Source of the DNA: a virus
Length of the DNA stretch: 64,000 bases
IMG/VR virus record: IMGVR_UViG_3300006109_000424
Span: 1-64,000 of that record
Reading direction: 5' to 3' (one strand)
In this document: in pieces, positions 1-64,000 of the stretch
How positions within the stretch are numbered: the stretch's first letter is position 1
Layout of the letters: each line of letters opens with the position of its first letter
Notes under the pieces: generated by a model
Database searches by the model: none
The model's input: the letters and a program-made list of their open reading frames with translations, nothing else
Told to the model about the DNA's origin: nothing
Translations under genes and position numbers: made by a program

Positions 1-2
1 TC

Positions 3-650
3 GTACGGGCCAACAATGCTGTATCATTTATGTCCGACAGATTCAACGGACTTGCAGTGCAAGGTGTATGGGCTCTAAACAACACCAATACCACACAAAC
101 TGGCGCAAGCACAGGCGGAACTAACAACAACAGCGGCTATGGTATCGGTGTTGATTATATCTATGACAAGTTGTCACTGTATGGTGCTGTGCAGAGTTTC
201 AAACAACAGACCACAGGCACTCCGTTCAGCATTACATCAATCTCTAACGGAACCATAGTATCTGGTATTGACACCAATCAATATCTTGCTGCAACCTATG
301 ATTTTGGTGTATTAAAAGCCTATCTACAATGGATCAATCGTAAAATTACAAGCACTTACAACAGCAGTGTATATCTCAATCGATCAGCTGAGCAGGTTGG
401 TGTTCGCGGATTTATTACCCCCACAGTTGAGGCCTGGGCAAGCATTGGTCAAGGACAATATCAACCGGCCAGCACTACCAGTCAAATCAACTTTGTTGGC
501 TACAATCTAGGTGCCAATTATTGGTTAAGCAAGCGCACTAATCTTTATGCAATCTTTGGTAGCACAGAAAGTTCTGGCAATCAACAGGTATTGGCCGGCG
601 CTGGATCCAGCAAAAATCAATATGCGCTGGGCATGAAGCACGTTTTCTAA
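3..650 (+). CDS. Gram-negative porin, C-terminal part (5' end outside window)
   Basis: The reading frame is open to the left edge, so only about 215 C-terminal residues are present; the ATG at 30 is internal. The protein alternates aromatic and polar residues in short strands separated by Gly/Asn/Ser/Thr-rich loops, as in a transmembrane beta barrel, and ends GMKHVF with a terminal Phe, the outer-membrane assembly signal of bacterial porins. The pattern R-x-N-N-A-V-x-F and the ending fit the 16-stranded porins of Burkholderiales. Its role would be passive uptake of small solutes across the outer membrane. It is followed closely by an oxygenase-like gene and a periplasmic receptor. A porin among phage genes is unusual; it could be an acquired host gene or a host remnant at a junction. 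Confidence 0.8.
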   Translation, partial: VRANNAVSFMSDRFNGLAVQGVWALNNTNTTQTGASTGGTNNNSGYGIGVDYIYDKLSLYGAVQSFKQQTTGTPFSITSISNGTIVSGIDTNQYLAATYDFGVLKAYLQWINRKITSTYNSSVYLNRSAEQVGVRGFITPTVEAWASIGQGQYQPASTTSQINFVGYNLGANYWLSKRTNLYAIFGSTESSGNQQVLAGAGSSKNQYALGMKHVF

Positions 651-661
651 ATCAAAAAAAC

Positions 662-1321
662 ATGACCAAATGCCATTTTATCATGGATCATTTGCCCCCA
701 GTGCCGGAACATTTTTTGGTTCAGGCACTGGAGGTAGCCAAAAATTATGATCAACATTTTGAACAGATGCTGAATCTCAGTAACCAACAAAATCTCATGC
801 ATCTTAATCCATTGGTGCCAAAAACTTATACCGATTCCAATGGACAAACTGTTTTTGCCAGAATGAATCCTAGATACAAGATCGGCAACGAGTGGGAGCA
901 ATGGGTAAAACAATACATCTCAAACCGATTCAGCGACACCGGAATATCTACCAGTGTTAGACCCAAGGATTCTACTTATCAAACTTCTCAGTCAACTTTG
1001 GTTCATGTTGATGGCGTGAGAAAATTTGCGTTACTGTATGTGATACAACAATCCAACACTGATCAATGGACTCGTTGGTTTCAGGAACAGAATCAGCCTG
1101 TTGTTAGAGCAATGAGTAGTTCTTATCGCTCACTGAATGAAAACAAATTAACGGAGATAGATCAAGTTTGTATGCCTTTGAAAACCTGGGTCTATATAGA
1201 TGTTAGAGTCTTGCATCAGGTAACCAATACCATTGGCGAGCGAATAGCCCTACACGTTAGTTTTCAAGAAGACGTGTTTAACAAATTTGAAACCGAAAAC
1301 AACTATGAAGAGTATAACTAA
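662..1321 (+). CDS. 2-oxoglutarate/Fe(II) oxygenase-like protein
   Basis: This is a 219-residue protein. The segment around residues 114-130 reads LVHVDGVRKFALLYVIQQ and gives an H-x-D pair. A distal His and Arg follow in LHQVTNTIGERIALHVSF near residues 185-202. The H-x-D...H...R order is the metal and 2-oxoglutarate site of the double-stranded beta-helix oxygenases, and phages often carry small members acting as prolyl, sugar or nucleotide hydroxylases. The substrate cannot be told. The gene starts 11 bases after the porin stop with no clear Shine-Dalgarno sequence, and its end overlaps the Bug receptor start by 17 bases. The family call rests on motif spacing only. Confidence 0.5.
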   Translation: MTKCHFIMDHLPPVPEHFLVQALEVAKNYDQHFEQMLNLSNQQNLMHLNPLVPKTYTDSNGQTVFARMNPRYKIGNEWEQWVKQYISNRFSDTGISTSVRPKDSTYQTSQSTLVHVDGVRKFALLYVIQQSNTDQWTRWFQEQNQPVVRAMSSSYRSLNENKLTEIDQVCMPLKTWVYIDVRVLHQVTNTIGERIALHVSFQEDVFNKFETENNYEEYN

Positions 1322-2219
1322 ATTAATATCTGCTGTGTTACTGACCATGTTTATGGTTGCGGCATACGCTACCGAGTATAGAGTTGTTGTCCCATTTGCA
1401 GTGGGGCTAGGGTCTGATCTTTTGACCAGAAAAATTTCAGAAGTATTTAATCGCAATGCCGGCGACACTTTGGTTGTAGAGAACATGCCAGGTGCTCAAG
1501 GCTTGATTGGCGTCATGACGTGGAAAAATAACAATCAAATTGATGTATTGTTATCCAGCGGAACTATTGATGTTTTTGAACCGGTGCTGAAGGGAAATCT
1601 GCCTTACAGTGATGCAGATTTTGACCGCATCATATATCTTGGCACACAGTCAGGTGTATGGTTGACCAGGCCCGACACAAATATCAAAGGTCCCAATGAT
1701 CTGTTAACCAAAATGCCCAAGTTTGTAGGCGGATACGCTACATCCTGGAATCAAAATGCCATAGTGCTAGCCAAGGAAAAACAGTTGGACATGGAAATAG
1801 TGCCTTATAAGGGATTGACTGAAACTGTGCAAGCCCTGTTGGCCCGAGATATCGATTTGACTATTACAGGCAATAGTCCTGCTGTGATGTCTTTGGTCAA
1901 GTCCGGCAAGCTCAAAATAGTAGGCACTACCGGCAAACATGATTTTGTCTTGGATGGAATTGAATTTTTGTCTGTGCCTCAACGCACCGGAGTCATTGGA
2001 TTTAGTGCTTACAACAGTTTGGTATTGAAACCCAACATAGATCCAAAACGATCTGCCTATTTGAAACGAGAATTGTGGCGGGCTGTAAATTCACCTGAAA
2101 TCAAAGAATTGCAAGAATCACTTGGATACAGAACTGATTTCAACAACGACCAAAAATGGATCATGAAATACATTGTGGAGGAAAGAGCCAGAGTAAGCAA
2201 ATATCCTATAGCTCAATGA
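1305..2219 (+). CDS. Bug-family periplasmic solute receptor (TctC-like)
   Basis: This 304-residue protein has a clear signal peptide: KSITK positive end, hydrophobic core, and a likely cut after AYA at residue 22. The mature start reads YRVVVPFAVGLGSDLLTRK, then VVENMPGAQGLIGVMT, the two ligand-loop motifs of Bug (Bordetella uptake gene) receptors. These serve tripartite tricarboxylate transporters for carboxylates and related solutes, and are greatly expanded in Burkholderiales. Length is normal for the family. ATG 1305 was chosen over the upstream TTG 1287 because it begins the signal peptide. No TctA/TctB membrane genes lie nearby, so it would have to work with a host transporter. Its stop overlaps the next start as ATGA. 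Confidence 0.85.
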   Translation: MKSITKLISAVLLTMFMVAAYATEYRVVVPFAVGLGSDLLTRKISEVFNRNAGDTLVVENMPGAQGLIGVMTWKNNNQIDVLLSSGTIDVFEPVLKGNLPYSDADFDRIIYLGTQSGVWLTRPDTNIKGPNDLLTKMPKFVGGYATSWNQNAIVLAKEKQLDMEIVPYKGLTETVQALLARDIDLTITGNSPAVMSLVKSGKLKIVGTTGKHDFVLDGIEFLSVPQRTGVIGFSAYNSLVLKPNIDPKRSAYLKRELWRAVNSPEIKELQESLGYRTDFNNDQKWIMKYIVEERARVSKYPIAQ

Positions 2220-3418
2220 CCATGCTGAAAAACAAAGATAAATTTGGGTTTTATCAAGTAGGTGATCGACGAACCTATAGCAAAATTGAAGCTATTGATC
2301 TGCAAAAACAAACAGGCATACATCCCCACTGGAATTTCAACGAAGAATTTTTTGGCACTTACGACTGGACTCGTGAACCAACAGAAAGTTTAAAAAAATT
2401 ATATGCTCGTCGAGCACAACAAATACGCGATGCCTACGACTATCTAGTAATACCTTACAGTGGCGGAATTGACAGTGGCAACATTATAGATACCTTCGTC
2501 GAGAACAATATCAAGATCGACGAAATAATGACTTTTAACATTTATAAATCTCACAATGACCCCACTAGCCCAGATGTATCAGAATTGATCCATGTGGCAT
2601 GGCCTAAAATAAAACTGTTACAAGATCGCGGCATTGAGTTCAAGCATAGAGATTTAGATCAAAGTGATCGCGTATTTGATTTGCTTAAGGATCCAAAACT
2701 GTTATTAGATCGAGCCTACTATGGCAATCTGCACATGGGCGCTCTACAATTCTCAATCAGCTATGTGAGAGAAACCGAGCCAGATTACCAACAACTAAGA
2801 GAATCAGACAAAAAAATGGTGTTTGTATGGGGTAGTGATAAACCCAGAATGTATTATGAAAACGGAAAATACTGTTTAAAATTCATGGACATGGTCGATG
2901 GGTGTGTAAGACCCAGAACGCAGATAATCAACCACCCGAATGAACACGATGAATTATTTTATTGGGATCCAACTTCTGTCGACATCGTTTGCAAGCAGGG
3001 CCACATCTTAAAGAATTTTTTCAAACAATTTCATAACTTTGTGGATAACGGCGACGGTGCTACTTACAACATTACAAACACCTATGCCGGTCAAGTTAAA
3101 TCCTATATCAACGAACACGGTGGAACTCTCAACTTGCCAGACAATCTCAAGCATTTACAGGCATTTACTCCGTTGGAATTGGTAAACTGGCTCATATACG
3201 ACAATTATGATCCGCAAGCACTTTTCAGCATAGGAAAACCAACATCACGAATAACAAGCTGGCGTGAAAATGTGTTCAATAATGATCTAGAGTTGGGATT
3301 GGCTACAAAATATTTGATACAAAAATTGTCCACGGTTGCTCAATACTGGTGGAATAAGCCCGATAACATCTACGGTGGTTTAAAAATGTGTGTGTCACCT
3401 GCTTATTATTTAGAATAA
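2216..3418 (+). CDS. PP-loop ATP pyrophosphatase-like protein
   Basis: This protein has 400 residues when started at the ATGA overlap at 2216; the longer frame from 2156 lies inside the Bug gene. Residues 77-90 read LVIPYSGGIDSGNI, containing the SGGxDS loop of N-type ATP pyrophosphatases (asparagine synthase, GMP synthase, QueC, TilS). Such enzymes adenylate a carbonyl or carboxylate and transfer an amine or sulfur. No glutaminase domain and no named subfamily could be recognised. The C-terminal 200 residues are rich in Trp and Tyr. It is probably co-translated with the receptor upstream; a role in tailoring a small molecule, nucleotide or glycan is inference. Confidence 0.7.
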   Translation: MTMLKNKDKFGFYQVGDRRTYSKIEAIDLQKQTGIHPHWNFNEEFFGTYDWTREPTESLKKLYARRAQQIRDAYDYLVIPYSGGIDSGNIIDTFVENNIKIDEIMTFNIYKSHNDPTSPDVSELIHVAWPKIKLLQDRGIEFKHRDLDQSDRVFDLLKDPKLLLDRAYYGNLHMGALQFSISYVRETEPDYQQLRESDKKMVFVWGSDKPRMYYENGKYCLKFMDMVDGCVRPRTQIINHPNEHDELFYWDPTSVDIVCKQGHILKNFFKQFHNFVDNGDGATYNITNTYAGQVKSYINEHGGTLNLPDNLKHLQAFTPLELVNWLIYDNYDPQALFSIGKPTSRITSWRENVFNNDLELGLATKYLIQKLSTVAQYWWNKPDNIYGGLKMCVSPAYYLE

Positions 3419-3445
3419 TTACGCACAACTCGACAAGGAAATAAA

Positions 3446-3982
3446 ATGAAAATAGCAATAACCGGACATACTCAAGGAGTTGGTCGAGCCATTGCTCAAC
3501 AGTTAACCGATTTGGGACATACCGTAGTTGGATTTAGTCGCACCAATGGATATGATATCAGTGACGATAGCACATTGGATCGTATTGTGGCTAAGGTTGT
3601 CGACTGCGATGTATTTGTTAACAATGCCATGCATGAATATTCTCAAACAAAACTATTGTATAAGTTACATGCCGCATGGTCTGATCAAGATCGACTGATT
3701 GTCAATATTGGTAGCAAAATTACCATGCTTTGGGTCAAGGATCATCATTTAGACCTAATGTATCGTAATCATAAAAAGGCTCTTGATGATGCTTGCGAAT
3801 TTTTTAACAATCGAGCTGATCTACCAAAAGTTATGCTGGTTAAAATACCTCGCATAGACACTCAACGCACTCAACACATACAAAAAGAAAAATTACCTAC
3901 AGCAGACATTGCTGATCTAATTGTTTATTGCATTTTGCATCCAAAAATAACCATTTCTGAAATAGGGATGACCAGACCATAA
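3446..3982 (+). CDS. Short-chain dehydrogenase/reductase (SDR), compact
   Basis: This 178-residue protein begins MKIAITGHTQGVGRAIAQ, with the G-x3-G-x-G NAD(P)-binding loop at residues 7-13. DISDD and DVFVNNAMHE follow, matching the NNAG-type element, and a serine strand NIGSKIT precedes YRNHKKALDDA, which supplies the Tyr-x3-Lys catalytic pair. It is shorter than the usual 240-280 residues and seems to lack the C-terminal substrate loop. A good ribosome site (AAGGA at 3436-3440) precedes ATG 3446. Substrate unknown. The stop lies in a small inverted repeat (ACCAGA 3971-3976 / TCTGGT 3983-3988) that runs into the next promoter. Confidence 0.75.
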   Translation: MKIAITGHTQGVGRAIAQQLTDLGHTVVGFSRTNGYDISDDSTLDRIVAKVVDCDVFVNNAMHEYSQTKLLYKLHAAWSDQDRLIVNIGSKITMLWVKDHHLDLMYRNHKKALDDACEFFNNRADLPKVMLVKIPRIDTQRTQHIQKEKLPTADIADLIVYCILHPKITISEIGMTRP

Positions 3983-3987
3983 TCTGG

Positions 3988-4016
3988 TTGACCCAAAATC
4001 GCCTTTTTGCTATAAT
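3988..4016 (+). promoter_or_regulatory. Sigma70-type promoter for the small gene at 4046
   Basis: TTGACC at 3988-3993 and TATAAT at 4011-4016 are separated by 17 bases. Downstream the sequence continues AGTGGTATAGTTAA, nearly identical to the promoter at 8684. The predicted start is near 4023, giving a short leader with AGGAG at 4036-4040 before ATG 4046. Confidence 0.85.
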
Positions 4017-4045
4017 AGTGGTATAGTTAAACATCAGGAGCAAAA

Positions 4046-4276
4046 ATGGACTTTACTAGTTATATGCTTGAGTTTTACGGCCTCGATGGTATCTACAACT
4101 ACGGCTTTACAGCCACGCAAATCAATCTGGCCACTCAGCTTTACAAGTGTCGTCTTTATGCCACAGGTAGTGAATTCTGTGGTGATTCGGTTGACCGGGA
4201 ATGTGTCCGTGACATTATTCTTGAAACTGTTGGATTTGAACAGGCCATGTCAGTTGACCTCGAAAGCGTTTTGTAG
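4046..4276 (+). CDS. Small acidic protein of unknown function
   Basis: This 76-residue protein, MDFTSYMLEFYGLDGIY..., is acidic and ends in SVDLESVL. It has its own strong promoter (3988) and a perfect AGGAG ribosome site five bases before the ATG. I recognise no domain. The promoter of the MoxR gene begins inside its last codons, so the gene lies between two strong promoters. It is likely an early-expressed phage protein, judging only from the promoter type. Confidence 0.7.
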   Translation: MDFTSYMLEFYGLDGIYNYGFTATQINLATQLYKCRLYATGSEFCGDSVDRECVRDIILETVGFEQAMSVDLESVL

Positions 4277-4282
4277 TATAAT
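4254..4282 (+). promoter_or_regulatory. Sigma70-type promoter for the MoxR gene
   Basis: TTGACC at 4254-4259, a 17-base spacer, and TATAAT at 4277-4282, followed by GTAGTTTAGTAG. The -35 box lies in the coding end of the preceding small gene and the -10 box starts directly after its TAG stop. Confidence 0.8.
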
Positions 4283-4329
4283 GTAGTTTAGTAGTTAATT
4301 TTGATCAAAATTTATAGGACACAGCCCTT

Positions 4330-5415
4330 ATGTCAGAAACAAGAACAGTAACTTCAATACAGGCTCGCAAGAGCCTTCTCAAAGCATTCCGTAAACAACG
4401 CCCGGTATTCCTTTGGGGTCCTCCTGGAATTGGCAAGTCAGAATTGGTAGCCGAAATTACCGAGGAACTGGGAGGTCACATGATCGACCTGCGTTTGGGT
4501 CAGATGGAGCCCACAGATATTCGTGGTATTCCGTTTTATAACAAAGATTCAGGCAAGATGGACTGGGCTGAACCAGTGGACTTGCCCAGTGAAGAATTGG
4601 CCAAGGACTATCCGGTTGTGGTGTTATTTTTGGACGAAATGAATAGTGCCGCACCATCGGTACAGGCCGCGGCTTATCAGTTGATTTTGAATCGCCGTGT
4701 GGGCAAATATCACTTGCCTGACAATGTGGTTGTGGTGGCCGCAGGCAATAGAGAAAGTGACAAAGGTGTTACATATCGCATGCCCACACCCTTGGCGAAT
4801 CGATTTATTCACCAGGAAATGAAGTGTGACTTCACTGCTTGGCAGGAGTGGGCGGTCAACCATAACATCCACAAGGATGTGGTTGGTTACTTGAGTTTTG
4901 CCAAGCAGGATCTTTATGACTTTGATGCCAAAAGTGCTAGCCGTGCTTTTGCTACACCACGCTCATGGACATTCGTTTCAGAATTGTTGGAAGACGAAGA
5001 TGGTGATGACGATACCATCATGAACCTGGTAGCAGGTACTGTGGGCGAAGGATTGGCTGTGAAATTTATGGCACACCGTAAGGTAGCAGGTCGCATGCCT
5101 AAACCTGAAGACATCTTGTCAGGCAAGGAAAAAGAGCTGGAAGTCAAAGAAGTATCAGCCATGTATAGCCTGGTAATTTCCATGTGCTACGAGCTCAAAG
5201 GTGCTATTGAGAAAAAGGTAGCTGACAAAGAGTTTCACGCCATGGCCGATAACTTCTTTGCTTACATGATGAAGAACTTTGAAACTGAGTTGGTTGTGAT
5301 GGGTGCTAGAATTGCGCTTACCACATACAACTTACCGTTCCAGCCAACCAAGTTGAAAAACTTTGATGAGTTCCACAATCGTTACGGCAAGTATATCCTA
5401 AACGCCAGTAACTAA
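4330..5415 (+). CDS. MoxR-family AAA+ ATPase
   Basis: This 361-residue protein has a Walker A loop GPPGIGKSE (residues 30-38), a Walker B with VVLFLDEMNSAAPSVQAA (from about residue 96), and a sensor-1 like VVVVAAGNRESDKG. The order and spacing are those of MoxR AAA+ ATPases, which act as chaperones on partner proteins and usually pair with a VWA-domain protein. That partner is present at 8741, but here the pair is split by an array of small genes and a homing endonuclease. AGGAC near 4315 is a plausible ribosome site. Its promoter is at 4254. A long hairpin follows the stop. Confidence 0.88.
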   Translation: MSETRTVTSIQARKSLLKAFRKQRPVFLWGPPGIGKSELVAEITEELGGHMIDLRLGQMEPTDIRGIPFYNKDSGKMDWAEPVDLPSEELAKDYPVVVLFLDEMNSAAPSVQAAAYQLILNRRVGKYHLPDNVVVVAAGNRESDKGVTYRMPTPLANRFIHQEMKCDFTAWQEWAVNHNIHKDVVGYLSFAKQDLYDFDAKSASRAFATPRSWTFVSELLEDEDGDDDTIMNLVAGTVGEGLAVKFMAHRKVAGRMPKPEDILSGKEKELEVKEVSAMYSLVISMCYELKGAIEKKVADKEFHAMADNFFAYMMKNFETELVVMGARIALTTYNLPFQPTKLKNFDEFHNRYGKYILNASN

Positions 5416-5423
5416 GGTCTAAC

Positions 5424-5472
5424 AGGAGGGTGGTGTGGATTTTACACAGGGCTGTGCTTGCACTGCCCTCCT
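5424..5472 (+). promoter_or_regulatory. Long hairpin holding a strong Shine-Dalgarno sequence
   Basis: AGGAGGGTGGTG (5424-5435) pairs with CACTGCCCTCCT (5461-5472) over 12 positions including two G-U pairs. A small TGTG/CACA stem can form inside the loop. There is no T-tract, so it is not a standard terminator. The 5' arm is a near-perfect anti-16S sequence, hidden in the stem, about 10 bases before the start of the first array gene if the hairpin folds (ATG 5482). It may gate translation or processing of the array mRNA. Confidence 0.6.
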
Positions 5473-5481
5473 ACCTATCAT

Positions 5482-5733
5482 ATGAACTATACTGTACTCG
5501 AAACTGCTGACCCCGAACATTTTAAATATTTTATCAGGATCGCCCGAATGATCGAGTTTGATACTGTAAGAAAATGGTTGTCGCACACCTACGGCTTGGC
5601 AGAACATATTGATCGAGATACTGTAAATAATCCCCATTGGGGATTTAACATTAGATTAGGTGGTAGCATTGTATATCTACGAGGAGACGAAGAGCTGACG
5701 TGGTTTAAAATCAAATGGGGAGACCCACAATGA
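5482..5733 (+). CDS. Small array protein 1 (F-x-I-K-W C-terminus)
   Basis: This 83-residue protein is the first of nine tandem small genes. It ends EELTWFKIKWGDPQ, carrying the shared C-terminal signature (acidic stretch, then aromatic-F-x-[IL]-[KR]-W). ATG 5482 was chosen; the in-frame TTG 5458 lies inside the hairpin. The stop overlaps the next start as ATGA. Function unknown. The basic, aromatic C-terminus shared by paralogues suggests a common docking tail, which is inference. Confidence 0.75.
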   Translation: MNYTVLETADPEHFKYFIRIARMIEFDTVRKWLSHTYGLAEHIDRDTVNNPHWGFNIRLGGSIVYLRGDEELTWFKIKWGDPQ

Positions 5734-5966
5734 ATCATAAACATCCTGCGGCCAATCTTAAAAGTGGTAGTCGCTTTGAACTAACCGGCGATGCCATGCA
5801 ACCCAGCTTGATCATCATGGATCACGACTGGTGGCAGGCCAATCAGACCCAGATATATGACTGGATGGCGGAACACATGCCCAGAGGCATAAATCATCAT
5901 TTTGGATCTTTGTTGAACTTTAGCCATCCTCGTGAACGCATGATGTTCCTGTTGAGGTGGGCATGA
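5730..5966 (+). CDS. Small array protein 2 (F-x-L-R-W C-terminus)
   Basis: This 78-residue protein starts at the ATGA overlap at 5730. It ends HPRERMMFLLRWA, matching the array signature. The body is Trp- and His-rich (DHDWWQANQ). No known domain. The in-frame upstream ATG at 5715 would overlap gene 1 further and is less likely. Its stop overlaps the next start as ATGA. Confidence 0.75.
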   Translation: MNHKHPAANLKSGSRFELTGDAMQPSLIIMDHDWWQANQTQIYDWMAEHMPRGINHHFGSLLNFSHPRERMMFLLRWA

Positions 5967-6154
5967 ACGAGATGCACAATAGATACGTAGCCGGTGTTAC
6001 GGCTCCTAAAATGTCCACTTACCAAGGATGGTCGCCTTGTATTGTCTGGTGTCAGCAACAGTTTGGTGACCGTGGATGGTGGTTTCTTGGCGAAGGTGTA
6101 TTTGAGTTTGTTAACAAGCAGGATCATCTCATGTTTATGTTGAGGTGGTCATGA
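5963..6154 (+). CDS. Small array protein 3 (F-x-L-R-W C-terminus)
   Basis: This 63-residue protein, the shortest in the array, starts at ATGA 5963. It ends KQDHLMFMLRWS, with the same tail as protein 2. The middle carries GDRGWWFLGEGVFEFVNKQ. Function unknown. Its stop overlaps the next gene as ATGA. Confidence 0.75.
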   Translation: MNEMHNRYVAGVTAPKMSTYQGWSPCIVWCQQQFGDRGWWFLGEGVFEFVNKQDHLMFMLRWS

Positions 6155-6369
6155 TCAGAGTCAACGTGCTAGATGATGCATTCAATACAACCTACTGGAA
6201 TGCCAGGCGCACATTACCGGTTGAGCATTTGGAGTTGCCTAGACAGTATGGTCAACGATGGCGCGAAGCTTTTCGATGCAGAGTTGATAGTAAAAGTCCT
6301 TCCGGAACAGTCTATTATATTTTTGATAATGATGCGGACTACACCTGGTTCATGCTAAAGTGGGGATGA
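6151..6369 (+). CDS. Small array protein 4 (F-x-L-K-W C-terminus)
   Basis: This 72-residue protein starts at ATGA 6151. It ends DNDADYTWFMLKWG, one of the clearest copies of the signature. The stretch before it, GTVYYIFDNDADY, resembles a strand-turn-helix, as in gene 12014 (SDQDLTYFKLRWGQ). Function unknown. ATGA overlap with the next gene. Confidence 0.78.
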   Translation: MIRVNVLDDAFNTTYWNARRTLPVEHLELPRQYGQRWREAFRCRVDSKSPSGTVYYIFDNDADYTWFMLKWG

Positions 6370-6626
6370 AAACACAATACGACCATTGGAAAGAAGCACA
6401 CGATCTTGTTATAAAAGAAATGGGTGTGGTAAGTAATGGCATGCCTATACCCGGAATGGATCCACCCCGAGCACAAGACCGCTGGGAGAAACACTTTATT
6501 ATTTGGCCCAAGATCATCAACGGTCGTTGGTATTGTAGAGACTGGGTCTGGCGTCGTTATGTGCCTAGTCCCGGTGGTGGCTTTTGGGAATACGGCGATG
6601 CGTTTGATAGGTTGCGAGACTCGTGA
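6366..6626 (+). CDS. Small array protein 5 (divergent, no F-x-L-K-W tail)
   Basis: This 86-residue protein starts at ATGA 6366. Unlike its neighbours it ends FWEYGDAFDRLRDS and lacks the signature. It is Trp-rich (nine Trp), with WPKIINGRWYCRDWVWRR in the middle. It is embedded in the same coupled series, so it is likely co-expressed. Its stop overlaps a GTG start (GTGA at 6623). Function unknown. Confidence 0.72.
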   Translation: MKTQYDHWKEAHDLVIKEMGVVSNGMPIPGMDPPRAQDRWEKHFIIWPKIINGRWYCRDWVWRRYVPSPGGGFWEYGDAFDRLRDS

Positions 6627-6856
6627 GACAGTTTATGGCTTGGCCTCCTCCTGATTGGACTGAATGTGTGGTCACTTGGGACGAAATCATGAGCTTGCAA
6701 CGCTTCCGCCCACAGGCTCTGTACGACTGGTGTGATCGGTATCCCAGTGAGTCGTGCTATCATGTGCATGGTTGGGAAAGCACGGAAGGATTTGCATTTC
6801 GGTTTGAGGATGCTCGAGATGCTACTGTTTTTAAATTGACCTGGAATTGTCGATGA
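6623..6856 (+). CDS. Small array protein 6 (F-x-L-T-W C-terminus)
   Basis: This 77-residue protein starts with GTG at 6623 in a GTGA overlap. It ends FEDARDATVFKLTWNCR, with Thr replacing Lys/Arg in the signature. The first half is rich in Trp and Pro (MAWPPPDWTE). Function unknown. It is coupled to the next gene by ATGA. Confidence 0.75.
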   Translation: MRQFMAWPPPDWTECVVTWDEIMSLQRFRPQALYDWCDRYPSESCYHVHGWESTEGFAFRFEDARDATVFKLTWNCR

Positions 6857-7125
6857 ACTACTATTACGAACTAGACGAAAGAACTGAAAAGGCCTTCAAT
6901 GAGAACTGGAAGTATTGGTGCTTGTTCAACTGTAGTCCTGCTGACAATGGTCACATGCCATTTCACATACATGACGAATTTTTATCTCAGTCAAAGCGTG
7001 CCTGGCTGGAAAATGCCAATGGTGTATATCAGGTACATCCAGCCTGGCACGGACACAGACCTGTGGATCCACACGAGTTCACCATGATCAAATTGAAAAG
7101 TAAAACCATCAAGTATGAAAGATGA
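6853..7125 (+). CDS. Small array protein 7 (degenerate signature)
   Basis: This 90-residue protein starts at ATGA 6853. It contains VDPHEFTMIKLKSKTIKYER near its end, so the motif is degenerate (I-K-L-K-S) and followed by a basic extension. It is His-rich (HMPFHIHDEF, HPAWHGHRP). Its end overlaps gene 8 by 11 bases, not by ATGA, the one exception in the run. Function unknown. Confidence 0.72.
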   Translation: MNYYYELDERTEKAFNENWKYWCLFNCSPADNGHMPFHIHDEFLSQSKRAWLENANGVYQVHPAWHGHRPVDPHEFTMIKLKSKTIKYER

Positions 7126-7387
7126 GCTTTATCAAAACACAGTCGCACGCTTAGATACCATCATAGGTGGTGATACCCGTCACTTCCTACGCATCCAACG
7201 AGCCAGAAACGAATACAATAAACTTTATCCTGAAAGTCTAGGAGACGCTCACAACCGCAACTTCTTTGCCTGGGTGCTGGACCAATATGGTATCCAATTG
7301 GAGTTTGACGGCGAGAATGTATGTTTAGATTATAGCATACAGGATGAAAAAAAGTATACCATGTTTGTATTAAAATTTGATAAATGA
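7115..7387 (+). CDS. Small array protein 8 (F-x-L-K-F C-terminus)
   Basis: This 90-residue protein ends DEKKYTMFVLKFDK, the array signature with Phe in place of Trp. Its N-terminal half is predicted helical and basic (VARLDTIIGGDTRHFLRIQR). Function unknown. Stop and next start overlap as ATGA at 7384. Confidence 0.75.
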   Translation: MKDELYQNTVARLDTIIGGDTRHFLRIQRARNEYNKLYPESLGDAHNRNFFAWVLDQYGIQLEFDGENVCLDYSIQDEKKYTMFVLKFDK

Positions 7388-7686
7388 AAATAACTGTAAA
7401 ACAAAACCTGATCATATTTCACAACCCATATGAATGGTATGCATTGGCCAATCGCCTGAGATATGAGCATGGCGCAAGCACCATGTTGATTTCGGCCCGA
7501 TGCCGGCGAGAACTAGGATTTACTGTGCGTCATCACAAGGGCTTGGCCGAGCACGACAAAGACACTTGGGAAATAATGAAAATTGAAGGATTCCATAATC
7601 GTTATCACTACGAAAGCCAAGTGCACCTTGATTGGTATTCTGAAAGTGCTATGAGTTTTTTTATATTGAAATATTTAAACGCTTAA
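7384..7686 (+). CDS. Small array protein 9 (F-x-L-K-Y C-terminus)
   Basis: This 100-residue protein is the last and longest of the run. It ends SESAMSFFILKYLNA, a Tyr variant of the signature. The middle is His-rich (VRHHKGLAEHDKDTW, GFHNRYHYES). The last 26 bases overlap the 3' end of the homing endonuclease gene on the other strand. Function unknown. Confidence 0.75.
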   Translation: MKITVKQNLIIFHNPYEWYALANRLRYEHGASTMLISARCRRELGFTVRHHKGLAEHDKDTWEIMKIEGFHNRYHYESQVHLDWYSESAMSFFILKYLNA

Positions 7687-8383
7687 TCTGCCAATCCTTA
7701 TAACTATCCACCTGACCGTTAATACACTTATATACGCCTGTTAGATTAAGACTATGTTGTTTACAAAACTGAACTATTGACCCATTGATAGAATATAACT
7801 GTTTACTTGGGCTAATAAATTCGTAGAACTTAGCATTGCCATTATTTTTACCAGCTCGTATATCAGGATTCTCGTTGATATACTTTTTAAGTTTTATCGA
7901 TCTATCCTTGCGTATAGCCTTAGCTTTTTTACCATAAATCTCTTCGTAGGTCATTCCTTTGTGAGTGCCTAGTTTGGACTTGGCGATATTCTGCTTCCGC
8001 TCATCGGTATGCGGACCATTTATACGACCTTTTAACTGTTTACTAATCTTCCTGCCTACAGATTTAAGAACAGGGGTTGTTCTAGGAATGCTTCCACCAT
8101 CAGCCGCTTCGGGTTTAAGATTTGCCCATACCTTCTTACCATTGCTGTCTTTTGCGTTGACAATATTCCATAAAGTGCTGTAATATTGACCTTTTATTTT
8201 TATCTCATCTTTGGAGTCGGTTTCGAGTAGTATTTCAGTATCGATAGCGTAACCGTGTTTTTTAAGATGTGCCGTCCAGTAGGAGCCAGATCCTGTATAT
8301 GTGTAAGGATTTCTTTTGGTATAACCTAAATATTTTAACCCTGTCTTTTGATGGGTCTTTTTGTATAGATAGTAAATAATCAT
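7661..8383 (-). CDS. GIY-YIG homing endonuclease with NUMOD3 motifs
   Basis: This 240-residue protein starts MIIYYLYKKTHQKTGLKYLG, with the YIY-like first element followed by KYLGYTKRNP. GSGSYWTAHLKKHG follows as in T4 Seg-type GIY-YIG nucleases. Two or three NUMOD3 DNA-binding motifs follow (GPHTDERKQNIAKSKLG near residue 123). A C-terminal HTH-like part (SIVQFCKQHSLNLTGVYKC) resembles the NUMOD1/IENR module. Such enzymes cut a homologous site to spread their own gene. It is freestanding: no intron is evident. Ribosome site AAGGAA lies near 8391-8396 upstream of ATG 8383. It splits the MoxR and VWA genes and runs against their direction. Confidence 0.85.
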   Translation of the reverse strand: MIIYYLYKKTHQKTGLKYLGYTKRNPYTYTGSGSYWTAHLKKHGYAIDTEILLETDSKDEIKIKGQYYSTLWNIVNAKDSNGKKVWANLKPEAADGGSIPRTTPVLKSVGRKISKQLKGRINGPHTDERKQNIAKSKLGTHKGMTYEEIYGKKAKAIRKDRSIKLKKYINENPDIRAGKNNGNAKFYEFISPSKQLYSINGSIVQFCKQHSLNLTGVYKCINGQVDSYKDWQIKRLNISI

Positions 8384-8410
8384 GCTGATGGTTCCTTATA
8401 AACTGTTAGA

Positions 8411-8440
8411 GTAGTTGGATATGTCCGTATCGCGAACTAC
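8411..8440. promoter_or_regulatory. Hairpin in the leader of the homing endonuclease
   Basis: GTAGTT (8411-8416) pairs with AACTAC (8435-8440) and GATA (8418-8421) with TATC (8428-8431), around a six-base loop. It lies 28 bases upstream of the endonuclease start on the minus strand. T4 homing endonuclease mRNAs are known to use leader hairpins to restrict expression; the ribosome site here is outside the stem. Confidence 0.4.
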
Positions 8441-8458
8441 ACCCTTATTTAGCACCGG

Positions 8459-8487
8459 TTGACCAGAAAAGACCCATTTGCTATAAT
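8459..8487 (+). promoter_or_regulatory. Sigma70-type promoter driving a leaderless ORF
   Basis: TTGACC (8459-8464), a 17-base spacer and TATAAT (8482-8487), followed by AGTAGT and then ATG at 8494. With a normal -10 to +1 distance the transcript would begin at that A. Confidence 0.85.
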
Positions 8488-8493
8488 AGTAGT

Positions 8494-8586
8494 ATGTTAA
8501 GTAAGTGGTTGCGACTGATCGGCGACTGGTTTGTTAGTTTGGGTGCAAGCCCGCAAACTAATCGTTTTAGTGGAAGTTCGAGTTAA
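8494..8586 (+). CDS. Possible 30-residue leaderless peptide
   Basis: The frame from ATG 8494 to TAA 8584-8586 encodes MLSKWLRLIGDWFVSLGASP, then 10 further residues ending FSGSSS. The first 17 residues would make an amphipathic, membrane-prone helix. The only translation signal is the exact placement of ATG six bases after TATAAT, as at 12014. The DNA also contains a hairpin (TTAGTTTG 8534-8541 / CAAACTAA 8554-8561), so the transcript could instead be a small non-coding RNA. Confidence 0.4.
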   Translation: MLSKWLRLIGDWFVSLGASPQTNRFSGSSS

Positions 8587-8683
8587 ACAACCATGCGCCA
8601 ACCTGGGCAGACTCAGGGTCATAATGAGTAGAGTTCAAGTAGGGGCCGTCAACATACGGTAGCCTACACTATATAATTAACGG
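8587..8683 (+). ncRNA. Structured non-coding stretch downstream of the 30-codon ORF
   Basis: No usable ORF lies here. CAACCA (8588-8593) can pair with TGGTTG (8506-8511), enclosing the upstream hairpin. A second hairpin has GTAGG (8639-8643) / CCTAC (8663-8667) with CCGT (8646-8649) / ACGG (8656-8659) inside. The 8494-8683 transcript could therefore be a structured RNA. No known family was recognised. Confidence 0.35.
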
Positions 8684-8712
8684 TTGACCAGAAAAAGCAT
8701 TTATTGTATAAT
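8684..8712 (+). promoter_or_regulatory. Sigma70-type promoter for the VWA gene
   Basis: TTGACC (8684-8689), a 17-base spacer, TATAAT (8707-8712), followed by AGTAGTATAGTTAA. The ribosome site AAGGACAGG follows before ATG 8741. Confidence 0.85.
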
Positions 8713-8740
8713 AGTAGTATAGTTAATAATAAGGACAGGT

Positions 8741-10027
8741 ATGAGCACAGCCACTACAGCCAACAAAAAAGAGTCAGACAAGTTCAAGGACTTGCTGGGT
8801 CCTACAGATCCTAAACTGGATCGTGACGTCCGCGAAAAATTAATCACAGCCCGTGTGGGACTCTTACTCCGTGCCAGTTTCTTTGGTAACTTGGCCACTC
8901 GGTTGAAATTGGTCAATGCCGACGGTTGGTGTCCTACCGCCGCAACCGACGGGCGTAATTTTTACTACAATAGCCGTTTCGTAGACATGCTCAAACCCAA
9001 AGAAATCGAGTTCCTGTTTGGGCATGAAGTATTGCATTGTGTGTACGATCACTTTGGACGTCGTGGTGATCGTGACCCACAGTTGTTCAACATTGCCAAT
9101 GACTACTGTGTCAATGGTGACTTGAAAAAACATCGTGTAGGCGAGTTTATTACCACAGTTCCGTGTCTTTATGATGCCAAGTATGAAGGCATGAGCTCAG
9201 AAGAAATCTACGACATCCTGTACGAAAACGCAGAAAAGATCGATATGAATCAGCTGATCGACAAGCTGTTGGACGAGCACCTGGATGGCGAAGGTGGTGG
9301 TTCGGGCGAAAAAGAAGGCGATGATGCTAAAAATGGCAAGGGTCGTCCCAAAATTAGTCCTGAAGAAAAGCAAAAGATCCGTGACGAGATCAAAGAAGCT
9401 GTCTTAGCAGCTGCCGCGGCAAGTGATGGTGCCGGCAACTTGCCCATGGGTGTAAAACGCATTATTGAAGACATGACAGCACCCAAGATGAACTGGCGCG
9501 AACTGCTTCGTATGCAGTTAGAGTCAACCATGAAGTCCGACTATACCTGGATGCGTAACAGTCGCAGAGGCTGGCACATGGACGCTGTCATGCCCGGTAT
9601 GAAGCTGGACCCTATGATTGATATTGCTGTCAGCATCGATGCGTCTGGATCAATTGGTGAGCGCATGCTCAAGGACTTCCTAAGCGAAGTGGCCGGTATC
9701 ATGGAACAGTTTCCGTCTTATCGTATTCATGTGCTGACCTTTGATACTGAAGTTTACAATCCTTGTCAGTTTGATAGTGAGAACTTGGAAGATATCAAGG
9801 ACTATGAAATTTCAGGAGGTGGTGGTACCGACTTTGATTGTGTATTCCAATACTTCAAAGATAATGAAATTGAACCCAAGCGTCATATCATGTTTACAGA
9901 TGGTTATCCCAATGGTTCGTGGGGTGATGAACAGTACTGTGATACTGTGTTTATCATGCACGGTACTACTACGATTGTTCCACCATTTGGTCAATATGCT
10001 TACTACGAAGAAGAAAGTCGGCACTAA
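8741..10027 (+). CDS. VWA-like protein with HExxH metallopeptidase-type domain (DUF2201-like)
   Basis: This 428-residue protein has an N-terminal domain with FGHEVLHCVYDH (HEVLH at 95-99), the zinc-peptidase HExxH helix. An acidic, Gly-rich linker follows (about 180-210), then a C-terminal VWA fold starting near residue 292 with DIAVSIDASGSIGE, a MIDAS-type D-x-S-x-S variant, and later GGGGTDF and FTDGYP. This is the layout of the DUF2201 putative metallopeptidases that pair with MoxR ATPases. It is the expected partner of the gene at 4330. Whether it cuts protein is unproven for the family. It has its own promoter at 8684 and a good ribosome site. Confidence 0.85.
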   Translation: MSTATTANKKESDKFKDLLGPTDPKLDRDVREKLITARVGLLLRASFFGNLATRLKLVNADGWCPTAATDGRNFYYNSRFVDMLKPKEIEFLFGHEVLHCVYDHFGRRGDRDPQLFNIANDYCVNGDLKKHRVGEFITTVPCLYDAKYEGMSSEEIYDILYENAEKIDMNQLIDKLLDEHLDGEGGGSGEKEGDDAKNGKGRPKISPEEKQKIRDEIKEAVLAAAAASDGAGNLPMGVKRIIEDMTAPKMNWRELLRMQLESTMKSDYTWMRNSRRGWHMDAVMPGMKLDPMIDIAVSIDASGSIGERMLKDFLSEVAGIMEQFPSYRIHVLTFDTEVYNPCQFDSENLEDIKDYEISGGGGTDFDCVFQYFKDNEIEPKRHIMFTDGYPNGSWGDEQYCDTVFIMHGTTTIVPPFGQYAYYEEESRH

Positions 10028-10260
10028 TGGCATTTACCACTGCTGAATCTCCATTTGTAACTCTTAGGAAAGGTGATCCCAGCTTCCAGTTACAAGGACC
10101 TATCTCAATAGCCAACCGTGCGTCTATTTTAATTAGAGATGATTGCCCCAATGAACATAGATGGATAATCCAACAATGTATCGAACGCAGTTGGATTGAA
10201 CCTATTGCAATTGTGCCAAAAACAGATCCAACTCTAATGTGGGAGATACTAAAACAATGA
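10027..10260 (+). CDS. Small protein following the VWA gene
   Basis: This 77-residue protein begins in a TAATG overlap with the VWA stop. It ends KTDPTLMWEILKQ, a loose version of the tail of the 5482-7686 array, so it may be a distant member. No domain recognised. Its stop overlaps the next start as ATGA at 10257. Confidence 0.7.
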   Translation: MAFTTAESPFVTLRKGDPSFQLQGPISIANRASILIRDDCPNEHRWIIQQCIERSWIEPIAIVPKTDPTLMWEILKQ

Positions 10261-10448
10261 TTGAAGGACTAGAACATGTTGGCACGGATCACAAGTGTAC
10301 GGTATGCGCCTGTGATTTTGCCGATGACGAAGGTGGAATTCAAGGGCACTTTGGAATATTACCTGTAGCATTTTGCCCCACTTGCTACAGTTGTATGTTA
10401 GATATGGTCGGGCAAATTTTAAATGGAGATGAAGATGAATCAAATTAA
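10257..10448 (+). CDS. Small zinc-ribbon-like protein
   Basis: This 63-residue protein has two Cys pairs, CTVCAC near residue 13 and FCPTCYSC near residue 43, spaced as in a treble-clef or zinc-ribbon fold. An acidic C-terminus follows (NGDEDESN). The ATGA start at 10257 is preferred over the upstream frame. It probably binds zinc and a nucleic acid or protein partner; the exact role is unknown. Its end overlaps the next small gene by 14 bases. Confidence 0.65.
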   Translation: MIEGLEHVGTDHKCTVCACDFADDEGGIQGHFGILPVAFCPTCYSCMLDMVGQILNGDEDESN

Positions 10449-10596
10449 ACAATTTTTTTATCGTTATAGAACTGAAATCAATTGGTTCCTAATGGGTTGG
10501 TTAACCTTGGCTGGATTTCACAATCTTGCTCATGGCGATTATATTGGTACTGCATTCTGTTGGGGCCTGGCTTATCTTAACTTTAAACTGATCTAA
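10435..10596 (+). CDS. 53-residue membrane-associated protein
   Basis: ATG 10435 to TAA 10594-10596 encodes MNQIKQFFYRYRTEINWFLM followed by a hydrophobic segment (GWLTLAGFHNLAHGDYIGTA) and a tail AYLNFKLI. The basic, aromatic N-terminus and one or two short hydrophobic stretches suggest an inner-membrane peptide. GGAGATGAAG just upstream can serve as ribosome site. It closes the VWA operon, directly before a terminator. Function unknown. Confidence 0.6.
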   Translation: MNQIKQFFYRYRTEINWFLMGWLTLAGFHNLAHGDYIGTAFCWGLAYLNFKLI

Positions 10597-10613
10597 TAAC
10601 TATCAATTTTACC

Positions 10614-10641
10614 AAAACACCCCATTTAGCGGTGTTTTTCT
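10614..10641 (+). terminator. Intrinsic terminator of the VWA operon
   Basis: AAAACACC (10614-10621) pairs with GGTGTTTT (10631-10638) over a nine-base loop, continuing into TTCTTT. Confidence 0.8.
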
Positions 10642-10674
10642 TTACAAAAATAAATTAACAGTTGTTATCTGTAT

Positions 10675-10680
10675 TAAATA
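10675..10680 (+). promoter_or_regulatory. T4-type late promoter core TAAATA
   Basis: ATTAAATA, with TAAATA at 10675-10680, lies five bases before ATG 10686, placing the expected +1 on the A of the start codon. The T4 late consensus is TATAAATA; this copy has one mismatch. Confidence 0.5.
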
Positions 10681-10685
10681 CCTAC

Positions 10686-10949
10686 ATGGAAAACAATACT
10701 CAACCCACACAAATCACAATTGCAGATCTCGATACACTTAAAAACATCGTAGATCTAGCCAGCACACGCGGTGCATTCCGTGGTGCCGAACTAACCCAAG
10801 TAGGTGCTGTCTACGACAAGTTATCAGCATTCCTTGGCGAAATAGTAGCACAGGCACAGGCGCAACAAGATACCGCAGAGGCCGATTTGGCTAGCACGGC
10901 AGATACACCTGCAACAACTGATACCGATACAACATCCCAAGGAGAATAA
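10686..10949 (+). CDS. Conserved phage protein of unknown function
   Basis: This 87-residue protein begins MENNTQPTQITIADLDTLKN. A helical core carries VDLASTRGAFRGAELTQVG and VYDKLSAFLGEI, and the C-terminal tail is low in complexity, rich in Ala, Thr and Asp. The core is of a type I have seen in T4-like marine phages, but I know no function for it. No ribosome site is visible; the start sits right behind a late-promoter core. The gene runs one base short of the next start region. Confidence 0.7.
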   Translation: MENNTQPTQITIADLDTLKNIVDLASTRGAFRGAELTQVGAVYDKLSAFLGEIVAQAQAQQDTAEADLASTADTPATTDTDTTSQGE

Positions 10950-10950
10950 T

Positions 10951-11688
10951 ATGGCGTTTATGAAACACGTAGGAAAACACAGCGATCGCAAGGTTTGCGT
11001 TCTATTCCGTCAGGTACCCGGCGAAGACCACATGTGTTTGATCATTTACCCTGAAACTATCCAGGTGGTATGGCAAGATGCTATTCAAAAGGTTATCGAA
11101 AGCGATGTAGGTCAACAGGCTGAACAATTGGCCGATGCATTGCATCGTAGCTACTTGCCAGATGGTCGTCCGATCCTAGAAACTCTGCACCAAGAGCGCA
11201 TGATCAAGAAAGTTCGTACCAGTGACATCATTATGACTCCTAACCAGGCCAGCTCAATTCGCTTGGATGAGCTCAACAAGATGTTGAACGAAATGAAGCA
11301 GGGTGAAGATGCCATCAAGCGCATGGCCGAGAATGATGCCAGCCGTGGCATGGTTGCTCCTGAGGTCAAGCGTGCTGCTGAGGCTAAGTTCAAAGCTGAG
11401 CAGGTTGCACAACAGTCTACAGCGCAGGCTCCATTTCAAGCTACACAATCGGGTGCGTTGAGTGACCGTGATCTTGCGGCCAACATGGTATTCCAGGCCA
11501 AGAAAATGGAACAAGAAGCCAAACAGATGATTGCTGAAGCTGCCCGCATGAAGAAAGACGCACAACGCATGGACCCAGGTGTAGTGGCCAAAGAAGCACC
11601 CAGCATAGTTACAGAGTCTGAACCAGTCGAACCTCAAAAGAAACGTGGTCGTCCTTCCAAGGCTGATTTAGCTAATGCCGTTAATTGA
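10951..11688 (+). CDS. Conserved phage protein with C-terminal AT-hook-like tail
   Basis: This 245-residue protein has an N-terminal globular part (MAFMKHVGKHSDRKVCVLFR, later GEDHMCLIIYPETIQ, ADALHRSYLPDGRPIL). A coiled, Ala/Glu/Lys-rich segment follows (about 115-215), then the tail KKRGRPSKADL, which matches the GRP core of an AT-hook. This family appears conserved in T4-like phages; its role is unknown, and DNA contact by the tail is inference. GGAG precedes ATG 10951. Its end overlaps the next gene by 14 bases. Confidence 0.72.
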   Translation: MAFMKHVGKHSDRKVCVLFRQVPGEDHMCLIIYPETIQVVWQDAIQKVIESDVGQQAEQLADALHRSYLPDGRPILETLHQERMIKKVRTSDIIMTPNQASSIRLDELNKMLNEMKQGEDAIKRMAENDASRGMVAPEVKRAAEAKFKAEQVAQQSTAQAPFQATQSGALSDRDLAANMVFQAKKMEQEAKQMIAEAARMKKDAQRMDPGVVAKEAPSIVTESEPVEPQKKRGRPSKADLANAVN

Positions 11689-11977
11689 TGATTTTGTAGA
11701 TCAATGGGAAAACATACTTGCTGAAGTAAACAAAACGGATGTACCGTTAGAGTGTATTAAAAAGGTAGTAATAAAGTTGATGGGTGGTCGTCAGAAGACC
11801 ATCAACATACACACTTTGCTCAAGCAAGGGCTGGATCTAGAAGAAGTAGAAACCATGCTGACCCGTTACTTTACCGAGAACGATCACGAGATACGCGACG
11901 TGGACTTTGTAGTTGACATCCGTGCTGTGGCTAACTTAGTACAACCCGAAACTGATAAACTATTAGGCAAACTCTAG
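11675..11977 (+). CDS. Conserved phage protein of unknown function
   Basis: This 100-residue protein contains KKVVIKLMGGRQKTINIHTL and a C-terminal stretch EIRDVDFVVDIRAVANLVQP. Both resemble a small protein family found in T4-like marine phages. Function unknown. The stop codon lies inside the terminator hairpin at 11969. It is co-transcribed with 10686 and 10951. Confidence 0.72.
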   Translation: MPLIDDFVDQWENILAEVNKTDVPLECIKKVVIKLMGGRQKTINIHTLLKQGLDLEEVETMLTRYFTENDHEIRDVDFVVDIRAVANLVQPETDKLLGKL

Positions 11978-11999
11978 ATCGCAAGATCCGGAGTTTTTG
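11969..11999 (+). terminator. Intrinsic terminator with GCAA tetraloop
   Basis: AAACTC (11969-11974) pairs with GAGTTT (11991-11996) and GATC (11977-11980) with GATC (11985-11988) around a GCAA loop, with one mismatch and one G-U pair. The T-tract runs 11994-11998 and is followed three bases later by the next -10 box. Confidence 0.75.
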
Positions 12000-12001
12000 T
12001 C

Positions 12002-12007
12002 TATAAT
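12002..12007 (+). promoter_or_regulatory. -10 box of a probable leaderless promoter
   Basis: TATAAT at 12002-12007 is followed by AGCAGT and ATG 12014. No good -35 box sits 17 bases upstream because that space is taken by the terminator stem. The downstream bases match the promoters at 8459 and 8684. Confidence 0.55.
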
Positions 12008-12013
12008 AGCAGT

Positions 12014-12256
12014 ATGCCCAAGATCACACTACATACCTTTACCATGGGTGATGTTGAAGACCCGTACTTGTATGCGGCCTTTCCTATATCTGAGTGGCAA
12101 AAGACTGAACAAGGCAAGTGGGTCATGGAACATGCTATAGGCGAAAGTACTTTTTATTGTAATGCAGATGCTAATACCTATGGCGTAAGAGTTGATATTG
12201 TAGGCGAGTTATCGGATCAAGATTTAACTTATTTTAAATTACGGTGGGGCCAATGA
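12014..12256 (+). CDS. Small protein of the F-x-L-R-W family, leaderless
   Basis: This 80-residue protein ends ELSDQDLTYFKLRWGQ, a full copy of the signature shared by the array at 5482-7686, here 4.3 kb away. The body is strand-rich (MPKITLHTFTMGDVEDPYLY). The ATG is six bases after TATAAT with no room for a ribosome site. The stop overlaps the epimerase start as ATGA, so it may serve to deliver ribosomes to that gene. Function unknown. Confidence 0.72.
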   Translation: MPKITLHTFTMGDVEDPYLYAAFPISEWQKTEQGKWVMEHAIGESTFYCNADANTYGVRVDIVGELSDQDLTYFKLRWGQ

Positions 12257-13233
12257 AAATACTCGTAACCGGTGGCTTGGGTTTCATAGGACATGGCGTA
12301 GTCGCACAGTTAGAGTCTCAAGGTCACGAAGTGGTTGTGGTGGACAATCGCAATGACTATGGTATACTCAGTGCCGACGAATTGGATCCACTCATGGCCG
12401 AGCGGCAACAACAATTCAGCACACATAGAGTATTTGACTACGATATACAAGATCAAGAAGGCATGGCCTGGGTATATAGACACTATCTACCCGAAATAGT
12501 CATACACCTAGCCAGCTTTCCACGTCAAAAAGTAGTGAACGCTCGCCCACAACTGGGTAGTCAGACCATGAGCGAAGGACTACTGAATTTGCTGGAACTA
12601 AATGCTCGATATGATGTGCGTAAATTTGTATATGTGAGTTCCAGCATGGTCTACGGCAACTTCAAAGACACCTACTTTGATGGTGTAGACGAATCACATG
12701 ACTGTAGACCTTTGGGACAGTATGGTATCATGAAGCTGGCCGGCGAATGGTTAGTTGAAGATTATGCCCGCAGGACTGGCATGGAATATACCGTTCTAAG
12801 ACCCAGTGCTGTATACGGACCCAGAGATGTTGAAGATCGTGTGGTATCTAAATTTTTCTTGGTTGCAATGCGTGGTGGCATCATACAGGTCAACGGTGAG
12901 CATGAAAGTCTAGATTTTACTTACGTGTCCGATGTAGTGGACGGCATAGTGCAAGCAACTGTAAGCGATTGCACCAACCATCAGATCTTCAACATCACTC
13001 GCGGATCTGCAAGAACCTTGTTGGAAGCAGCAAAATTGGCAGTCAGCATTGCCGGTTCGGGTAGTATACAGATCAACGAACCTGACGGAAATTTTCCCAG
13101 TCGAGGTCAATTAAATATACAACAGGCCCGGACAGCGTTTGGATTCAATCCCAAAATTGATATAGAACAAGGCTTTGAAAAATACTATGAATGGCTTAAA
13201 AATAGCATTTACTGGACTAAAAAAACAGTATAA
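12253..13233 (+). CDS. NAD-dependent sugar epimerase/dehydratase (extended SDR)
   Basis: This 326-residue protein begins MKILVTGGLGFIGHGVVAQ, with the G-x2-G-x2-G Rossmann loop. VYVSSSMVYGN supplies the Ser and YGIMK the Tyr-x3-Lys catalytic pair of UDP-glucose 4-epimerase-type enzymes; RPSAVYGPRD and LDFTYVSDVVDGI are further family marks. It would epimerise or dehydrate a nucleotide sugar in the cytoplasm. Start 12253 lies in an ATGA overlap; the GTG at 12244 is not needed. It is followed by an overlapping aminotransferase, a usual pairing for making amino sugars. Confidence 0.88.
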   Translation: MKILVTGGLGFIGHGVVAQLESQGHEVVVVDNRNDYGILSADELDPLMAERQQQFSTHRVFDYDIQDQEGMAWVYRHYLPEIVIHLASFPRQKVVNARPQLGSQTMSEGLLNLLELNARYDVRKFVYVSSSMVYGNFKDTYFDGVDESHDCRPLGQYGIMKLAGEWLVEDYARRTGMEYTVLRPSAVYGPRDVEDRVVSKFFLVAMRGGIIQVNGEHESLDFTYVSDVVDGIVQATVSDCTNHQIFNITRGSARTLLEAAKLAVSIAGSGSIQINEPDGNFPSRGQLNIQQARTAFGFNPKIDIEQGFEKYYEWLKNSIYWTKKTV

Positions 13234-14263
13234 CAATCTGCGCACCGAAATACTAGATGTCACCGATGAAGTGTTGCGTTCCGGTGAGCTCATGTCTGGA
13301 AACTATACAGCCGAATTTGAGAACTGGCTGTCCCGACGCAATCATAGCAAATATGCCGTTACTTGTCACTCGGGCACACAGGCCTTGGAAATCATAGCCG
13401 AGTACTATCGTATGCAGGCCACAGCCACACCGCCCAGAGTAGTGGTGCCAGCCATGACCTATGTGGCCACAGCCAATGCTTTCATACGTGCTGGATGGGA
13501 AATTTATATTGCCGACACTGATGCCAACGGTCTATTAGATAAAAACAAAGTACCTCATGATCTCAGCGTGCAGGCCACAGTACTGGTTGGACTCTACGGA
13601 GCTGCTGTCAATGCTGATCGATTCTGGGGTACCGATCTTGTGATCGAAGATGGGGCACAGCACTGGCTCAGCAACAAATGTAACAGAGTGGGCAATGCTA
13701 CCGCTATTTCGTTCGATCCCATGAAAAATCTCAATGCCTACGGCAATGGTGGTGCTGTGGTCACTGATGATCTGGACCTGTTAGAATATGCTAGAGAATG
13801 GAGCAATAACGGAAAACCCACGCATGCCAATATAGGAACCAACAGCAGAATGAGCGAAGTAGATTGCGCACAAATGTTGGTCAAAACTGGCCACATCGAT
13901 GCCTGGCAGGAACGTCGGAGAAATATCAGTTTATACTGGTTGGGACGATTAAAAAATACCGGAATCAGAAGTTTGATTAGTCCACAGAATTTTGAAACAC
14001 ATGCTTACCATAAATTTGTTATTGATGTGAATCAGCGAGACATCCTACAGAGGAATTTAGAAATAAAAGGAATTGAAACCAGGATTCATTACAAACAACC
14101 ACTTCACGAATTAACAGCTTATGCAGATTTTGCCGGACCTGATATACTCAGTGTGGCCAGTGCATTGAGTCGGCGTGTGTTGAGTCTGCCCATTTATCCA
14201 GAATTAACTGACCTGGAAGTAGAATATATTATTGATTCGGTACTAGATTCTGCTTTATCATAG
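13187..14263 (+). CDS. DegT/DnrJ/EryC1/StrS-family PLP aminotransferase
   Basis: This 358-residue protein contains CHSGTQALEIIAEYYR (cofactor phosphate site), VVVPAMTYVATANAFIRAGW, VIEDGAQHWLS, and the lysine stretch SFDPMKNLNAYGNGGAVVT with the presumed Schiff-base Lys. Length and motif order fit sugar aminotransferases of the DegT family, which aminate a keto sugar made by a dehydratase or epimerase. ATG 13187 overlaps the epimerase end by 47 bases; TTG 13175 is the alternative. The end overlaps the convergent 927-residue gene by 35 bases. Confidence 0.87.
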   Translation: MNGLKIAFTGLKKQYNNLRTEILDVTDEVLRSGELMSGNYTAEFENWLSRRNHSKYAVTCHSGTQALEIIAEYYRMQATATPPRVVVPAMTYVATANAFIRAGWEIYIADTDANGLLDKNKVPHDLSVQATVLVGLYGAAVNADRFWGTDLVIEDGAQHWLSNKCNRVGNATAISFDPMKNLNAYGNGGAVVTDDLDLLEYAREWSNNGKPTHANIGTNSRMSEVDCAQMLVKTGHIDAWQERRRNISLYWLGRLKNTGIRSLISPQNFETHAYHKFVIDVNQRDILQRNLEIKGIETRIHYKQPLHELTAYADFAGPDILSVASALSRRVLSLPIYPELTDLEVEYIIDSVLDSALS

Positions 14264-17012
14264 CATAAGTGGCCAACCAGGCCCAGTCGTAACTTTTCCG
14301 TAATTCAGTAAAATCACCGCCCACTGTGTCATAATATTCCACAGCGTCCTGGGCGCCGCGTTGGCTCCATTTTTCTTGGGTATTATCTTGTTCTAGCCAT
14401 TGACGTAATCTATATTCATTTTCGACATCGGGCAATGAATGTCTTAATTTAATACATTCTCTAAATGCTGTACGCCAACAGGTCCAAGCATCATAATGAT
14501 AATTGGCAGTTCCACTCAATATAGGAACAACTTCGTGCGCCTGATCAAGCGTAAAGTCCAAGCCCGGAGCGGTATTTTCCAATACCAATTTTTTGTTGTA
14601 GGCAATAATGGCCTGATGTCCATAGGTCAATTCATTTACTGGATTACGAGCATGAAAAATATAATGTTTAGGTTCCTGCAATCTATCAGGTTGCCAAGAC
14701 CAATCAAAATCGGAATTGGTTTCTAGCTTGGCAAACACAGCAAAAAACCAAGGTGTGGTGCTTAATTCAGCTGCGGCTCGGTATGCGGCTACACGTCCAT
14801 TTACACCCGAACTGCGATGTATTTTATTTTGATCAGATGTATGTGGTAACTGTAACCAATTTATTTCAGCAATGGGCTCGCCATTATCAATAAAAACAAT
14901 ATCCAGTAATTCGTCCGTAATTAAATGACGTTGACGACGATCAATATTGGCATAATCATATAATTGAGTTCGAATATATGGTACAGCCACCTTGGGAACA
15001 ATAACACTTGTAGCACCTTTTGATAAAGGCACGATGGTTTTGGTCTTTTCTCGCCATAATGGTACCGCAGGAATTTCATTTAATTCCTTTAATTCTTTTG
15101 TGGTGAAAATGGCCAATGGTCCTGCAAAATCCATTTCTTTTACAGCCGCAACCTGTGTATCATTTGTGTGTTGAACAACCGGTAAAGGACGTCGTGGCAC
15201 TGACCGATCCATGTAATTGATATCATACCAATCCAATAATTGAATCTTTTCTGCACGATAACGGAATGTGGGCACATGCATAAAGAAAGTATCACCGAAT
15301 TTCTGCCCGTCGCTGGGAAATACATGCAACATTCCGGCCTGCCATATTTCAGGATGCCAGCTAAAATCAAAATTGGTATAGTCACAAATGCTGGAGCAGA
15401 TCCAAACAAATTCATATTCGCTGGGTATATTTTTAACCAATCTGCGTAGGGTATCCAAATAATTGTCAAAATAGCGCACAGTTTTAGTGGTATTTTCTAT
15501 TTGCCCAGCGTATCCATCCAAATGATCTATTTCGTAAATGGCCGTGGCTACTCGTTCTGTGCGTATTCGTATTTGATCAATGTATTTGATTTCGGTGGCA
15601 CCGGGCACATGATACTGTGGTCCACCGGTGCGTTGATGTTGGGTACCAAATTGATAAATGTAAGGTTGTTCCGTGGCGTCAGGATGCCAGGTCCAATCAA
15701 ATGATTCCACATCTGCATGTTCTGGAATAACCCAACAGGAATCTTTGGCAATCTTTTGCGCCCGTGGTTCAGTAATGTATTTGCGTTCGGTAGCACCGGG
15801 CACAGTATAAATGGGACCACCAGTTTTTTGCCATTGTGTGCCAAATTCGTAAATGAATGCTTGTTCCGTGGCATCCGGAGTCCAGCTAAAATCAAAACTG
15901 TTGACATCAATGCCAGTAGGTACGGTCCAATTGCGATCTGTGGGCAACATGCGAGCTATTTGTGCAGTAACATACTTTATCTCGGTGGCACCCGGTACGG
16001 TGTATGTAGGGCCACCAGCACGATTCCATTGTGTAGCAAATTGGTAGATATAAGGAGTATCTCTACTATCTGGATGCCAAGTAAAGTCAAATGCCTCTAG
16101 ATTAGTATTTTCTGGAATAGTCCATAAATCGTCTATTTTAATACGCTGTGCTCTAGGCGCACTAACATATTTTACTTCCGTTGCTCCGGGTATTATATAT
16201 TGTGGCCCACCCGTAGCTTGATGTTGTGTGCCAAACTGATATATGTATGGAGGATCTCCTGGGTCCGGACGCCAAGTATAATCTATATTATCAATATTAT
16301 CTGGTACAACCCAATTTGTCTTATTTTCTTTTAATTCAGCTCTAGGATAAGACATATATTTTATTTCAGTGGCACCCAATACCGTATATTTAACTGTGGG
16401 CATTATTTCTGCTCGATGCCATTGATTACCAAATATGTAAATATAAGGTGGATCTCCGGGATCCGGAACCCAAGAATAATCAAAGTTGCAGTCAACTAAT
16501 ATATCCCAATTGCTGTCTTTATTTTCTTTTAATTCAGCTCTAGGAGTAAAAATATACTTTATTTCGGTTGCACCAGGAATATTATATTCTACTGTGGGCA
16601 TACGATTTGCTGGATACCATTGATTTCCAAACACATAACGATAGGGCGGATCAAATGGATTGGGTGCCCAAGTATAATCAAAGATAATATCGTCTTTTAA
16701 TTGAATATAATTATTACGATTATCTCGATTTGGGATTATATTTTTGTGAAACCGATATTGTATTTCAGGATTATTTTTAGGAACTAAAAAAGTACCCGAA
16801 TATTCGTGATGCTGACTGGGCCAAGTGTGAGTATATTCACTTTCCCATGGCACAGGTTCAAATAAAAAATCAAACCCGGTATAGTCCGATAAGTATGTTA
16901 TCCACCAAAAATACCTGGTAGCGCAAGATTTTTTTGCATGTTCGATATCCTGTGCTGGTCGCTCATGTGGGAAAAGATTGGGTTTGACACCAGAATAAAA
17001 TACATCAAACAT
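14229..17012 (-). CDS. Repeat protein with degenerate GT-A glycosyltransferase-like C-terminus
   Basis: This 927-residue protein has six repeats of about 65 residues (starting near 111, 177, 243, 308, 373, 438). Each reads roughly F-D-[YFW]-[ST]-W-x-P-D, then PYIYxFGxQ, then GGPxYxVPGATEIKY. Looser copies occur near 47 and 535. From about residue 650 it parallels the 312-residue glycosyltransferase at 35111: the nucleotide-binding start, an A-Y-R-A-A-A helix, and W-R-T-A-F-R-E-C. The DGDN metal motif is replaced by AKLETNSDFDW, itself a piece of the repeat. It may bind or build a glycan. It starts one base from the divergent gene at 17014. No signal peptide. Confidence 0.6.
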   Translation of the reverse strand: MFDVFYSGVKPNLFPHERPAQDIEHAKKSCATRYFWWITYLSDYTGFDFLFEPVPWESEYTHTWPSQHHEYSGTFLVPKNNPEIQYRFHKNIIPNRDNRNNYIQLKDDIIFDYTWAPNPFDPPYRYVFGNQWYPANRMPTVEYNIPGATEIKYIFTPRAELKENKDSNWDILVDCNFDYSWVPDPGDPPYIYIFGNQWHRAEIMPTVKYTVLGATEIKYMSYPRAELKENKTNWVVPDNIDNIDYTWRPDPGDPPYIYQFGTQHQATGGPQYIIPGATEVKYVSAPRAQRIKIDDLWTIPENTNLEAFDFTWHPDSRDTPYIYQFATQWNRAGGPTYTVPGATEIKYVTAQIARMLPTDRNWTVPTGIDVNSFDFSWTPDATEQAFIYEFGTQWQKTGGPIYTVPGATERKYITEPRAQKIAKDSCWVIPEHADVESFDWTWHPDATEQPYIYQFGTQHQRTGGPQYHVPGATEIKYIDQIRIRTERVATAIYEIDHLDGYAGQIENTTKTVRYFDNYLDTLRRLVKNIPSEYEFVWICSSICDYTNFDFSWHPEIWQAGMLHVFPSDGQKFGDTFFMHVPTFRYRAEKIQLLDWYDINYMDRSVPRRPLPVVQHTNDTQVAAVKEMDFAGPLAIFTTKELKELNEIPAVPLWREKTKTIVPLSKGATSVIVPKVAVPYIRTQLYDYANIDRRQRHLITDELLDIVFIDNGEPIAEINWLQLPHTSDQNKIHRSSGVNGRVAAYRAAAELSTTPWFFAVFAKLETNSDFDWSWQPDRLQEPKHYIFHARNPVNELTYGHQAIIAYNKKLVLENTAPGLDFTLDQAHEVVPILSGTANYHYDAWTCWRTAFRECIKLRHSLPDVENEYRLRQWLEQDNTQEKWSQRGAQDAVEYYDTVGGDFTELRKSYDWAWLATYAMIKQNLVPNQ
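15573..16682 (-). repeat. Six in-frame repeats of about 195 bp
   Basis: The DNA of the six 65-residue units is visibly repetitive, for example recurring GGTGGCACCGGGCAC and TGATGCCAGGTCCAATC-like stretches every 190-200 bases. Copies differ at many third positions, so the duplication is not recent, though units four to six are closest. Confidence 0.75.
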
Positions 17013-17013
17013 A

Positions 17014-18144
17014 ATGATCCGTATAGACGAAATTCACGAAAATACCTTTTTTGCTTGGTTGCGAAAAAATAGATTTGGTATGAGAAGTTTTCATATGCAT
17101 CCTATTGGAGCCAGTACGCCCGAATCAATAGTTTGTCAAGGCACACAGTTGGCATGGGAACACAATTATATAACATTTTTCGATGCAGAGCCTATCAATT
17201 TGGAGCGATTCCGTCAGACCTTTGACACTGTACGCTGGGAACTGGCGGCCGATATTCACGAACGGCGCAACGCAAAAAATTTAGGGTATTTTGTAACCAG
17301 TGAATATGCCAGCGAAAATGTTGAAGAACTGTGCAGTATATATGGCTGGCAACCACTATATTATTTCTTTTGGGGCTGGGCTGCTCTGGACTGGTACAGG
17401 GGATATGATAGATCTTTTTTGATACAGCCTGCGGCACAGCGCAAAATTTCCAAGACCTTTCTTTACCCCAATAGAATCATAGGCGGAGCCCGCCGACACA
17501 GGTTAGAATTGCTGTACTATGTGTTGGGACGAGGACTGACCAACAATTATATCAGTTGCCCGGCTGTTTGCCCGGTAGAAGGTGTTGGCATAGCAGAATT
17601 ATCGGCACCGCTAGAAACAGAATACCCGGGCATCTCGCGGATCCTTGCTGCGCAAGCCCCGCTGAATATGCCGGGCGAGTCAGGTCATCCCATGCATTCA
17701 TGCTGGCTGAGCCTGTTTGAACAGGCTGAACAGAGCCTGCTTTATCTGGTGTCAGAAACAGTGGCTACCGGGCGGCGTCAACAGGTCACAGAAAAGACCT
17801 TTAAACCCATTGCCCTGGGTATGCCGTTTGTGATACATGCCTGCGCCGGCACCTTGTCATACCTGCGCGGGTATGGATTCCAGACATTTGGTGATGTTTG
17901 GGACGAAAGCTACGACAGCATCCAGGATGATCGCGAGCGGGTGCGGGCAATAGCAGATCTGGTCACAGATCTGGATCAGGCAACACCTGAACAAAAACAG
18001 GAGTTATGGCAGGCCTGCTTGCCTGCGATCGAGCACAATCGCCAGCACTTTTACGGTGGGGCATTTGAACGGTTGTTATGGCAAGAAATGACTGGCATGT
18101 TGGGTCAAATTGGCCAGGACAGACCCGCAGAACTGGATCTATGA
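17014..18144 (+). CDS. Glycosyltransferase-like protein, paralogue 1 (EKTFKP family)
   Basis: This 376-residue protein starts MIRIDEIHENTFFAWLRKNR. The C-terminal third contains VSETVATGRRQQVTEKTFKP followed by IALGMPFVIHACAGTLSYLR and GFQTFGDVWDESYDS. The T-E-K-[TI]-[FW]-K-[PA] block followed by a hydrophobic strand resembles the nucleotide-sugar site of GT10 (fucosyltransferase-like) enzymes, though whole-family membership is not certain. A paralogue follows at 18141 and others lie at 19369 and 31788. Its ATG is one base from the start of the divergent gene, so its promoter must lie in that gene. Confidence 0.65.
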   Translation: MIRIDEIHENTFFAWLRKNRFGMRSFHMHPIGASTPESIVCQGTQLAWEHNYITFFDAEPINLERFRQTFDTVRWELAADIHERRNAKNLGYFVTSEYASENVEELCSIYGWQPLYYFFWGWAALDWYRGYDRSFLIQPAAQRKISKTFLYPNRIIGGARRHRLELLYYVLGRGLTNNYISCPAVCPVEGVGIAELSAPLETEYPGISRILAAQAPLNMPGESGHPMHSCWLSLFEQAEQSLLYLVSETVATGRRQQVTEKTFKPIALGMPFVIHACAGTLSYLRGYGFQTFGDVWDESYDSIQDDRERVRAIADLVTDLDQATPEQKQELWQACLPAIEHNRQHFYGGAFERLLWQEMTGMLGQIGQDRPAELDL

Positions 18145-19217
18145 TCAGAATAGACGAGATATACAATCAGATTTTTGTGCCGGCTGTCAAGGGCCTGGGT
18201 GCTGAACACGGAGCACACTGGTTTGACCCGCCGGGCAGTACTGCGTTTGCAGATCTATGTAATCGGCCCAGGGTCTCTATTCCAACGGCACAAAGATACC
18301 TGTTTTGGGATCAAGAACCGGTGGATCCTGACAGATTCAACAGATTTATGTCTCAATTTCAGGCTGCATACACAGGTCACCATCATGTGATCACCAGCGA
18401 ATACCGTAGCAAGCCTGTGGAAACTGTGTCGGCTCAATGGGGCCTGCAGAGTCACTACTACTGGTTTCACGGTTGGGCTGCCCTGGACTGGTACAGGGGA
18501 TATGATCGTGCTCGACTGATTAGACCCGCAGATCAACGTAGAATTGAGCAGACTTTTGTGGCACCCAACAGGATCATAGGTGGTGCTAGACAGCATAGAC
18601 TGCATGTGTTGTACTGGATATTTCGAGCAGGTCTTGAACAGAACAACTGGGTCAGCTGTCCGGCTGTGTGTCCTGCTGAGATGACCACCATGGCTGACTT
18701 GATTGAGCCCTTGAGCGGCACGTACCCAGATATTGTGACTGTGTTTGACCGTGTGGCCTTGCCGCTCGACATGCCGGGAGAGTCAGGACACCCTATGACG
18801 TCGTGTTGGTTGGATCTATGGAGTCAGATTGAAACCAGTCTAGTGTATGTGGTAACTGAAACCGTGGCCGACGGTGATCGACAGCACCTGACCGAAAAGA
18901 TATTTAAACCCATATGCCAGCAGATTCCGTTTGTTGTGGTGGGCACCGCAGGAGCACTGGCTTACCTGCGCGGCTACGGATTTCGAACATTTGGTGATCT
19001 ATGGGACGAATCATATGATAACGAACCGGACATGGTCAAAAGAATAGCACGAATAGGTGCGCTATTGACTGATTTAAATGGCCTGAGCTGCTCAGAACGA
19101 CAGGATCTTTATGAGCAGGCTATACCTGTTGTACGCCATAATTATGAGCATTTTTATTCAGGCGCATTTGAACACATATTGAGTGCAGAATTGGATGCCA
19201 TGCTGGCGGAATTTTAA
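18141..19217 (+). CDS. Glycosyltransferase-like protein, paralogue 2
   Basis: This 358-residue protein starts MIRIDEIYNQIFVPAVKGLG at an ATGA overlap with paralogue 1 and shares its whole layout: HGWAALDWYRGYDR, PNRIIGGARQHRL, CPAVCPAE, MPGESGHPM, then VVTETVADGDRQHLTEKIFKP and GFRTFGDLWDESYD. The two look like a tandem duplication that has diverged. The longer frame from 18078 is within the preceding gene. Likely adds different sugars or acts at different positions, which is inference. Confidence 0.65.
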   Translation: MIRIDEIYNQIFVPAVKGLGAEHGAHWFDPPGSTAFADLCNRPRVSIPTAQRYLFWDQEPVDPDRFNRFMSQFQAAYTGHHHVITSEYRSKPVETVSAQWGLQSHYYWFHGWAALDWYRGYDRARLIRPADQRRIEQTFVAPNRIIGGARQHRLHVLYWIFRAGLEQNNWVSCPAVCPAEMTTMADLIEPLSGTYPDIVTVFDRVALPLDMPGESGHPMTSCWLDLWSQIETSLVYVVTETVADGDRQHLTEKIFKPICQQIPFVVVGTAGALAYLRGYGFRTFGDLWDESYDNEPDMVKRIARIGALLTDLNGLSCSERQDLYEQAIPVVRHNYEHFYSGAFEHILSAELDAMLAEF

Positions 19218-19368
19218 AGAAAAGAATGAAAAGAAATGGCGAAATGATTGAAAAGATTTCACATGAAAAGAAATGATAGAAAATTACTTTTTATAGGGGT
19301 TCCCAGGCGACTGTCAAAAATTTTGGCGTCAGACACTGTAAAATCACTGTCTAGCGGGGCCGTATAGC
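19218..19368. other. 151-base intergenic gap with short direct repeats
   Basis: The left half is A/G-rich with two copies of TGAAAAGAAATG (from about 19226 and 19264). The right half contains three ACTGT words. No ORF, clear promoter or terminator was seen, although a promoter for 19369 is expected here. Confidence 0.5.
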
Positions 19369-20556
19369 ATGGCCTTTCACTTTGTATACGATAGAGCCTA
19401 TGATCACCGTCCCTGGCCCAACCTGACACCTGTAGAACCTGTAAAAGACGGCAGCTTCCGGCGCCTGGGCGATAGTTGGCCGCGTATAGCACCCTGCAGA
19501 CTGCTCATGTACTGTGAGGATCATGCTTATCCCTACACAGTGTCATATGTCACCGACACCATACCCGCCGGTGCCTGGTATCCCATTGGCCTGGCCTGGT
19601 TTGACCATGATCTGGACTATTTTGCACTGATTCCCGAAAACACACTAGATCTAGTCCGAAACAGGCAGTTGACTGTGCTGTTTTACTATCACGAAGGTGA
19701 CAATCCGGTTCGGGAAAAACAGCGGCTTGATGCCTTGTGTCGGGCGCATGGTCTTGACAGCCAGTGCTATAGATTTGTGTCGGGCAACACAGCAGCCGCC
19801 GCACTGGAAGGTTTTGTCTGGTTCTGCGATCACGAGCTGTTTTACTGGCATGCAGACCAGTCTGCACTACAGGACCTGGGGCCATTGGCACATGATCGGG
19901 TCAGACCCTATACCTTTACCCTGCTGAGTCGCGTACACAAATGGTGGCGTGCCACTGTGGTTGCACATCTGCGCGACCTGGGTCTGTTGGACCGCGCACA
20001 GTGGAGTTATGGTGTGGAATCCTGTGGTGATCTGGCCGAAAACAACCCCATTGAAACGGTTCAACTGCCAGGTCTGGATCTGTCACAATTTGTGGCTGGT
20101 GCGCCCTATCGTTGCGACACACTCACAGCCGAGCAACACAATGATCATCGGCATCAGGTTGACTCCTTGTATACTGACTCTTACTTGAGTGTGGTCCTGG
20201 AAACTCTATATGATGCCGAACAGTCGGGTGGTGCTTTCATCACTGAAAAGACCTTTAAAGCTGTGCGCAACGGGCACCCGTTTGTGCTGTTTGGTTGTGT
20301 CAGCAGTTTGGCCGCTGTACAGAGTCTGGGCTATAGGACTTTTTCCAGCGAAATCGACGAAACCTACGACACAGTACAGCACAATAGCCAGCGTTTTGCA
20401 ACCACTGTCCGGGCCCTGCTGCAGGTGTTGGCACAGGGCAATTTGCACCAGTGGTATCAGCGTTTGGGGCCTGTGATACAATATAATCAACGGCTGTTTG
20501 CTGCCAGTAAATACTCAAGACTTGAAACCCTGGAACAACAGTTACAAAACCCATGA
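19369..20556 (+). CDS. Glycosyltransferase-like protein, paralogue 3
   Basis: This 395-residue protein has a different N-terminus (MAFHFVYDRAYDHRPWPNLT) but the same C-terminal block: SVVLETLYDAEQSGGAFITE then KTFKAVRNGHPFVLFG and GYRTFSSEIDETYDT. The coding sequence is G+C-rich compared with the structural genes. The stop overlaps the next start as ATGA, so it is coupled to a radical SAM protein. The sugar donor and acceptor are unknown. Confidence 0.6.
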   Translation: MAFHFVYDRAYDHRPWPNLTPVEPVKDGSFRRLGDSWPRIAPCRLLMYCEDHAYPYTVSYVTDTIPAGAWYPIGLAWFDHDLDYFALIPENTLDLVRNRQLTVLFYYHEGDNPVREKQRLDALCRAHGLDSQCYRFVSGNTAAAALEGFVWFCDHELFYWHADQSALQDLGPLAHDRVRPYTFTLLSRVHKWWRATVVAHLRDLGLLDRAQWSYGVESCGDLAENNPIETVQLPGLDLSQFVAGAPYRCDTLTAEQHNDHRHQVDSLYTDSYLSVVLETLYDAEQSGGAFITEKTFKAVRNGHPFVLFGCVSSLAAVQSLGYRTFSSEIDETYDTVQHNSQRFATTVRALLQVLAQGNLHQWYQRLGPVIQYNQRLFAASKYSRLETLEQQLQNP

Positions 20557-21605
20557 CCCAGTTAATTATACCCATTGCCAATCAGACCGCTTACCGCACG
20601 ATACCCAGAAATCGTGAGCTGGGTCATGTGATTGATCATCACTGTGACAAGCCCGCACGCAGCCTGGTCATAGACTGGAAAGGTGACTGTTTTATCTGCA
20701 GTTGTGAAGCCTGGTTGCCCATACCGGTCGGGCACATCCGGCAGTTTGAACGTCTTGAAGACATATGGCTCAGTCCGGTGGCTCGGCAGTTACAGGCCAC
20801 CATCACAGATCGTAGCTATGCCGAATGTGCTGTGGATCGCTGTGGTATTCTGGACGGTGACATACTGCAGGATCACTACACTGTCAGCATCAACATAGAC
20901 GAAAGTTGCAATTTGGCCTGTCCCAGCTGTAGATCTGAGTCCATCATGCTGTCTTCGGGTGCTGACTACCAAAACAAGCTGGACTGGAGTCGTCACATAG
21001 TGGGTCTGTTGGAAAAGACCGATTTGCCAGTTTGGATCATTATGAGTGGCAACGGAGACCCTTTGGCCAGTGCCATCATGCGGCCCTTGTTGCATCAGTA
21101 TCGGCCCCGAGCCGCACAACGTATTCGCTTGTATACCAATGGACTACTGTTGCAAAAACAACTGTCCAAGAATACCATTGCTGATCATATTTTTGAATAC
21201 TTTATCAGTGTAGATGCCGGTACAGCAGAGGTTTATGAACAGGTCAGACTGGGCGGCAGCTGGGCACAGTTGCTGAAGAATTTTGATTTTTTAAAATCCA
21301 TTACCGATCAGAATCATGCTCAGGTCCTGCTGTTGTTTGTGCTACAACAGGCCAACTATCAAGACATGGAAAACTTCATTCTACTGTGTCAACGCTACGG
21401 ATTCCGTGGCTGGATCAATCGTGTGGAAAACTGGGGAACCTGGCAGGATTTTGCTGCGCATGATGTGATTGGCAATACCGCACATGAACTGCATGTGCCC
21501 ACTGTGCAAAATCTGCGCTCGGTGTATCAACGCTATGCCAGTGATCAGATCAGGTTTGAGTCAAGTCTAGAGCGGCTAGCCAAGGATAAAAGTCCGATCG
21601 TGTGA
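20553..21605 (+). CDS. Radical SAM protein (plus-strand copy)
   Basis: This 350-residue protein carries the [4Fe-4S] motif SCNLACPSC (Cys 119, 123, 126), followed by MSGNGDPLAS, the GGEP-like strand, and YTNGLLL. The N-terminal 115 residues contain their own Cys set (CFICSCEAW, CAVDRCGI), possibly a second cluster placed before rather than after the barrel. Radical SAM enzymes cleave S-adenosylmethionine to start difficult C-H chemistry. It is coupled to the glycosyltransferase-like gene at 19369. It overlaps the convergent gene by 56 bases. Confidence 0.8.
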   Translation: MTQLIIPIANQTAYRTIPRNRELGHVIDHHCDKPARSLVIDWKGDCFICSCEAWLPIPVGHIRQFERLEDIWLSPVARQLQATITDRSYAECAVDRCGILDGDILQDHYTVSINIDESCNLACPSCRSESIMLSSGADYQNKLDWSRHIVGLLEKTDLPVWIIMSGNGDPLASAIMRPLLHQYRPRAAQRIRLYTNGLLLQKQLSKNTIADHIFEYFISVDAGTAEVYEQVRLGGSWAQLLKNFDFLKSITDQNHAQVLLLFVLQQANYQDMENFILLCQRYGFRGWINRVENWGTWQDFAAHDVIGNTAHELHVPTVQNLRSVYQRYASDQIRFESSLERLAKDKSPIV

Positions 21606-22227
21606 TGTTGGTCAATAATGGATCACCTGTTGCATGCCACTGGCCCTGTAGAGGCAAGGCCTGTTGATACAGTTGAATATCTGCATCTAAAAAGTTCTTT
21701 TCCAGGCGGTGATGATCGTCTACATACTGCTGTTTCAAACGGTCTAGATCGAGTCTGGCCTGTTGTGTGTTTTTGCGTGCCGGATCCTGACTGAGGTTTA
21801 TTCTGGGCACCGGAACAGCAATTTCTACTCCATGGTGCCGTAGATAGTTCTTGACCAGGATTTCGTAGTTGTAGTAGGTCTGATCAATTATGAAAAATTC
21901 AGTGCGTTTGAGAATGTCAGCTGGTATCATTTGACTTACCGGATAGCTGTGTTGATCAAACACAGCCGAAACCAGTAGGCGATTGACCTGTGTATTGTAC
22001 AGCAGATCACATTGATCGGTCTGTTCCAAGTATTCAATCACACCCATGGTGTGTCTGACCGCCGGCCAGCGTAGAAACGCAAAAAACCTAAATTGTTCCA
22101 GGTCTACGTTGGGTCGTAACAGATCTGTCATTTGCCACCCCAAGTTGTCAAATACCTGAGACCAACTACGACATGCGTTCTTGGCTAGGCTTATCCAGGC
22201 TAGACGGTTGTTGTGATGAAAGTACAT
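21550..22227 (-). CDS. Small protein, possibly sulfotransferase-like
   Basis: This 225-residue protein begins MYFHHNNRLAWISLAKNACR followed by SWSQVF. The A-K-N-A-C-R-S-W segment sits where sulfotransferase type 2 proteins have their K-x-x-x-T-S phosphosulfate loop, a weak resemblance only. YNYEILVKNYLRHHGVE and a C-terminal R-L-E-K-N-F segment follow. It is the last gene of the minus-strand operon, one base after the preceding stop. If a sulfotransferase, it would use PAPS from the host. Confidence 0.4.
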   Translation of the reverse strand: MYFHHNNRLAWISLAKNACRSWSQVFDNLGWQMTDLLRPNVDLEQFRFFAFLRWPAVRHTMGVIEYLEQTDQCDLLYNTQVNRLLVSAVFDQHSYPVSQMIPADILKRTEFFIIDQTYYNYEILVKNYLRHHGVEIAVPVPRINLSQDPARKNTQQARLDLDRLKQQYVDDHHRLEKNFLDADIQLYQQALPLQGQWHATGDPLLTNITRSDFYPWLAALDLTQT

Positions 22228-22228
22228 G

Positions 22229-23488
22229 CTAGCTCCACTCTCGAGCTAGCCAGGGCCACAGGCTAGTCCAGTCAGTGCCGCGACGGCGATCCAGTTCAGT
22301 CAGATAGATCTTTAGATCCTGTATGCGTTCGGGATCTCTAGGGGCCTGGCTGATCTGTTGCTGTATGCCGGCCATGTGTTCACGTGCATGACAGTGACGA
22401 TCTGTGTGTGTGGGCATGGCCGCTAGGATACGTTCAAAGGCCTGATCAAACACACCAGCGCCAAATATGTCAGGTACCAGTTCCAGGGGGTTTGTGGCCG
22501 ACATAAAGCTGAAGTGTATGCCCTGTTCCGGACGAACCGCTTCCCAGGCGTTGATGCGTTCAATCAGCTCGGGCAGGGTGTCTATGGTCAAGCTGGTTAT
22601 GGCCGCGTTTACACTGAGTGTGATCCAGGGTCGATCTAGACAGTAAGTGAAGTTTTCTTCCCATTCTGCCAGGTCCAGACCCCAGCGCACATATTCTTCC
22701 TGCGGGCCCCAGGCATCTAGACTGCCGGTTATCTGCAGTCTTGACAGTTTGCCGTCGGCCACCATGCGCTCAAATCGATCTATGTAGGCACGAAAACGTG
22801 CAGGTGCTACCTTTAGATTGGTAATCATGTTGAAGGTCAAGTCCGGATTGGCATGTGTTTCCCAGAATTCCAAGCTGGTATCAAATTCGGTCTGATAAAA
22901 CGGTTCTCCGCCCAGGATCTGATAGTAGCGTATTCGACGGTAGTTGTCGTTGGTTTCTAACCACTGCCAAAAGTCCGCCAGCATGCGTTCATAGTGCGGA
23001 TTGGTACGGCCTGGGTATCCAAACTCAACACGGCCCGATTTGAACACACCATAGCGACGGTTTTCATCGGCCCACTTGCTACTGAAGTGTTCACCACAGT
23101 ACACACAGGCCATGTTGCAGGTATTGTTGAAGTAGATTTCCAGTATGGTAGGTACCACTGCTACCGCACCCGGATCAGTCCACAGTTCTGTGGGTATACG
23201 ATCTGCATTGCCCGAGTCGGTCAGCTGATACTGTCGATCGCTCATGCCACCTGCGGCTTCGATGCGTTCACAGTACTGACATCCAGCCTGTGGCCAGCCG
23301 CCCTGCTTCATCAGCTCACGTGCAGCTATCTTTTCGGGTTGATTGTGGAAGTTGCCAAAGTTCTCAGGATCTATGGCATGCTGATCCACTCGATGACAGC
23401 TGCTGGTGGTGCCCTGTCCTAGATATATGGTGCTCCAGGCCCATTTGAGCACACAGGCTGTATCGCTTTTGATTGGAAATGTTTTCAT
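22229..23488 (-). CDS. Twitch-type radical SAM protein (class K-W)
   Basis: This 419-residue protein has an N-terminal Cys-rich segment (CVLKWAWSTIYLGQGTTSSC, later GCQYCERIEAAGGMSDR), then the cluster motif NTCNMACVYCGEHFSSKW. ILGGEPFYQTEF and a barrel strand MITNLKV follow. The order of an N-terminal CxxC-type segment before the barrel and the F-S-S-[KT]-W tail after the cluster are typical of the twitch-domain radical SAM proteins of large marine phages. Substrate unknown. It overlaps the carbamoyltransferase stop as ATGA. Confidence 0.82.
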   Translation of the reverse strand: MKTFPIKSDTACVLKWAWSTIYLGQGTTSSCHRVDQHAIDPENFGNFHNQPEKIAARELMKQGGWPQAGCQYCERIEAAGGMSDRQYQLTDSGNADRIPTELWTDPGAVAVVPTILEIYFNNTCNMACVYCGEHFSSKWADENRRYGVFKSGRVEFGYPGRTNPHYERMLADFWQWLETNDNYRRIRYYQILGGEPFYQTEFDTSLEFWETHANPDLTFNMITNLKVAPARFRAYIDRFERMVADGKLSRLQITGSLDAWGPQEEYVRWGLDLAEWEENFTYCLDRPWITLSVNAAITSLTIDTLPELIERINAWEAVRPEQGIHFSFMSATNPLELVPDIFGAGVFDQAFERILAAMPTHTDRHCHAREHMAGIQQQISQAPRDPERIQDLKIYLTELDRRRGTDWTSLWPWLAREWS

Positions 23489-24990
23489 GAGTGTACTCGC
23501 ACACCATACTGTGCTTCAAAACGATCTGCATCAGATCGGTCGTTGACCATGGGTTCTCCCCTGATGTTAAGGCTGGTGTTTAGGAGCATGGGGCAGCCGG
23601 TAGCAGCGTACCAGGCTTCCAACAGTGCTCTTATTCCTGATCCATCTTCAGGTACAGTCTGTATCCTACTGGTACCATCCACGTGGGTAACAGCAGGAAA
23701 CAGGTCAGGACGCCGGCAACGGCCAACGATCTGCATATACCTACTGTCAACAAAACCGCCAGGCATGTCAAAATAGTCCGCAACATGCTCCTCCAAAATG
23801 ACCGGTGCAAAGGGTCTAAACTGCTGTCTACGTTTGATTCGATTTACCTGCTCCTTTATATCTGATCCCCGCGGGTCGGCCAGTAGACTTCTATTGCCCA
23901 GCGCTCGGGGTCCAAATTCTGCCCGTCCTGACGCAACTCCACAGATCCGATCCTGTAGTAGACTGTGTACACAGGCATCAACCGGATAAGGTCCTGGAAT
24001 TGTTCGTCCTAGATAGGCGTTGCGCCAATTGACAGGGCCACCAAGGGCCAGGGCAGCAGCGCCTAGGCTACTGCCGGCATCGCCTGGGCAGGGCATGATC
24101 CAGATGTTTTCAAAATACCTGCCCAAGTTTCTGTTGGCCAGGCAATTGAGTGCTACACCACCCTGATATACCAGGTTTGTGCTCCAGTTGAAAGCACGAG
24201 CACGTGCCATTACACTGCCAATCAGTTCTTCTGCTAGTCGCTGTGCAGCTCCCGCAATGTCCTCGGGCTCGTGTCCACACATAAAGCCGGCAGATACTCC
24301 AGCATGTAGATTCTGTCTAAAACGCACCTGTTCCACACTGTCTACCAGCTCAGCGGCCATGCCCTGGGCTAGATCTTCAGTGTTGCGTCCATAAGCGGCC
24401 ATGCCCATGGTTATGTACTCTTCGTCCAGGGGATGTAGACCCACACGTTCAGTGATGGCACTGTAAAACAGGCCTATCGAGTGCGGGTAGCGTTGTACCC
24501 ATAACCGCTGGTACACAGCACGACCCTGTCCATCATACTCAGCTCCATATATGCTCACTGTATCAAACTCGCCTATGGCGTCAATGACCACCACAGTGGC
24601 ACGTTCAAATGGGCTGGTTTGAAAGCCTGCAGCTGCATGGCTCAAATGATGACTGTAACTGCGTTCATTTACGGCTTTGTGCTGATACCAGGCACCCAAT
24701 TGACGCCGTATTGCACCGCCGGTGGTCCAGGGCCCAGTGGGCCGTTGCCCAGAATATATTTGCTGTAGATTATGCATCCAGGGCCGCTCGTAGTATGCTA
24801 TAGTCGCAAACTCATAGTCACACAGTTCTGCCAGTAGTCCTTCACTCAGGTTGGCATCATTCTTCCGCTTGCTGTAACGTTCTGCATGCCCGGCAAACAC
24901 TATGTTACCGGCGCTGTCTAACACAGTGGCAGCAGCATCGTGAAATCCAGCACTGATGCCTAAGATATACTGATCTGTTGCCAGTTTCAT
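23485..24990 (-). CDS. NodU/CmcH-family O-carbamoyltransferase
   Basis: This 501-residue protein starts MKLATDQYILGISAGFHDAA, with the Kae1-like ATPase fold. It carries AERYSKRKND, YSHHLSHAAAGF (metal-binding His pair), VVVIDAIGEFDT, and the C-terminal GRAEFGPRALGNRSLLADPR hallmark with RQQFRPFAPVI. Members make carbamoyl-adenylate from carbamoyl phosphate and ATP and move the carbamoyl group to a hydroxyl, often of a sugar. It is full length. It sits amid radical SAM and glycosyltransferase genes, so a glycan or nucleoside acceptor is likely. A 33-residue gene overlaps its start. Confidence 0.9.
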   Translation of the reverse strand: MKLATDQYILGISAGFHDAAATVLDSAGNIVFAGHAERYSKRKNDANLSEGLLAELCDYEFATIAYYERPWMHNLQQIYSGQRPTGPWTTGGAIRRQLGAWYQHKAVNERSYSHHLSHAAAGFQTSPFERATVVVIDAIGEFDTVSIYGAEYDGQGRAVYQRLWVQRYPHSIGLFYSAITERVGLHPLDEEYITMGMAAYGRNTEDLAQGMAAELVDSVEQVRFRQNLHAGVSAGFMCGHEPEDIAGAAQRLAEELIGSVMARARAFNWSTNLVYQGGVALNCLANRNLGRYFENIWIMPCPGDAGSSLGAAALALGGPVNWRNAYLGRTIPGPYPVDACVHSLLQDRICGVASGRAEFGPRALGNRSLLADPRGSDIKEQVNRIKRRQQFRPFAPVILEEHVADYFDMPGGFVDSRYMQIVGRCRRPDLFPAVTHVDGTSRIQTVPEDGSGIRALLEAWYAATGCPMLLNTSLNIRGEPMVNDRSDADRFEAQYGVRVHS

Positions 24991-25088
24991 TTATAGATAA
25001 ACGGGTCTCGCTTGCGCAGTTCTCGCAGCTTTTTACGGTAGCGTATTTCCAATTGAATACGGTTGATTAGGTTTTTAATCCAAGACAT
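24987..25088 (-). CDS. 33-residue basic protein coupled to the carbamoyltransferase
   Basis: Reading from ATG 25088, it encodes MSWIKNLINRIQLEIRYRKK, then LRELRKRDPFIYK and TGA overlapping the next ATG. It has an amphipathic, strongly basic helix and a conserved-looking DPFIYK tail. It overlaps the end of the upstream gene by 22 bases and the carbamoyltransferase start by four, filling a gap that would otherwise be the only one in this operon. It may be a small subunit or partner of the enzyme; function unknown. Confidence 0.6.
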   Translation of the reverse strand: MSWIKNLINRIQLEIRYRKKLRELRKRDPFIYK

Positions 25089-26131
25089 TGTATTTGTTGT
25101 TCCTTGTAGTTGGGATCCGACCAATGATAATCATACACAACACTGGCTGTGCTGGTTCTAATGGCCACCACATTTAGGCGTGTATTTAACTGTCGCCAGA
25201 TCTCTCGGTAATCTTCTGTGCCAAAGCTTCTGATCAAATCCACCTGGCCCACCTGGGGATGTCCTATGGTCAGACTCCGGTCATCGGGGTCAAATCCGTT
25301 GCCGATCAGCCAGGTTCTAAAGTTGTTCAAGTTGCGAGTTTGCCAGGGTGCACCTGCAGGATTCTGTGCCCACTCTATGTCAAAATCGCCGGCAGCTTCT
25401 GTTTGTGGTTTTAGTGTTGTGGTTGTTAACAAGTCAGTACGATGATCTGGATCATACTGGGCTTCGTCTACAAACACTTCCCAGTGATGCTTGCCCACGG
25501 CCTTGTTTACACCCACAAATACTCCGCCCGTGGGTCTATTGATACTTTCGATACCAAACAGCTCGTAGTCTGCTTCTTCCAGCACAAAGCGCGGGCTGTT
25601 TAACCAGCACATGAGCTGACTGGGACGCATCCATTCAGGTTGTGTGTGTTTTTTACGCCAGCTCAAGGCCCAGGATTCAAATTCGTGACACAGACCGTTT
25701 AACTGGCGTATGTGCCATCTTGTGCTGGCATCAGCTGCGGTGTAGAACGCACTCATGGCACCGCTTACACCCTGTAGATCTTCAAAGTAGCGATGCAGTT
25801 GATTTAATCTAGGCTGAACAATTTCAAGATTACTGTCTAGTACTGTGTCCAGGGCAAAGTGATCTGTGATGGTGTAGCCCGGTACAGCGGCATTGATTTC
25901 TGCTATGCTGGCATTGATTTGATCCATCAGGTAAGCACCCGAGCGATCACCGTCGGCAAATCCAAAGAAGCAGTAGTTCTTTTCCAGGTGATACTGTTGA
26001 TCAATCAGGTGATTCAGGGCGGCCAACCACCGGCGACTCAGGCTAGAATCCTGCACATCAATGTACACAGTCTGTACCCGGTCTGGGCGGCCCAGATCCA
26101 TTTCAATAACATCAAGCAGCAATTGCGTCAT
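25067..26131 (-). CDS. Conserved operon protein of unknown function
   Basis: This protein has 354 residues from ATG 26131; a GTG at 26155 would add eight. I recognise no family. It has IDVQDSSLSRRWLAALNHLI and a helical core with NYCFFGFADGDRSGAYLMDQ. An H-E-F-E-S-W helix follows, and the C-terminal half is strand-rich. It lies between radical SAM and carbamoyltransferase genes with overlaps on both sides, so it is part of the same pathway. It could be a carrier or substrate protein; that is inference. Confidence 0.7.
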   Translation of the reverse strand: MTQLLLDVIEMDLGRPDRVQTVYIDVQDSSLSRRWLAALNHLIDQQYHLEKNYCFFGFADGDRSGAYLMDQINASIAEINAAVPGYTITDHFALDTVLDSNLEIVQPRLNQLHRYFEDLQGVSGAMSAFYTAADASTRWHIRQLNGLCHEFESWALSWRKKHTQPEWMRPSQLMCWLNSPRFVLEEADYELFGIESINRPTGGVFVGVNKAVGKHHWEVFVDEAQYDPDHRTDLLTTTTLKPQTEAAGDFDIEWAQNPAGAPWQTRNLNNFRTWLIGNGFDPDDRSLTIGHPQVGQVDLIRSFGTEDYREIWRQLNTRLNVVAIRTSTASVVYDYHWSDPNYKEQQIQCLGLKT

Positions 26132-27407
26132 ACCATTCCAATATTTCGTTGTCACTGCTCAATATGTCGGCCAGTGTAAGAGTATCCCCGCGGATCTGTT
26201 CCAATCGTAGCACACGCTGTTTGCCTCGAATCAGCCCGGCTTGATACTGATCTGGCCACTGTTCTGCAAACACCGGGCGGTTTTTCAACTGTAACAGCAC
26301 ATCTCTTAGTGCGCTGTTATTTAAGTTGGCCACTAGACTGTCAACTTTTTTGTCCAAGACTGCTCGGGGCAGTGCCAGCGGGCTCAAGACAATATCAGGT
26401 GTAAAGCTGAATATGACCTTGGCCAGGACATCTACTCCAAATTTGTCGGCCAACTGTTGGATGTTGGCAACCTCAAAAAGACCCGGAAGGGTGAGGGTAA
26501 AGTCGATTCGCATCTGTCGCCGGTGGGTAGATATGTTGCATCCCATCTCAAAGTTTCTACACCAGGTGTCATAGTCAAGTCCAGTTCTGATGTACTCACC
26601 TGTGGCTCCAGTACCGTCCAGACTTGCACAGATTTGCCAGTCCCTAAGATGAACCAGGATATCACTATAAAGATTAATAGACTTGTAATCAACCCTACTA
26701 AGATTGGTATTGTATCTAGCGTATACGCCATTTCCGTCTCCTTGATCTACAATTTGTTTCATATAACGCCAATGCTGTTCGTACATCAAGGGTTCGCCGC
26801 CGACCCAGTAGACTTCTTCTACACGATGTTCAGCCACAGCCTGAGCAAATTCTGCTTCAATCTGCGTGTCTTGAAACCGACTTATTTCGGCCCTTACTTC
26901 GGGTCGCATCCAGTTGTTTTTGGGATTTGTCCAGTCTATCATGTGGTGTTGCCGTTGTTCTGACTCCCATGCACTGCTCAACATGTCTCCGCAGGTACGG
27001 CATTTGAAATTGCATAGATTACTGAAACGATAATCCCAACTGACCGGCTTGACTGTGGTGTAACCAGTTGCATCGGTTGCGGCCATCACTGTTTCGTACT
27101 TGTGGCCAAACAGTTGATTAAAATAACTGCGATAAACATCGGTGTTCAGCAGTTTGTCGTTGCAGACTGCACATTCAGGCAGGGTTTCTCCGGCCATCAT
27201 GCGGCGCCGCACTGATCGCATGTGCTCGCTGTTCCAGTGCTCATCCAGAGTCAAGGGATGATATCGTCCTGTTCCAGAATCGGTATCTATGTACTGTTCA
27301 AAGCTCTGTGCAGGTTCTCTTGATGCACAGCACATGCGTCGTTCGGTTTGTGGGCTCAAATAGGTATGAGTCCAGGCGGCCATGCACAAGGTATCGGGTT
27401 TATTCAT
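26112..27407 (-). CDS. Twitch-type radical SAM protein
   Basis: This protein has 431 residues from ATG 27407 (TTG 27413 is the alternative). The N-terminal segment has CMAAWTHTYLSP and RRMCCASREP, then CAVCNDKLLNTDVYRS. The cluster motif is NLCNFKCRTCGDMLSSAW, then VYWVGGEPLMYEQHW and ASLDGTGATGEYIRTG. This is the standard order of the phage twitch family. Overlaps the previous gene by eight bases and the next by 20. Confidence 0.82.
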   Translation of the reverse strand: MNKPDTLCMAAWTHTYLSPQTERRMCCASREPAQSFEQYIDTDSGTGRYHPLTLDEHWNSEHMRSVRRRMMAGETLPECAVCNDKLLNTDVYRSYFNQLFGHKYETVMAATDATGYTTVKPVSWDYRFSNLCNFKCRTCGDMLSSAWESEQRQHHMIDWTNPKNNWMRPEVRAEISRFQDTQIEAEFAQAVAEHRVEEVYWVGGEPLMYEQHWRYMKQIVDQGDGNGVYARYNTNLSRVDYKSINLYSDILVHLRDWQICASLDGTGATGEYIRTGLDYDTWCRNFEMGCNISTHRRQMRIDFTLTLPGLFEVANIQQLADKFGVDVLAKVIFSFTPDIVLSPLALPRAVLDKKVDSLVANLNNSALRDVLLQLKNRPVFAEQWPDQYQAGLIRGKQRVLRLEQIRGDTLTLADILSSDNEILEWYDAIAA

Positions 27408-28605
27408 ATGCAATTAACTTTGCAAACTCAGGAGCCACAGCAACAAGATTTTCATTGCGTCTTGCATCTACCCGGCGTATTTCCTCCAGCATCTGTGTGC
27501 CCAGGTCCTGTGTGCCACGATTCATAAAATCTAAGATATTTGCAAATTCTTGTTGATGTCTTGCACTGACCTTGGCCTGCAGCAGTCGATCAGTCACAGC
27601 CTGTTTTACCACCACAGGCAAGTTGGCAATGCTAAAATACGGAGCATCGTGCATGATGTTCCAGTAGACAAAATCAAACGCCTGGGTATCGATCCAATTG
27701 GCCAGACCTTCAAGATACATGACATTGAACACGTTCACAGTACTACAAACCTGTAGCTGTATATTGCTGTGCTGTTTGCGCAACAGTCGAAACAGTTCCA
27801 GATTGCGTTCAACATCGGACCAAACAGCACCGGATCTTTGATACTCAAATCGGTCTTCTACATCATCAATGCTGACAGCTATTTCAACTGTTTTAAAATG
27901 GCGCCAAATTTCAATGGCCTCGGCTGGCCAATTGGTACCATTGGTATTGTAGTGTATTTCAATACGGTCAGCATGTCCTTGATCTACAATGCGTTGCAAC
28001 AAATCAAAGTGTTCTTGAATCATAAAAGGCTCACCACCGGTAAACTCAATGTATTCAAGTTGGTCCAACTGATCAGCAATTTGCTCCCAAAACACTATAT
28101 TTTCTCTGGGCCAACGACCCTGCTCCAGCATTTGATAATGAAAACTTTGTTTACCTGCACCTGATCGATCATGGGCTATTTCTTCTACAGCATAGGTCGA
28201 CGACGACCACGAGCCACAAATGCGACATTTTAGATTGCAGATATTGCCCAGTTTGAGATCAAGAAACATCAAGGGTTTGGCATCTACTGTCCATGTTTGA
28301 TCGGGCAACATGTGTTTGAGCCTATTTAATGTATGCATACGTTTGCTGGTACGACCTGCATCTTCTTCATTCCAACATTTACGGCAGGTCTTGGGTTGAC
28401 CGCCGGCCAAAAATTCAGACCTTAGATCCTGCATGTCTTGGCAGTTTTGCACAGCATCAAATGCAGCTGTCTTGAGATTAAACTTGTTGCCGTTGTGATC
28501 TCGCAATTCATTGTCGGCCAAACAACAGGGTCGTACTGTGCCAATAGGGCTGGTTTCTAAACTGACCCAAGGCAGTACACAAAATTTGCCATGTGGTATT
28601 TTCAT
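27400..28605 (-). CDS. Twitch-type radical SAM protein (class P-W)
   Basis: This 401-residue protein starts MKIPHGKFCVLPWVSLETSP at an ATGA overlap. RPCCLADNELR and CRKCWNEEDAGRTSKR follow, then the cluster motif NICNLKCRICGSWSSSTY, FTGGEPFMIQEHF, YNTNGTNW and VSIDDVEDRFEYQRSG. The C-x2-P-W...C-C N-terminal pattern is shared with the next gene upstream. Substrate unknown. Confidence 0.84.
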   Translation of the reverse strand: MKIPHGKFCVLPWVSLETSPIGTVRPCCLADNELRDHNGNKFNLKTAAFDAVQNCQDMQDLRSEFLAGGQPKTCRKCWNEEDAGRTSKRMHTLNRLKHMLPDQTWTVDAKPLMFLDLKLGNICNLKCRICGSWSSSTYAVEEIAHDRSGAGKQSFHYQMLEQGRWPRENIVFWEQIADQLDQLEYIEFTGGEPFMIQEHFDLLQRIVDQGHADRIEIHYNTNGTNWPAEAIEIWRHFKTVEIAVSIDDVEDRFEYQRSGAVWSDVERNLELFRLLRKQHSNIQLQVCSTVNVFNVMYLEGLANWIDTQAFDFVYWNIMHDAPYFSIANLPVVVKQAVTDRLLQAKVSARHQQEFANILDFMNRGTQDLGTQMLEEIRRVDARRNENLVAVAPEFAKLIAYE

Positions 28606-29858
28606 TGCAATGCGGCCAATTCTGGAATGACATTCAATATGTTTTGGCCACGAATTTGATCGAGTTTGTGTGTCTTGCGCCAAAAGGTATCTAACAAATG
28701 CGTGTTGTCTGTGGCCTGTAAAAAGTTGATGGCACTTTCAAATCCCACTGTGGCCCGTTGCAGTGGATCCAGCGGGCGCAACCATTCAAGATGTTTCTGA
28801 TAACGTTCAATCAGCTGTTGTTTATATGCAGGTGTTGCAATGTCAATACGGAAATATGTAGGATCTTGAAGTATGTTTACATTTAAATCTTGTGGGCGGA
28901 TCAATCCAGTTTCTGCCCACTGACGATGAAAGTCCGGTAAGCTCCAAGCATTCATTATGCTCAGTGTGGGACTGATATAAAAATCCACGTTGGGACAGGT
29001 TTGAATCATTTCTATGCGATTGGCAATGACCCGATGCCACTCGGTCCCTTGACGTATATATTCGGCACGACCGTGTTGATCATCTAAACTGGCTCCAACT
29101 GCTACACTTTTGAATCGTTTCCAGTAATCAAACACTGTACGATTTTTTAATTTGACATGCGTAAAGTTGGTGTTATATATGAGTCTCACATCAAAACGTC
29201 CGCGACGTTCCAATTCGTCTAGAATATTGTAGTGTTCTGCCATCATCAAGGGTTCGCCACCAGCAAAATATATCTGCTCCACATAGTCCAGGTGCGGAAC
29301 CAATTGTTCCCACATGTCGGTTTCGGTGCGGCCGGCATAGTTCAACACTTGGTTACGGTCTTTCCAATCGCCTCCGGCCAACCGGGCTTGATCCTGGTAC
29401 CAGCTACTACTGAATATGTGTCCACAACTACGGCAACTTAGATTACACAAGTTACTGAAGCGTATGTCCCAGTAGCTCATGCGAAATTCGTCGTCGTCGA
29501 TGCGCTTGATGTGATGTCCGTGATGTTTGTTGGCACTACGACGTCCGCTGAAGAATCCCGATTCTTCTTGCTCATAACAACGACCACATGCAGGATTAGG
29601 ACGTTCGTTTAGCATGTCGTTGCGTAGCTCTCGCATGGGAGCATCGCGATAGATTTCTTCCAGGCTCTTGAATCGGGTATTGCCCACAGGATATGCCATT
29701 TCGGCATGACAACACGGGTATGCTTCGCCAGTGGGGTAAGCATGTAAGTGTATCCAGGGATAGATACAAAATGTCTTTGAATCCTTTAATAGGAATTCTT
29801 CTCGTTGGTCAAGCTCTACCGGCCGGACTAAATCTGCTGAATTATACTTGTAGGTCAT
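28602..29858 (-). CDS. Twitch-type radical SAM protein (class P-W)
   Basis: This 418-residue protein has CIYPWIHLHAYPTGEAYPCC at the N-terminus. CGRCYEQEESGFFSGR follows, then the cluster motif NLCNLSCRSCGHIFSSSW, FAGGEPLMMAEHY, YNTNFTH and GASLDDQHGRAEYIRQG. The likeness to 27400 and 26112 suggests successive duplications. Overlaps: 17 bases with the preceding gene, four with the next. Confidence 0.84.
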   Translation of the reverse strand: MTYKYNSADLVRPVELDQREEFLLKDSKTFCIYPWIHLHAYPTGEAYPCCHAEMAYPVGNTRFKSLEEIYRDAPMRELRNDMLNERPNPACGRCYEQEESGFFSGRRSANKHHGHHIKRIDDDEFRMSYWDIRFSNLCNLSCRSCGHIFSSSWYQDQARLAGGDWKDRNQVLNYAGRTETDMWEQLVPHLDYVEQIYFAGGEPLMMAEHYNILDELERRGRFDVRLIYNTNFTHVKLKNRTVFDYWKRFKSVAVGASLDDQHGRAEYIRQGTEWHRVIANRIEMIQTCPNVDFYISPTLSIMNAWSLPDFHRQWAETGLIRPQDLNVNILQDPTYFRIDIATPAYKQQLIERYQKHLEWLRPLDPLQRATVGFESAINFLQATDNTHLLDTFWRKTHKLDQIRGQNILNVIPELAALQ

Positions 29859-31185
29859 TGTACCAGTCTGCTAATGTGGGAAATGTCTTGACAAAATCTT
29901 TGCTGCGACGGGCATCGTATTGTTGGTGGAACTGACGAAAATCATTGTGTAGTTTGGGCATATCAAAGGCATCACTGTGTGGAGTTTTGACCACATCTAA
30001 ATAATCAATCAAGCGTTGCACATGATTTAGTTCATGCTCGTGCAGGTAGGGATTGCGGTAGTTGCGGTTCCAAAAATCCTGCAACTGATCTCGATACCCA
30101 GTACGAAACTCTATAGGCAATATCAAGGCTGATTGGAAACTGGGGAAACGCAATATATTTAGTGTAAAATTCACACGCTCGCGCCCATACTGTTGCTTGA
30201 GTTCCAGCAACTGATACAACAAATTGGGCAAGCGTTCTAAACACAGAGCGTTAATGGTGCACATGCAATGTACAGCCTGTATGCTGTCTTGTTCCAACAG
30301 TGTTATTACATTGTCCATCCATTGCTGATAGTCCAGACCATCACGTATATATTCGGCTTGATCGTCTACGCTTTCCATGCTGGTGTATATTTCCAAATGA
30401 GGAATACCTGTGATCCGATCAACAAACTCTTGTAACTTTTCGGCATCCATGCCCAGGTTGCTGTTGATGGCCAACCGAGTGCTACTACGGCCTCGATTGT
30501 CTTTGAACCAATCAATCAGCTTCCAGGTCTCGCCCGACATGAGTGGCTCACCGCCAGTGATTCTCAGCTCCTGTAGTGTTTGATGCAGGTCAGTTTCCCA
30601 CCAGGCAAAGAATGCCTCCACATAGGGATTGGTTTCTCCAAAACGGTACAGCTGGGCTGAATCGTGTGGGTGCGTAAAATGATTGCGGCCGTCGCTGACA
30701 AGATTTGTGTAGGCGCCGTTGGTTTTGATATCTTTGACCCAGGTACTGGAGAACGCTGGATTGCAGTAGCTGCAAGCAAACTGACAGGTACGATCAAATG
30801 CAATTTCGAGTGTGCGCAGATTGACATCCTGCTCGGCCGGAGTTTGATAGGCCGTATCCAAGGCTTCTAGGGGATAAATTTTACTTTTGTACACACGGTC
30901 GCTGACAGCATCTCGACCCATGTCTTCAATTTTCCAGCAGTATTCACAACCAGCGGGACGCTCTCCAGCCAACATTTTTGCACGATCCTGTTTCTTTTGT
31001 ACAGTGTTGTGTATGGCTCGAGGATTTGTTTTAAGGGCCTCTGTATCTATTGAGTGTGCCGGAGGATGGTGACAACTAGTGGTTTGTCCTGATCCTAACC
31101 ATATGGTAGCATTGTACCACTTTGCAGCACAAAAACTGTCACTTTTGGTGTCTAATACTTGTTGTCGAAATTCTAAATCATTCAT
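29842..31185 (-). CDS. Twitch-type radical SAM protein (class K-W)
   Basis: This 447-residue protein has an N-terminal CAAKWYNATIWLGSGQTTSC, then CEYCWKIEDMG. The cluster motif is RTCQFACSYCNPAFSSTW, and RITGGEPLMSGETWK follows. The K-W...S-C-H N-terminal pattern groups it with 22229 and 32917, apart from the P-W class. Substrate unknown. Confidence 0.83.
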   Translation of the reverse strand: MNDLEFRQQVLDTKSDSFCAAKWYNATIWLGSGQTTSCHHPPAHSIDTEALKTNPRAIHNTVQKKQDRAKMLAGERPAGCEYCWKIEDMGRDAVSDRVYKSKIYPLEALDTAYQTPAEQDVNLRTLEIAFDRTCQFACSYCNPAFSSTWVKDIKTNGAYTNLVSDGRNHFTHPHDSAQLYRFGETNPYVEAFFAWWETDLHQTLQELRITGGEPLMSGETWKLIDWFKDNRGRSSTRLAINSNLGMDAEKLQEFVDRITGIPHLEIYTSMESVDDQAEYIRDGLDYQQWMDNVITLLEQDSIQAVHCMCTINALCLERLPNLLYQLLELKQQYGRERVNFTLNILRFPSFQSALILPIEFRTGYRDQLQDFWNRNYRNPYLHEHELNHVQRLIDYLDVVKTPHSDAFDMPKLHNDFRQFHQQYDARRSKDFVKTFPTLADWYNDLQV

Positions 31186-31801
31186 TGGTCAATTCCAAAT
31201 TATTTTGTTCTAATACTCGACCACACTCAGCCAAAAAATTTTCGTAGTCTGCAGATTTATGCATGGCATTGTACGACGACTGGACCAGGTCCGATGCTAC
31301 AGTTTCGTAACACAATTCCATCTTCATAAAAGTCCTGCACTGGGTATATTCTTCGTGCAACCGAGCAAGTCTTTTTGCCTGATTAGGCAAGTAACCTATG
31401 TGTGGTGCAGTTTTGTCCTGTTGTGCTGGACAATCCTTGGGATTATGCCAGACTTCTGAGCCATAGGCTGTGGCAAAACTGGCCAATTGGGCTACTCGAT
31501 CTTTTCGATAGATACCGATTATATAACTGTTGCTGAATAATGAATCAAAATAGCTGTCAGGGGGAATTTGGTCGCACATGAGTTTAACTATACAAGGTTG
31601 TGCATTGGCTCGATATCGATCATATTCTCTACCTCTCCTGCGGAAATGAAATGCTTCGTCTAAATTTGGGTATCCAGTAATGCGATGCAGAATATTACAC
31701 AAGGCTGTACTGCCGGTACGATAATTGGCCAATACAATTATACTTTGATTTTGCGGAAAAGTAAACCTGCACTGTGCCAGTTGGATCTCAAATGTATTCA
31801 T
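31178..31801 (-). CDS. Sulfotransferase-like P-loop protein
   Basis: This 207-residue protein has IIVLANYRTGSTALCNILHR (residues 21-40), the 5'-phosphosulfate loop of PAPS-dependent sulfotransferases (R-T-G-S-T-x-L). FSNSYIIGIYRKDRVAQLAS then resembles the 3'-phosphate loop with its Arg and Ser. It is short but nearly complete for bacterial or phage members. It would sulfate a hydroxyl on a glycan or peptide. Overlaps both neighbours by 8 and 14 bases. Confidence 0.72.
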   Translation of the reverse strand: MNTFEIQLAQCRFTFPQNQSIIVLANYRTGSTALCNILHRITGYPNLDEAFHFRRRGREYDRYRANAQPCIVKLMCDQIPPDSYFDSLFSNSYIIGIYRKDRVAQLASFATAYGSEVWHNPKDCPAQQDKTAPHIGYLPNQAKRLARLHEEYTQCRTFMKMELCYETVASDLVQSSYNAMHKSADYENFLAECGRVLEQNNLELTNE

Positions 31802-32933
31802 TGATAAACTGAAAAAAACGGTTTGGAAATTCTTTGCGGACTCGAATCCGCATTTCTACCAAGTGTTGTTGATTGTATTTACATACATCCTCGGCAGCCT
31901 TTAGGAAACTGGCCAAATCTTGATGGCACAAATCTTTCACCACCTGTGCGATGCGCATGATACGGTCTTGGGGATCATCAATTTGATCAAATGATTCGTC
32001 GATTAGGTGTCCCCAGGTGCGGAATCCTAAATTGTGAAAATCTCTATAGTAGCCCTGATTTGCAACAAAAATGGTAGGGTGACCCATGGCTATCGGTTTC
32101 CAAGTTTTTTCTGTACGGAAACTGTAAGGATATTCAAATACGGTTTCGGTTACCACACTAAAATAGGTGTCAATATACGGGGCAGCTTTGAGATAGATGT
32201 CGCCCCATTCGTTGTTAAACAAGTGATATTTTACAAAAAGATCTTGATCAGTGTTGAGCGCCGGAACTCCAATTTGTGATTGATAACGATCAACTTCATA
32301 TTGAATTGGTAAATGCTGCACAGGAAAAACAGTATAATCTTTTGCTCCTAATTCGTTGGGTAACTTAAATGGTCGTAGTTTGAGAGGTCTTGAATCTAAG
32401 TTGGTCCACAGGCTTTGTTCCAGTAAACCCCAATGACAAAACAATTCAAGTAGGAATTTTCTATGCGACCGGCCGCGACCATTAAGAAATAAAAATTTGT
32501 AAGGTTTTTGTATCTTGGAAAATATTTCTCGACCGCAAAACATTTCAACTAAATTTTCTTCAGGGTCTAAAATTTTAGTTAAAAAAATGTCGTACTGTAA
32601 GCATGGCCAGGTAGTATCCATGTCACCACCGCCGATTAGCAATATCTTTTTGTTGTGCACCAAATCAGCAGTACGTGTGACCTGGTCACAATGTGTTTTC
32701 ATTGTGTCGGATCCTTCCATTGGGTTGCTCAGTACTGGTAAGATTGTACCAGCTTCGGCTAATTTGCGTATGCGATCAACGTTGAGATTAAATTGTTCTC
32801 TACCGATAAGGTAGATAGCACCAGGAATAACATCGTGAGTTGAAAATTCCCAAAATTCTGCGTCTGCATAGGATTTTATTAGATCGTATACTTCGCAAAA
32901 GGTATCCAGAACAACTTTACGATTGGCGAGCAT
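31788..32933 (-). CDS. Glycosyltransferase-like protein, paralogue 4
   Basis: This protein has 381 residues from ATG 32933 (GTG 32942 possible). It contains YFSVVTETVFEYPYSFRTEK followed by TWKPIAMGHPTIFVANQGYY and GFRTWGHLIDESFDQ, the C-terminal block of the three plus-strand paralogues at 17-20 kb. The coding DNA is much less G+C-rich than theirs, so the copies likely arrived by separate routes. LLIGGGDMDTTWP and FLFLNGRGRSHRKF are further landmarks. Confidence 0.62.
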   Translation of the reverse strand: MLANRKVVLDTFCEVYDLIKSYADAEFWEFSTHDVIPGAIYLIGREQFNLNVDRIRKLAEAGTILPVLSNPMEGSDTMKTHCDQVTRTADLVHNKKILLIGGGDMDTTWPCLQYDIFLTKILDPEENLVEMFCGREIFSKIQKPYKFLFLNGRGRSHRKFLLELFCHWGLLEQSLWTNLDSRPLKLRPFKLPNELGAKDYTVFPVQHLPIQYEVDRYQSQIGVPALNTDQDLFVKYHLFNNEWGDIYLKAAPYIDTYFSVVTETVFEYPYSFRTEKTWKPIAMGHPTIFVANQGYYRDFHNLGFRTWGHLIDESFDQIDDPQDRIMRIAQVVKDLCHQDLASFLKAAEDVCKYNQQHLVEMRIRVRKEFPNRFFQFINEYI

Positions 32934-34854
32934 AGTACTCACATTCGCGCCACCAAGCGGCCATTTCTGGAAATGTAGTTAAAAAGTCGGTGCCATGTCG
33001 CCGGTCGGCTTCTGCAAAAAAACGATAAAAATCTGCTTTTTGCTGTTTAATGTATATTGGATCTAACTTTTGTCCATCACGCATCCAAGCAATGTCTCTG
33101 TCAAGTCGAGAAATTTCGTAATCTTTGAATCCTTGAAAACGTGTGGCTTCGGTTTCGATCTGACGTATCATCCAGGCCCATAAATGTTCTAACTGTTCTA
33201 CGTAACTTTCTGGCAAGATTTGTAGACTTTGCCAGGTGGGTTGCCGTAATACCGGAGTATCAAACCATACACGCTGATAGGTCTTTGAATACAACTTACG
33301 CAGGCCTAGTATGCCGGCAAACAGACTACTGAGATTGGTCACCGATAGATTGTTCATGGTCACAATAAAGGTTATGCTGTTGCGCCCTGGTATTTCTGTT
33401 AAGAATTGATTTACACGATCCCATAATAAATTAAAATCTAAACCGTTACGGATATATTCAGCCTGTGCCCCCCAAGAATCTATACTAATGTATTGCATGA
33501 AATGTTCAATCTGTTCGCCTTCGCATAGTTGCTTGACATAGCCTTTGTATCGTTGCCACGACTTTTCGTCCACACTAAAGTTGCTGGTCACATTCAAGTG
33601 CAGGTCTGGCTTGGGATTGGCCAACACATAGTCAAACACACGATAGGTATTTTTGTCCAGCATGGGTTCGCCGCCGGTCATTCTGAAATGTTCTAGCTCT
33701 GGATATAGTTGAGGCCACCAAGACCAAAATGCATCTACATAGAGATTGTCCTCTCTTACCGGAATTGGTTTACGATCCCCAGTGAAATAACTAGGATCAT
33801 TGTGTTGAGTGCTAGTGGGATAAGCGCCAAACTGATCCACTTCCTGTTGCCAACTTGAACTAAATTGAGGGCTACAGTAGCTACATTTAAGATTGCAAGC
33901 GTGATTAAAATTAACTTCAACATAACTAGGTGTAATATCATCGTCCCATTCTCCACTTACAATTTTTCCAAAGTCTTTGGCAGCCCAAGACTCGCCGCTG
34001 CGATAGTGTCGATCACTTAGTTTGCCGTTGTCTTCCATGGCCCAACAATAATTACATTCACTGGGTCTTTCTCCTTTTAACATCAGCTGTCTTTGAGTTT
34101 TTTTATAGGCGGTGTTATGCAACCCACTAGGACTACGTTGGATATCTTCTAGTTGAATTTTGTGTAAAGGAGGATGATAGCAGGAATTATTAAGTCCTGT
34201 AGTTAAATGTAGACTTACCTGTTTCCATTTTGCTAGACACATGCTGGGACTTATTTTGTCCAAGCGTTGTTTCATTATTTCGGCGTCGTTAAGAAATTTA
34301 CTCTTAAATCCATCTACAATTTTATCTCCTGGTACCATTGATAAGTCATGTTCTATGTGTTCGGCGCTGACCTGATCGTATTCAGCAGAATCAATACTGT
34401 TTAGTTCTTTTCGCATAATTTTGGCAAATTCCGAGTTGTCTGTGTCAATATTAATTATACTAGTAGCACCCAAGGTATCCATTGGATATTCGTTATAGTA
34501 TCGACGATGATAGGCAGTGTGAGCTCGAGCATGTTCTAATTTATTAGGCATGTTTTTATTTTTATGCTGATCTGCAAGATACCATTCTCTCTTTAAACTT
34601 TTGCCTAAATCTGCTTGTAGTACAATAATTTCTCTTTGGTTAGGAAATAGTTTTTTAATCAGTGGAACATTTACGCAATGGGTCAGTATTAATTCGCAGT
34701 CTGCTAGGTCAGACTGTGTGGTCAAATATCGATAATCGGGCAATTGATTGGTTAATAAATGATCATAGGTGGTTTGTGTTTTAAAATCCCGTTGGCCGGC
34801 TAGATAACGATAATACCTATTTCCGCCGGCGCCAGGATAAAATGCAATAACCAT
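32917..34854 (-). CDS. Fusion: N-terminal P-loop domain plus twitch-type radical SAM protein
   Basis: This 645-residue protein is the first gene of the operon. Residues 1 to about 200 begin MVIAFYPGAGGNRYYRYLAG, a P-loop-like G-A-G-G-N-R start reminiscent of sulfotransferase or kinase-like domains. The rest is a radical SAM protein: CLAKWKQVSLHLTTG, CNYCWAMEDNGKLSDR, cluster motif HACNLKCSYCSPQFSSSW, RMTGGEPMLDKNTY, YISIDSWGAQAEYIRNG. Its ATG lies seven bases after the TATAAT of the promoter, so the mRNA is close to leaderless. Confidence 0.8.
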   Translation of the reverse strand: MVIAFYPGAGGNRYYRYLAGQRDFKTQTTYDHLLTNQLPDYRYLTTQSDLADCELILTHCVNVPLIKKLFPNQREIIVLQADLGKSLKREWYLADQHKNKNMPNKLEHARAHTAYHRRYYNEYPMDTLGATSIINIDTDNSEFAKIMRKELNSIDSAEYDQVSAEHIEHDLSMVPGDKIVDGFKSKFLNDAEIMKQRLDKISPSMCLAKWKQVSLHLTTGLNNSCYHPPLHKIQLEDIQRSPSGLHNTAYKKTQRQLMLKGERPSECNYCWAMEDNGKLSDRHYRSGESWAAKDFGKIVSGEWDDDITPSYVEVNFNHACNLKCSYCSPQFSSSWQQEVDQFGAYPTSTQHNDPSYFTGDRKPIPVREDNLYVDAFWSWWPQLYPELEHFRMTGGEPMLDKNTYRVFDYVLANPKPDLHLNVTSNFSVDEKSWQRYKGYVKQLCEGEQIEHFMQYISIDSWGAQAEYIRNGLDFNLLWDRVNQFLTEIPGRNSITFIVTMNNLSVTNLSSLFAGILGLRKLYSKTYQRVWFDTPVLRQPTWQSLQILPESYVEQLEHLWAWMIRQIETEATRFQGFKDYEISRLDRDIAWMRDGQKLDPIYIKQQKADFYRFFAEADRRHGTDFLTTFPEMAAWWRECEYYARQS

Positions 34855-34861
34855 TTTTACT

Positions 34862-34890
34862 ATTATACACTAATTTGTTAAAAAAATCAA
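34862..34890 (-). promoter_or_regulatory. Promoter of the 12-gene radical SAM operon
   Basis: On the minus strand, TTGATT (34890-34885), a 17-base spacer and TATAAT (34867-34862), then AGTAAAA and ATG 34854. Confidence 0.72.
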
Positions 34891-35133
34891 AAATATTTTA
34901 GATCAGAGGACAACAATCGCACTGGGCTAATATCAGAATTGGATAATATTGAATTAGATAAATTGTTTGTCGCCCATCTTGAGTGCTCAAGTATTAATAC
35001 ATTCATGACAACTATTTATGGACTACTTTCAACACCTCAACCAATTAGTGGCCTGGCCCGAGACGGATTTCATTATGGACCCAAAACACATCAACAATTA
35101 GCAGAAAAAATTACCAACCTTCTTGATTTCTAA
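34882..35133 (+). pseudogene. C-terminal remnant, possibly of an SGNH/GDSL hydrolase
   Basis: The plus-strand frame is open from a TAA at 34879 to a stop at 35133 but has no convincing start. It ends ISGLARDGFHYGPKTHQQLA followed by EKITNLLDF, resembling the D-x2-H block V near the C-terminus of SGNH hydrolases. The upstream catalytic Ser block is missing. The break coincides with the promoter of the minus-strand operon. It could also be a real small gene starting from TTG 34939 (64 residues). Confidence 0.4.
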
Positions 35134-36049
35134 TAACATCAATTTCTTTGATCATAACTCCACGATTATGCCAGTTACTACGGTAATGATGTTTAAAAAA
35201 CTGACTTTCCTCTGGTCCTAGCATGTTAATTGGTAAATTTAATTGCGTTACTAAATCTTCGGCTACTCTCCCAGCTAATATTTCAGCGTTTGAATCTTTT
35301 ACTGTAGACCACAGATCCGCCAATGCATCAAAGCTCTGTACCTGACGATAGTCCCAAGTTGGAGTGATCATGGTCATGTAAGTGCCCATGCGACTACCCA
35401 CAATTGCCCAGATACCATTGTCCACATCTCGACCCACATTATGCCATATGGTCAAATGATCTAAATTACGATGATGTACACGATCTTGGAATTCGCTAAC
35501 AGTAGGTCTAACGCCCTTGTTTAAGCACATCTTGACACCTTCGCGGAATCCAGCTCGCCAGGCTTGAAACTCACTGGCATTGGGGTATGTTGTACTATAG
35601 CAATCGTGCATAGCATAGTAATTAGGATAAAAACAAAACTCTACATCATTTTCTGCTGTACCGTCGGATGCTTCGTGTGTGCGCATATCGTATATAAACT
35701 TTTTAGACCATACGCTCAAGCCGCCATTGCCGTACATGAGTCCATTGATATAATTACGAGCACGCCAACGATACACACAGGTAGTGTCGACATCGCCGAT
35801 ATTTAATGTAAGATTAAAAAATTCAGGATTGGGAATATTGTCACCGTCGATGAGCACAAAACGATCGGTTGCACTAGCATTGGCTGCTGCTTTATGTGCT
35901 GCATCCGATCCTTTAACCCCATCTACACGTTGAGCCCAAGGAATCATATTTTTAATTTTAACCCAGTTTTCTTCTTTGTTGGGTTCATCGTATGATAGGT
36001 AAATGCAGTCTAAGTCTGCTATATCAATTGTGATCACTTCACGCTCCAT
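35111..36049 (-). CDS. GT-A fold glycosyltransferase
   Basis: This 312-residue protein begins ITIDIADLDCIYLSYDEPNK, and FVLIDGDNIPNPEFF carries the D-x-D metal motif (DGDN at 68-71). YGNGGLSVWSKKFI and ASEFQAWRAGFREGVKM follow. The layout is that of phage glycosyltransferases with a GT2-like nucleotide-sugar domain. The C-terminal part of the 927-residue protein is a paralogue without the DGDN. The last 23 bases overlap the SGNH remnant on the other strand. Confidence 0.72.
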   Translation of the reverse strand: MEREVITIDIADLDCIYLSYDEPNKEENWVKIKNMIPWAQRVDGVKGSDAAHKAAANASATDRFVLIDGDNIPNPEFFNLTLNIGDVDTTCVYRWRARNYINGLMYGNGGLSVWSKKFIYDMRTHEASDGTAENDVEFCFYPNYYAMHDCYSTTYPNASEFQAWRAGFREGVKMCLNKGVRPTVSEFQDRVHHRNLDHLTIWHNVGRDVDNGIWAIVGSRMGTYMTMITPTWDYRQVQSFDALADLWSTVKDSNAEILAGRVAEDLVTQLNLPINMLGPEESQFFKHHYRSNWHNRGVMIKEIDVIRNQEGW

Positions 36050-36351
36050 TTAGTATTTGATCCTAAGGCATTTACCACAACAGCAACATCTTGCGGGTGA
36101 CATGTGGTGCCTATATCTCCTGGAACCAACTTATGTACCACTACTGTTTTGATCCGAACTAATATTCCGTTGAGTATGCGGACATTGGCTGGATTATGCC
36201 AGGTATCGTAATCGATCTCTATATAGTTACCTGGGACCGATTCCATGCTGTAAAATAAAGGCCAGCCCTGATCGTCATAATACAATCTATAGATCGGTGC
36301 AGGCGGAGCTGGAACAGGAGCTAGTGCGTTCCAAAAATCATTTTCAGTCAT
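36034..36351 (-). CDS. Small conserved phage protein
   Basis: This 105-residue protein has a Pro-rich start (FWNALAPVPAPPAPIYRLYY) followed by DDQGWPLFYSMESVPGNYIE. I have seen similar small proteins next to glycosyltransferases in large marine phages but know no function. It overlaps both neighbours (16 and 8 bases), so it belongs to the glycosyltransferase operon. Confidence 0.7.
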   Translation of the reverse strand: MTENDFWNALAPVPAPPAPIYRLYYDDQGWPLFYSMESVPGNYIEIDYDTWHNPANVRILNGILVRIKTVVVHKLVPGDIGTTCHPQDVAVVVNALGSNTKWSVK

Positions 36352-37111
36352 ATGCCCATTCCTTGATATGGTAATGTACTAGTCCCCATTGTGCCACAGT
36401 GTTGATCCTAAAAGGGTCATTTTCCCAGACTAATTCATTGGTCCAGTTGTCTGTTATAGTACCAATCATGTGTTGTTTCATGTGTACTATGGTTGGACCT
36501 ATACCGGCAGGTAAGGTAACATTTTCAACATTCATAATCACAGCAGCTATGGCATAGACCACGTCAGTTGTGGCCTCTTTGTCTGGAAATTGCAGTAAAG
36601 ATCGATAACTGTTCCAATTTTCAAATATGTTGCGCACCAGTTCAAAAAATTTCATAGCAGTTTCGCTGCGACGCCAATAGGTAATAGCATTGTACACATC
36701 CGGTAAGGCATTGTTATCAAATATGCGACGATACACCCTTGATTGTCCTGGTTGATCATAAAAATCTCTGCAACCTTGGCTGATCACAACATCTCGAGAC
36801 TCAAACAGGGTCCACCAATGATCAATAGGAGTGGCACATATCATATCAGCTTCTAATTTAATAGTTTGCCTATATGGGCTAGCTCTAAAACACTGCCAAT
36901 CGTTGGCATAACCCCCTTGGTCACCGTAGGGCAACGGTATCACATGATCAAAAACTGGATCACTGCATTGCTTGGTCGAAATGACAGAGATTTTAGCATC
37001 GGGGTGCCATTGTTGTATGGATTTAGCCAGCCGTACAGCACAACTCAGGTAATCTACAGATTCTGTATCAACGGCTGGTATTAGATATCCGCGTTCAGCT
37101 GTGATTGTCAA
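36344..37111 (-). CDS. Glycosyltransferase-like protein (E-A-D motif)
   Basis: This 255-residue protein has an N-terminal nucleotide-binding strand-helix pattern (GYLIPAVDTESVDYLSCAVR), ISVISTKQCSDPVFDHVIPL, and TIKLEADMICATPID, an E-A-D variant of the D-x-D metal motif (87-89). The conserved order matches its neighbour at 37095, which has a true D-A-D, so the pair looks duplicated. Substrate unknown. Overlaps the upstream gene by 17 bases. Confidence 0.68.
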   Translation of the reverse strand: MTITAERGYLIPAVDTESVDYLSCAVRLAKSIQQWHPDAKISVISTKQCSDPVFDHVIPLPYGDQGGYANDWQCFRASPYRQTIKLEADMICATPIDHWWTLFESRDVVISQGCRDFYDQPGQSRVYRRIFDNNALPDVYNAITYWRRSETAMKFFELVRNIFENWNSYRSLLQFPDKEATTDVVYAIAAVIMNVENVTLPAGIGPTIVHMKQHMIGTITDNWTNELVWENDPFRINTVAQWGLVHYHIKEWAYD

Positions 37112-37895
37112 TGATGGCCCCTAATTGTGCTTTGCCCATAGCATGAAAATCCTGAGCTAATGTAATCCACTTGGGCTTGCCGTCCTGTGCTACAAAATCC
37201 ACACGATATTGATCTTGATCAATTTGTGCCAACTGTTGATCATGTGTCACCGTGGCCAACCCCCACGGAATACTATTGTGATTCAAAGTGTGTCCGTTTA
37301 CTACACCTAATGCAATGCTGAGTGCAAAATCATTGCGATAAGTGGCACGACCGATTGAGTACAAAGCCCGGTAGTGATCCCAGTTGTCTCGTATCATCTG
37401 CATGGTTTCAAATATTAATTGAGCCTGTTGACCACGTCGAAACATCATCACCGTGGCCCACCACATGGGCATGCGGTATTGGCCAAAGCTGTCATGCTCG
37501 TCAAAGTTTGGATGTCCGGTTACATCATAGGCCCGATTGTGTACTACAAACTCACAGTCGTTGTCTAAAATAGAAAGAAGCTGATCTGTTGCAACCACAT
37601 AGTCGGCATCTAACACTAGTGTCTGTGACCACGGCGACAGGGTGTAGGCATCTACTCTGTTGCCGTTAAACCAGGTGACTAACTCTGCCAAATCCTCAAA
37701 TTTTCTTGTGTAGCTTCCTGTTGGTTTGGCCAGTATTATCTGTTCAAAACGATAATGTGGCGGAACTGCACGATCAGTAACTACGGCCACTGGTAAGTCG
37801 AGATGCCTGCGAATATTTTGCGCTGACCAGTTGGCCATGGCAAGATAATCAATGTGTTCGTTGTTGAAGGCAAAAATTAAAACGCCAGTGGTCAT
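37095..37895 (-). CDS. Glycosyltransferase-like protein (GT8-type D-A-D)
   Basis: This 266-residue protein starts MTTGVLIFAFNNEHIDYLAM, with LPVAVVTDR and QTLVLDADYVVATDQL. The D-A-D at 96-98 sits at the end of a strand as in GT-A enzymes of the GT8 type. HNRAYDVTGHPNF and MPMWWATVMMFRR follow. It is the second gene of a five-gene operon driven from 38201. It overlaps the upstream gene by four bases. Confidence 0.7.
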   Translation of the reverse strand: MTTGVLIFAFNNEHIDYLAMANWSAQNIRRHLDLPVAVVTDRAVPPHYRFEQIILAKPTGSYTRKFEDLAELVTWFNGNRVDAYTLSPWSQTLVLDADYVVATDQLLSILDNDCEFVVHNRAYDVTGHPNFDEHDSFGQYRMPMWWATVMMFRRGQQAQLIFETMQMIRDNWDHYRALYSIGRATYRNDFALSIALGVVNGHTLNHNSIPWGLATVTHDQQLAQIDQDQYRVDFVAQDGKPKWITLAQDFHAMGKAQLGAIIDNHS

Positions 37896-38194
37896 CTATT
37901 TTGATTAAGTTGTTGGTATTCTATAAGCCAAGCATTAAGTTGTTCTTGCCAGCGTTGCAACGCCTGCTCATAAAACTCCTCGGCATTGACCTTTACTGGG
38001 TTTTCATATAAATCTAAAATTACTGTGTCGCCGTTGCAACATTTTAATGTAGTCAACAATGCGGGCCCAGCCAACCACATACCACCAGCATGGGCAAAGG
38101 TCAACTTGCCCTGATATTTTTCTTTTAAGGTACGTTTGGCAACTGCGTGATCAAAACGAGCACGAGCGTGAGAGATTAAATTGTCTGTGTCCAT
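37892..38194 (-). CDS. Conserved T4-like phage protein, leaderless start
   Basis: This 100-residue protein reads MDTDNLISHARARFDHAVAK, then LKEKYQGKLTFAHAGGMWLA and VILDLYENPVKV. Its pattern resembles a small protein common in T4-like cyanophages; I know no function. ATG 38194 is six bases after a TATAAT, and no ribosome site is present. The longer frame to 38263 runs through the terminator and is rejected. It leads the glycosyltransferase operon. Confidence 0.75.
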   Translation of the reverse strand: MDTDNLISHARARFDHAVAKRTLKEKYQGKLTFAHAGGMWLAGPALLTTLKCCNGDTVILDLYENPVKVNAEEFYEQALQRWQEQLNAWLIEYQQLNQNR

Positions 38195-38200
38195 AGAGTT

Positions 38201-38229
38201 ATTATACTTGAAAAAGCACATAAGGTAAA
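38201..38229 (-). promoter_or_regulatory. Promoter of the 35-38 kb glycosyltransferase operon
   Basis: On the minus strand, TTTACC (38229-38224), a 17-base spacer, and TATAAT (38206-38201), then AACTCT and ATG 38194. The -35 box shares bases with the terminator stem upstream. Confidence 0.65.
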
Positions 38230-38246
38230 GCCCCTTGCGGGGCTTT
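38227..38246 (-). terminator. Terminator hairpin at the end of the structural operon
   Basis: AAAGCCCC (38227-38234) and GGGGCTTT (38239-38246) form an eight-base-pair stem around a four-base loop. On the minus strand only TTT follows before ACC; on the plus strand TTTT follows. It lies 20 bases past the stop of 38267. Confidence 0.7.
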
Positions 38247-38266
38247 TGGTAAAACTGTTGCAACTA

Positions 38267-39247
38267 TTAAGCTACTGTACTTGCCACAGTTGGGGTTCCC
38301 CAAGTGTTGCTGATATTGGTAGTTTCTGGTGGATAGTAGGTAACCACAGTACTTGGTGCTGTACCCCAGGAAATACCGGTTGTTGCTGTACCACCTGTGA
38401 TTTGTGCTGTTGATCCAGGGTTAGAATCGCCTGCATCATACCAAGTTGTGGTCAAAGTAACCACTGCACCAGATACGCTAGCATTGATCTGTACATAGTT
38501 GCCGCTGTAGGCACCACCTGTATCAAACTGTTTGTAGATAGTCTGTGGTGTACCAGTCAACTGATTGTATCCAATACCGGTGGCCAATGTGGTAGGTGTT
38601 CCTGTTCCGCCAACCTTGCCTGTGCCTTGATAGCTAGTTCCAGCAATGGTCTTGCTGGTAGCATCGCTGGTAAAAATAACTTTGTTAGCTACTATTGCAC
38701 CGGCGCCTGCTGCACCAACAAATACATTCCATTCTGTATCAGATACAGTACCTGTACTGCTTTTGCCAAACTGTATTTGTAAATATCCGCCTGCGCCAAA
38801 GAAATTAGTAGCAGCTGTAGCATTGGCAAAGGTGACAGTGTCAGTAAATGTAATGGTCCATGCAGAGCCACCAGATCCAGTTGCAGTTGTTTTGCTAGCT
38901 GTACCAGTCCAAGCGGTGTATTGGCTACCGACTGATGCAGCACTGAAACGATTGGTGTAGCAGTTGCCGATGTCAAGACCTACGTTGGTTAATGCTGTAA
39001 TGGTATTGCCTGTAACCGGAGCAGTCCTGGAAGTGATCACTGTGTTTGAGTGAGCACCCATGGCAGTGATGGTGTTGACCAAAGAAGCCCATTGTGTTGC
39101 CGAAACTGTAGCACCCGTGCTTACCGTGGTAAGAGCTGTTTGCCCATATGTGCTGTTCCAAGTTGCATTGATGTTTGCACCTGAAGTCGTACTGACAAAA
39201 CCATTATAGTCTGTCGCTTGTATTAATCCGCCCGATGAATATGTCAT
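38267..39247 (-). CDS. Tail-fibre-like structural protein
   Basis: This 326-residue protein starts MTYSSGGLIQATDYNGFVST, a start seen in fibre-like virion proteins of large marine phages. It is rich in Thr, Gly, Ala and Ser with alternating strand pattern and almost no charge, as in beta-rich fibres. The C-terminal half has repeated ITGGTATTGISWG-type strands. It is the last gene of the structural operon. It probably decorates the baseplate or tail and may touch the host surface. Confidence 0.6.
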   Translation of the reverse strand: MTYSSGGLIQATDYNGFVSTTSGANINATWNSTYGQTALTTVSTGATVSATQWASLVNTITAMGAHSNTVITSRTAPVTGNTITALTNVGLDIGNCYTNRFSAASVGSQYTAWTGTASKTTATGSGGSAWTITFTDTVTFANATAATNFFGAGGYLQIQFGKSSTGTVSDTEWNVFVGAAGAGAIVANKVIFTSDATSKTIAGTSYQGTGKVGGTGTPTTLATGIGYNQLTGTPQTIYKQFDTGGAYSGNYVQINASVSGAVVTLTTTWYDAGDSNPGSTAQITGGTATTGISWGTAPSTVVTYYPPETTNISNTWGTPTVASTVA

Positions 39248-39319
39248 TTTGTTTCTGTTTCCCTTTGTATTAGTTGATCAATTTCAACGCAAGTTTAATT
39301 GCTGGGGTAATCAATCTTG

Positions 39320-40591
39320 TTATTTTATTGTTACAATAGCTTCTACTGTGCCTAATCCTGCGTCTAACTTGTCTTTCAACGCACGACCAATCACATTAAA
39401 TGCTGTGGCTTCGCCTGGTCGGGCAGCACGAGCCATTCCGTTACCAGCTGATACCAATCTATCACCTTTGAGCACTTGACCAATGGTTTTTACAGGTACT
39501 CGTCCAGTCATTGCAACTGGGGGATGCGTAGCGTTTGAGCCTGCACGACCATTCATCAAATATGCCGCTTTTGTACTTATGACCCCAAACACATTTTCGC
39601 TTAGTTCTGCACCAACTTGGGTGATTTCTGCTGTGCCACCCAGTTCGACTACAGTACCTGCGTCTAATTCTGCGTCGGCTGCAAAGCGTTCAGCTAGGTC
39701 AGCGTAGTTAGCATCAATTTGATTGCCGGTGATTACGCCAGTTGACCCATTGATAGTCATTACTGTGGTCGGAGTTCCGCCAATATTTACACTAAAATTG
39801 ATGTTGCCATTAGTGGTCTGATTTGATAGTATTACTCCAGAATTTCCCACTTGGGCTCTAAAATCACTGTTGAGTCCCACTGCAAATCCGCTGTTGTTGA
39901 GCACGCTTAGTGTACCACTAGTTGAAGTGTTGGCATCGGTACGCATGAATTGACTAGCAGTCAACCCAGATAAACTTGTTGTATTAGTTGCTGTACCGGT
40001 AAACACAGCGTTGCCTACTGTGGTCAACTGTATACCAGGGCTAATGGTGGCAAATCCGGCAATAGCCGAAGCAGGAGTAAAGGTAGCATCTTTGCTGACC
40101 ATTCCTACAATATTGCCGCCCGAGTATAGTTCAATTACATAGTGTGTGCTGCCTACGTTATCTACAATTGATGTTGGAACTGCACCAGTGGTTCCGCCAG
40201 CTGTGTTTGTTCCGGGACCTACCACCAACCAAGCGGATCCGGTCCAAACATTTAATTGTTGTAAAGTGGTGTTATACCAAAGGTCACCAGTTACATTGTT
40301 AGTGGGCGCTGTGCTTTGTGCTGTAGCACTGCTGATAGTTTTCCATGCCGTACCGGTGTAAACTTGCAACAAATCGTTGCCGCTATTCCACCAAAGTTGT
40401 CCTGTTAACGGAGCACCTGGAGGAGTGGTGTTGGAAAAATTTTCCAACATTTGTATAAAATTTGTATCTAAAAAAGCTCCGTACCCGGCGTAGTTTTGAC
40501 CTACCAAGGTTACTGAACTTGATGTATTGATAGTACCGTCTGCTACTACAGCAAACAATGCACCATCAGTTAAGTTAATTGTATATGACAT
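39320..40591 (-). CDS. Tail fibre protein with C-terminal chaperone/protease-like domain
   Basis: This 423-residue protein starts MSYTINLTDGALFAVVADGT. It has VGQNYAGYGAFLDTNFIQML and a region GAPLTGQLWWNSGNDLLQVY repeated as GDLWYNTTLQQLNVWTGSAW. The C-terminus reads ANYADLAERFAADAELDAGT with GGTAEIT, a module of fibre and appendage proteins that can resemble the peptidase G2-type self-cleaving domain. GGAG-type ribosome site precedes ATG 40591. Probable receptor-binding or connector fibre. Confidence 0.7.
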   Translation of the reverse strand: MSYTINLTDGALFAVVADGTINTSSSVTLVGQNYAGYGAFLDTNFIQMLENFSNTTPPGAPLTGQLWWNSGNDLLQVYTGTAWKTISSATAQSTAPTNNVTGDLWYNTTLQQLNVWTGSAWLVVGPGTNTAGGTTGAVPTSIVDNVGSTHYVIELYSGGNIVGMVSKDATFTPASAIAGFATISPGIQLTTVGNAVFTGTATNTTSLSGLTASQFMRTDANTSTSGTLSVLNNSGFAVGLNSDFRAQVGNSGVILSNQTTNGNINFSVNIGGTPTTVMTINGSTGVITGNQIDANYADLAERFAADAELDAGTVVELGGTAEITQVGAELSENVFGVISTKAAYLMNGRAGSNATHPPVAMTGRVPVKTIGQVLKGDRLVSAGNGMARAARPGEATAFNVIGRALKDKLDAGLGTVEAIVTIK

Positions 40592-40612
40592 TTAGGTTAC
40601 TCCGTCCTTTTG

Positions 40613-40618
40613 TATTTA
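40613..40618 (-). promoter_or_regulatory. T4-type late promoter core
   Basis: TAAATA on the minus strand (context GGTAAATACA), 21 bases before ATG 40591, leaving room for AAGGACGGAG as ribosome site. A second copy, CATAAATA, overlaps the stop of the preceding gene at 40638-40645. Confidence 0.45.
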
Positions 40619-40640
40619 CCACACAATAATATACTCATAT

Positions 40641-41243
40641 TTATGCCGCACTTAAATTTGTAAGAGTTTGGATGCGCAAAGTATAATCTATCTGTATCTG
40701 GCGATTCAAGCTCTTTTGTACCGGATGAAAAATCACGTGGGTGATCAAAGACAAATTACTAGCACTACCAAACCAACTTTGCAATCCGAGCTCATCAAAT
40801 ACATATTCACCATTGAAATTGGTGCTGTTGTCAAAGGCCTGCTGACCTGCAGGTTCGCCGTAGTCCAGCAAGCAAGTGGTCACAATATCAGTATAGACAT
40901 TGCCTGATGTATGTAGTACTGTAAGATAATTGTTGGTAGGATCCTGATTGGCCGCTGAATATTGGTTTACCACTTTGGCATAGGTTTCATTGTACAAACT
41001 GGCATTTTGACCTGTGGTATTGGGTGGCAAATAGGTTATGACTCCAGTAGGATCTACTGCACTGCCACCGTTACCAAATGCCATGGTGTAAATCCAGCCA
41101 GTATTGTCGTTGGTAAGGCTGTTGGACATGGCAATACTCATGTTTTCGTAGTGGATAGCATTGTTTTTTTCTACAAAAACTTCACCCGAGGCCGGGTCGT
41201 ATATTTTTAAAAATCCGCGGATCATGGTAGGCGCTAAAATCAT
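40641..41243 (-). CDS. Tail structural protein of unknown position
   Basis: This 200-residue protein begins MILAPTMIRGFLKIYDPASG then EVFVEKNNAIHYENMSIAMS. A strand-rich body and the ending IQIDYTLRIQTLTNLSAA follow. Its start is paralogous to the 47-residue gene just upstream, and the two overlap as ATGA. Proteins with this start occur near fibre genes in T4-like phages; the exact place in the virion is not known to me. Confidence 0.65.
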   Translation of the reverse strand: MILAPTMIRGFLKIYDPASGEVFVEKNNAIHYENMSIAMSNSLTNDNTGWIYTMAFGNGGSAVDPTGVITYLPPNTTGQNASLYNETYAKVVNQYSAANQDPTNNYLTVLHTSGNVYTDIVTTCLLDYGEPAGQQAFDNSTNFNGEYVFDELGLQSWFGSASNLSLITHVIFHPVQKSLNRQIQIDYTLRIQTLTNLSAA

Positions 41244-41383
41244 GCTCGTTTCTCCACAAATACCTGTTTGGTTGTAGGATCAAAAATCTTTACAAATCCT
41301 TGTACCGATACTGATCCTGTTTCGTTTGGGCGCTTGGGTGTTGTTTTTGTAGTAGAAACCGGTTGTTTATTATTTTCAGTCAT
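41240..41383 (-). CDS. 47-residue protein, short paralogue of the next gene
   Basis: ATG 41383 to the TGA at 41240 encodes MTENNKQPVSTTKTTPKRPN, then ETGSVSVQGFVKIFDPTTKQ and VFVEKRA. The last 20 residues match the start of the 200-residue protein (GFLKIYDPASGEVFVEKNNA). It ends exactly where that likeness would continue, with an ATGA overlap. The ATG is four bases after a TAAATA late-promoter core. Confidence 0.6.
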   Translation of the reverse strand: MTENNKQPVSTTKTTPKRPNETGSVSVQGFVKIFDPTTKQVFVEKRA

Positions 41384-41387
41384 ACTA

Positions 41388-41393
41388 TATTTA
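41388..41393 (-). promoter_or_regulatory. T4-type late promoter core
   Basis: TAAATA on the minus strand (context GGTAAATATAGTATG), four bases before ATG 41383. Confidence 0.45.
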
Positions 41394-41400
41394 CCTCACA

Positions 41401-44400
41401 TTATAGCCCACGCAAAAACCTTGCAGCTAGAGTATTGGTTTCTTGCAAAGGTATTCCGTTAGATGCAGTACCTGGACCTTGTTGATACCAGGTGACACCT
41501 CTGCGTACTAGCATAGTAACATCAACCCCAGCTGGCGGTGCTACATCAAAGATTATTTCTGTTGGATTAAAGTTGGCCACAACATAGCCGTCTAATACTC
41601 GTGTACCACCCACATATACTTCTAACTGCTGACTGGGGTCGCCTTGGCCGTAGTCAAAAGATCCAGGTTCGCCAGTTACAGTACCGTGATCAAATGGAAC
41701 TTCGCCAAATCCTTCGGCAGCGTTGTAGGTTAGATGTATATTATAGGCAATAAACTCGGTTGTGACTCCGTCGGCTAGGATATTATCGCTTACAATATAG
41801 TTCTGATACTCAATCGGCAACAGGTTACCTCGTCCCAGATTGTAAATTGCAGAGCCCGCAGCGTGTGCGCTAGCGGCAGTACCGGCTGTACCTCTTAATA
41901 GGTTACTCACTGTGTTGGTGTCCAGATCCCAGTTACGATACATGATACGTTCTGCACCAACTGTCAACACTCCCCACACATTATTTTGCAAATTTGGTTG
42001 CGTTAACGCAGACACATTAGCTACATGTACTACATCATCCGTGGCCGCCAAGGCCTGAGTTAATACAGTTGTAGTAGCTGGTGTGATGCTGTAGGTAGCC
42101 TGTATTCCTCGCATGTCCTGGAAGATTCTAAAAGCCATGGCACTGGGCACAGTGTATTCTGTAAAGCTGACCACTGACAATACTGTCTGCAACGGAATAG
42201 GTGGACCGGGCAATATAATGGTAGATCCGTTGACTGTAAATCCTATTCCGTTAAATAGCCATTTTCCGTTTAAATTTACCAACAGTCGGTCTGGATCAAC
42301 AATGGTAAATCCAAGGTCAAACACATTTTGTTGTACTACAATGCCTTCGGTATAGTCATACGATCCTGAAGTGCTATTGACCACTGCTGTATCAAAATTG
42401 ACTGTATCAAATCCTTCAGTAACTGTTTCGCCCTTAGTGGTAGGTCCGACAAACACGTGAATTGCAATGCCCTGTTCTTTGGTGCTATTCCAGCTGACAA
42501 TCTCAACAATGTCTCCAACACTAAGTCTTACACCGGCTGAAGTTTGGAAAGTCAACTGGCCATTGGTTACCCAATATTGCGCTGCAGTCCTTACAGCAAC
42601 CAGCACAGGAGCACCAGCGGCAGGAGACGAATATAGATGTACTGCACGCGGAGTTGTGCTGTTGACATATGGTGTGATTGTGAAATCGATACCCAAGATC
42701 AATGCTGTATTGTTGACGTATACTGATACATCGTTATTAGAAATCAATGACTGACTATAGCCACCATTTTGAGGCAGATCAAACAAGGTTGTGACTCCGT
42801 CGCCCACGTAAGGAGCACCTTCGTATGGCCGAGCCTGTACACCGTTTACAGTGACTACTAAATTTACTGGATTAGTGCCCGACATGCTATTGGTCAAGGT
42901 AACGGTCTGACTAGTCACGATGTTAGAATTGGCCACTACAGTTTCAAACACTGGCAAACTATAGCTATAGGTAGGACCAGTAGATGGATAGCCCAAGGTG
43001 GCTAAGTTGATACGATCAGTGGCACCGTATGTCTGAGCAAATGTGATTTCCGTTTGGGTTGATCCTGCACTAGCATAGGTATAATCTACCCCCAGTTTCA
43101 AAGGTGTTTCGCCATTGTAGATCACAAATTCATAAATGGTTCCTGGCACAGGCGGATTATTGTCAAGAGTTGTATAAGGCACAATCAGTTGTTTGCCACC
43201 GATCAGATCAGATCCAAGACAGGTATGATTGTACAACTGGTTGCCACCTCCTACACCAGTAACATAGATCACTAAGGTATCACCGGGGTTAGAGGTGTCT
43301 GGATCCACAGTCAATTCCCAATTGGCCCAATCGTATGAAAGTGGTTCTAGTGCTAGTCCTGCTGTGGCATTAAACAAGACTACTACCATAGGATTGGCTA
43401 AAATGCCGTAAAAATTCAATACTGGATTGGTAGGATCGTAGGTATAGCGTTTTGTCGCGACCGGAAATCCAGCGCCTTGCCCGGTCCAGTTTGTGCCCGG
43501 TGTGGTATAGACACGCAGATCTAAACTGTCAAATTCGCCACCAGGTATCAGTTCTTCGGGTGCATGGCTACTGAACACATCCACGTATCCGCCGCCACTT
43601 ACGTTGATATCTGTAGGTCTAGTTCCTAAATAGGTATCAAGATAACTGCTAGAATATTCAGCATCCAAAATATTATAATCGTATGTGGGTCGACCATTGA
43701 GATCGATTGATATGTTGTCATATGGATTTATATCGTAGTTGCCTACATCGTAGCCGGTATTTTGATCGTAGCGTGGCGCTGTAACCTGCACACCAGGGTA
43801 ATCAACACCGTCAATTAACAAAGGTAAACTGAGTCCGGGCATGTTGACGCCGGGTACATAGTAACCCATGGTGCGGTCAACTCCGCTTAAGGTACTTGCA
43901 TTTACCAGACTCCATTGGGTTGGATCAAATATTGTGCTGTCTACCGTACTGTTGGCCGACCATACTTGGTTGTTCCATCGCACTTCGGCACCAGCAGGAT
44001 AACTGACACCGGCTTGCCATTTGGCTATGGTAGTTTTGTATTGGTAACGATCATACCTGATGACAGTTTTAAATGACCGCACTAATCCATTTTCCATAAT
44101 CGGCACTGCAACAGCATCTTTTCCATTACCGCCAATCAGTACAATAGAAGGAGTGATAGTGTATTTTTCAGTATTGTTGGCAATTTTAACAGCTATAACC
44201 TGACCAGAACTATTGATCACCGCGGCAAAGTTACTATCAACAACACCGTTGACCATAACCTGCGGCACAGAAGTATATCCCGATCCTGGGTTGGCAATTG
44301 TGACTGATTCAATCGATAATGCGTAGTTATTATACCATTTGTTCCAAGGTTGTTCCAGCCAAATCTGCGCATTGCTAGCTGTATCGCTGACAGTATTTTC

Positions 44401-47400
44401 TATTAGGCTGGTTGACAAGGTGTAAGGCGTCAACACTGGACTTATAAATTGTGGAATTTCTACGGTCGTATCCCAATGGGCCGGAACATCATAGTCAGTG
44501 GGTGATCCACCCCAGATATCTGTGCCATCATAGATTAAATTAAAGTTTAAAACCTGTGTGTGGAAAGGTTTGACCTCTTGAAAATAGTCTTCCACAAAGG
44601 TTGAATTATCAGGTTGATACAATTGGTATGGCAAGAGTGATCTCAGGGTATGATCAATTTCAACAAAACTAGTTTTGATCAACCAGTCAGGACTGGTAAA
44701 TTCTGAATAGATATACTGGAACATCAGGATCAAGGCCTTGTTACGCTCAATTAACAACTCGTCCGTAAACAATTCTTGATTGATAGCTTCGATTATGTAA
44801 CGAGTTTCAATGGCCGGATATTGATCAAAATACTGCGCATCAAATGGTTGTACATCAAACCCAAAACCGCCTGCTGATTTAGAATAGTTCCATAACGATT
44901 CGCTGAATTTGATAGTCCCGTCCTGTAATCCAACCCGTTGCCAATCGCTGGCCGTACCGACAACAGCATTACGCAAATAAATTTCCCACTTGCCAATGCC
45001 GTTAGCTGTGACCTTGACACTACTGCCCAGCGGAGCTTCTGCAACGCTTAAGGTCTGCAGGCCGGATACATTGGTCACTTCGGCCACGGGCTGTATACTG
45101 CTATTGTAGCCGGGCAAATACCAGTTGATATAACTCCAATATAACGGAGTATCATAATTTTGTATGCGCACCAATTGCAGTTTTGGTGGTAATACTACAT
45201 TAGCGCCGGCAACAACTTCGTAAATAGTCCAGCGACCATTTTGACTGCTGTCTGATAATACCAAATATTTCCAGCCAATGGGTACCTGGGCAAGATCTTG
45301 ATAGGCTAGTATTTCTAGATTAGGAACTTCAAAGTTCCATGCTCCCGAATTGGCCTGCGGAACTGGTTCGCTGCTGTTTAATAAATTAAAGTTGCGAGTT
45401 TCACTAATGGGATATTGTGCCAGCACAGTGTTGGCTCGGCCCAAATAGTTTTGTAATGCCATAAATCTATCAGCAAACATACTCTGGCGAGGACGGAACT
45501 GTACTCCGTACTGCTGACCCGGGCTTAATGACGGGTCGGGCACAAGATTTCCAGCGACATCCTGGCCGCAGAAACTGTCTAGTAATTTTCTATACAAATT
45601 GGCGTTGAGGAACGAGTCTGGTCGTCCGTCGGCAATAAATGTATATTCGGTATGTATGTCACTAGAACTGCCCTGGTGTTGGCGTTCATATTCTATATGC
45701 AACACAGTATCACTAGCCGACAACAAACTCTTAGCGTTATATAGGGCCACTGTGTTAGCATTTATGGCCGCAATGTATGGAATACCACTGCCTACTGGAT
45801 TTAAAATATAACTAGCAATGCCGGTAGTGCTGAGTGTTTTTCCATTGGCTGTATCGATGCTGGTTAGTCCAGTTACCCAGAAATAATAATTAGTGACAAA
45901 TATACCGGCACTATTCAATGAAGAATGTATGGTATAGCTAACAGTACTAAAAGGTTTGCCAGGACCAATATAACTAGCCGGTGGCACATCACTTTCTATC
46001 CATTGATAGATATCAATGCTACTGCCCGGGAAAGTCTGTGCCCACTGGCGACTGGCGTAAGTAATATCTTCTTGATTGGGTTCAACAAATCTTACAGTGT
46101 AAGTATTCCACCAAATTTGTCCCACATGGCCGGCGCCCCAGCTGATACCAGTATTATGTACAGCGCCCTGGTTATAGTCAGCTGGATCAACTGCACCAAT
46201 ATAATCTATATTCCTGCGGGCCACACCCAGTATTTTACCTTGCAAAGGATCAATAAAATCAAAATAGGTCTGAGTACTGTTCAACAATTTGTTGTACGAA
46301 TAAACTGAGTTAATCAACGTAACATCGGCCACCGGAAATTGTTTGTAAATTGTAGTCCATGACGGAGTGTCGTTGGGATTTTTAAAGATAGCCACTGACC
46401 CGTAGTTGTTGGTTCCGGGAGCTCCTACTAATAACAATCCGTTGCCGTAGTTGACCGCTGTACCAAACAGATCCAAGGTACCAATATTGGATGTATAAAT
46501 TTGTTGTCCAAATACAAACTGTGGAGGATTGTTTATGGAACTGGTTGAACTAGGTAGATCATCAAAGGTATAAACTACTCCGCTGTTGTGTACAGTGTTA
46601 AAGAAGGTAGTGCTGTGTTCATCAAAATAAGTTTCGCCAGCATCAAATGTAGTGGGTTCGTAGGTGTTTCCGTTAGGTGCGCCAACGACTAAATTTGTGG
46701 CGCTGTAACTGACATCAATTGAGCTACCAAATCTAGCGTAGGTAACTGGATTAGGACTTTCAATAGTTTGCGTGTAAACAAAAGTCTTAAATCCAACGGC
46801 TTCAAATGCCGATCCAATAACTCCGGGCAACACTGTAAGCATGTCATACTCGTCTGCAGCCAAGGCATTGATCACGCTAATAGTAATTCTACCAGCTACC
46901 ACAGTAATTACACTGCCCATGGGCGGTGTGGTCACAAATGCTATTTGTTGTGTGGTGTTGTTATAGGTGTAATTTACACCGTTGGGTAATTGCAACACCG
47001 AGTCAAGGTAGACCACTGTATTATATGCTGTAGCGGATGAATAGATGTTGCCAACGTCAAATATCTTAGTTAACCCATCTCCGTACAAGATTACATCGGG
47101 TACCAGGGTCGCTACCACATTGGGTATACCCGATGAATTAATAGCTTCCGCAAATCCTTTTATGGTATTATTGGGTACGGCTGGCACAGCTATTTCTGAA
47201 TCATTAATACGCAAGGTATCGCCAGCAGTCAGGACAGGATTGGCCACAGTACTTGTGGTCACCCCATACAGTCGAGATTGATTCAATTGCCGTTGTACCA
47301 ATCCGGCTTGAGCTATGATAATTTTATCCTGTTGAACATATGTCAACGGAGCACCTACATAAACACTACAATTGTGCGGACAAACAGCCACGGCCCGGCC

Positions 47401-50400
47401 AAACGCCGATTTGTCTATTACAGTATCGGCTGTGAGTTTTTGCAGGAACTGGAACTGATTGGTTTCAATTTCTAAAATATCTCCCACAGTTAATACAACA
47501 CTGCTGGATAATATCAAATTAGAACCTGTGACAGTAAACTGCCCGTTGATATACTGTGCTGTGTTGGTTAAAAATTGCTTGTTCAGCAACACCGCCACAG
47601 GATTGCTGATACTGCCCGGGATTGCGTAGGTGGTCTGACCGGCGTTAGACACAATGTATCTAACTGTACTTCGATCAAAAACATAGGTTGATCCAGCGGT
47701 AGCAATAATATTTCTGTCGCTGTCAATTGCGCTATCGTTGTCTGCACCAACAATTATCTGTCGGCCATCGGTGGAGCAAGTCAAGCTAACACCAAAATTG
47801 GCATCGTCGGCTAATCCTGGTACTGTGATGTCATTAATATACTGCCAATAGGATGCAGCATCCACTATGATTGTGGCGCTCGGAGCCGGCACAGTCAAGA
47901 AAGTAATATTGCCACTATCAAATGTATAATCAATGTAGGGTCTTTGCAACACACCATTAACATACACAGTGAATGCGTCAATTGTAGTAGCTGTGTACAA
48001 ATAGTTTTGCAGAGAAAATACTGCGGTGTTATTAACACCAACCCCAGCAAATGTAAAGGCTGTAATGCCGCCAGCATTAACACCAGTTACCGTAATGGTT
48101 AAATTATTGGCCGAACTGCCTGCCGGGTCAATGTGTGTATAGTTAATTGTAAGTGTGTCACCAATTGCATATAAATTACCCGGAGCAGTTAAAGTGACAT
48201 TGTACAATCCGCGAGTGTTTGTCACAGTAAATGTGGCATTTAATCCTAAACCGGTGGTGCTGTTTTGTTTAACATCGTAGTATACAGCATAATCTAATTG
48301 TGCTTGCACTCGACGAGAGATAATAACAGTTTGTCCAACGGCTGGCGCAACAAACAGTTGTACTAAATTTTCAGTCACAGTATAATCGTGTCCGTATATC
48401 AATTGAGTGCTATTGATTCTAACCGACAACTGCAAAGGATAAGTGTTATCAATAACAATGCTGTTAACATAGCTAAATGTAGCAGTGGTGCCATCCCCGG
48501 CATAATTTATTTCCTGTGCCGGTATATCAACCAGACCATAGGCATATACGCGATTGGCTCCAGGTGCACTGATATACATCCATCGCTCGTCGTCACTTAT
48601 GATCACGGCTGTTCCAAACCCTGTGGCTGAAAAATTCTGATCGGGTGCAACTAATAATTGTGTTTGTAATAGGTCGTTGGTGCCAGCAGGTTGATACAAG
48701 GTAACTGCATATCCAGCACCAGAATTACTGAGATTTGCACCAGCTACCACCCAGGTTTGATCTCCAAACGCCACACTGCTTCCGTAGCCAGCTACATCAG
48801 AGGCCAACAAGTTCAGTTTGGTATTTTGTACATACGGTGCAGAAATGCCAGGTCTATAGCTGTATACTGCACCCATACCAGAATCCGCTGTTGGGCTTCC
48901 TACCAACAAAGACAGATTGTTACGGCTCTGTGCTACACTGGTACCATAGGACGAATCAGCTTCGGGTGTTGATGCTGCAATATTTTCAACGTTTGTGAAT
49001 TGATATTGTTTTTGTATAACCTCCCAATGTCCGTCGCCGTCGTTGTCTACCCAGACCGTGGATCCGGGCACCAAGGAATTAGCATAGGGCAAGTTGACCA
49101 CATCGCTAGACTGCTTTACACGCATGGTTTGTAAGCGGAATACTAGTCCAGTTCCGGTGATTGAAGTTTTGTTTTGATTAGTAAATGCGTATTGTATTAC
49201 CACCGTGTTGATTGTAGGAACACTTAAAACTCGATAAACGCCGTTGACGGCGGAATCAAATAATTTGATGATGATCAAATCACCTACTAACAATCCGGTG
49301 GTCAGACTGTTAAATTGAGCTATGCTAGTGCCGTTGAGATTGTCAGTTAACTGTGTTAATTGACCTGGAACTTCAACACACTGATAAATGTTCCAATCGT
49401 AACTATTGTCTTGTGCTACCCAAATACTGGTTCCGATGCCAACAGTTGACAAATGTGACGCAATATTGCTAGGATCATTCAAATTGTAGACTGTGATATC
49501 TACATCATTCACATTGACATAACCTGCAGTGGGCAAGGCTGTGTCAAGATTCCTACTGTAGGTTGTAGGTAAAATATCAGTGTTGGGTATTTGGTAACTT
49601 TGAGCCCAAAGATTTTTCAAGTATATGGACTGATCGGCCTGGCTAGTGTTGCCTGGATTAATAATTTGCACTGTGCTAGGATTTCCAGTCAATTTGGCTT
49701 CATTGAGATTGACCTCAAACCAACTGCGGTTGGCGTTAGCACCGTAAGTACCAACCAACACTCCCCAATCTTGATAGATATTGTATTGACCGGCGGCCTG
49801 ATTAAAGTTGACATTGGTCAGTAGTTCGGTTGCATTCAAAGTGCCCTTGTTTGCAATAAATTGCTGATAGAGATTAACCTGACTTATACTGTCTAGGTTT
49901 AGATCGGCCATGTACTGTCGTGGCACAAATCCAATCAAATTAAACGCCAGGAGATCGTTGCTATTGTTAAGATTAGCAGTTTGCACATTATAACTGTTGG
50001 CCAACTGATCAGCTCGCAATGTTAAGTTTTGCAAAAGACCTTGTTGTATACTTTGATAATTGCTCTTGTACCAGTTTGAATAAACAAATTTTGTAGATGG
50101 CTGTATAATTCCAGCGGCTTGCCAGTAGCTGTATTGATAGGTAACAATGTCACCTTTGGTGTAGCTGGTATTGGGTTGCCATTGCTTCACTGTGAGTGGG
50201 TTGTTAAGTATAAAACCTTGTGCGTTTAATGTGCCATCCCATTGAGTTGATGTCTGCGCAGACAAGATCAAACGACTTTGTCTTTCGGCTGTGACCGGAT
50301 CATATATAAGATCGTTAAAAACAGTACGATTGTCAAATACTACAATATCTTCAAAGTCGGTAAATTTTATTTGTACAAAACTAATGGTCTGATTACCTCC

Positions 50401-53400
50401 CGGGGGTGGTTTGGCCACAAAGGTATCACCAAGACGTTGTATAATCAAATTTCCAGGATTAATAACTCGACGATTTTGATCTAGAATTACTGTTTCAGGA
50501 GTGTAATTTACTATGCTGTTGACCACAGCACCAGGACGATACACCGACAACTGTGTGGCTGCTGGATTTAAATTGATAATAGTTCCAGGCATCCATCCTT
50601 GGTTGGCAAAATACAAAAACTCCTGTGCCATCTGTATCCAGTTGAGCGTGTAGCCATTTTGCAACTGAGTGAATGTCATGCCTTGATCTGTAAGATATTG
50701 TCCATAGCTCAGAATAAAATCTACGGTGCTGGCCAGATTAGCAAAAGTATATCCATACGGAATCTGCACAATATTTTTAGAATACTGAGACGGTGCCGAA
50801 ACCGAGGTGTTGCCGGCTGTGATTGTTTGTGTGGCAGAATTGATTAGGCTGGCATAGGTTGAAAAATACGGTTGATAACTGCTGTAACCATAGATGGTAT
50901 ATCCGGCTTCAGCGACTTCAATCACTATTGAACTATAAATTAACTGCGAGTAAGGTTGATTCTGATACAGTTGTAAATTATAACTTTCTGACGGAATCAA
51001 CAGAGTAGCATTGGTACTTTCTGGCCCAGACCTTTCCAGATAGATGTTTACATTTTGTTGGGCAGAAAAACTAGCCATGCGATAGCACAATCTTACATCA
51101 AGATTGGACAAGTCTGTAGTCAAGGCATCGGTGCTGTTTATACCCAACAACTGATTGTAGTCCACGATCCAGTTGATATAACTAGCCTTGCTAACACCGT
51201 TTCCGTACACTTGTATTTTACTAGGATCTATTCTGTAACGACCATTATAAAGGTATTGGTCAAACTCTGTGTTGTAACGATATAGATCGCGATCTGCAAA
51301 CAAACTAAAAAATTCAGCCGGGCGGGTCAAGGCCAATAGTCTCATGATTGCAAAAGGATAGCTACTACTCATCCACCACGAAGCTTCTACTGGGCCGCCA
51401 TCGCCCACCGTCCAACTTTTAACAAATCCATAAGGATCAAATCGACCAACTACACTTTCTGTTGGTGGTATCAACTGTCCTTGATCGTCAACTGGAATTA
51501 CCGATGTTAATCCTGGGCGACGATAGCTGGATCGAACATAAGGGGATATAGGATCGGCCACAAGTCCAGTTTCAAGATCTCCCCATAACACCAAATTGTC
51601 ACTGGTATATGGTGCAGGTCCGTAGCGGGTGACCCACCAGTCGGGTTCCTCGCTAAATCCTAGCATTTCCCACGGAGTAAGATTTGGAGTTAAGGTATCA
51701 TAAAACCAACGATAAATGCCGCGCCAAGCGCCTAATAACGGTGTACCGTCAAGTTTATTACCAGCTTGGCTGTAATTATAAGTGTAGGGATTATCGGCAA
51801 TGTAGGTTTGTGCGGTATAATCTACTTTGTTATAACCAACCCAGGCCAGGAAACTTTCCCCTAGTATCTGAGTAACTTGTTCTTGTGTGTAATCTGTAGT
51901 TCTGAAATAGCCCGGAATCACATCCTCGGCTGTAAGAGGAGGAGGGTTGCCGTCATTCTTTAGATTGTTATAAATGCGAGTCTCAAATTCCAATAGTACT
52001 TGATCCCGGATGTCGCCAAAGGCCACAGTGATTGATCCGTCATGTCCTTGGATAACTGGTGTGGGATTTACATAATCGGTGTCTAAGAAAATTTCTGGAC
52101 AATATTTAGGATACAGGCCCAACTTGGTTGGTGTGTTGGGTACAAAATTACCAGCGGTGTTGCTGTACTCATTAATAGTGACCACATCGCCTACAATCAA
52201 CGGAATGGTAATGGTCAATACCGGACTGTCAGCGGATACCACATAGTCACGACCGCGAGTTAACAATCTATTGTTGACATATACCAACAAGCCAAGGTAA
52301 TTTGATTCTGTAAAATTGTAAGTCTGAACGGTGTTAAAAACAGCCGTGGTTATTGGATTAACCGTAGTCGAGTTTGATACAGATACTAGGCCTGTAGGCA
52401 ACATGTCGCTCCAATAAAACGGACTTGTGCTTGTGTCTCCTACGGTAATCTTTGTAATGGCGGCATCTAATAGTTGTGCCACTGTTTTGTTTTGATAATC
52501 ACCAAGACTGAAAGTCGTAACTGCTTGCAATAGTTGTGATTTGAATTGTATGTATTGTTGGCTGTTATAGGCCAACGCATCAAAAATATTGTACCGCTGA
52601 CTACGCATAAAATAACCAGTCAAGGTCAAGGGCGAGCTTTGTTGTAAAATTTGCAGACCGTATGGAATAATATTGCCTAGATCTCTAGTGTTGTTTGCAC
52701 CAATTACTGGACCTTGCAACGGAATAAGATTTTGCGCAATGGTACTGTAATGGTTGCGTATGGTTCCTAGAGTAAACCGATCACTGTTGCCATTAAACGG
52801 ATTATTTTCTAAATTGATAGGAACTTGATAGAATGCGGTGGTACTGGTTTGATCGCTCAGGACCTGTACTTCAATTAAATCTCCCGGAACATAAGTGGTC
52901 AATAAATTGATTGTAGTAGTTGTAGCTGTGGTGGTGTAGCTGTAGTTGTAGCTTTCTTGAAATGTGGCATTGACAAATATCTGCACAGCAGGAACGGTGT
53001 TGTTGGTATTGACTGCCACATCCAACAATAAGGGACCACCATCATAAGTGAATGTAAACTGCTGACGTATTAAACTTGGTGTTTTTGCAGTTTGCCAACC
53101 AATTTCTTTGATAAAATTGGTACGGTTTTCATATTGCCGCGCGAATCCAGAACTGAGAGGCACTGTGTAACCTTGATTGTTTTGAGTGTAGTTGAACGAA
53201 TCTGTGTACAGGTTGTTGTCAAACACAATATCGCCTATATTGGTCAAGCTCAAATAAGTTATAGGAAAGCCCAGCACTAGATCTGGTGCACCTGAGCTGA
53301 CTGCATAGCTAAACAAGGCACTTCCGCGGAAATTTGAACTGGGATATTTGGCCTGGTTGCCAAAACTTACATTTTCTGCATCGTACACATCAAACAAGGG

Positions 53401-55827
53401 TGGTTGATTGACATTGATTTTTTGTTGCGCCTTTATCCAGTTGATTCCGTCCCAATAGTAGCTGAGTCCTTGTTGGGTATTGCCATTTAGCACTACAGTG
53501 TTTTGGTCAATTAGAGCTGTAGCAATTGGAACTAGATAAATGATAGGTTCGGCAATTAATGGTGGTACGGTATCGGGTACGATAAATTGTACCTGATAAA
53601 CCTTGTTTCTAACTACGGGGTCTATATCATTGGCAAAAATAACAGTGGTGCCATTGACAAACTTGTAGCCGTCTATGCTGTAACCAGTAAGTCCGTTAAT
53701 GTTGCGCAGGGCTTCGGTTTGTTCTGTATCAATTATGCTGACCGGTGCCAATCCTTGAGTGCCAAAGTTGTACAGTTTGGTTCCAGCTCTAAATTCTAAA
53801 ATAGGACGTTGCGCACGATATCGATTGTCCACCACCGGCACCGTTTTATTATATGCAGCACTGTCAGTAATTACTTGTATGTGGAACCAACGATTGCTAC
53901 GGCACCAGGCATCTAAATCTGGACTAGCACGATTTATGGTTAAGTAGTCGGGTATAACAGGAGCATTTTGTGAACCATCAAAACCAGTAGCATCGTAAGG
54001 AGTACTATCGTATGGAACTGTAAGACTTTGAGTATAGGTTTCAGGAGTTACATAATTAGTAGTTGGTAATAGATGTATAGCTGTGCCTACACCTTCTACA
54101 TAGTAACTATTGTTTTCGTAACTGGCCGGGACAGTGGCACCACGGAAGGTTACTTTCATTCCGTTGCTAAAGGTAACACCATTGGGACTGGTATAAGTAG
54201 CCCGGCCAATGATTGAATCGACCTCTAATGGTGGTGTAATTTGATCTACCAGGTTGATTTGACCAAATATAGACGGGTCAGTACCATCTTGATAATATAA
54301 GGTAGTAGCTGTGGCAGTCAGTAAAGGAATTTCGTCAAATGTTCCTGAAGCATTTTTGTACCACTGAGTACTGGCCCATTCAGTTCCAAACAAAATAGTA
54401 AATTTGTTTAGATTAGGAATCTGCTCAATGCTGGACAAGGAGATAAATGGACGATTCTGACTGTCATATAGTATGCGTATTTGCCACACACTGTACTGCA
54501 ATGCAGGATTTGTAATTTCTGTAACACTAGCGAACGGAGCGGTGTCATAAGGTTGACCCGGTTCGTCAAAAAGACCATTCAGCAACCACCCGCCGGCGTT
54601 GTTGATAATCAAAGTGCGATTGTTGAGGTTAGTTATGCCGTCAATACCGCCAGGGTTTGCAGACAAGAAATCATCCAGGTACCATTGATTGATTTGATCA
54701 AACTGCAAGGTGGTGTATAAATCAACTGTACCAAAATTGGTCAAATTGTAATAAAAATTCTGCGCTGTGCTTTGTGGCACATTGAAGGTAACTGTGCCAA
54801 GGTCTACACCGTTGTTGACTACACCTAATACTCCACGACTGCTGATATTTGGAGTAGCAGGAAGCACTCCTTTGACTCCGGGTGCGGCCTGTATCCAAAA
54901 TCCCGGGCCTGTCCCAGCGGCTCCGTCGACTATGCTGAATTGTCCGCGAAAGTTAAATTCTACATCGTTGCAATAGTATAATACATCTGGCGCATCTTGA
55001 GGAACAGTAAAGGTGATTAGACCCGTCGAGGCACCGTTGTTAACTACTCCCTGATTCCAAATATTAGTAGTACCAAAACTAAGTGCAGTTTTGATGTAAA
55101 AACGTAATGGAACTGTTTGTGTCAAATTGAATGTGTAGGTGTTTCCGCGTACCAAGGTCAATACAGGATTAGGTTCATAATCGATAGACCAGCTGGTAGA
55201 ATTGTTGGTCACACGATAATCAATGGCATCTGCGGTATTTTGTGCCACATTAAAATTGTAGCTACCACCACGTACCAGAGTTATAGTTGGATTGGTTCCA
55301 GCTTCTCCTGAAAATGTATATGATCCATTGGCTCTAGTTACTGTATAATTGTTGGTAGTAGGAACAGCTCCAGAATACACATCGACAGCCAAAGGACCTT
55401 GTGGTAACCAGTAGTACTCGGCATAGTTTACAAATTTATCAAGATCAACAAATGGATCCCAGGTGTAGTAGTCGCTGGTGTATAGTGCTTGCGGATTAGC
55501 TGTAAACGCACCTTGTACATTTAGAGCATCAGTAATACCAGGATAGGTGATTGTGTCTACTACCTTGTGCGAATCAGCAGGATCGACTTGTACTACTCCA
55601 GGCTCCAGTTGATAATCAGTTCTAACAGCAGTAGGTTCAATTACATAAGGATCGTTGGCATTGACCCCGGGCCCAACCCGTTGACCAATAAATCCCTGTG
55701 TTTGTTGAAACTGGGGTTCTTGAACTAGTTGATCCAGGGTGGCGGCTAGAAACTGCCGGTTGACCGGAGTTTGAAAGATACTAGGTAAAAAATCAACAGT
55801 ACTAATTTGTGAGCTTGGAATTGACAT
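41401..55827 (-). CDS. Giant 4808-residue tail/baseplate structural protein
   Basis: The protein starts MSIPSSQISTVDFLPSIFQT and ends LQETNTLAARFLRGL. Residues about 160-400 hold two or three cupredoxin-like units (LVRGNTYTFNL ... ITFTVPQDAPDVLYYCND). About 2285-3140 contain at least six FG-GAP-type blades (YGSSVAFGDQTWVVAGA, FGSSIDVSYSATNLVVGAPN, FGTAVNYGNGLLLVGAPG). Many units of the form GDGxTxxFxL ... VYVNGVLQ ... PPxGxxITV recur. It directly follows gp6 with a TAATG overlap, where T4 has gp7, gp8 and fibre genes, so it probably makes the outer baseplate wedge with built-in fibres. The frame is unbroken over 14.4 kb. Confidence 0.75.
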   Translation of the reverse strand: MSIPSSQISTVDFLPSIFQTPVNRQFLAATLDQLVQEPQFQQTQGFIGQRVGPGVNANDPYVIEPTAVRTDYQLEPGVVQVDPADSHKVVDTITYPGITDALNVQGAFTANPQALYTSDYYTWDPFVDLDKFVNYAEYYWLPQGPLAVDVYSGAVPTTNNYTVTRANGSYTFSGEAGTNPTITLVRGGSYNFNVAQNTADAIDYRVTNNSTSWSIDYEPNPVLTLVRGNTYTFNLTQTVPLRFYIKTALSFGTTNIWNQGVVNNGASTGLITFTVPQDAPDVLYYCNDVEFNFRGQFSIVDGAAGTGPGFWIQAAPGVKGVLPATPNISSRGVLGVVNNGVDLGTVTFNVPQSTAQNFYYNLTNFGTVDLYTTLQFDQINQWYLDDFLSANPGGIDGITNLNNRTLIINNAGGWLLNGLFDEPGQPYDTAPFASVTEITNPALQYSVWQIRILYDSQNRPFISLSSIEQIPNLNKFTILFGTEWASTQWYKNASGTFDEIPLLTATATTLYYQDGTDPSIFGQINLVDQITPPLEVDSIIGRATYTSPNGVTFSNGMKVTFRGATVPASYENNSYYVEGVGTAIHLLPTTNYVTPETYTQSLTVPYDSTPYDATGFDGSQNAPVIPDYLTINRASPDLDAWCRSNRWFHIQVITDSAAYNKTVPVVDNRYRAQRPILEFRAGTKLYNFGTQGLAPVSIIDTEQTEALRNINGLTGYSIDGYKFVNGTTVIFANDIDPVVRNKVYQVQFIVPDTVPPLIAEPIIYLVPIATALIDQNTVVLNGNTQQGLSYYWDGINWIKAQQKINVNQPPLFDVYDAENVSFGNQAKYPSSNFRGSALFSYAVSSGAPDLVLGFPITYLSLTNIGDIVFDNNLYTDSFNYTQNNQGYTVPLSSGFARQYENRTNFIKEIGWQTAKTPSLIRQQFTFTYDGGPLLLDVAVNTNNTVPAVQIFVNATFQESYNYSYTTTATTTTINLLTTYVPGDLIEVQVLSDQTSTTAFYQVPINLENNPFNGNSDRFTLGTIRNHYSTIAQNLIPLQGPVIGANNTRDLGNIIPYGLQILQQSSPLTLTGYFMRSQRYNIFDALAYNSQQYIQFKSQLLQAVTTFSLGDYQNKTVAQLLDAAITKITVGDTSTSPFYWSDMLPTGLVSVSNSTTVNPITTAVFNTVQTYNFTESNYLGLLVYVNNRLLTRGRDYVVSADSPVLTITIPLIVGDVVTINEYSNTAGNFVPNTPTKLGLYPKYCPEIFLDTDYVNPTPVIQGHDGSITVAFGDIRDQVLLEFETRIYNNLKNDGNPPPLTAEDVIPGYFRTTDYTQEQVTQILGESFLAWVGYNKVDYTAQTYIADNPYTYNYSQAGNKLDGTPLLGAWRGIYRWFYDTLTPNLTPWEMLGFSEEPDWWVTRYGPAPYTSDNLVLWGDLETGLVADPISPYVRSSYRRPGLTSVIPVDDQGQLIPPTESVVGRFDPYGFVKSWTVGDGGPVEASWWMSSSYPFAIMRLLALTRPAEFFSLFADRDLYRYNTEFDQYLYNGRYRIDPSKIQVYGNGVSKASYINWIVDYNQLLGINSTDALTTDLSNLDVRLCYRMASFSAQQNVNIYLERSGPESTNATLLIPSESYNLQLYQNQPYSQLIYSSIVIEVAEAGYTIYGYSSYQPYFSTYASLINSATQTITAGNTSVSAPSQYSKNIVQIPYGYTFANLASTVDFILSYGQYLTDQGMTFTQLQNGYTLNWIQMAQEFLYFANQGWMPGTIINLNPAATQLSVYRPGAVVNSIVNYTPETVILDQNRRVINPGNLIIQRLGDTFVAKPPPGGNQTISFVQIKFTDFEDIVVFDNRTVFNDLIYDPVTAERQSRLILSAQTSTQWDGTLNAQGFILNNPLTVKQWQPNTSYTKGDIVTYQYSYWQAAGIIQPSTKFVYSNWYKSNYQSIQQGLLQNLTLRADQLANSYNVQTANLNNSNDLLAFNLIGFVPRQYMADLNLDSISQVNLYQQFIANKGTLNATELLTNVNFNQAAGQYNIYQDWGVLVGTYGANANRSWFEVNLNEAKLTGNPSTVQIINPGNTSQADQSIYLKNLWAQSYQIPNTDILPTTYSRNLDTALPTAGYVNVNDVDITVYNLNDPSNIASHLSTVGIGTSIWVAQDNSYDWNIYQCVEVPGQLTQLTDNLNGTSIAQFNSLTTGLLVGDLIIIKLFDSAVNGVYRVLSVPTINTVVIQYAFTNQNKTSITGTGLVFRLQTMRVKQSSDVVNLPYANSLVPGSTVWVDNDGDGHWEVIQKQYQFTNVENIAASTPEADSSYGTSVAQSRNNLSLLVGSPTADSGMGAVYSYRPGISAPYVQNTKLNLLASDVAGYGSSVAFGDQTWVVAGANLSNSGAGYAVTLYQPAGTNDLLQTQLLVAPDQNFSATGFGTAVIISDDERWMYISAPGANRVYAYGLVDIPAQEINYAGDGTTATFSYVNSIVIDNTYPLQLSVRINSTQLIYGHDYTVTENLVQLFVAPAVGQTVIISRRVQAQLDYAVYYDVKQNSTTGLGLNATFTVTNTRGLYNVTLTAPGNLYAIGDTLTINYTHIDPAGSSANNLTITVTGVNAGGITAFTFAGVGVNNTAVFSLQNYLYTATTIDAFTVYVNGVLQRPYIDYTFDSGNITFLTVPAPSATIIVDAASYWQYINDITVPGLADDANFGVSLTCSTDGRQIIVGADNDSAIDSDRNIIATAGSTYVFDRSTVRYIVSNAGQTTYAIPGSISNPVAVLLNKQFLTNTAQYINGQFTVTGSNLILSSSVVLTVGDILEIETNQFQFLQKLTADTVIDKSAFGRAVAVCPHNCSVYVGAPLTYVQQDKIIIAQAGLVQRQLNQSRLYGVTTSTVANPVLTAGDTLRINDSEIAVPAVPNNTIKGFAEAINSSGIPNVVATLVPDVILYGDGLTKIFDVGNIYSSATAYNTVVYLDSVLQLPNGVNYTYNNTTQQIAFVTTPPMGSVITVVAGRITISVINALAADEYDMLTVLPGVIGSAFEAVGFKTFVYTQTIESPNPVTYARFGSSIDVSYSATNLVVGAPNGNTYEPTTFDAGETYFDEHSTTFFNTVHNSGVVYTFDDLPSSTSSINNPPQFVFGQQIYTSNIGTLDLFGTAVNYGNGLLLVGAPGTNNYGSVAIFKNPNDTPSWTTIYKQFPVADVTLINSVYSYNKLLNSTQTYFDFIDPLQGKILGVARRNIDYIGAVDPADYNQGAVHNTGISWGAGHVGQIWWNTYTVRFVEPNQEDITYASRQWAQTFPGSSIDIYQWIESDVPPASYIGPGKPFSTVSYTIHSSLNSAGIFVTNYYFWVTGLTSIDTANGKTLSTTGIASYILNPVGSGIPYIAAINANTVALYNAKSLLSASDTVLHIEYERQHQGSSSDIHTEYTFIADGRPDSFLNANLYRKLLDSFCGQDVAGNLVPDPSLSPGQQYGVQFRPRQSMFADRFMALQNYLGRANTVLAQYPISETRNFNLLNSSEPVPQANSGAWNFEVPNLEILAYQDLAQVPIGWKYLVLSDSSQNGRWTIYEVVAGANVVLPPKLQLVRIQNYDTPLYWSYINWYLPGYNSSIQPVAEVTNVSGLQTLSVAEAPLGSSVKVTANGIGKWEIYLRNAVVGTASDWQRVGLQDGTIKFSESLWNYSKSAGGFGFDVQPFDAQYFDQYPAIETRYIIEAINQELFTDELLIERNKALILMFQYIYSEFTSPDWLIKTSFVEIDHTLRSLLPYQLYQPDNSTFVEDYFQEVKPFHTQVLNFNLIYDGTDIWGGSPTDYDVPAHWDTTVEIPQFISPVLTPYTLSTSLIENTVSDTASNAQIWLEQPWNKWYNNYALSIESVTIANPGSGYTSVPQVMVNGVVDSNFAAVINSSGQVIAVKIANNTEKYTITPSIVLIGGNGKDAVAVPIMENGLVRSFKTVIRYDRYQYKTTIAKWQAGVSYPAGAEVRWNNQVWSANSTVDSTIFDPTQWSLVNASTLSGVDRTMGYYVPGVNMPGLSLPLLIDGVDYPGVQVTAPRYDQNTGYDVGNYDINPYDNISIDLNGRPTYDYNILDAEYSSSYLDTYLGTRPTDINVSGGGYVDVFSSHAPEELIPGGEFDSLDLRVYTTPGTNWTGQGAGFPVATKRYTYDPTNPVLNFYGILANPMVVVLFNATAGLALEPLSYDWANWELTVDPDTSNPGDTLVIYVTGVGGGNQLYNHTCLGSDLIGGKQLIVPYTTLDNNPPVPGTIYEFVIYNGETPLKLGVDYTYASAGSTQTEITFAQTYGATDRINLATLGYPSTGPTYSYSLPVFETVVANSNIVTSQTVTLTNSMSGTNPVNLVVTVNGVQARPYEGAPYVGDGVTTLFDLPQNGGYSQSLISNNDVSVYVNNTALILGIDFTITPYVNSTTPRAVHLYSSPAAGAPVLVAVRTAAQYWVTNGQLTFQTSAGVRLSVGDIVEIVSWNSTKEQGIAIHVFVGPTTKGETVTEGFDTVNFDTAVVNSTSGSYDYTEGIVVQQNVFDLGFTIVDPDRLLVNLNGKWLFNGIGFTVNGSTIILPGPPIPLQTVLSVVSFTEYTVPSAMAFRIFQDMRGIQATYSITPATTTVLTQALAATDDVVHVANVSALTQPNLQNNVWGVLTVGAERIMYRNWDLDTNTVSNLLRGTAGTAASAHAAGSAIYNLGRGNLLPIEYQNYIVSDNILADGVTTEFIAYNIHLTYNAAEGFGEVPFDHGTVTGEPGSFDYGQGDPSQQLEVYVGGTRVLDGYVVANFNPTEIIFDVAPPAGVDVTMLVRRGVTWYQQGPGTASNGIPLQETNTLAARFLRGL

Positions 55828-58800
55828 TAAATTACTCCACTACCCGGAGCTGTTTGTAAGTTGGCGCTGGTCAAGGCCGTTATCACTTGTATGTCATTGA
55901 CCGTGGCACCGTTGCAGAAAATTTGATTAGGTGCTGACCTTATTTCGTAGAGATCACCAAAACTCTTTTGTGGGTTCAGCGGGACTAACACCACTGAACC
56001 GACTATGTCACCTATGTTCTTGTGTATGTAGGCTGCCAACTCACTAAAATAAAAAGTATCGCCAAAATTCCAAGCGGCCAAGTTAAAATAAGCGTTCATG
56101 TTGGCCACTACCAGACTCTTGATAGTACTGGCACTGGCTGTAGACTGGCCGGATGCAATGATCTTGATTACCGCCTGTAGTGCTGGATCAGCTTTTTGAC
56201 CGAACAAAGGTTGAAAATCTACACTGTTAAGGATCACATTATCTGAAATCATTTGATAATTTTGCAAACCTGCGTAGGCTGTGGTCAATTCATCAATGGT
56301 AGGTTGCATGGGTTTTTGTACTGTACCTGTGGTATCCAACAACCAGTTTTGATAAGCAGTATAATAATCGTTAGTGACCACATATAAATCAATGATATTT
56401 GTAGATCCGGGATCAATTCGGCTGGTCAGGGGGCTGTTGTGTCTGTATTGAAATTTCAACGTTTGGCGGCCAGGAGTTGCTAGGTATGATGTGTCAACAG
56501 TTAGAGTTGGATTGCCTAACGAATCAATGCCCAACCGATAAAATATATTTTCTTGGTAAGCATAAAACACCTGCCCGACTGCGTATTGTGTTTGTACTGC
56601 CTGGATCGCAGATAAAGAAGGATAGTTTGGGTCAATAATTCCGTTGTTAATCAGCAGATATCTCTCTAGGTTGTCAAAATCTACAGTAGCTTGGAAAAAT
56701 ACGTATGGCAAGGGTGTAGAATTGAACTGCGTATTGTACAAGCCCGGCCAGGCACCTGTGATAGAATGGAAGAAATCTGGATCAATTGGGGTCAACCCAT
56801 TGATCTTAGAAAAACTTATCTCTACTTGAAAATCATCCACAAGCCCGTCACTCAATACTGGTTGATTAATAATATCCAACACGTTGTCGCCGGGCAAGGA
56901 ACTGGTTGAATTAGGAGCAGAGTTGATGCTTAACACATTTACAAAATCTCTAATAACTGTGCCGGTACGACTGTCGTAGATCGGATCTGCTGTGTAAAAG
57001 AAAAATCTTGTATCTAACACACTGCCAAAATAATAATTTAGCGATCTTGCAACCACGGTGTAATTGGATCCATTATATGTACACTGTATCATCCAGGATG
57101 CATCCAACCCTTGACCTGAAGTATTTTGTGCATTTGCCAGGCTAAATGGCGCATCTGTGGCTAAATTTGTGGAGGTGATCACGTACCACGTGTTGGTTAA
57201 ATTGTTATAGCCAATCCCAAAATTTTGATTCAAATAAATTTGATTAAAAATACTTTGCTGTACTGTAGTGGGTAAATCAGTAATAAACACAGGAATAACC
57301 TGTACTGGTATAGCACCGGTTGGCATATAAGTGTTGAGTACTACTGGGCCAATACCACTTGGTAAATTTCCGTAGCCCTGTGCTGTTCCGTCAACATAGA
57401 TAGCAGTAGGACTGGCCCAAAGGAACAATTTTTCGCCGGGTTGAGTGGGTACTCCGGCTACTAAATTGTTGTCGTCGGCAAAATAATATCCAGCTGGAGC
57501 AGCAAATTTTACCAGGCTTCCTTCAGTAATATATTTTGCATTGTTGCTGGCATAAGCACCAACGGGAATTGGATTGCCTAGAGCATTTTGAAAATAACCC
57601 GTGGCTTCGTTGGTAGTTAAAGTGCTGTTGTGCCAAGTATAATTCAAAACTGATAGATCGGGTCTAGGAAAGTTGGCATAATAAAATTGCTCAACACCAG
57701 CTTTTGAAATTAACGGCGTGATTTGATTGGCCACTGCATTTGAAATATCTGTAGTAGTTAACCAACTAAAACGAAACACCGGCAAAGTATCTTGGTACCA
57801 TAAGGCTCCGTCGTCAGCAAATATGTTGGTGCTTGAGTATTTTCCAGTGCCGTCTACTAGATCAAGATAACGACTAGTACCGATACTGGCACGATTTAAG
57901 GCTGTGCTTTTGAGAACACTGTTGTATTGTGTGAATGGAAAATTTGAATAGTCTTCACCGTTGACCATACGATTTTGTGTGTAGTACTGGGCCGGAGCAC
58001 GTTGTTTGATTTCTGCAATGGTTTCACGAGCCTGCGCATTGGTCACATTTTCGGTGAGCCCACAGGTAAATGTAACTGTTTCAATCTGTCCAGTGCGACT
58101 CACATAGCTGATTGGAACGCTAATGCTTTGCATTTCAACTGGATTAATAGTATAAGTTAGGCCGTTGCTGGCACGCACATAGGTTCGGAAGGTGCCTACC
58201 GGAATAGTACTGAATATGCCGTCACCAAAATTTAAGGTAATCTGGTCGTTGGTTCTGCTGGTAATGCTGTAGATATCCCTAGTGCCAGGCGCTAATTGTT
58301 CAACTGCTGCTGCGTATACACTCTGTACCGACTTCCAAAAACTAGAAATATTTCCTGTGTTGCTCAACTGATATAACCAAACATCGGTATTATTGACGCC
58401 TTCAATGTTGATGGCAACTGCTCGGTTGGTAATGCTTTCTGCTAAATTAAAATCTTGATTTTGCAGGATGCCTTGTTTGAAATAAAAAAAGAATCCGGTA
58501 TTTGCACTGGCATAACCCTGTTGATCATTTTTAAACAGTATATTAAATTGTCCATTGGGTACTGGCGGTGGTTCATACACATAAGTTTGACCGGCCGAGG
58601 TTGAATTAACCACTTCAAACGGCATGTTTACTGTGTCGACTGTGGCCGTAAATGGAATCACCGGAATATATCCAGGAACCAAATTTATAGTGTATTCTTG
58701 AGTATCAACTCCTTGTATTACTTGGTCATTGCCGGGTTGACCAAACTGCTGTGCATTAATCAGGCTGGCATTTAAGATGGTGATAAACTGTTCTTGCCAG

Positions 58801-59288
58801 TCTAAATTGGTTGGATCGGCCCAGTTTATTGTCAAATTGGCCAGGTTGATGCCATTGTAGTCAGTAAGATTTTCTGTAGTTGAAATAGAAAATACTTTAA
58901 GGAATCCGTTGGCTTCGGTATTGCGTAACGGCGTGTAACTGACCAATTGGGCCAAATTAACCACGCTGTCTCGGCGTTCGGCTGTGCTTAGATAGTTTTC
59001 TCTAGCGTTTAAATCGCCACGAAATGCTAGACTTTGGCCCATAAAGGCCATGACATCCAGCAGAGCAATAAATTCGCTGCTTTCAATATAGTCATTGAAT
59101 GTTTCTGGGTAATACTGGCGCAGATAATCTACAAAAGTTTTGCGTAGAGTTTCAAAATCGTAGCTTTGGAAATCGGCTTCACTGTAGGTTTGAAAAATGC
59201 GTTTCCAATCTTCCACACCAAATATCGCGGTCTGTCTTGTGGTTGTTGCTGTTGTGGTTGATCCCGATGTTGTGTTTGTCGTGGCCAT
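55827..59288 (-). CDS. 6: Baseplate wedge protein, T4 gp6-like
   Basis: This 1153-residue protein has a low-complexity Thr-rich start, then IFQTYSEADFQSYDFETLRK, YYPETFNDYIESSEFIALLD, VMAFMGQSLAFRGDLNAREN and TAERRDSVVNLAQLVSYTPL, the most conserved part of T4-type gp6. The C-terminal part has the gpJ-like repeats of strands and ends with a domain reading VGSVVLVPLNPQKSFGDLYE. gp6 forms the inner baseplate ring that opens on sheath contraction. It is larger than T4 gp6 (660 residues), as in cyanophages. GGAA precedes ATG 59288. Confidence 0.9.
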   Translation of the reverse strand: MATTNTTSGSTTTATTTRQTAIFGVEDWKRIFQTYSEADFQSYDFETLRKTFVDYLRQYYPETFNDYIESSEFIALLDVMAFMGQSLAFRGDLNARENYLSTAERRDSVVNLAQLVSYTPLRNTEANGFLKVFSISTTENLTDYNGINLANLTINWADPTNLDWQEQFITILNASLINAQQFGQPGNDQVIQGVDTQEYTINLVPGYIPVIPFTATVDTVNMPFEVVNSTSAGQTYVYEPPPVPNGQFNILFKNDQQGYASANTGFFFYFKQGILQNQDFNLAESITNRAVAINIEGVNNTDVWLYQLSNTGNISSFWKSVQSVYAAAVEQLAPGTRDIYSITSRTNDQITLNFGDGIFSTIPVGTFRTYVRASNGLTYTINPVEMQSISVPISYVSRTGQIETVTFTCGLTENVTNAQARETIAEIKQRAPAQYYTQNRMVNGEDYSNFPFTQYNSVLKSTALNRASIGTSRYLDLVDGTGKYSSTNIFADDGALWYQDTLPVFRFSWLTTTDISNAVANQITPLISKAGVEQFYYANFPRPDLSVLNYTWHNSTLTTNEATGYFQNALGNPIPVGAYASNNAKYITEGSLVKFAAPAGYYFADDNNLVAGVPTQPGEKLFLWASPTAIYVDGTAQGYGNLPSGIGPVVLNTYMPTGAIPVQVIPVFITDLPTTVQQSIFNQIYLNQNFGIGYNNLTNTWYVITSTNLATDAPFSLANAQNTSGQGLDASWMIQCTYNGSNYTVVARSLNYYFGSVLDTRFFFYTADPIYDSRTGTVIRDFVNVLSINSAPNSTSSLPGDNVLDIINQPVLSDGLVDDFQVEISFSKINGLTPIDPDFFHSITGAWPGLYNTQFNSTPLPYVFFQATVDFDNLERYLLINNGIIDPNYPSLSAIQAVQTQYAVGQVFYAYQENIFYRLGIDSLGNPTLTVDTSYLATPGRQTLKFQYRHNSPLTSRIDPGSTNIIDLYVVTNDYYTAYQNWLLDTTGTVQKPMQPTIDELTTAYAGLQNYQMISDNVILNSVDFQPLFGQKADPALQAVIKIIASGQSTASASTIKSLVVANMNAYFNLAAWNFGDTFYFSELAAYIHKNIGDIVGSVVLVPLNPQKSFGDLYEIRSAPNQIFCNGATVNDIQVITALTSANLQTAPGSGVI

Positions 59289-59307
59289 AGTTATTCCAGT
59301 GTTGTAA

Positions 59308-59313
59308 TATTTA
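59308..59313 (-). promoter_or_regulatory. T4-type late promoter core
   Basis: TAAATA on the minus strand (context ACTAAATATT), 19 bases before ATG 59288, in the 46-base gap between gp25 and gp6. Confidence 0.45.
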
Positions 59314-59334
59314 GTTTATTAATAAACTGGGCAG

Positions 59335-59709
59335 TTAAACGTAGGTGGCCGAACGTTGTTGTTGATCAAAAAAGATGCTCAATCGCTGTGCATTGGTGCT
59401 GGGTACCACCGCTAATCCCACCTGGACTAACAGTCCATTTTGTTGTGGGAACATCTGTATGCCACTGATAAAAACCCTGGGATCGCCAGCACATACTCGC
59501 TGTATTTCGTTATAGATTAACTGCTGTGTTTCTTGTGTTTGATTCTCAAACAGATAATTCCAAATTACGGTTCCGTACCCAGGAAGACCGACCACTTCGC
59601 CCTGGTGTATATTAAAAGCATTCAGCAGGTCAACTTTAATCAACTCAAAGTCTACCAAGGTAAACTTTTTATTTTGTTTGATAGTATTGAATCCAATAAA
59701 TGTAGGCAT
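59335..59709 (-). CDS. 25: Baseplate wedge protein, T4 gp25/gpW-like
   Basis: This 124-residue protein contains FNIHQGEVVGLPGYGTVIWN, then YLFENQTQETQQLIYNEIQR, and DPRVFISGIQ. These are the signature of the GPW/gp25 baseplate family, with near-normal length (T4 gp25 is 132 residues). It docks sheath to wedge and starts contraction. Order gp5 - unknown - gp25 - gp6 fits T4-like cyanophages. ATG 59709 is five bases after TAAATA and no ribosome site is seen. Confidence 0.9.
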   Translation of the reverse strand: MPTFIGFNTIKQNKKFTLVDFELIKVDLLNAFNIHQGEVVGLPGYGTVIWNYLFENQTQETQQLIYNEIQRVCAGDPRVFISGIQMFPQQNGLLVQVGLAVVPSTNAQRLSIFFDQQQRSATYV

Positions 59710-59714
59710 AGATG

Positions 59715-59720
59715 TATTTA
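59715..59720 (-). promoter_or_regulatory. T4-type late promoter core
   Basis: TAAATA on the minus strand (context GGTTAAATACATCTATG), placing the expected +1 on the A of the gp25 start codon. Confidence 0.5.
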
Positions 59721-59741
59721 ACCTTTAAAATTATCAGTATA

Positions 59742-61616
59742 TCATATACTAAAATCTGGTATATTCTCAGATTGGCCAGAGAGATTTTGTAATTGATTTT
59801 GTGCAAAATTAATGTCTGTGGCAGCTTTTGCCGAAGCCGAATTGGGATCTGGATATTCAAAACTTGGCGCAGGGATTTTGTCACTGCCTATTATTTGATT
59901 GGTAGCTGTATCCACTGTGTCACGATTTACGGTGTTATTAAACCCAGGAGCCGGTTCCGTAGATGCAACTAACGGATCCGATGAACCACCTAGCAAACTG
60001 CCCGAATTTGATCCAAGCAGATTGGATAAGGATGATAGGTTACTTAAATTGTCCAAACTTGGTAGCTTGCCAGTCAAACTGCTCGGGTTGGGTAAACTAT
60101 TGGTCAAACTGCTCAAGCTGGGCAAACTACCAGTTAGGCCGGTTAAACTGGGCAATCCTGATGTTAATCCGCCTAAACCGGGCAAGCCCGAAGTCAGGCT
60201 ACTTAGGCTAGGTAGGCTATTGGTCAAGCTACTCAGGCTAGGCAAATTGATGTTACCTAAATTGCTTAAACTGGTTAAAGGATTGGTAGCGCCGGTGGCA
60301 AATTGTGCGGCTTTTCCTAACACGTTAAGGTCAGTTGCGGCCGATGTTACCGTGGCAGAAGCTCCAGAGGTCAAACTTCCTAGACTGGGCAGACCTGATA
60401 TACTAGGCAAGCCAGAAGATCCAGTGATACCTGGCAGGCTAGAAGTTAGACTACCGAGACTTGGCAAACTACTGGCCCACTGGGTCGCAGCCTGTGTGCC
60501 AAATTTAGTGGCATTAGCAACTAAAGCTCCTACATCAGCTGTGACAGCGTTGGTTAGTTTTGTGGCAATTCCGCTGATATTTTGCAGACTGCCAGTTGAC
60601 AAGTCATTAAGCGCACCGGATGCCAGAGTGGTCAAATTGGTAGTGGCCGACGACAACAGGTTGCCTACAGAAGAATTAGCCAAGGACGAAGTTAATCCGC
60701 TGATGTTGGGCAAGCTGGAAGTTAGCCCGCCCAAGCTGGGTAATCCGTTTGCTAGACCACTTAAACTAGGCAGTCCACTGGTTATGTCACTTAGACTGGG
60801 CAAGTTGGGAATAGAAAACGATATTCCAGTTTCGGCACTTAACGCCGACAAGGACTGCAAACCGCTCTGTGTGTAGATCTTGCCGATCAATGTCTGCACC
60901 GAAGCTATAGGTGGTGGTGTTATAGTTCCAGAGGCCGTTAAACTATTGTAGGCCCCGCTCATTAGATTACTCATGGCTGTGTTTTGCGCCGTGGGATTGC
61001 TAAGGAAATCAGTTACAGTGTTGATACCTCCTTGACCAGTGAAAATACCCGGAGCAGACATTACACTGGTCAAGGGTGATGGATCTGCTATAAATTGAGC
61101 CCAGGTTCCTGGTTTTACGTAGCCAGCCTGTTCTAAATCTTGGCAACTTAATCCATATTGACCAACTCCCTTGTCATTAGTCATGACATTTGCAGGTTGG
61201 TTAACAAAATTTGCTATCTGTGCCATAATACCTTGTACTTGTCCAGAACTCAAAGGACCGATAGCTGGAGCGGTAAAATTTGAACTTTTAATTGAAGCTA
61301 TGTTGGCTGGGGTGATGGGATTTTGTAACGGCACATTAATCAAAGACGGAATTGCACCCACCGTGGGCAGGCCATTAACTATGGACAAAATAACCGAATC
61401 AGACACTCCAGCTGTGCCGCGATCTAGCCGACTTAGTGCAAATTTGGTTGCAACAGAAGCGTTACCACCAACACTCTGACCAACAACAACTCCCACCAGT
61501 GCACCAGCAGCTACCTGACTATAAAATATGCGGTCGGCTTCAACCTGAGTGGTTCCGGCAGGTGTTGTCATGGTAAATTTAGCACCTGACGGCAAAATAT
61601 AATTAAATTGGCTCAT
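59742..61616 (-). CDS. Baseplate-associated protein with Leu-Pro-Ser-Leu repeats
   Basis: This 624-residue protein starts MSQFNYILPSGAKFTMTTPA. Its N-terminal part has GVGQYGLSCQDLEQAGYVKP and FTGQGGINTVTDFLSNPTAQ, a pattern I have seen in large phage baseplate proteins. Residues about 268-520 consist largely of ten-residue units LPSL(S/G)(S/G)LT(S/N)(G/S). A polar tail ends DPNSASAKAATDINFAQNQL... The gene is between gp5 and gp25 and overlaps gp5 by ATGA, so a hub or spike-side role is likely. Confidence 0.6.
   Translation of the reverse strand: MSQFNYILPSGAKFTMTTPAGTTQVEADRIFYSQVAAGALVGVVVGQSVGGNASVATKFALSRLDRGTAGVSDSVILSIVNGLPTVGAIPSLINVPLQNPITPANIASIKSSNFTAPAIGPLSSGQVQGIMAQIANFVNQPANVMTNDKGVGQYGLSCQDLEQAGYVKPGTWAQFIADPSPLTSVMSAPGIFTGQGGINTVTDFLSNPTAQNTAMSNLMSGAYNSLTASGTITPPPIASVQTLIGKIYTQSGLQSLSALSAETGISFSIPNLPSLSDITSGLPSLSGLANGLPSLGGLTSSLPNISGLTSSLANSSVGNLLSSATTNLTTLASGALNDLSTGSLQNISGIATKLTNAVTADVGALVANATKFGTQAATQWASSLPSLGSLTSSLPGITGSSGLPSISGLPSLGSLTSGASATVTSAATDLNVLGKAAQFATGATNPLTSLSNLGNINLPSLSSLTNSLPSLSSLTSGLPGLGGLTSGLPSLTGLTGSLPSLSSLTNSLPNPSSLTGKLPSLDNLSNLSSLSNLLGSNSGSLLGGSSDPLVASTEPAPGFNNTVNRDTVDTATNQIIGSDKIPAPSFEYPDPNSASAKAATDINFAQNQLQNLSGQSENIPDFSI
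60030..60815 (-). repeat. About 15 degenerate 30-bp in-frame repeats
   Basis: On the plus strand the units read near AAACTGGGCAAGCT with variation; they encode LPSLSSLTSG-type decapeptides. Two clusters (60030-60240 and 60690-60815) are the cleanest, with a few copies between. The unit could stack as a regular solenoid or extended linker. Confidence 0.7.
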
Positions 61617-63130
61617 GATGTCTTGGTGATTGTAACTCCATCCGGAACTGATGGAGCTGCCGGCGGAGCACTGGCAGAACCATTGCCTAAATTTACCGAA
61701 GCTGCTACTCCCATGTTGTGATAAGGGTATGGCTCATGGCATGGCGCACGAGTCACTATACTTTCTGTGCCGGTTGGATCAACTACCCAACCTGTGCTGG
61801 CATTGAACTGTGCGTTGGGTTGCAGATAAGTGGTCAGGCCTGCTGGAACTGCTACATCAATTCGTTGTCCGCCATTGAGCTGTAGTCTACTACCATTAAA
61901 ACTTAATTCTGAACTGGCAGCCCAACTGCCTAGTTGACTGCTTATGGCCAAAGTGCCAATGGCTTTTATTCCAATGCCAGTTTGACTATACAGACTCATT
62001 TGACCTTTGTTTGATAAATTTATATCAGAGTCACTTTGTACCGTAGTGGCTTTGGTACTTTTCATGTTAACAGCGCCGCCAGCAAACATGTTGATGTCTT
62101 GGTCGGCGTGCAAATTGATAGTTCCATCAGTGCGCAAATTTATACTGTTGGTAGCATATACATCTAAGGTACCCTCTTGTCCCAATTCCACCCAGGTCTG
62201 GCCGTTGGCGTGACAAATATAAAAACAATTGCCATCGTCACTCATGGTGATCTGATGACCTTTTGAGGTGCGTATACGTATTAGATTATCGGCACCTTGC
62301 AAATCACCATCGTCCATTACAAAGGTATGACCGCCGCGACGACCAATCACATTGGCATCAGCTGGTTTTGCACCTGACAAGGACTTTCCATTTACATTGG
62401 CATCGCCACCTTTGAGAATACTACCTTGATAAATTGCGCGGCCTGGCGTAGAAATTCCATAGCAGTTGCTAGGACTCTCTCGTTGGCTAGTACTTCCAAT
62501 GGCTCCACGCACAGTGTCATTGGCCAAGCCCTGTTGAAACAATACAGCGGCCACATACGAATGCACCGGTTTAGGCTGATCAAAATACTTGGGGTTGTCG
62601 GCAATTTTCAGATTAGCATTGTTGATTTCAGTCACCGGCAATCTAGGAGACCCAGCAAAATAACTAGCCTGGGTGGCATTTTGTGTCTGCGCCTGGCTGT
62701 TAGGAACTGATCCAATGGCCGGAATCATATGGGTGATACCTTGATCCGGAATGCATCCCACATAGTATCCTTGTTTAGGATCACCAGCAACGAAGAAACA
62801 CAACACACTGACGCCAACGTCGGGTGGTGTGAACCACATACCATAACTCTGTTGATTGCCTTGCACAAAAGTGCCGGTACCAGCGCTGCCGCCCTTGGGT
62901 GTTGCTCCGTAAAATGGTGGACAATAATTCACATATCGCCAAAGGTCTTTGTTGTTAGGATCGGCTCCGCCAAACTGTTCAATATAAACCTGCAATCGTC
63001 CCGTACGTGTTGCGTCTACATTGTTTTTAACTATACCAATAAAAGGCCCAAATTCAGTGGGCATGCCACCACGATCAAATTTGTAATTTTTGGGTTGTCC
63101 AGTACTGCGTTGTATATTTTCGCCGGCCAT
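61613..63130 (-). CDS. 5: Baseplate central spike/hub protein, T4 gp5-like without lysozyme
   Basis: This 505-residue protein has an OB-fold start (FGPFIGIVKNNVDATRTGRL, then QVYIEQFGG, WFTPPDVGVSVLCFFVAGDP) as in gp5/VgrG. A middle part includes RRGGHTFVMDDGD and IRIRTSKGHQITMSDDGNCF. A C-terminal run of short strands (INLRTDGTINLHADQDINMF) would form the triple-stranded beta-helix needle. No lysozyme domain is inserted, as in T4-like cyanophages. The needle pierces the outer membrane. Confidence 0.87.
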   Translation of the reverse strand: MAGENIQRSTGQPKNYKFDRGGMPTEFGPFIGIVKNNVDATRTGRLQVYIEQFGGADPNNKDLWRYVNYCPPFYGATPKGGSAGTGTFVQGNQQSYGMWFTPPDVGVSVLCFFVAGDPKQGYYVGCIPDQGITHMIPAIGSVPNSQAQTQNATQASYFAGSPRLPVTEINNANLKIADNPKYFDQPKPVHSYVAAVLFQQGLANDTVRGAIGSTSQRESPSNCYGISTPGRAIYQGSILKGGDANVNGKSLSGAKPADANVIGRRGGHTFVMDDGDLQGADNLIRIRTSKGHQITMSDDGNCFYICHANGQTWVELGQEGTLDVYATNSINLRTDGTINLHADQDINMFAGGAVNMKSTKATTVQSDSDINLSNKGQMSLYSQTGIGIKAIGTLAISSQLGSWAASSELSFNGSRLQLNGGQRIDVAVPAGLTTYLQPNAQFNASTGWVVDPTGTESIVTRAPCHEPYPYHNMGVAASVNLGNGSASAPPAAPSVPDGVTITKTS

Positions 63131-64000
63131 TAGTTGTCATCCTGTGCTATTTGTTGTGGGCTATTTAATTGTTGAATTTGTTGCTGTTCTGCCGTTAGTG
63201 GAGCTACTGTCCCATTGGCAGATGCCACCGCTGCCGCGGCATCGGCAGGAGGAGTAAACCCGCCACCGCTGGTATTATAATTAGTCTGTACCGACCGTAT
63301 CGCCGTTATATCTCCATTGCTGGTTGGATCTCCTGCAGGAGCGGCCGGTTGGGTTGTTTGCGGTTGCATAGTTGTTGCTGTGTCTGTAGAGTTATTGCCG
63401 TCGGGTGTAGGATTATTGTTGTTGGCCGCTGTTCCGTCATTCCATAAATCTGGATTCAGCTGATCACTTAGACTGATACCCGAAGTTTGGGCTGTTGTAG
63501 ATTCTCGACTGATAGTTGTTGCAGAGGATGGATTGCTAGGAGTTGGTCGGCCTGCAACAGCGGCCTGTTTGGCTGTGGCACCATCCTTGGCAAACTCAAT
63601 CAATAAACGCCCTTCTAGTTGTTGCTCAAACCGACCTTTACTAAAGGTATTTTTACATTTTATAGCAGTATAGGTAAAACTTTCCTGCGGTTGTCCCGAG
63701 TTGGAATTTACATTGACCACACCAGTATTAAAATCGTAGTCCTGTGGTGCATTAAAATTGACATCAAATACCACTTCTTGGCTGTCGTAGTTGATGGTGC
63801 CATCGGCCAGGAATGGATTAAAATTAAATGCATTGGCCACCATGCCTAGACCAACTTCGCCCTGTTGCATCCAGGCAGGATCTCCAACAATTTTTAAATT
63901 TACTCGGGCCAAATCTGTTGGACTGTATAAAAAACTGGCAGCACTGCTCGATGCTTCGTTGGTCTGAGTTTGACTTTGACCTTGAGTATTGTTTTCACTG
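63130..64000 (-). CDS. Baseplate or tail structural protein, 5' end outside window
   Basis: The frame is open to the right edge (residues ...SSSAASFLYSPTDLARVN precede the TTG at 63912), so at least 290 residues belong to a longer protein. The folded part reads LKIVGDPAWMQQGEVGLGMV then NPFLADGTINYDSQEVVFDV and ends near KGRFEQQLEGRLLIEFAK. The last 150 residues are low complexity (Thr, Asn, Gln, Pro, Ala). Its stop overlaps the gp5 start as TAATG. Likely a hub-side tail protein. Confidence 0.65.
   Translation of the reverse strand, partial: SENNTQGQSQTQTNEASSSAASFLYSPTDLARVNLKIVGDPAWMQQGEVGLGMVANAFNFNPFLADGTINYDSQEVVFDVNFNAPQDYDFNTGVVNVNSNSGQPQESFTYTAIKCKNTFSKGRFEQQLEGRLLIEFAKDGATAKQAAVAGRPTPSNPSSATTISRESTTAQTSGISLSDQLNPDLWNDGTAANNNNPTPDGNNSTDTATTMQPQTTQPAAPAGDPTSNGDITAIRSVQTNYNTSGGGFTPPADAAAAVASANGTVAPLTAEQQQIQQLNSPQQIAQDDN

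Follow-up and report, generated by a model that had tools for sequence, protein, structure and literature searches.

The window, the whole 64-kb stretch of viral DNA that was analysed, raises the question of what a T4-like lake phage makes with a series of radical SAM (rSAM) proteins encoded next to carbamoyl and sulfo transfer enzymes. It is found that these genes form a block with an inherited core, and its product is probably a surface sugar with unusual decorations, placed either on the virus particle or on its host.

Layout and enzymes of the block

The block occupies 21550-34854 of the minus strand and comprises 11 genes, not the 12 counted in an earlier note on this DNA. It was also described there as an overlapping operon; most neighbors do share a few bases, but one gap of 76 bp is present. 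The block encodes six intact N-twitch rSAM proteins (open reading frames starting at 22229, 26112, 27400, 28602, 29842 and 32917), a NodU/CmcH carbamoyltransferase, a Stf0-like sulfotransferase, a GT-B-like protein (GT, glycosyltransferase), one small protein and one found only in phages. On the plus strand, a further rSAM frame, the seventh, starts at 20553. Proteins are named here by W and the first coordinate.

32917..34854, minus: core rSAM 1, C-x2-K-W (NF033640 314 bits, residues 202-634; orthologue in 78/80 loci)
31788..32942, minus: core GT-like protein, putatively GT-B (AlphaFold pLDDT 91; 75/80 loci)
31178..31801, minus: Stf0-like sulfotransferase, variable cargo (PF09037 4e-7 over 48 residues)
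29842..31185, minus: core rSAM 2, C-x2-K-W (NF033640 306 bits; 79/80 loci)
28602..29858, minus: core rSAM 3, C-x2-P-W (NF033640 372 bits; 72-83% identity in 80 loci)
27400..28683, minus: core rSAM 4, C-x2-P-W (NF033640 350 bits; 80/80 loci)
26112..27413, minus: core rSAM 5, C-x2-A-W (NF033640 279 bits; 76/80 loci)
25067..26155, minus: core phage-only protein (AlphaFold pLDDT 87; many invariant polar residues)
23485..24990, minus: core NodU/CmcH-type O-carbamoyltransferase (PF16861 3e-48, PF02543 1e-34)
22229..23488, minus: cargo rSAM, C-x2-K-W (NF033640 221 bits)
21550..22227, minus: small cargo protein, sulfotransferase-like by motif only (two relatives at 62%)
20553..21605, plus: seventh rSAM, of a different family, with a SPASM-like N-terminus (TIGR04317 2e-14, far under the cut-off)

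As the earlier note had proposed, the six minus-strand rSAM proteins are of the twitch type: all exceed the curated cut-off of NCBIfam NF033640 (N_Twi_rSAM; 170 bits over the full model), and the C[NQ]xxCxxC and GGEP motifs and the four N-terminal twitch cysteines are present in all six. The CxxxCxxC motif and the twitch cysteines are also intact in every orthologue tested, including those of W26112. The idea that the genes might be degraded is thus contradicted by the intact core motifs, here and in the relatives. The supposed alternation of P-W and K-W types is not seen, the transcription order being K-W, K-W, P-W, P-W, A-W, K-W; in the tree, the K-W proteins form one clade and W27400 is the nearest of the five core rSAMs to bacterial members. 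W32917 carries an extra N-terminal P-loop-like domain of about 200 residues, sulfotransferase-like by motif only, which is a separate gene in some relatives (cluster C31). The seventh rSAM does face the operon, as stated before, but it is of another type than the six: it scores 29 bits against the NF033640 cut-off of 170, SGNGDP replaces GGEP, and its best NCBIfam match is TIGR04317. A profile of W28602 detects no relative in the PDB by sequence, and no known substrate was found for any rSAM of the NF033640 family.

Weak cross-matches to viperin also occur, and rSAM genes of a Lake Baikal T4-like phage (presumed to infect Methylophilaceae) have been read as PQQ-related (PMC7678222). A role of the rSAMs here that has nothing to do with glycans, whether like that of viperin or in host metabolism (PQQ synthesis, for example), is nevertheless hardly credible, as the NF033640 scores are 221-372 bits and those for viperin no higher than 37.5 bits, the operon context argues otherwise, and no PqqE model is among the matches listed. 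The best viperin score compares with a cut-off of 180 for the prokaryotic viperin model NF038283, and the best PADLOC pVip match is 1e-10; since these cross-matches are weak only, a viperin or defence role is rejected.

The carbamoyltransferase is firmly identified, in agreement with the earlier assignment. W23485 has both Carbam_trans_N and Carbam_trans_C, with conserved metal and active-site motifs, and its PDB matches are NovN, GdmN and TobZ (1e-41 to 1e-67), which relates it to the sugar and ansamycin carbamoyltransferases. The sulfotransferase had likewise been recognized correctly. The label "glycosyltransferase-like" for W31788 has no Pfam or other sequence match behind it, but its AlphaFold model retrieves almost only GT-B enzymes from the PDB, with OtsA, an alpha-1,3-fucosyltransferase, BshA and WaaG on top (best E 4e-3, TM about 0.3-0.4). 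W25067 matches nothing in Pfam, PHROGs or the PDB, whether sequences or folds are compared; it has relatives in at least 538 viral contigs, and its ten matches in a viral structure library are all uncharacterised phage proteins. W21550 has no significant match in Pfam or NCBIfam, and an Rfam search gave no match.

Inherited core and variable cargo

The five core rSAMs, the GT-B-like protein, W25067 and the carbamoyltransferase constitute an eight-gene core, which is collinear in 67 of the 71 relatives spanning it whole. This order is retained in distant relatives and in a second set of loci fetched with W25067, in which the W26112 orthologue is present in 80/80. Each of the five rSAM positions forms an orthologue group of its own, with intact motifs, and in 19/20 records W28602 shows higher conservation than the baseplate. 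Reduced variants with three rSAMs were considered and rejected, as the "missing" positions mostly hold homologues of 43-53% below the threshold; the W28602 position of more distant phages holds such a homologue. The arrangement is more than chance, the gene order being kept across about 80 contigs and the second set.

Outside the core are cargo genes, which vary strongly between relatives: those for the sulfotransferase, W22229, W21550 and the seventh rSAM. The sulfotransferase is present in only 2/80 of the first loci compared, and two loci (L084 and L085) hold orthologues of both W20553 (56%, in the same place) and W22229 (64%, beside W20553 and an amidinotransferase). An arginine amidinotransferase, kin of AGAT, StrB1 and SxtG, is present in 40 of the 53 relatives' loci covering the site; it is absent from this phage, both in the 64-kb window and in the rest of the contig. 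Other cargo includes an NAD-epimerase, a GHMP kinase, a PfkB/cytidylyltransferase and an FkbM methyltransferase. The carriers are hundreds of contigs of uncultured phages, some of about 350 kb.

The locus had been called a phage island. This holds for the sulfotransferase and the sixth and seventh rSAMs, which are island-like cargo, but the core is inherited within the phage lineage and is no random island. A mere collection of redundant genes, gained horizontally and serving no joint pathway, would fit the varying cargo and the dispersal of up to 21 NF033640 genes over some phage genomes; it is extremely unlikely given the five orthologous positions with constant order, strand and intact motifs, distant relatives included. 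As a rule, phage glycan genes are portrayed as variable. The hypervariability of a host recognition cluster is not found in the core, which is collinear, only the cargo being variable. Conservation of the order across hundreds of contigs implies a product basic to the life of these phages.

A glycan as the probable substrate

The block is probably an inherited operon for glycan tailoring, situated where a T4-like aquatic phage keeps its host-recognition genes. A glycan is favored because the block adjoins tail and GT-like genes, because the cargo includes nucleotide-sugar genes, and because cellular relatives mostly lie in glycan loci, one with a Wzt-rSAM fusion. Upstream on the same strand are a baseplate wedge gene (phrog_10646, 1e-269) and a virion protein gene (phrog_10938), and tail genes with GT-like neighbors adjoin the block as in a T4-like host recognition cluster. 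The flanking genes are:

35111..36049, minus: GT-A-like (DGDN motif), upstream (PF13641 E 0.014 only; 74/80 loci, median 70% identity)
36344..37111, minus: GT8-like, on weak evidence (63/80 loci; PDB profile search, glycogenin E 0.2 only)
37095..37895, minus: second GT8-like, with a DAD motif inferred from sequence (61/80 loci; no Pfam match)
19369..20556, plus: convergent GT-B-like (TEKT.K motif), conserved opposite the core in relatives
17014-18144 and 18078-19217, plus: tandem GT-B-like paralogues (TEK-FKPI motif in common with 31788), conserved neighbors
12244..14263, plus: sugar-nucleotide dehydratase/epimerase and PseC-like aminotransferase (Pfam Epimerase 2e-41, DegT 2e-55; NCBIfam dTDP-glucose dehydratase-like and PseC-like, both under cut-off)

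W35111 is conserved along with the core, and in marine phages the same tail/GT8/GT-A flank precedes arrays of rSAM genes. In the window, neither a polymerase nor a flippase or exporter is recognized. The T4 late promoter TATAAATA does not occur in it either, so late expression cannot be argued from TATAAATA; a sigma-70-like site (34890-34862) ends 8 bases before the first core gene, and shuffled sequences are about as rich in such sites.

Of the four cellular contexts of NF033640 genes, three are glycan loci. In L108, four rSAMs are encoded beside Wzm, RmlD, RmlC, WbsX and TylF, and a single polypeptide carries ABC_tran, Wzt_C and N_Twi_rSAM, so joining an rSAM to Wzt, the ATPase of the O-antigen exporter. 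This fusion is a context lead to surface glycans as the substrate of N-twitch rSAMs. The gene is near a GT2 in L109 and, as read from sequence, together with one GT2, methyltransferases and an epimerase in L111; the neighborhood in L198 is not a glycan locus. The observations that point away from a glycan are this L198 context, the weak matches behind the GT-A and GT8 labels, the best E value of 4e-3 for the GT-B fold, and W25067, to which no chemistry can be assigned, as well as the negative results given above for rSAM substrates, PDB relatives of W28602 and polymerase, flippase or exporter genes.

In the proposed sequence of steps, the GT-B-, GT-A- and GT8-like enzymes would join sugars into a short glycan. 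Each of the five core rSAMs, with one cluster that binds SAM and an auxiliary one in the twitch domain, would abstract a hydrogen at a different sugar position, the possible outcomes being dehydrogenation, epimerisation, deoxygenation or C-C bond formation. The NodU-type enzyme would O-carbamoylate the glycan, and the cargo would add sulfate in this phage or a guanidino group, by the amidinotransferase, in most relatives. Most likely, the product is a decoration of the virion tail or serves to remodel the infected cell's envelope. A multi-step decoration pathway, as the earlier note suggested, is well supported by the conserved order and by the combination of five orthologous rSAMs, carbamoyltransferase and GT-like proteins. 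A further-reaching proposal, possible but doubtful, is a viral radical assembly line in which the five N-twitch rSAMs and W25067, with its unmatched fold, turn a common sugar into an unknown carbamoylated, often guanidinylated virion sugar, being the fixed chemical identity of a large aquatic phage group and not a variable coat.

Peptide and nucleoside products had been considered on a par with sugars. Twitch/SPASM rSAMs are often peptide maturases, weak NCBIfam cross-matches to maturases occur, and the operon follows tail genes encoded on its own strand, so the rSAMs could mature a structural protein such as the tail fibre, alongside protein glycosylation. This is unlikely: no cross-match is near any maturase cut-off, and the cellular relatives' glycan contexts and Wzt fusion point elsewhere. 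No short precursor peptide gene is found beside the rSAMs in the core, where the genes overlap or abut and leave no space for one; a precursor could be encoded at a distance.

Radical SAM enzymes also occur in some phage base-modification pathways, and the operon might hypermodify phage DNA: hydroxymethyl-cytosine would then be the substrate of the carbamoyltransferase, and the rSAMs would elaborate the base. The substrates of the NodU-type family vary, and a phage member makes carbamoylated 5-hydroxymethyl-cytosine (PMC8670742). Carbamoyltransferase and thymidylate synthase occur together only in modified contigs, however, and unmodified contigs pair the carbamoyltransferase with glycosyltransferases (PMC8670742). 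The thymidylate-synthase/hydroxymethylase family (PF00303) is found in 0/18 related records, which may be incomplete and of which five exceed 300 kb. The carbamoyl-cytosine route is disfavored, and DNA is a very unlikely substrate.

Comparison with known systems

The carbamoylated hydroxymethyl-cytosine system (PMC8670742) shares the NodU/CmcH-family enzyme with the glycan-tailoring operon proposed here, but it pairs this enzyme with the hydroxymethylase lacking in the 18 relatives. Streptomycin- and saxitoxin-type tailoring uses the same transfer chemistries (carbamoyl and sulfo, the amidinotransferase only in relatives); only the enzyme classes are in common, none of the scaffold-forming genes being identified here. 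The ABC-exported O-antigen locus L108 (Wzm/Wzt) likewise has tandem N-twitch rSAMs, one of them fused to Wzt, but it is cellular and has exporter and rhamnose genes, and its analysed stretch has no match to the carbamoyltransferase or W25067. The T4-like aquatic phage TARA_ERS488813_N000010, with 12 radical SAM genes, is also rSAM-rich; where the source treats these genes, they are filed under Fe-S cluster metabolism, and that part describes no link to an operon, a glycan or a carbamoyltransferase (PMC5332604). If the Lake Baikal phage rSAMs are the same genes, their PQQ reading may merit re-examination (PMC7678222).

Another close system is the host recognition cluster of pelagimyophages and cyanomyophages, which is also T4-like, lies beside tail genes and holds GT genes, GT8s being the commonest, and rSAM cassettes; alteration of the host O-chain has been proposed for it, and the freshwater SAR11 phages of that study are without rSAM genes (PMC7029224). 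There, the rSAMs are variable cassettes named in passing, whereas here five fixed orthologous positions are combined with a carbamoyltransferase and W25067. The rSAM cassettes of such clusters have thus already been reported; new are the conserved operon and its likely role, and its about eight core genes provide a tractable test set.

Gene content and phage setting

The minus-strand region 21550-34854 contains 11 genes, named here by start coordinate. Six of them encode N-twitch radical SAM (rSAM) proteins, which match the NCBIfam model NF033640 with scores over its curated cut-off and in which the Fe-S motifs are all intact.

Other genes of the operon
Within 21550-34854, minus: NodU/CmcH carbamoyltransferase (W23485), one gene, family match
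Within 21550-34854, minus: Stf0-like sulfotransferase, one gene, family match
Within 21550-34854, minus: GT-B-like protein (W31788), fold predicted as GT-B-like by a structural model
Within 21550-34854, minus: phage-only protein (W25067)
Within 21550-34854, minus: small protein without an assigned family, one gene

Both N-terminal rSAM types described in the earlier note exist, and the K-W members form a clade in the tree, but the types do not alternate as had been proposed and one member is A-W; the seventh rSAM gene (20553, opposite strand) is present, but its family differs from that of the operon's six. Elsewhere in the window, an AAA/MoxR-like ATPase (4330-5415, plus) lies near a DUF2201 metallopeptidase/VWA protein (8741-10027, plus).

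The window belongs to a 71,616-bp IMG/VR virus contig, which is T4-like when considering its baseplate genes (PHROGs baseplate wedge match, 1e-269), the single 4808-aa ORF at 41401-55827 (minus), part of whose length is covered by a match to the virion structural protein phrog_10938, and the gp46/gp47-like and gp55-like genes recognized by reading the sequence of the remainder of the contig. Between 63130 and 21550 the main genes are encoded on a single strand, which makes the rSAM operon a continuation of the run of structural genes. A TTGATT-17-TATAAT site (34855-34890, minus) ends 8 bases upstream of the ATG start codon with which the core begins, and this candidate site would give a nearly leaderless transcript.

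Conserved core and variable cargo

A scan of viral contigs with the rSAM gene W28602 gave 203 relatives, of which the best 80 (72-83% identity) were analysed; near-duplicates among these contigs make the independent cases somewhat fewer than counted. The core order in this set is 32917-31788-29842-28602-27400-26112-25067-23485, complete, collinear and on the same strand in 67 of 71 core-spanning loci, the sole piece missing from the remaining four being a recognizable 31788 orthologue. Zero to several genes are inserted between neighbouring core genes, most commonly at 27400/26112, and the 26112/25067 junction is without insertions. When W25067 served as the query of a second scan, at least 538 relatives turned up in viral contigs; W26112 is found in 80 of 80 loci of the set fetched in this way, in whose distant phages the core order is kept, with 43-53% homologues at the 28602 and 27400 positions and single core members lost now and then. 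In 19 of 20 records W28602 is closer to the window's copy than is the baseplate wedge (57-78%), a comparison biased toward W28602 by picking the loci by rSAM similarity. The core rSAMs form five separate orthologue groups in the tree and are thereby shown not to be recent duplicates. The related records have 6-21 NF033640 matches each; the 21 of record G021 (346,856 bp, locus L084) are scattered genome-wide.

The sulfotransferase, W22229 (rSAM), W21550 (small protein) and W20553 each occur in few relatives. The convergent W22229/W20553 pair recurs in the loci L084 and L085, adjoining an amidinotransferase gene (AGAT match, 4e-17; further matches StrB1 and SxtG) that is present in 40 of the 53 relative loci covering its site and was searched for, and is absent, in the contig of this phage. 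Further cargo of the relatives comprises nucleotide-sugar enzymes, an FkbM methyltransferase, an AMP-ligase and, by motif, SGNH-hydrolase-like and sulfotransferase-like proteins.

Flanking glycosyltransferase-like genes

Marine phage contigs have the same flank as here (tail-protein, GT8-like and GT-A-like genes), followed by up to ~15 rSAM genes. Such an array, with ~15 rSAM genes in 27 kb behind a tail/GT8/GT-A flank like the window's, is seen at L098/L099, on a phage contig (C6) binned into a Rickettsiales MAG. The 335-kb contig C57 of genome G778 (locus L197), with phage-like GT8, GT-A-like, K-W type rSAM, SGNH and UDP-sugar dehydrogenase-like genes, is probably from a large phage that ended up in a bacterial bin. 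A 927-aa protein (14229-17012, minus), kept opposite the operon in relatives, has ~7 copies of the repeat F-D-[FY]-[TS]-W..PPYIYxFGxQ..PGATExKY, and its C-terminal part, after the repeats, resembles the GT-A-like protein at 35111. The adjacent GT-B-like paralogues at 17014-19217 (plus), overlapping by 67 bases, are apparently a tandem duplication.

Substrate of the operon

A glycan is assigned as the probable substrate on the basis of gene context. Cellular genomes seldom carry NF033640: it occurs in 3 of 299, 1 of 78, 2 of 385 and 2 of 245 of them, counted in samples that overlap, and some of these matches are on phage-like contigs. The four cellular contexts read are three glycan loci and one non-glycan locus. 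The most telling on substrate is the bacterial locus L108, which is of O-antigen type and combines four rSAMs with Wzm, RmlD, RmlC, WbsX and TylF. One of the four forms the C-terminal end of an 854-aa polypeptide (L108:8579-11143, minus) that also has ABC_tran and Wzt_C domains; this is a Wzt O-antigen exporter ATPase fused to an N-twitch rSAM domain. In systems already known, Wzt_C is a domain that binds the polysaccharide to be exported, so the fusion speaks for a polysaccharide as the substrate.

Modification of phage DNA, which the earlier note had allowed, is less likely. In the known phage modification of cytosine, the carbamoyltransferase comes paired with a thymidylate-synthase-family hydroxymethylase (PMC8670742). 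A homologue of this hydroxymethylase is found in none of 18 related records (five >300 kb, none certified complete), which lowers the probability of DNA modification.

For the preferred glycan substrate, no published link between rSAMs, a carbamoyltransferase and phage glycans was found in the literature searched. A presumed Methylophilaceae phage carries rSAM genes (PMC7678222), one T4-like environmental genome is described with 12 of them (PMC5332604), and the host recognition clusters of pelagimyophages contain glycosyltransferases together with rSAM cassettes (PMC7029224).
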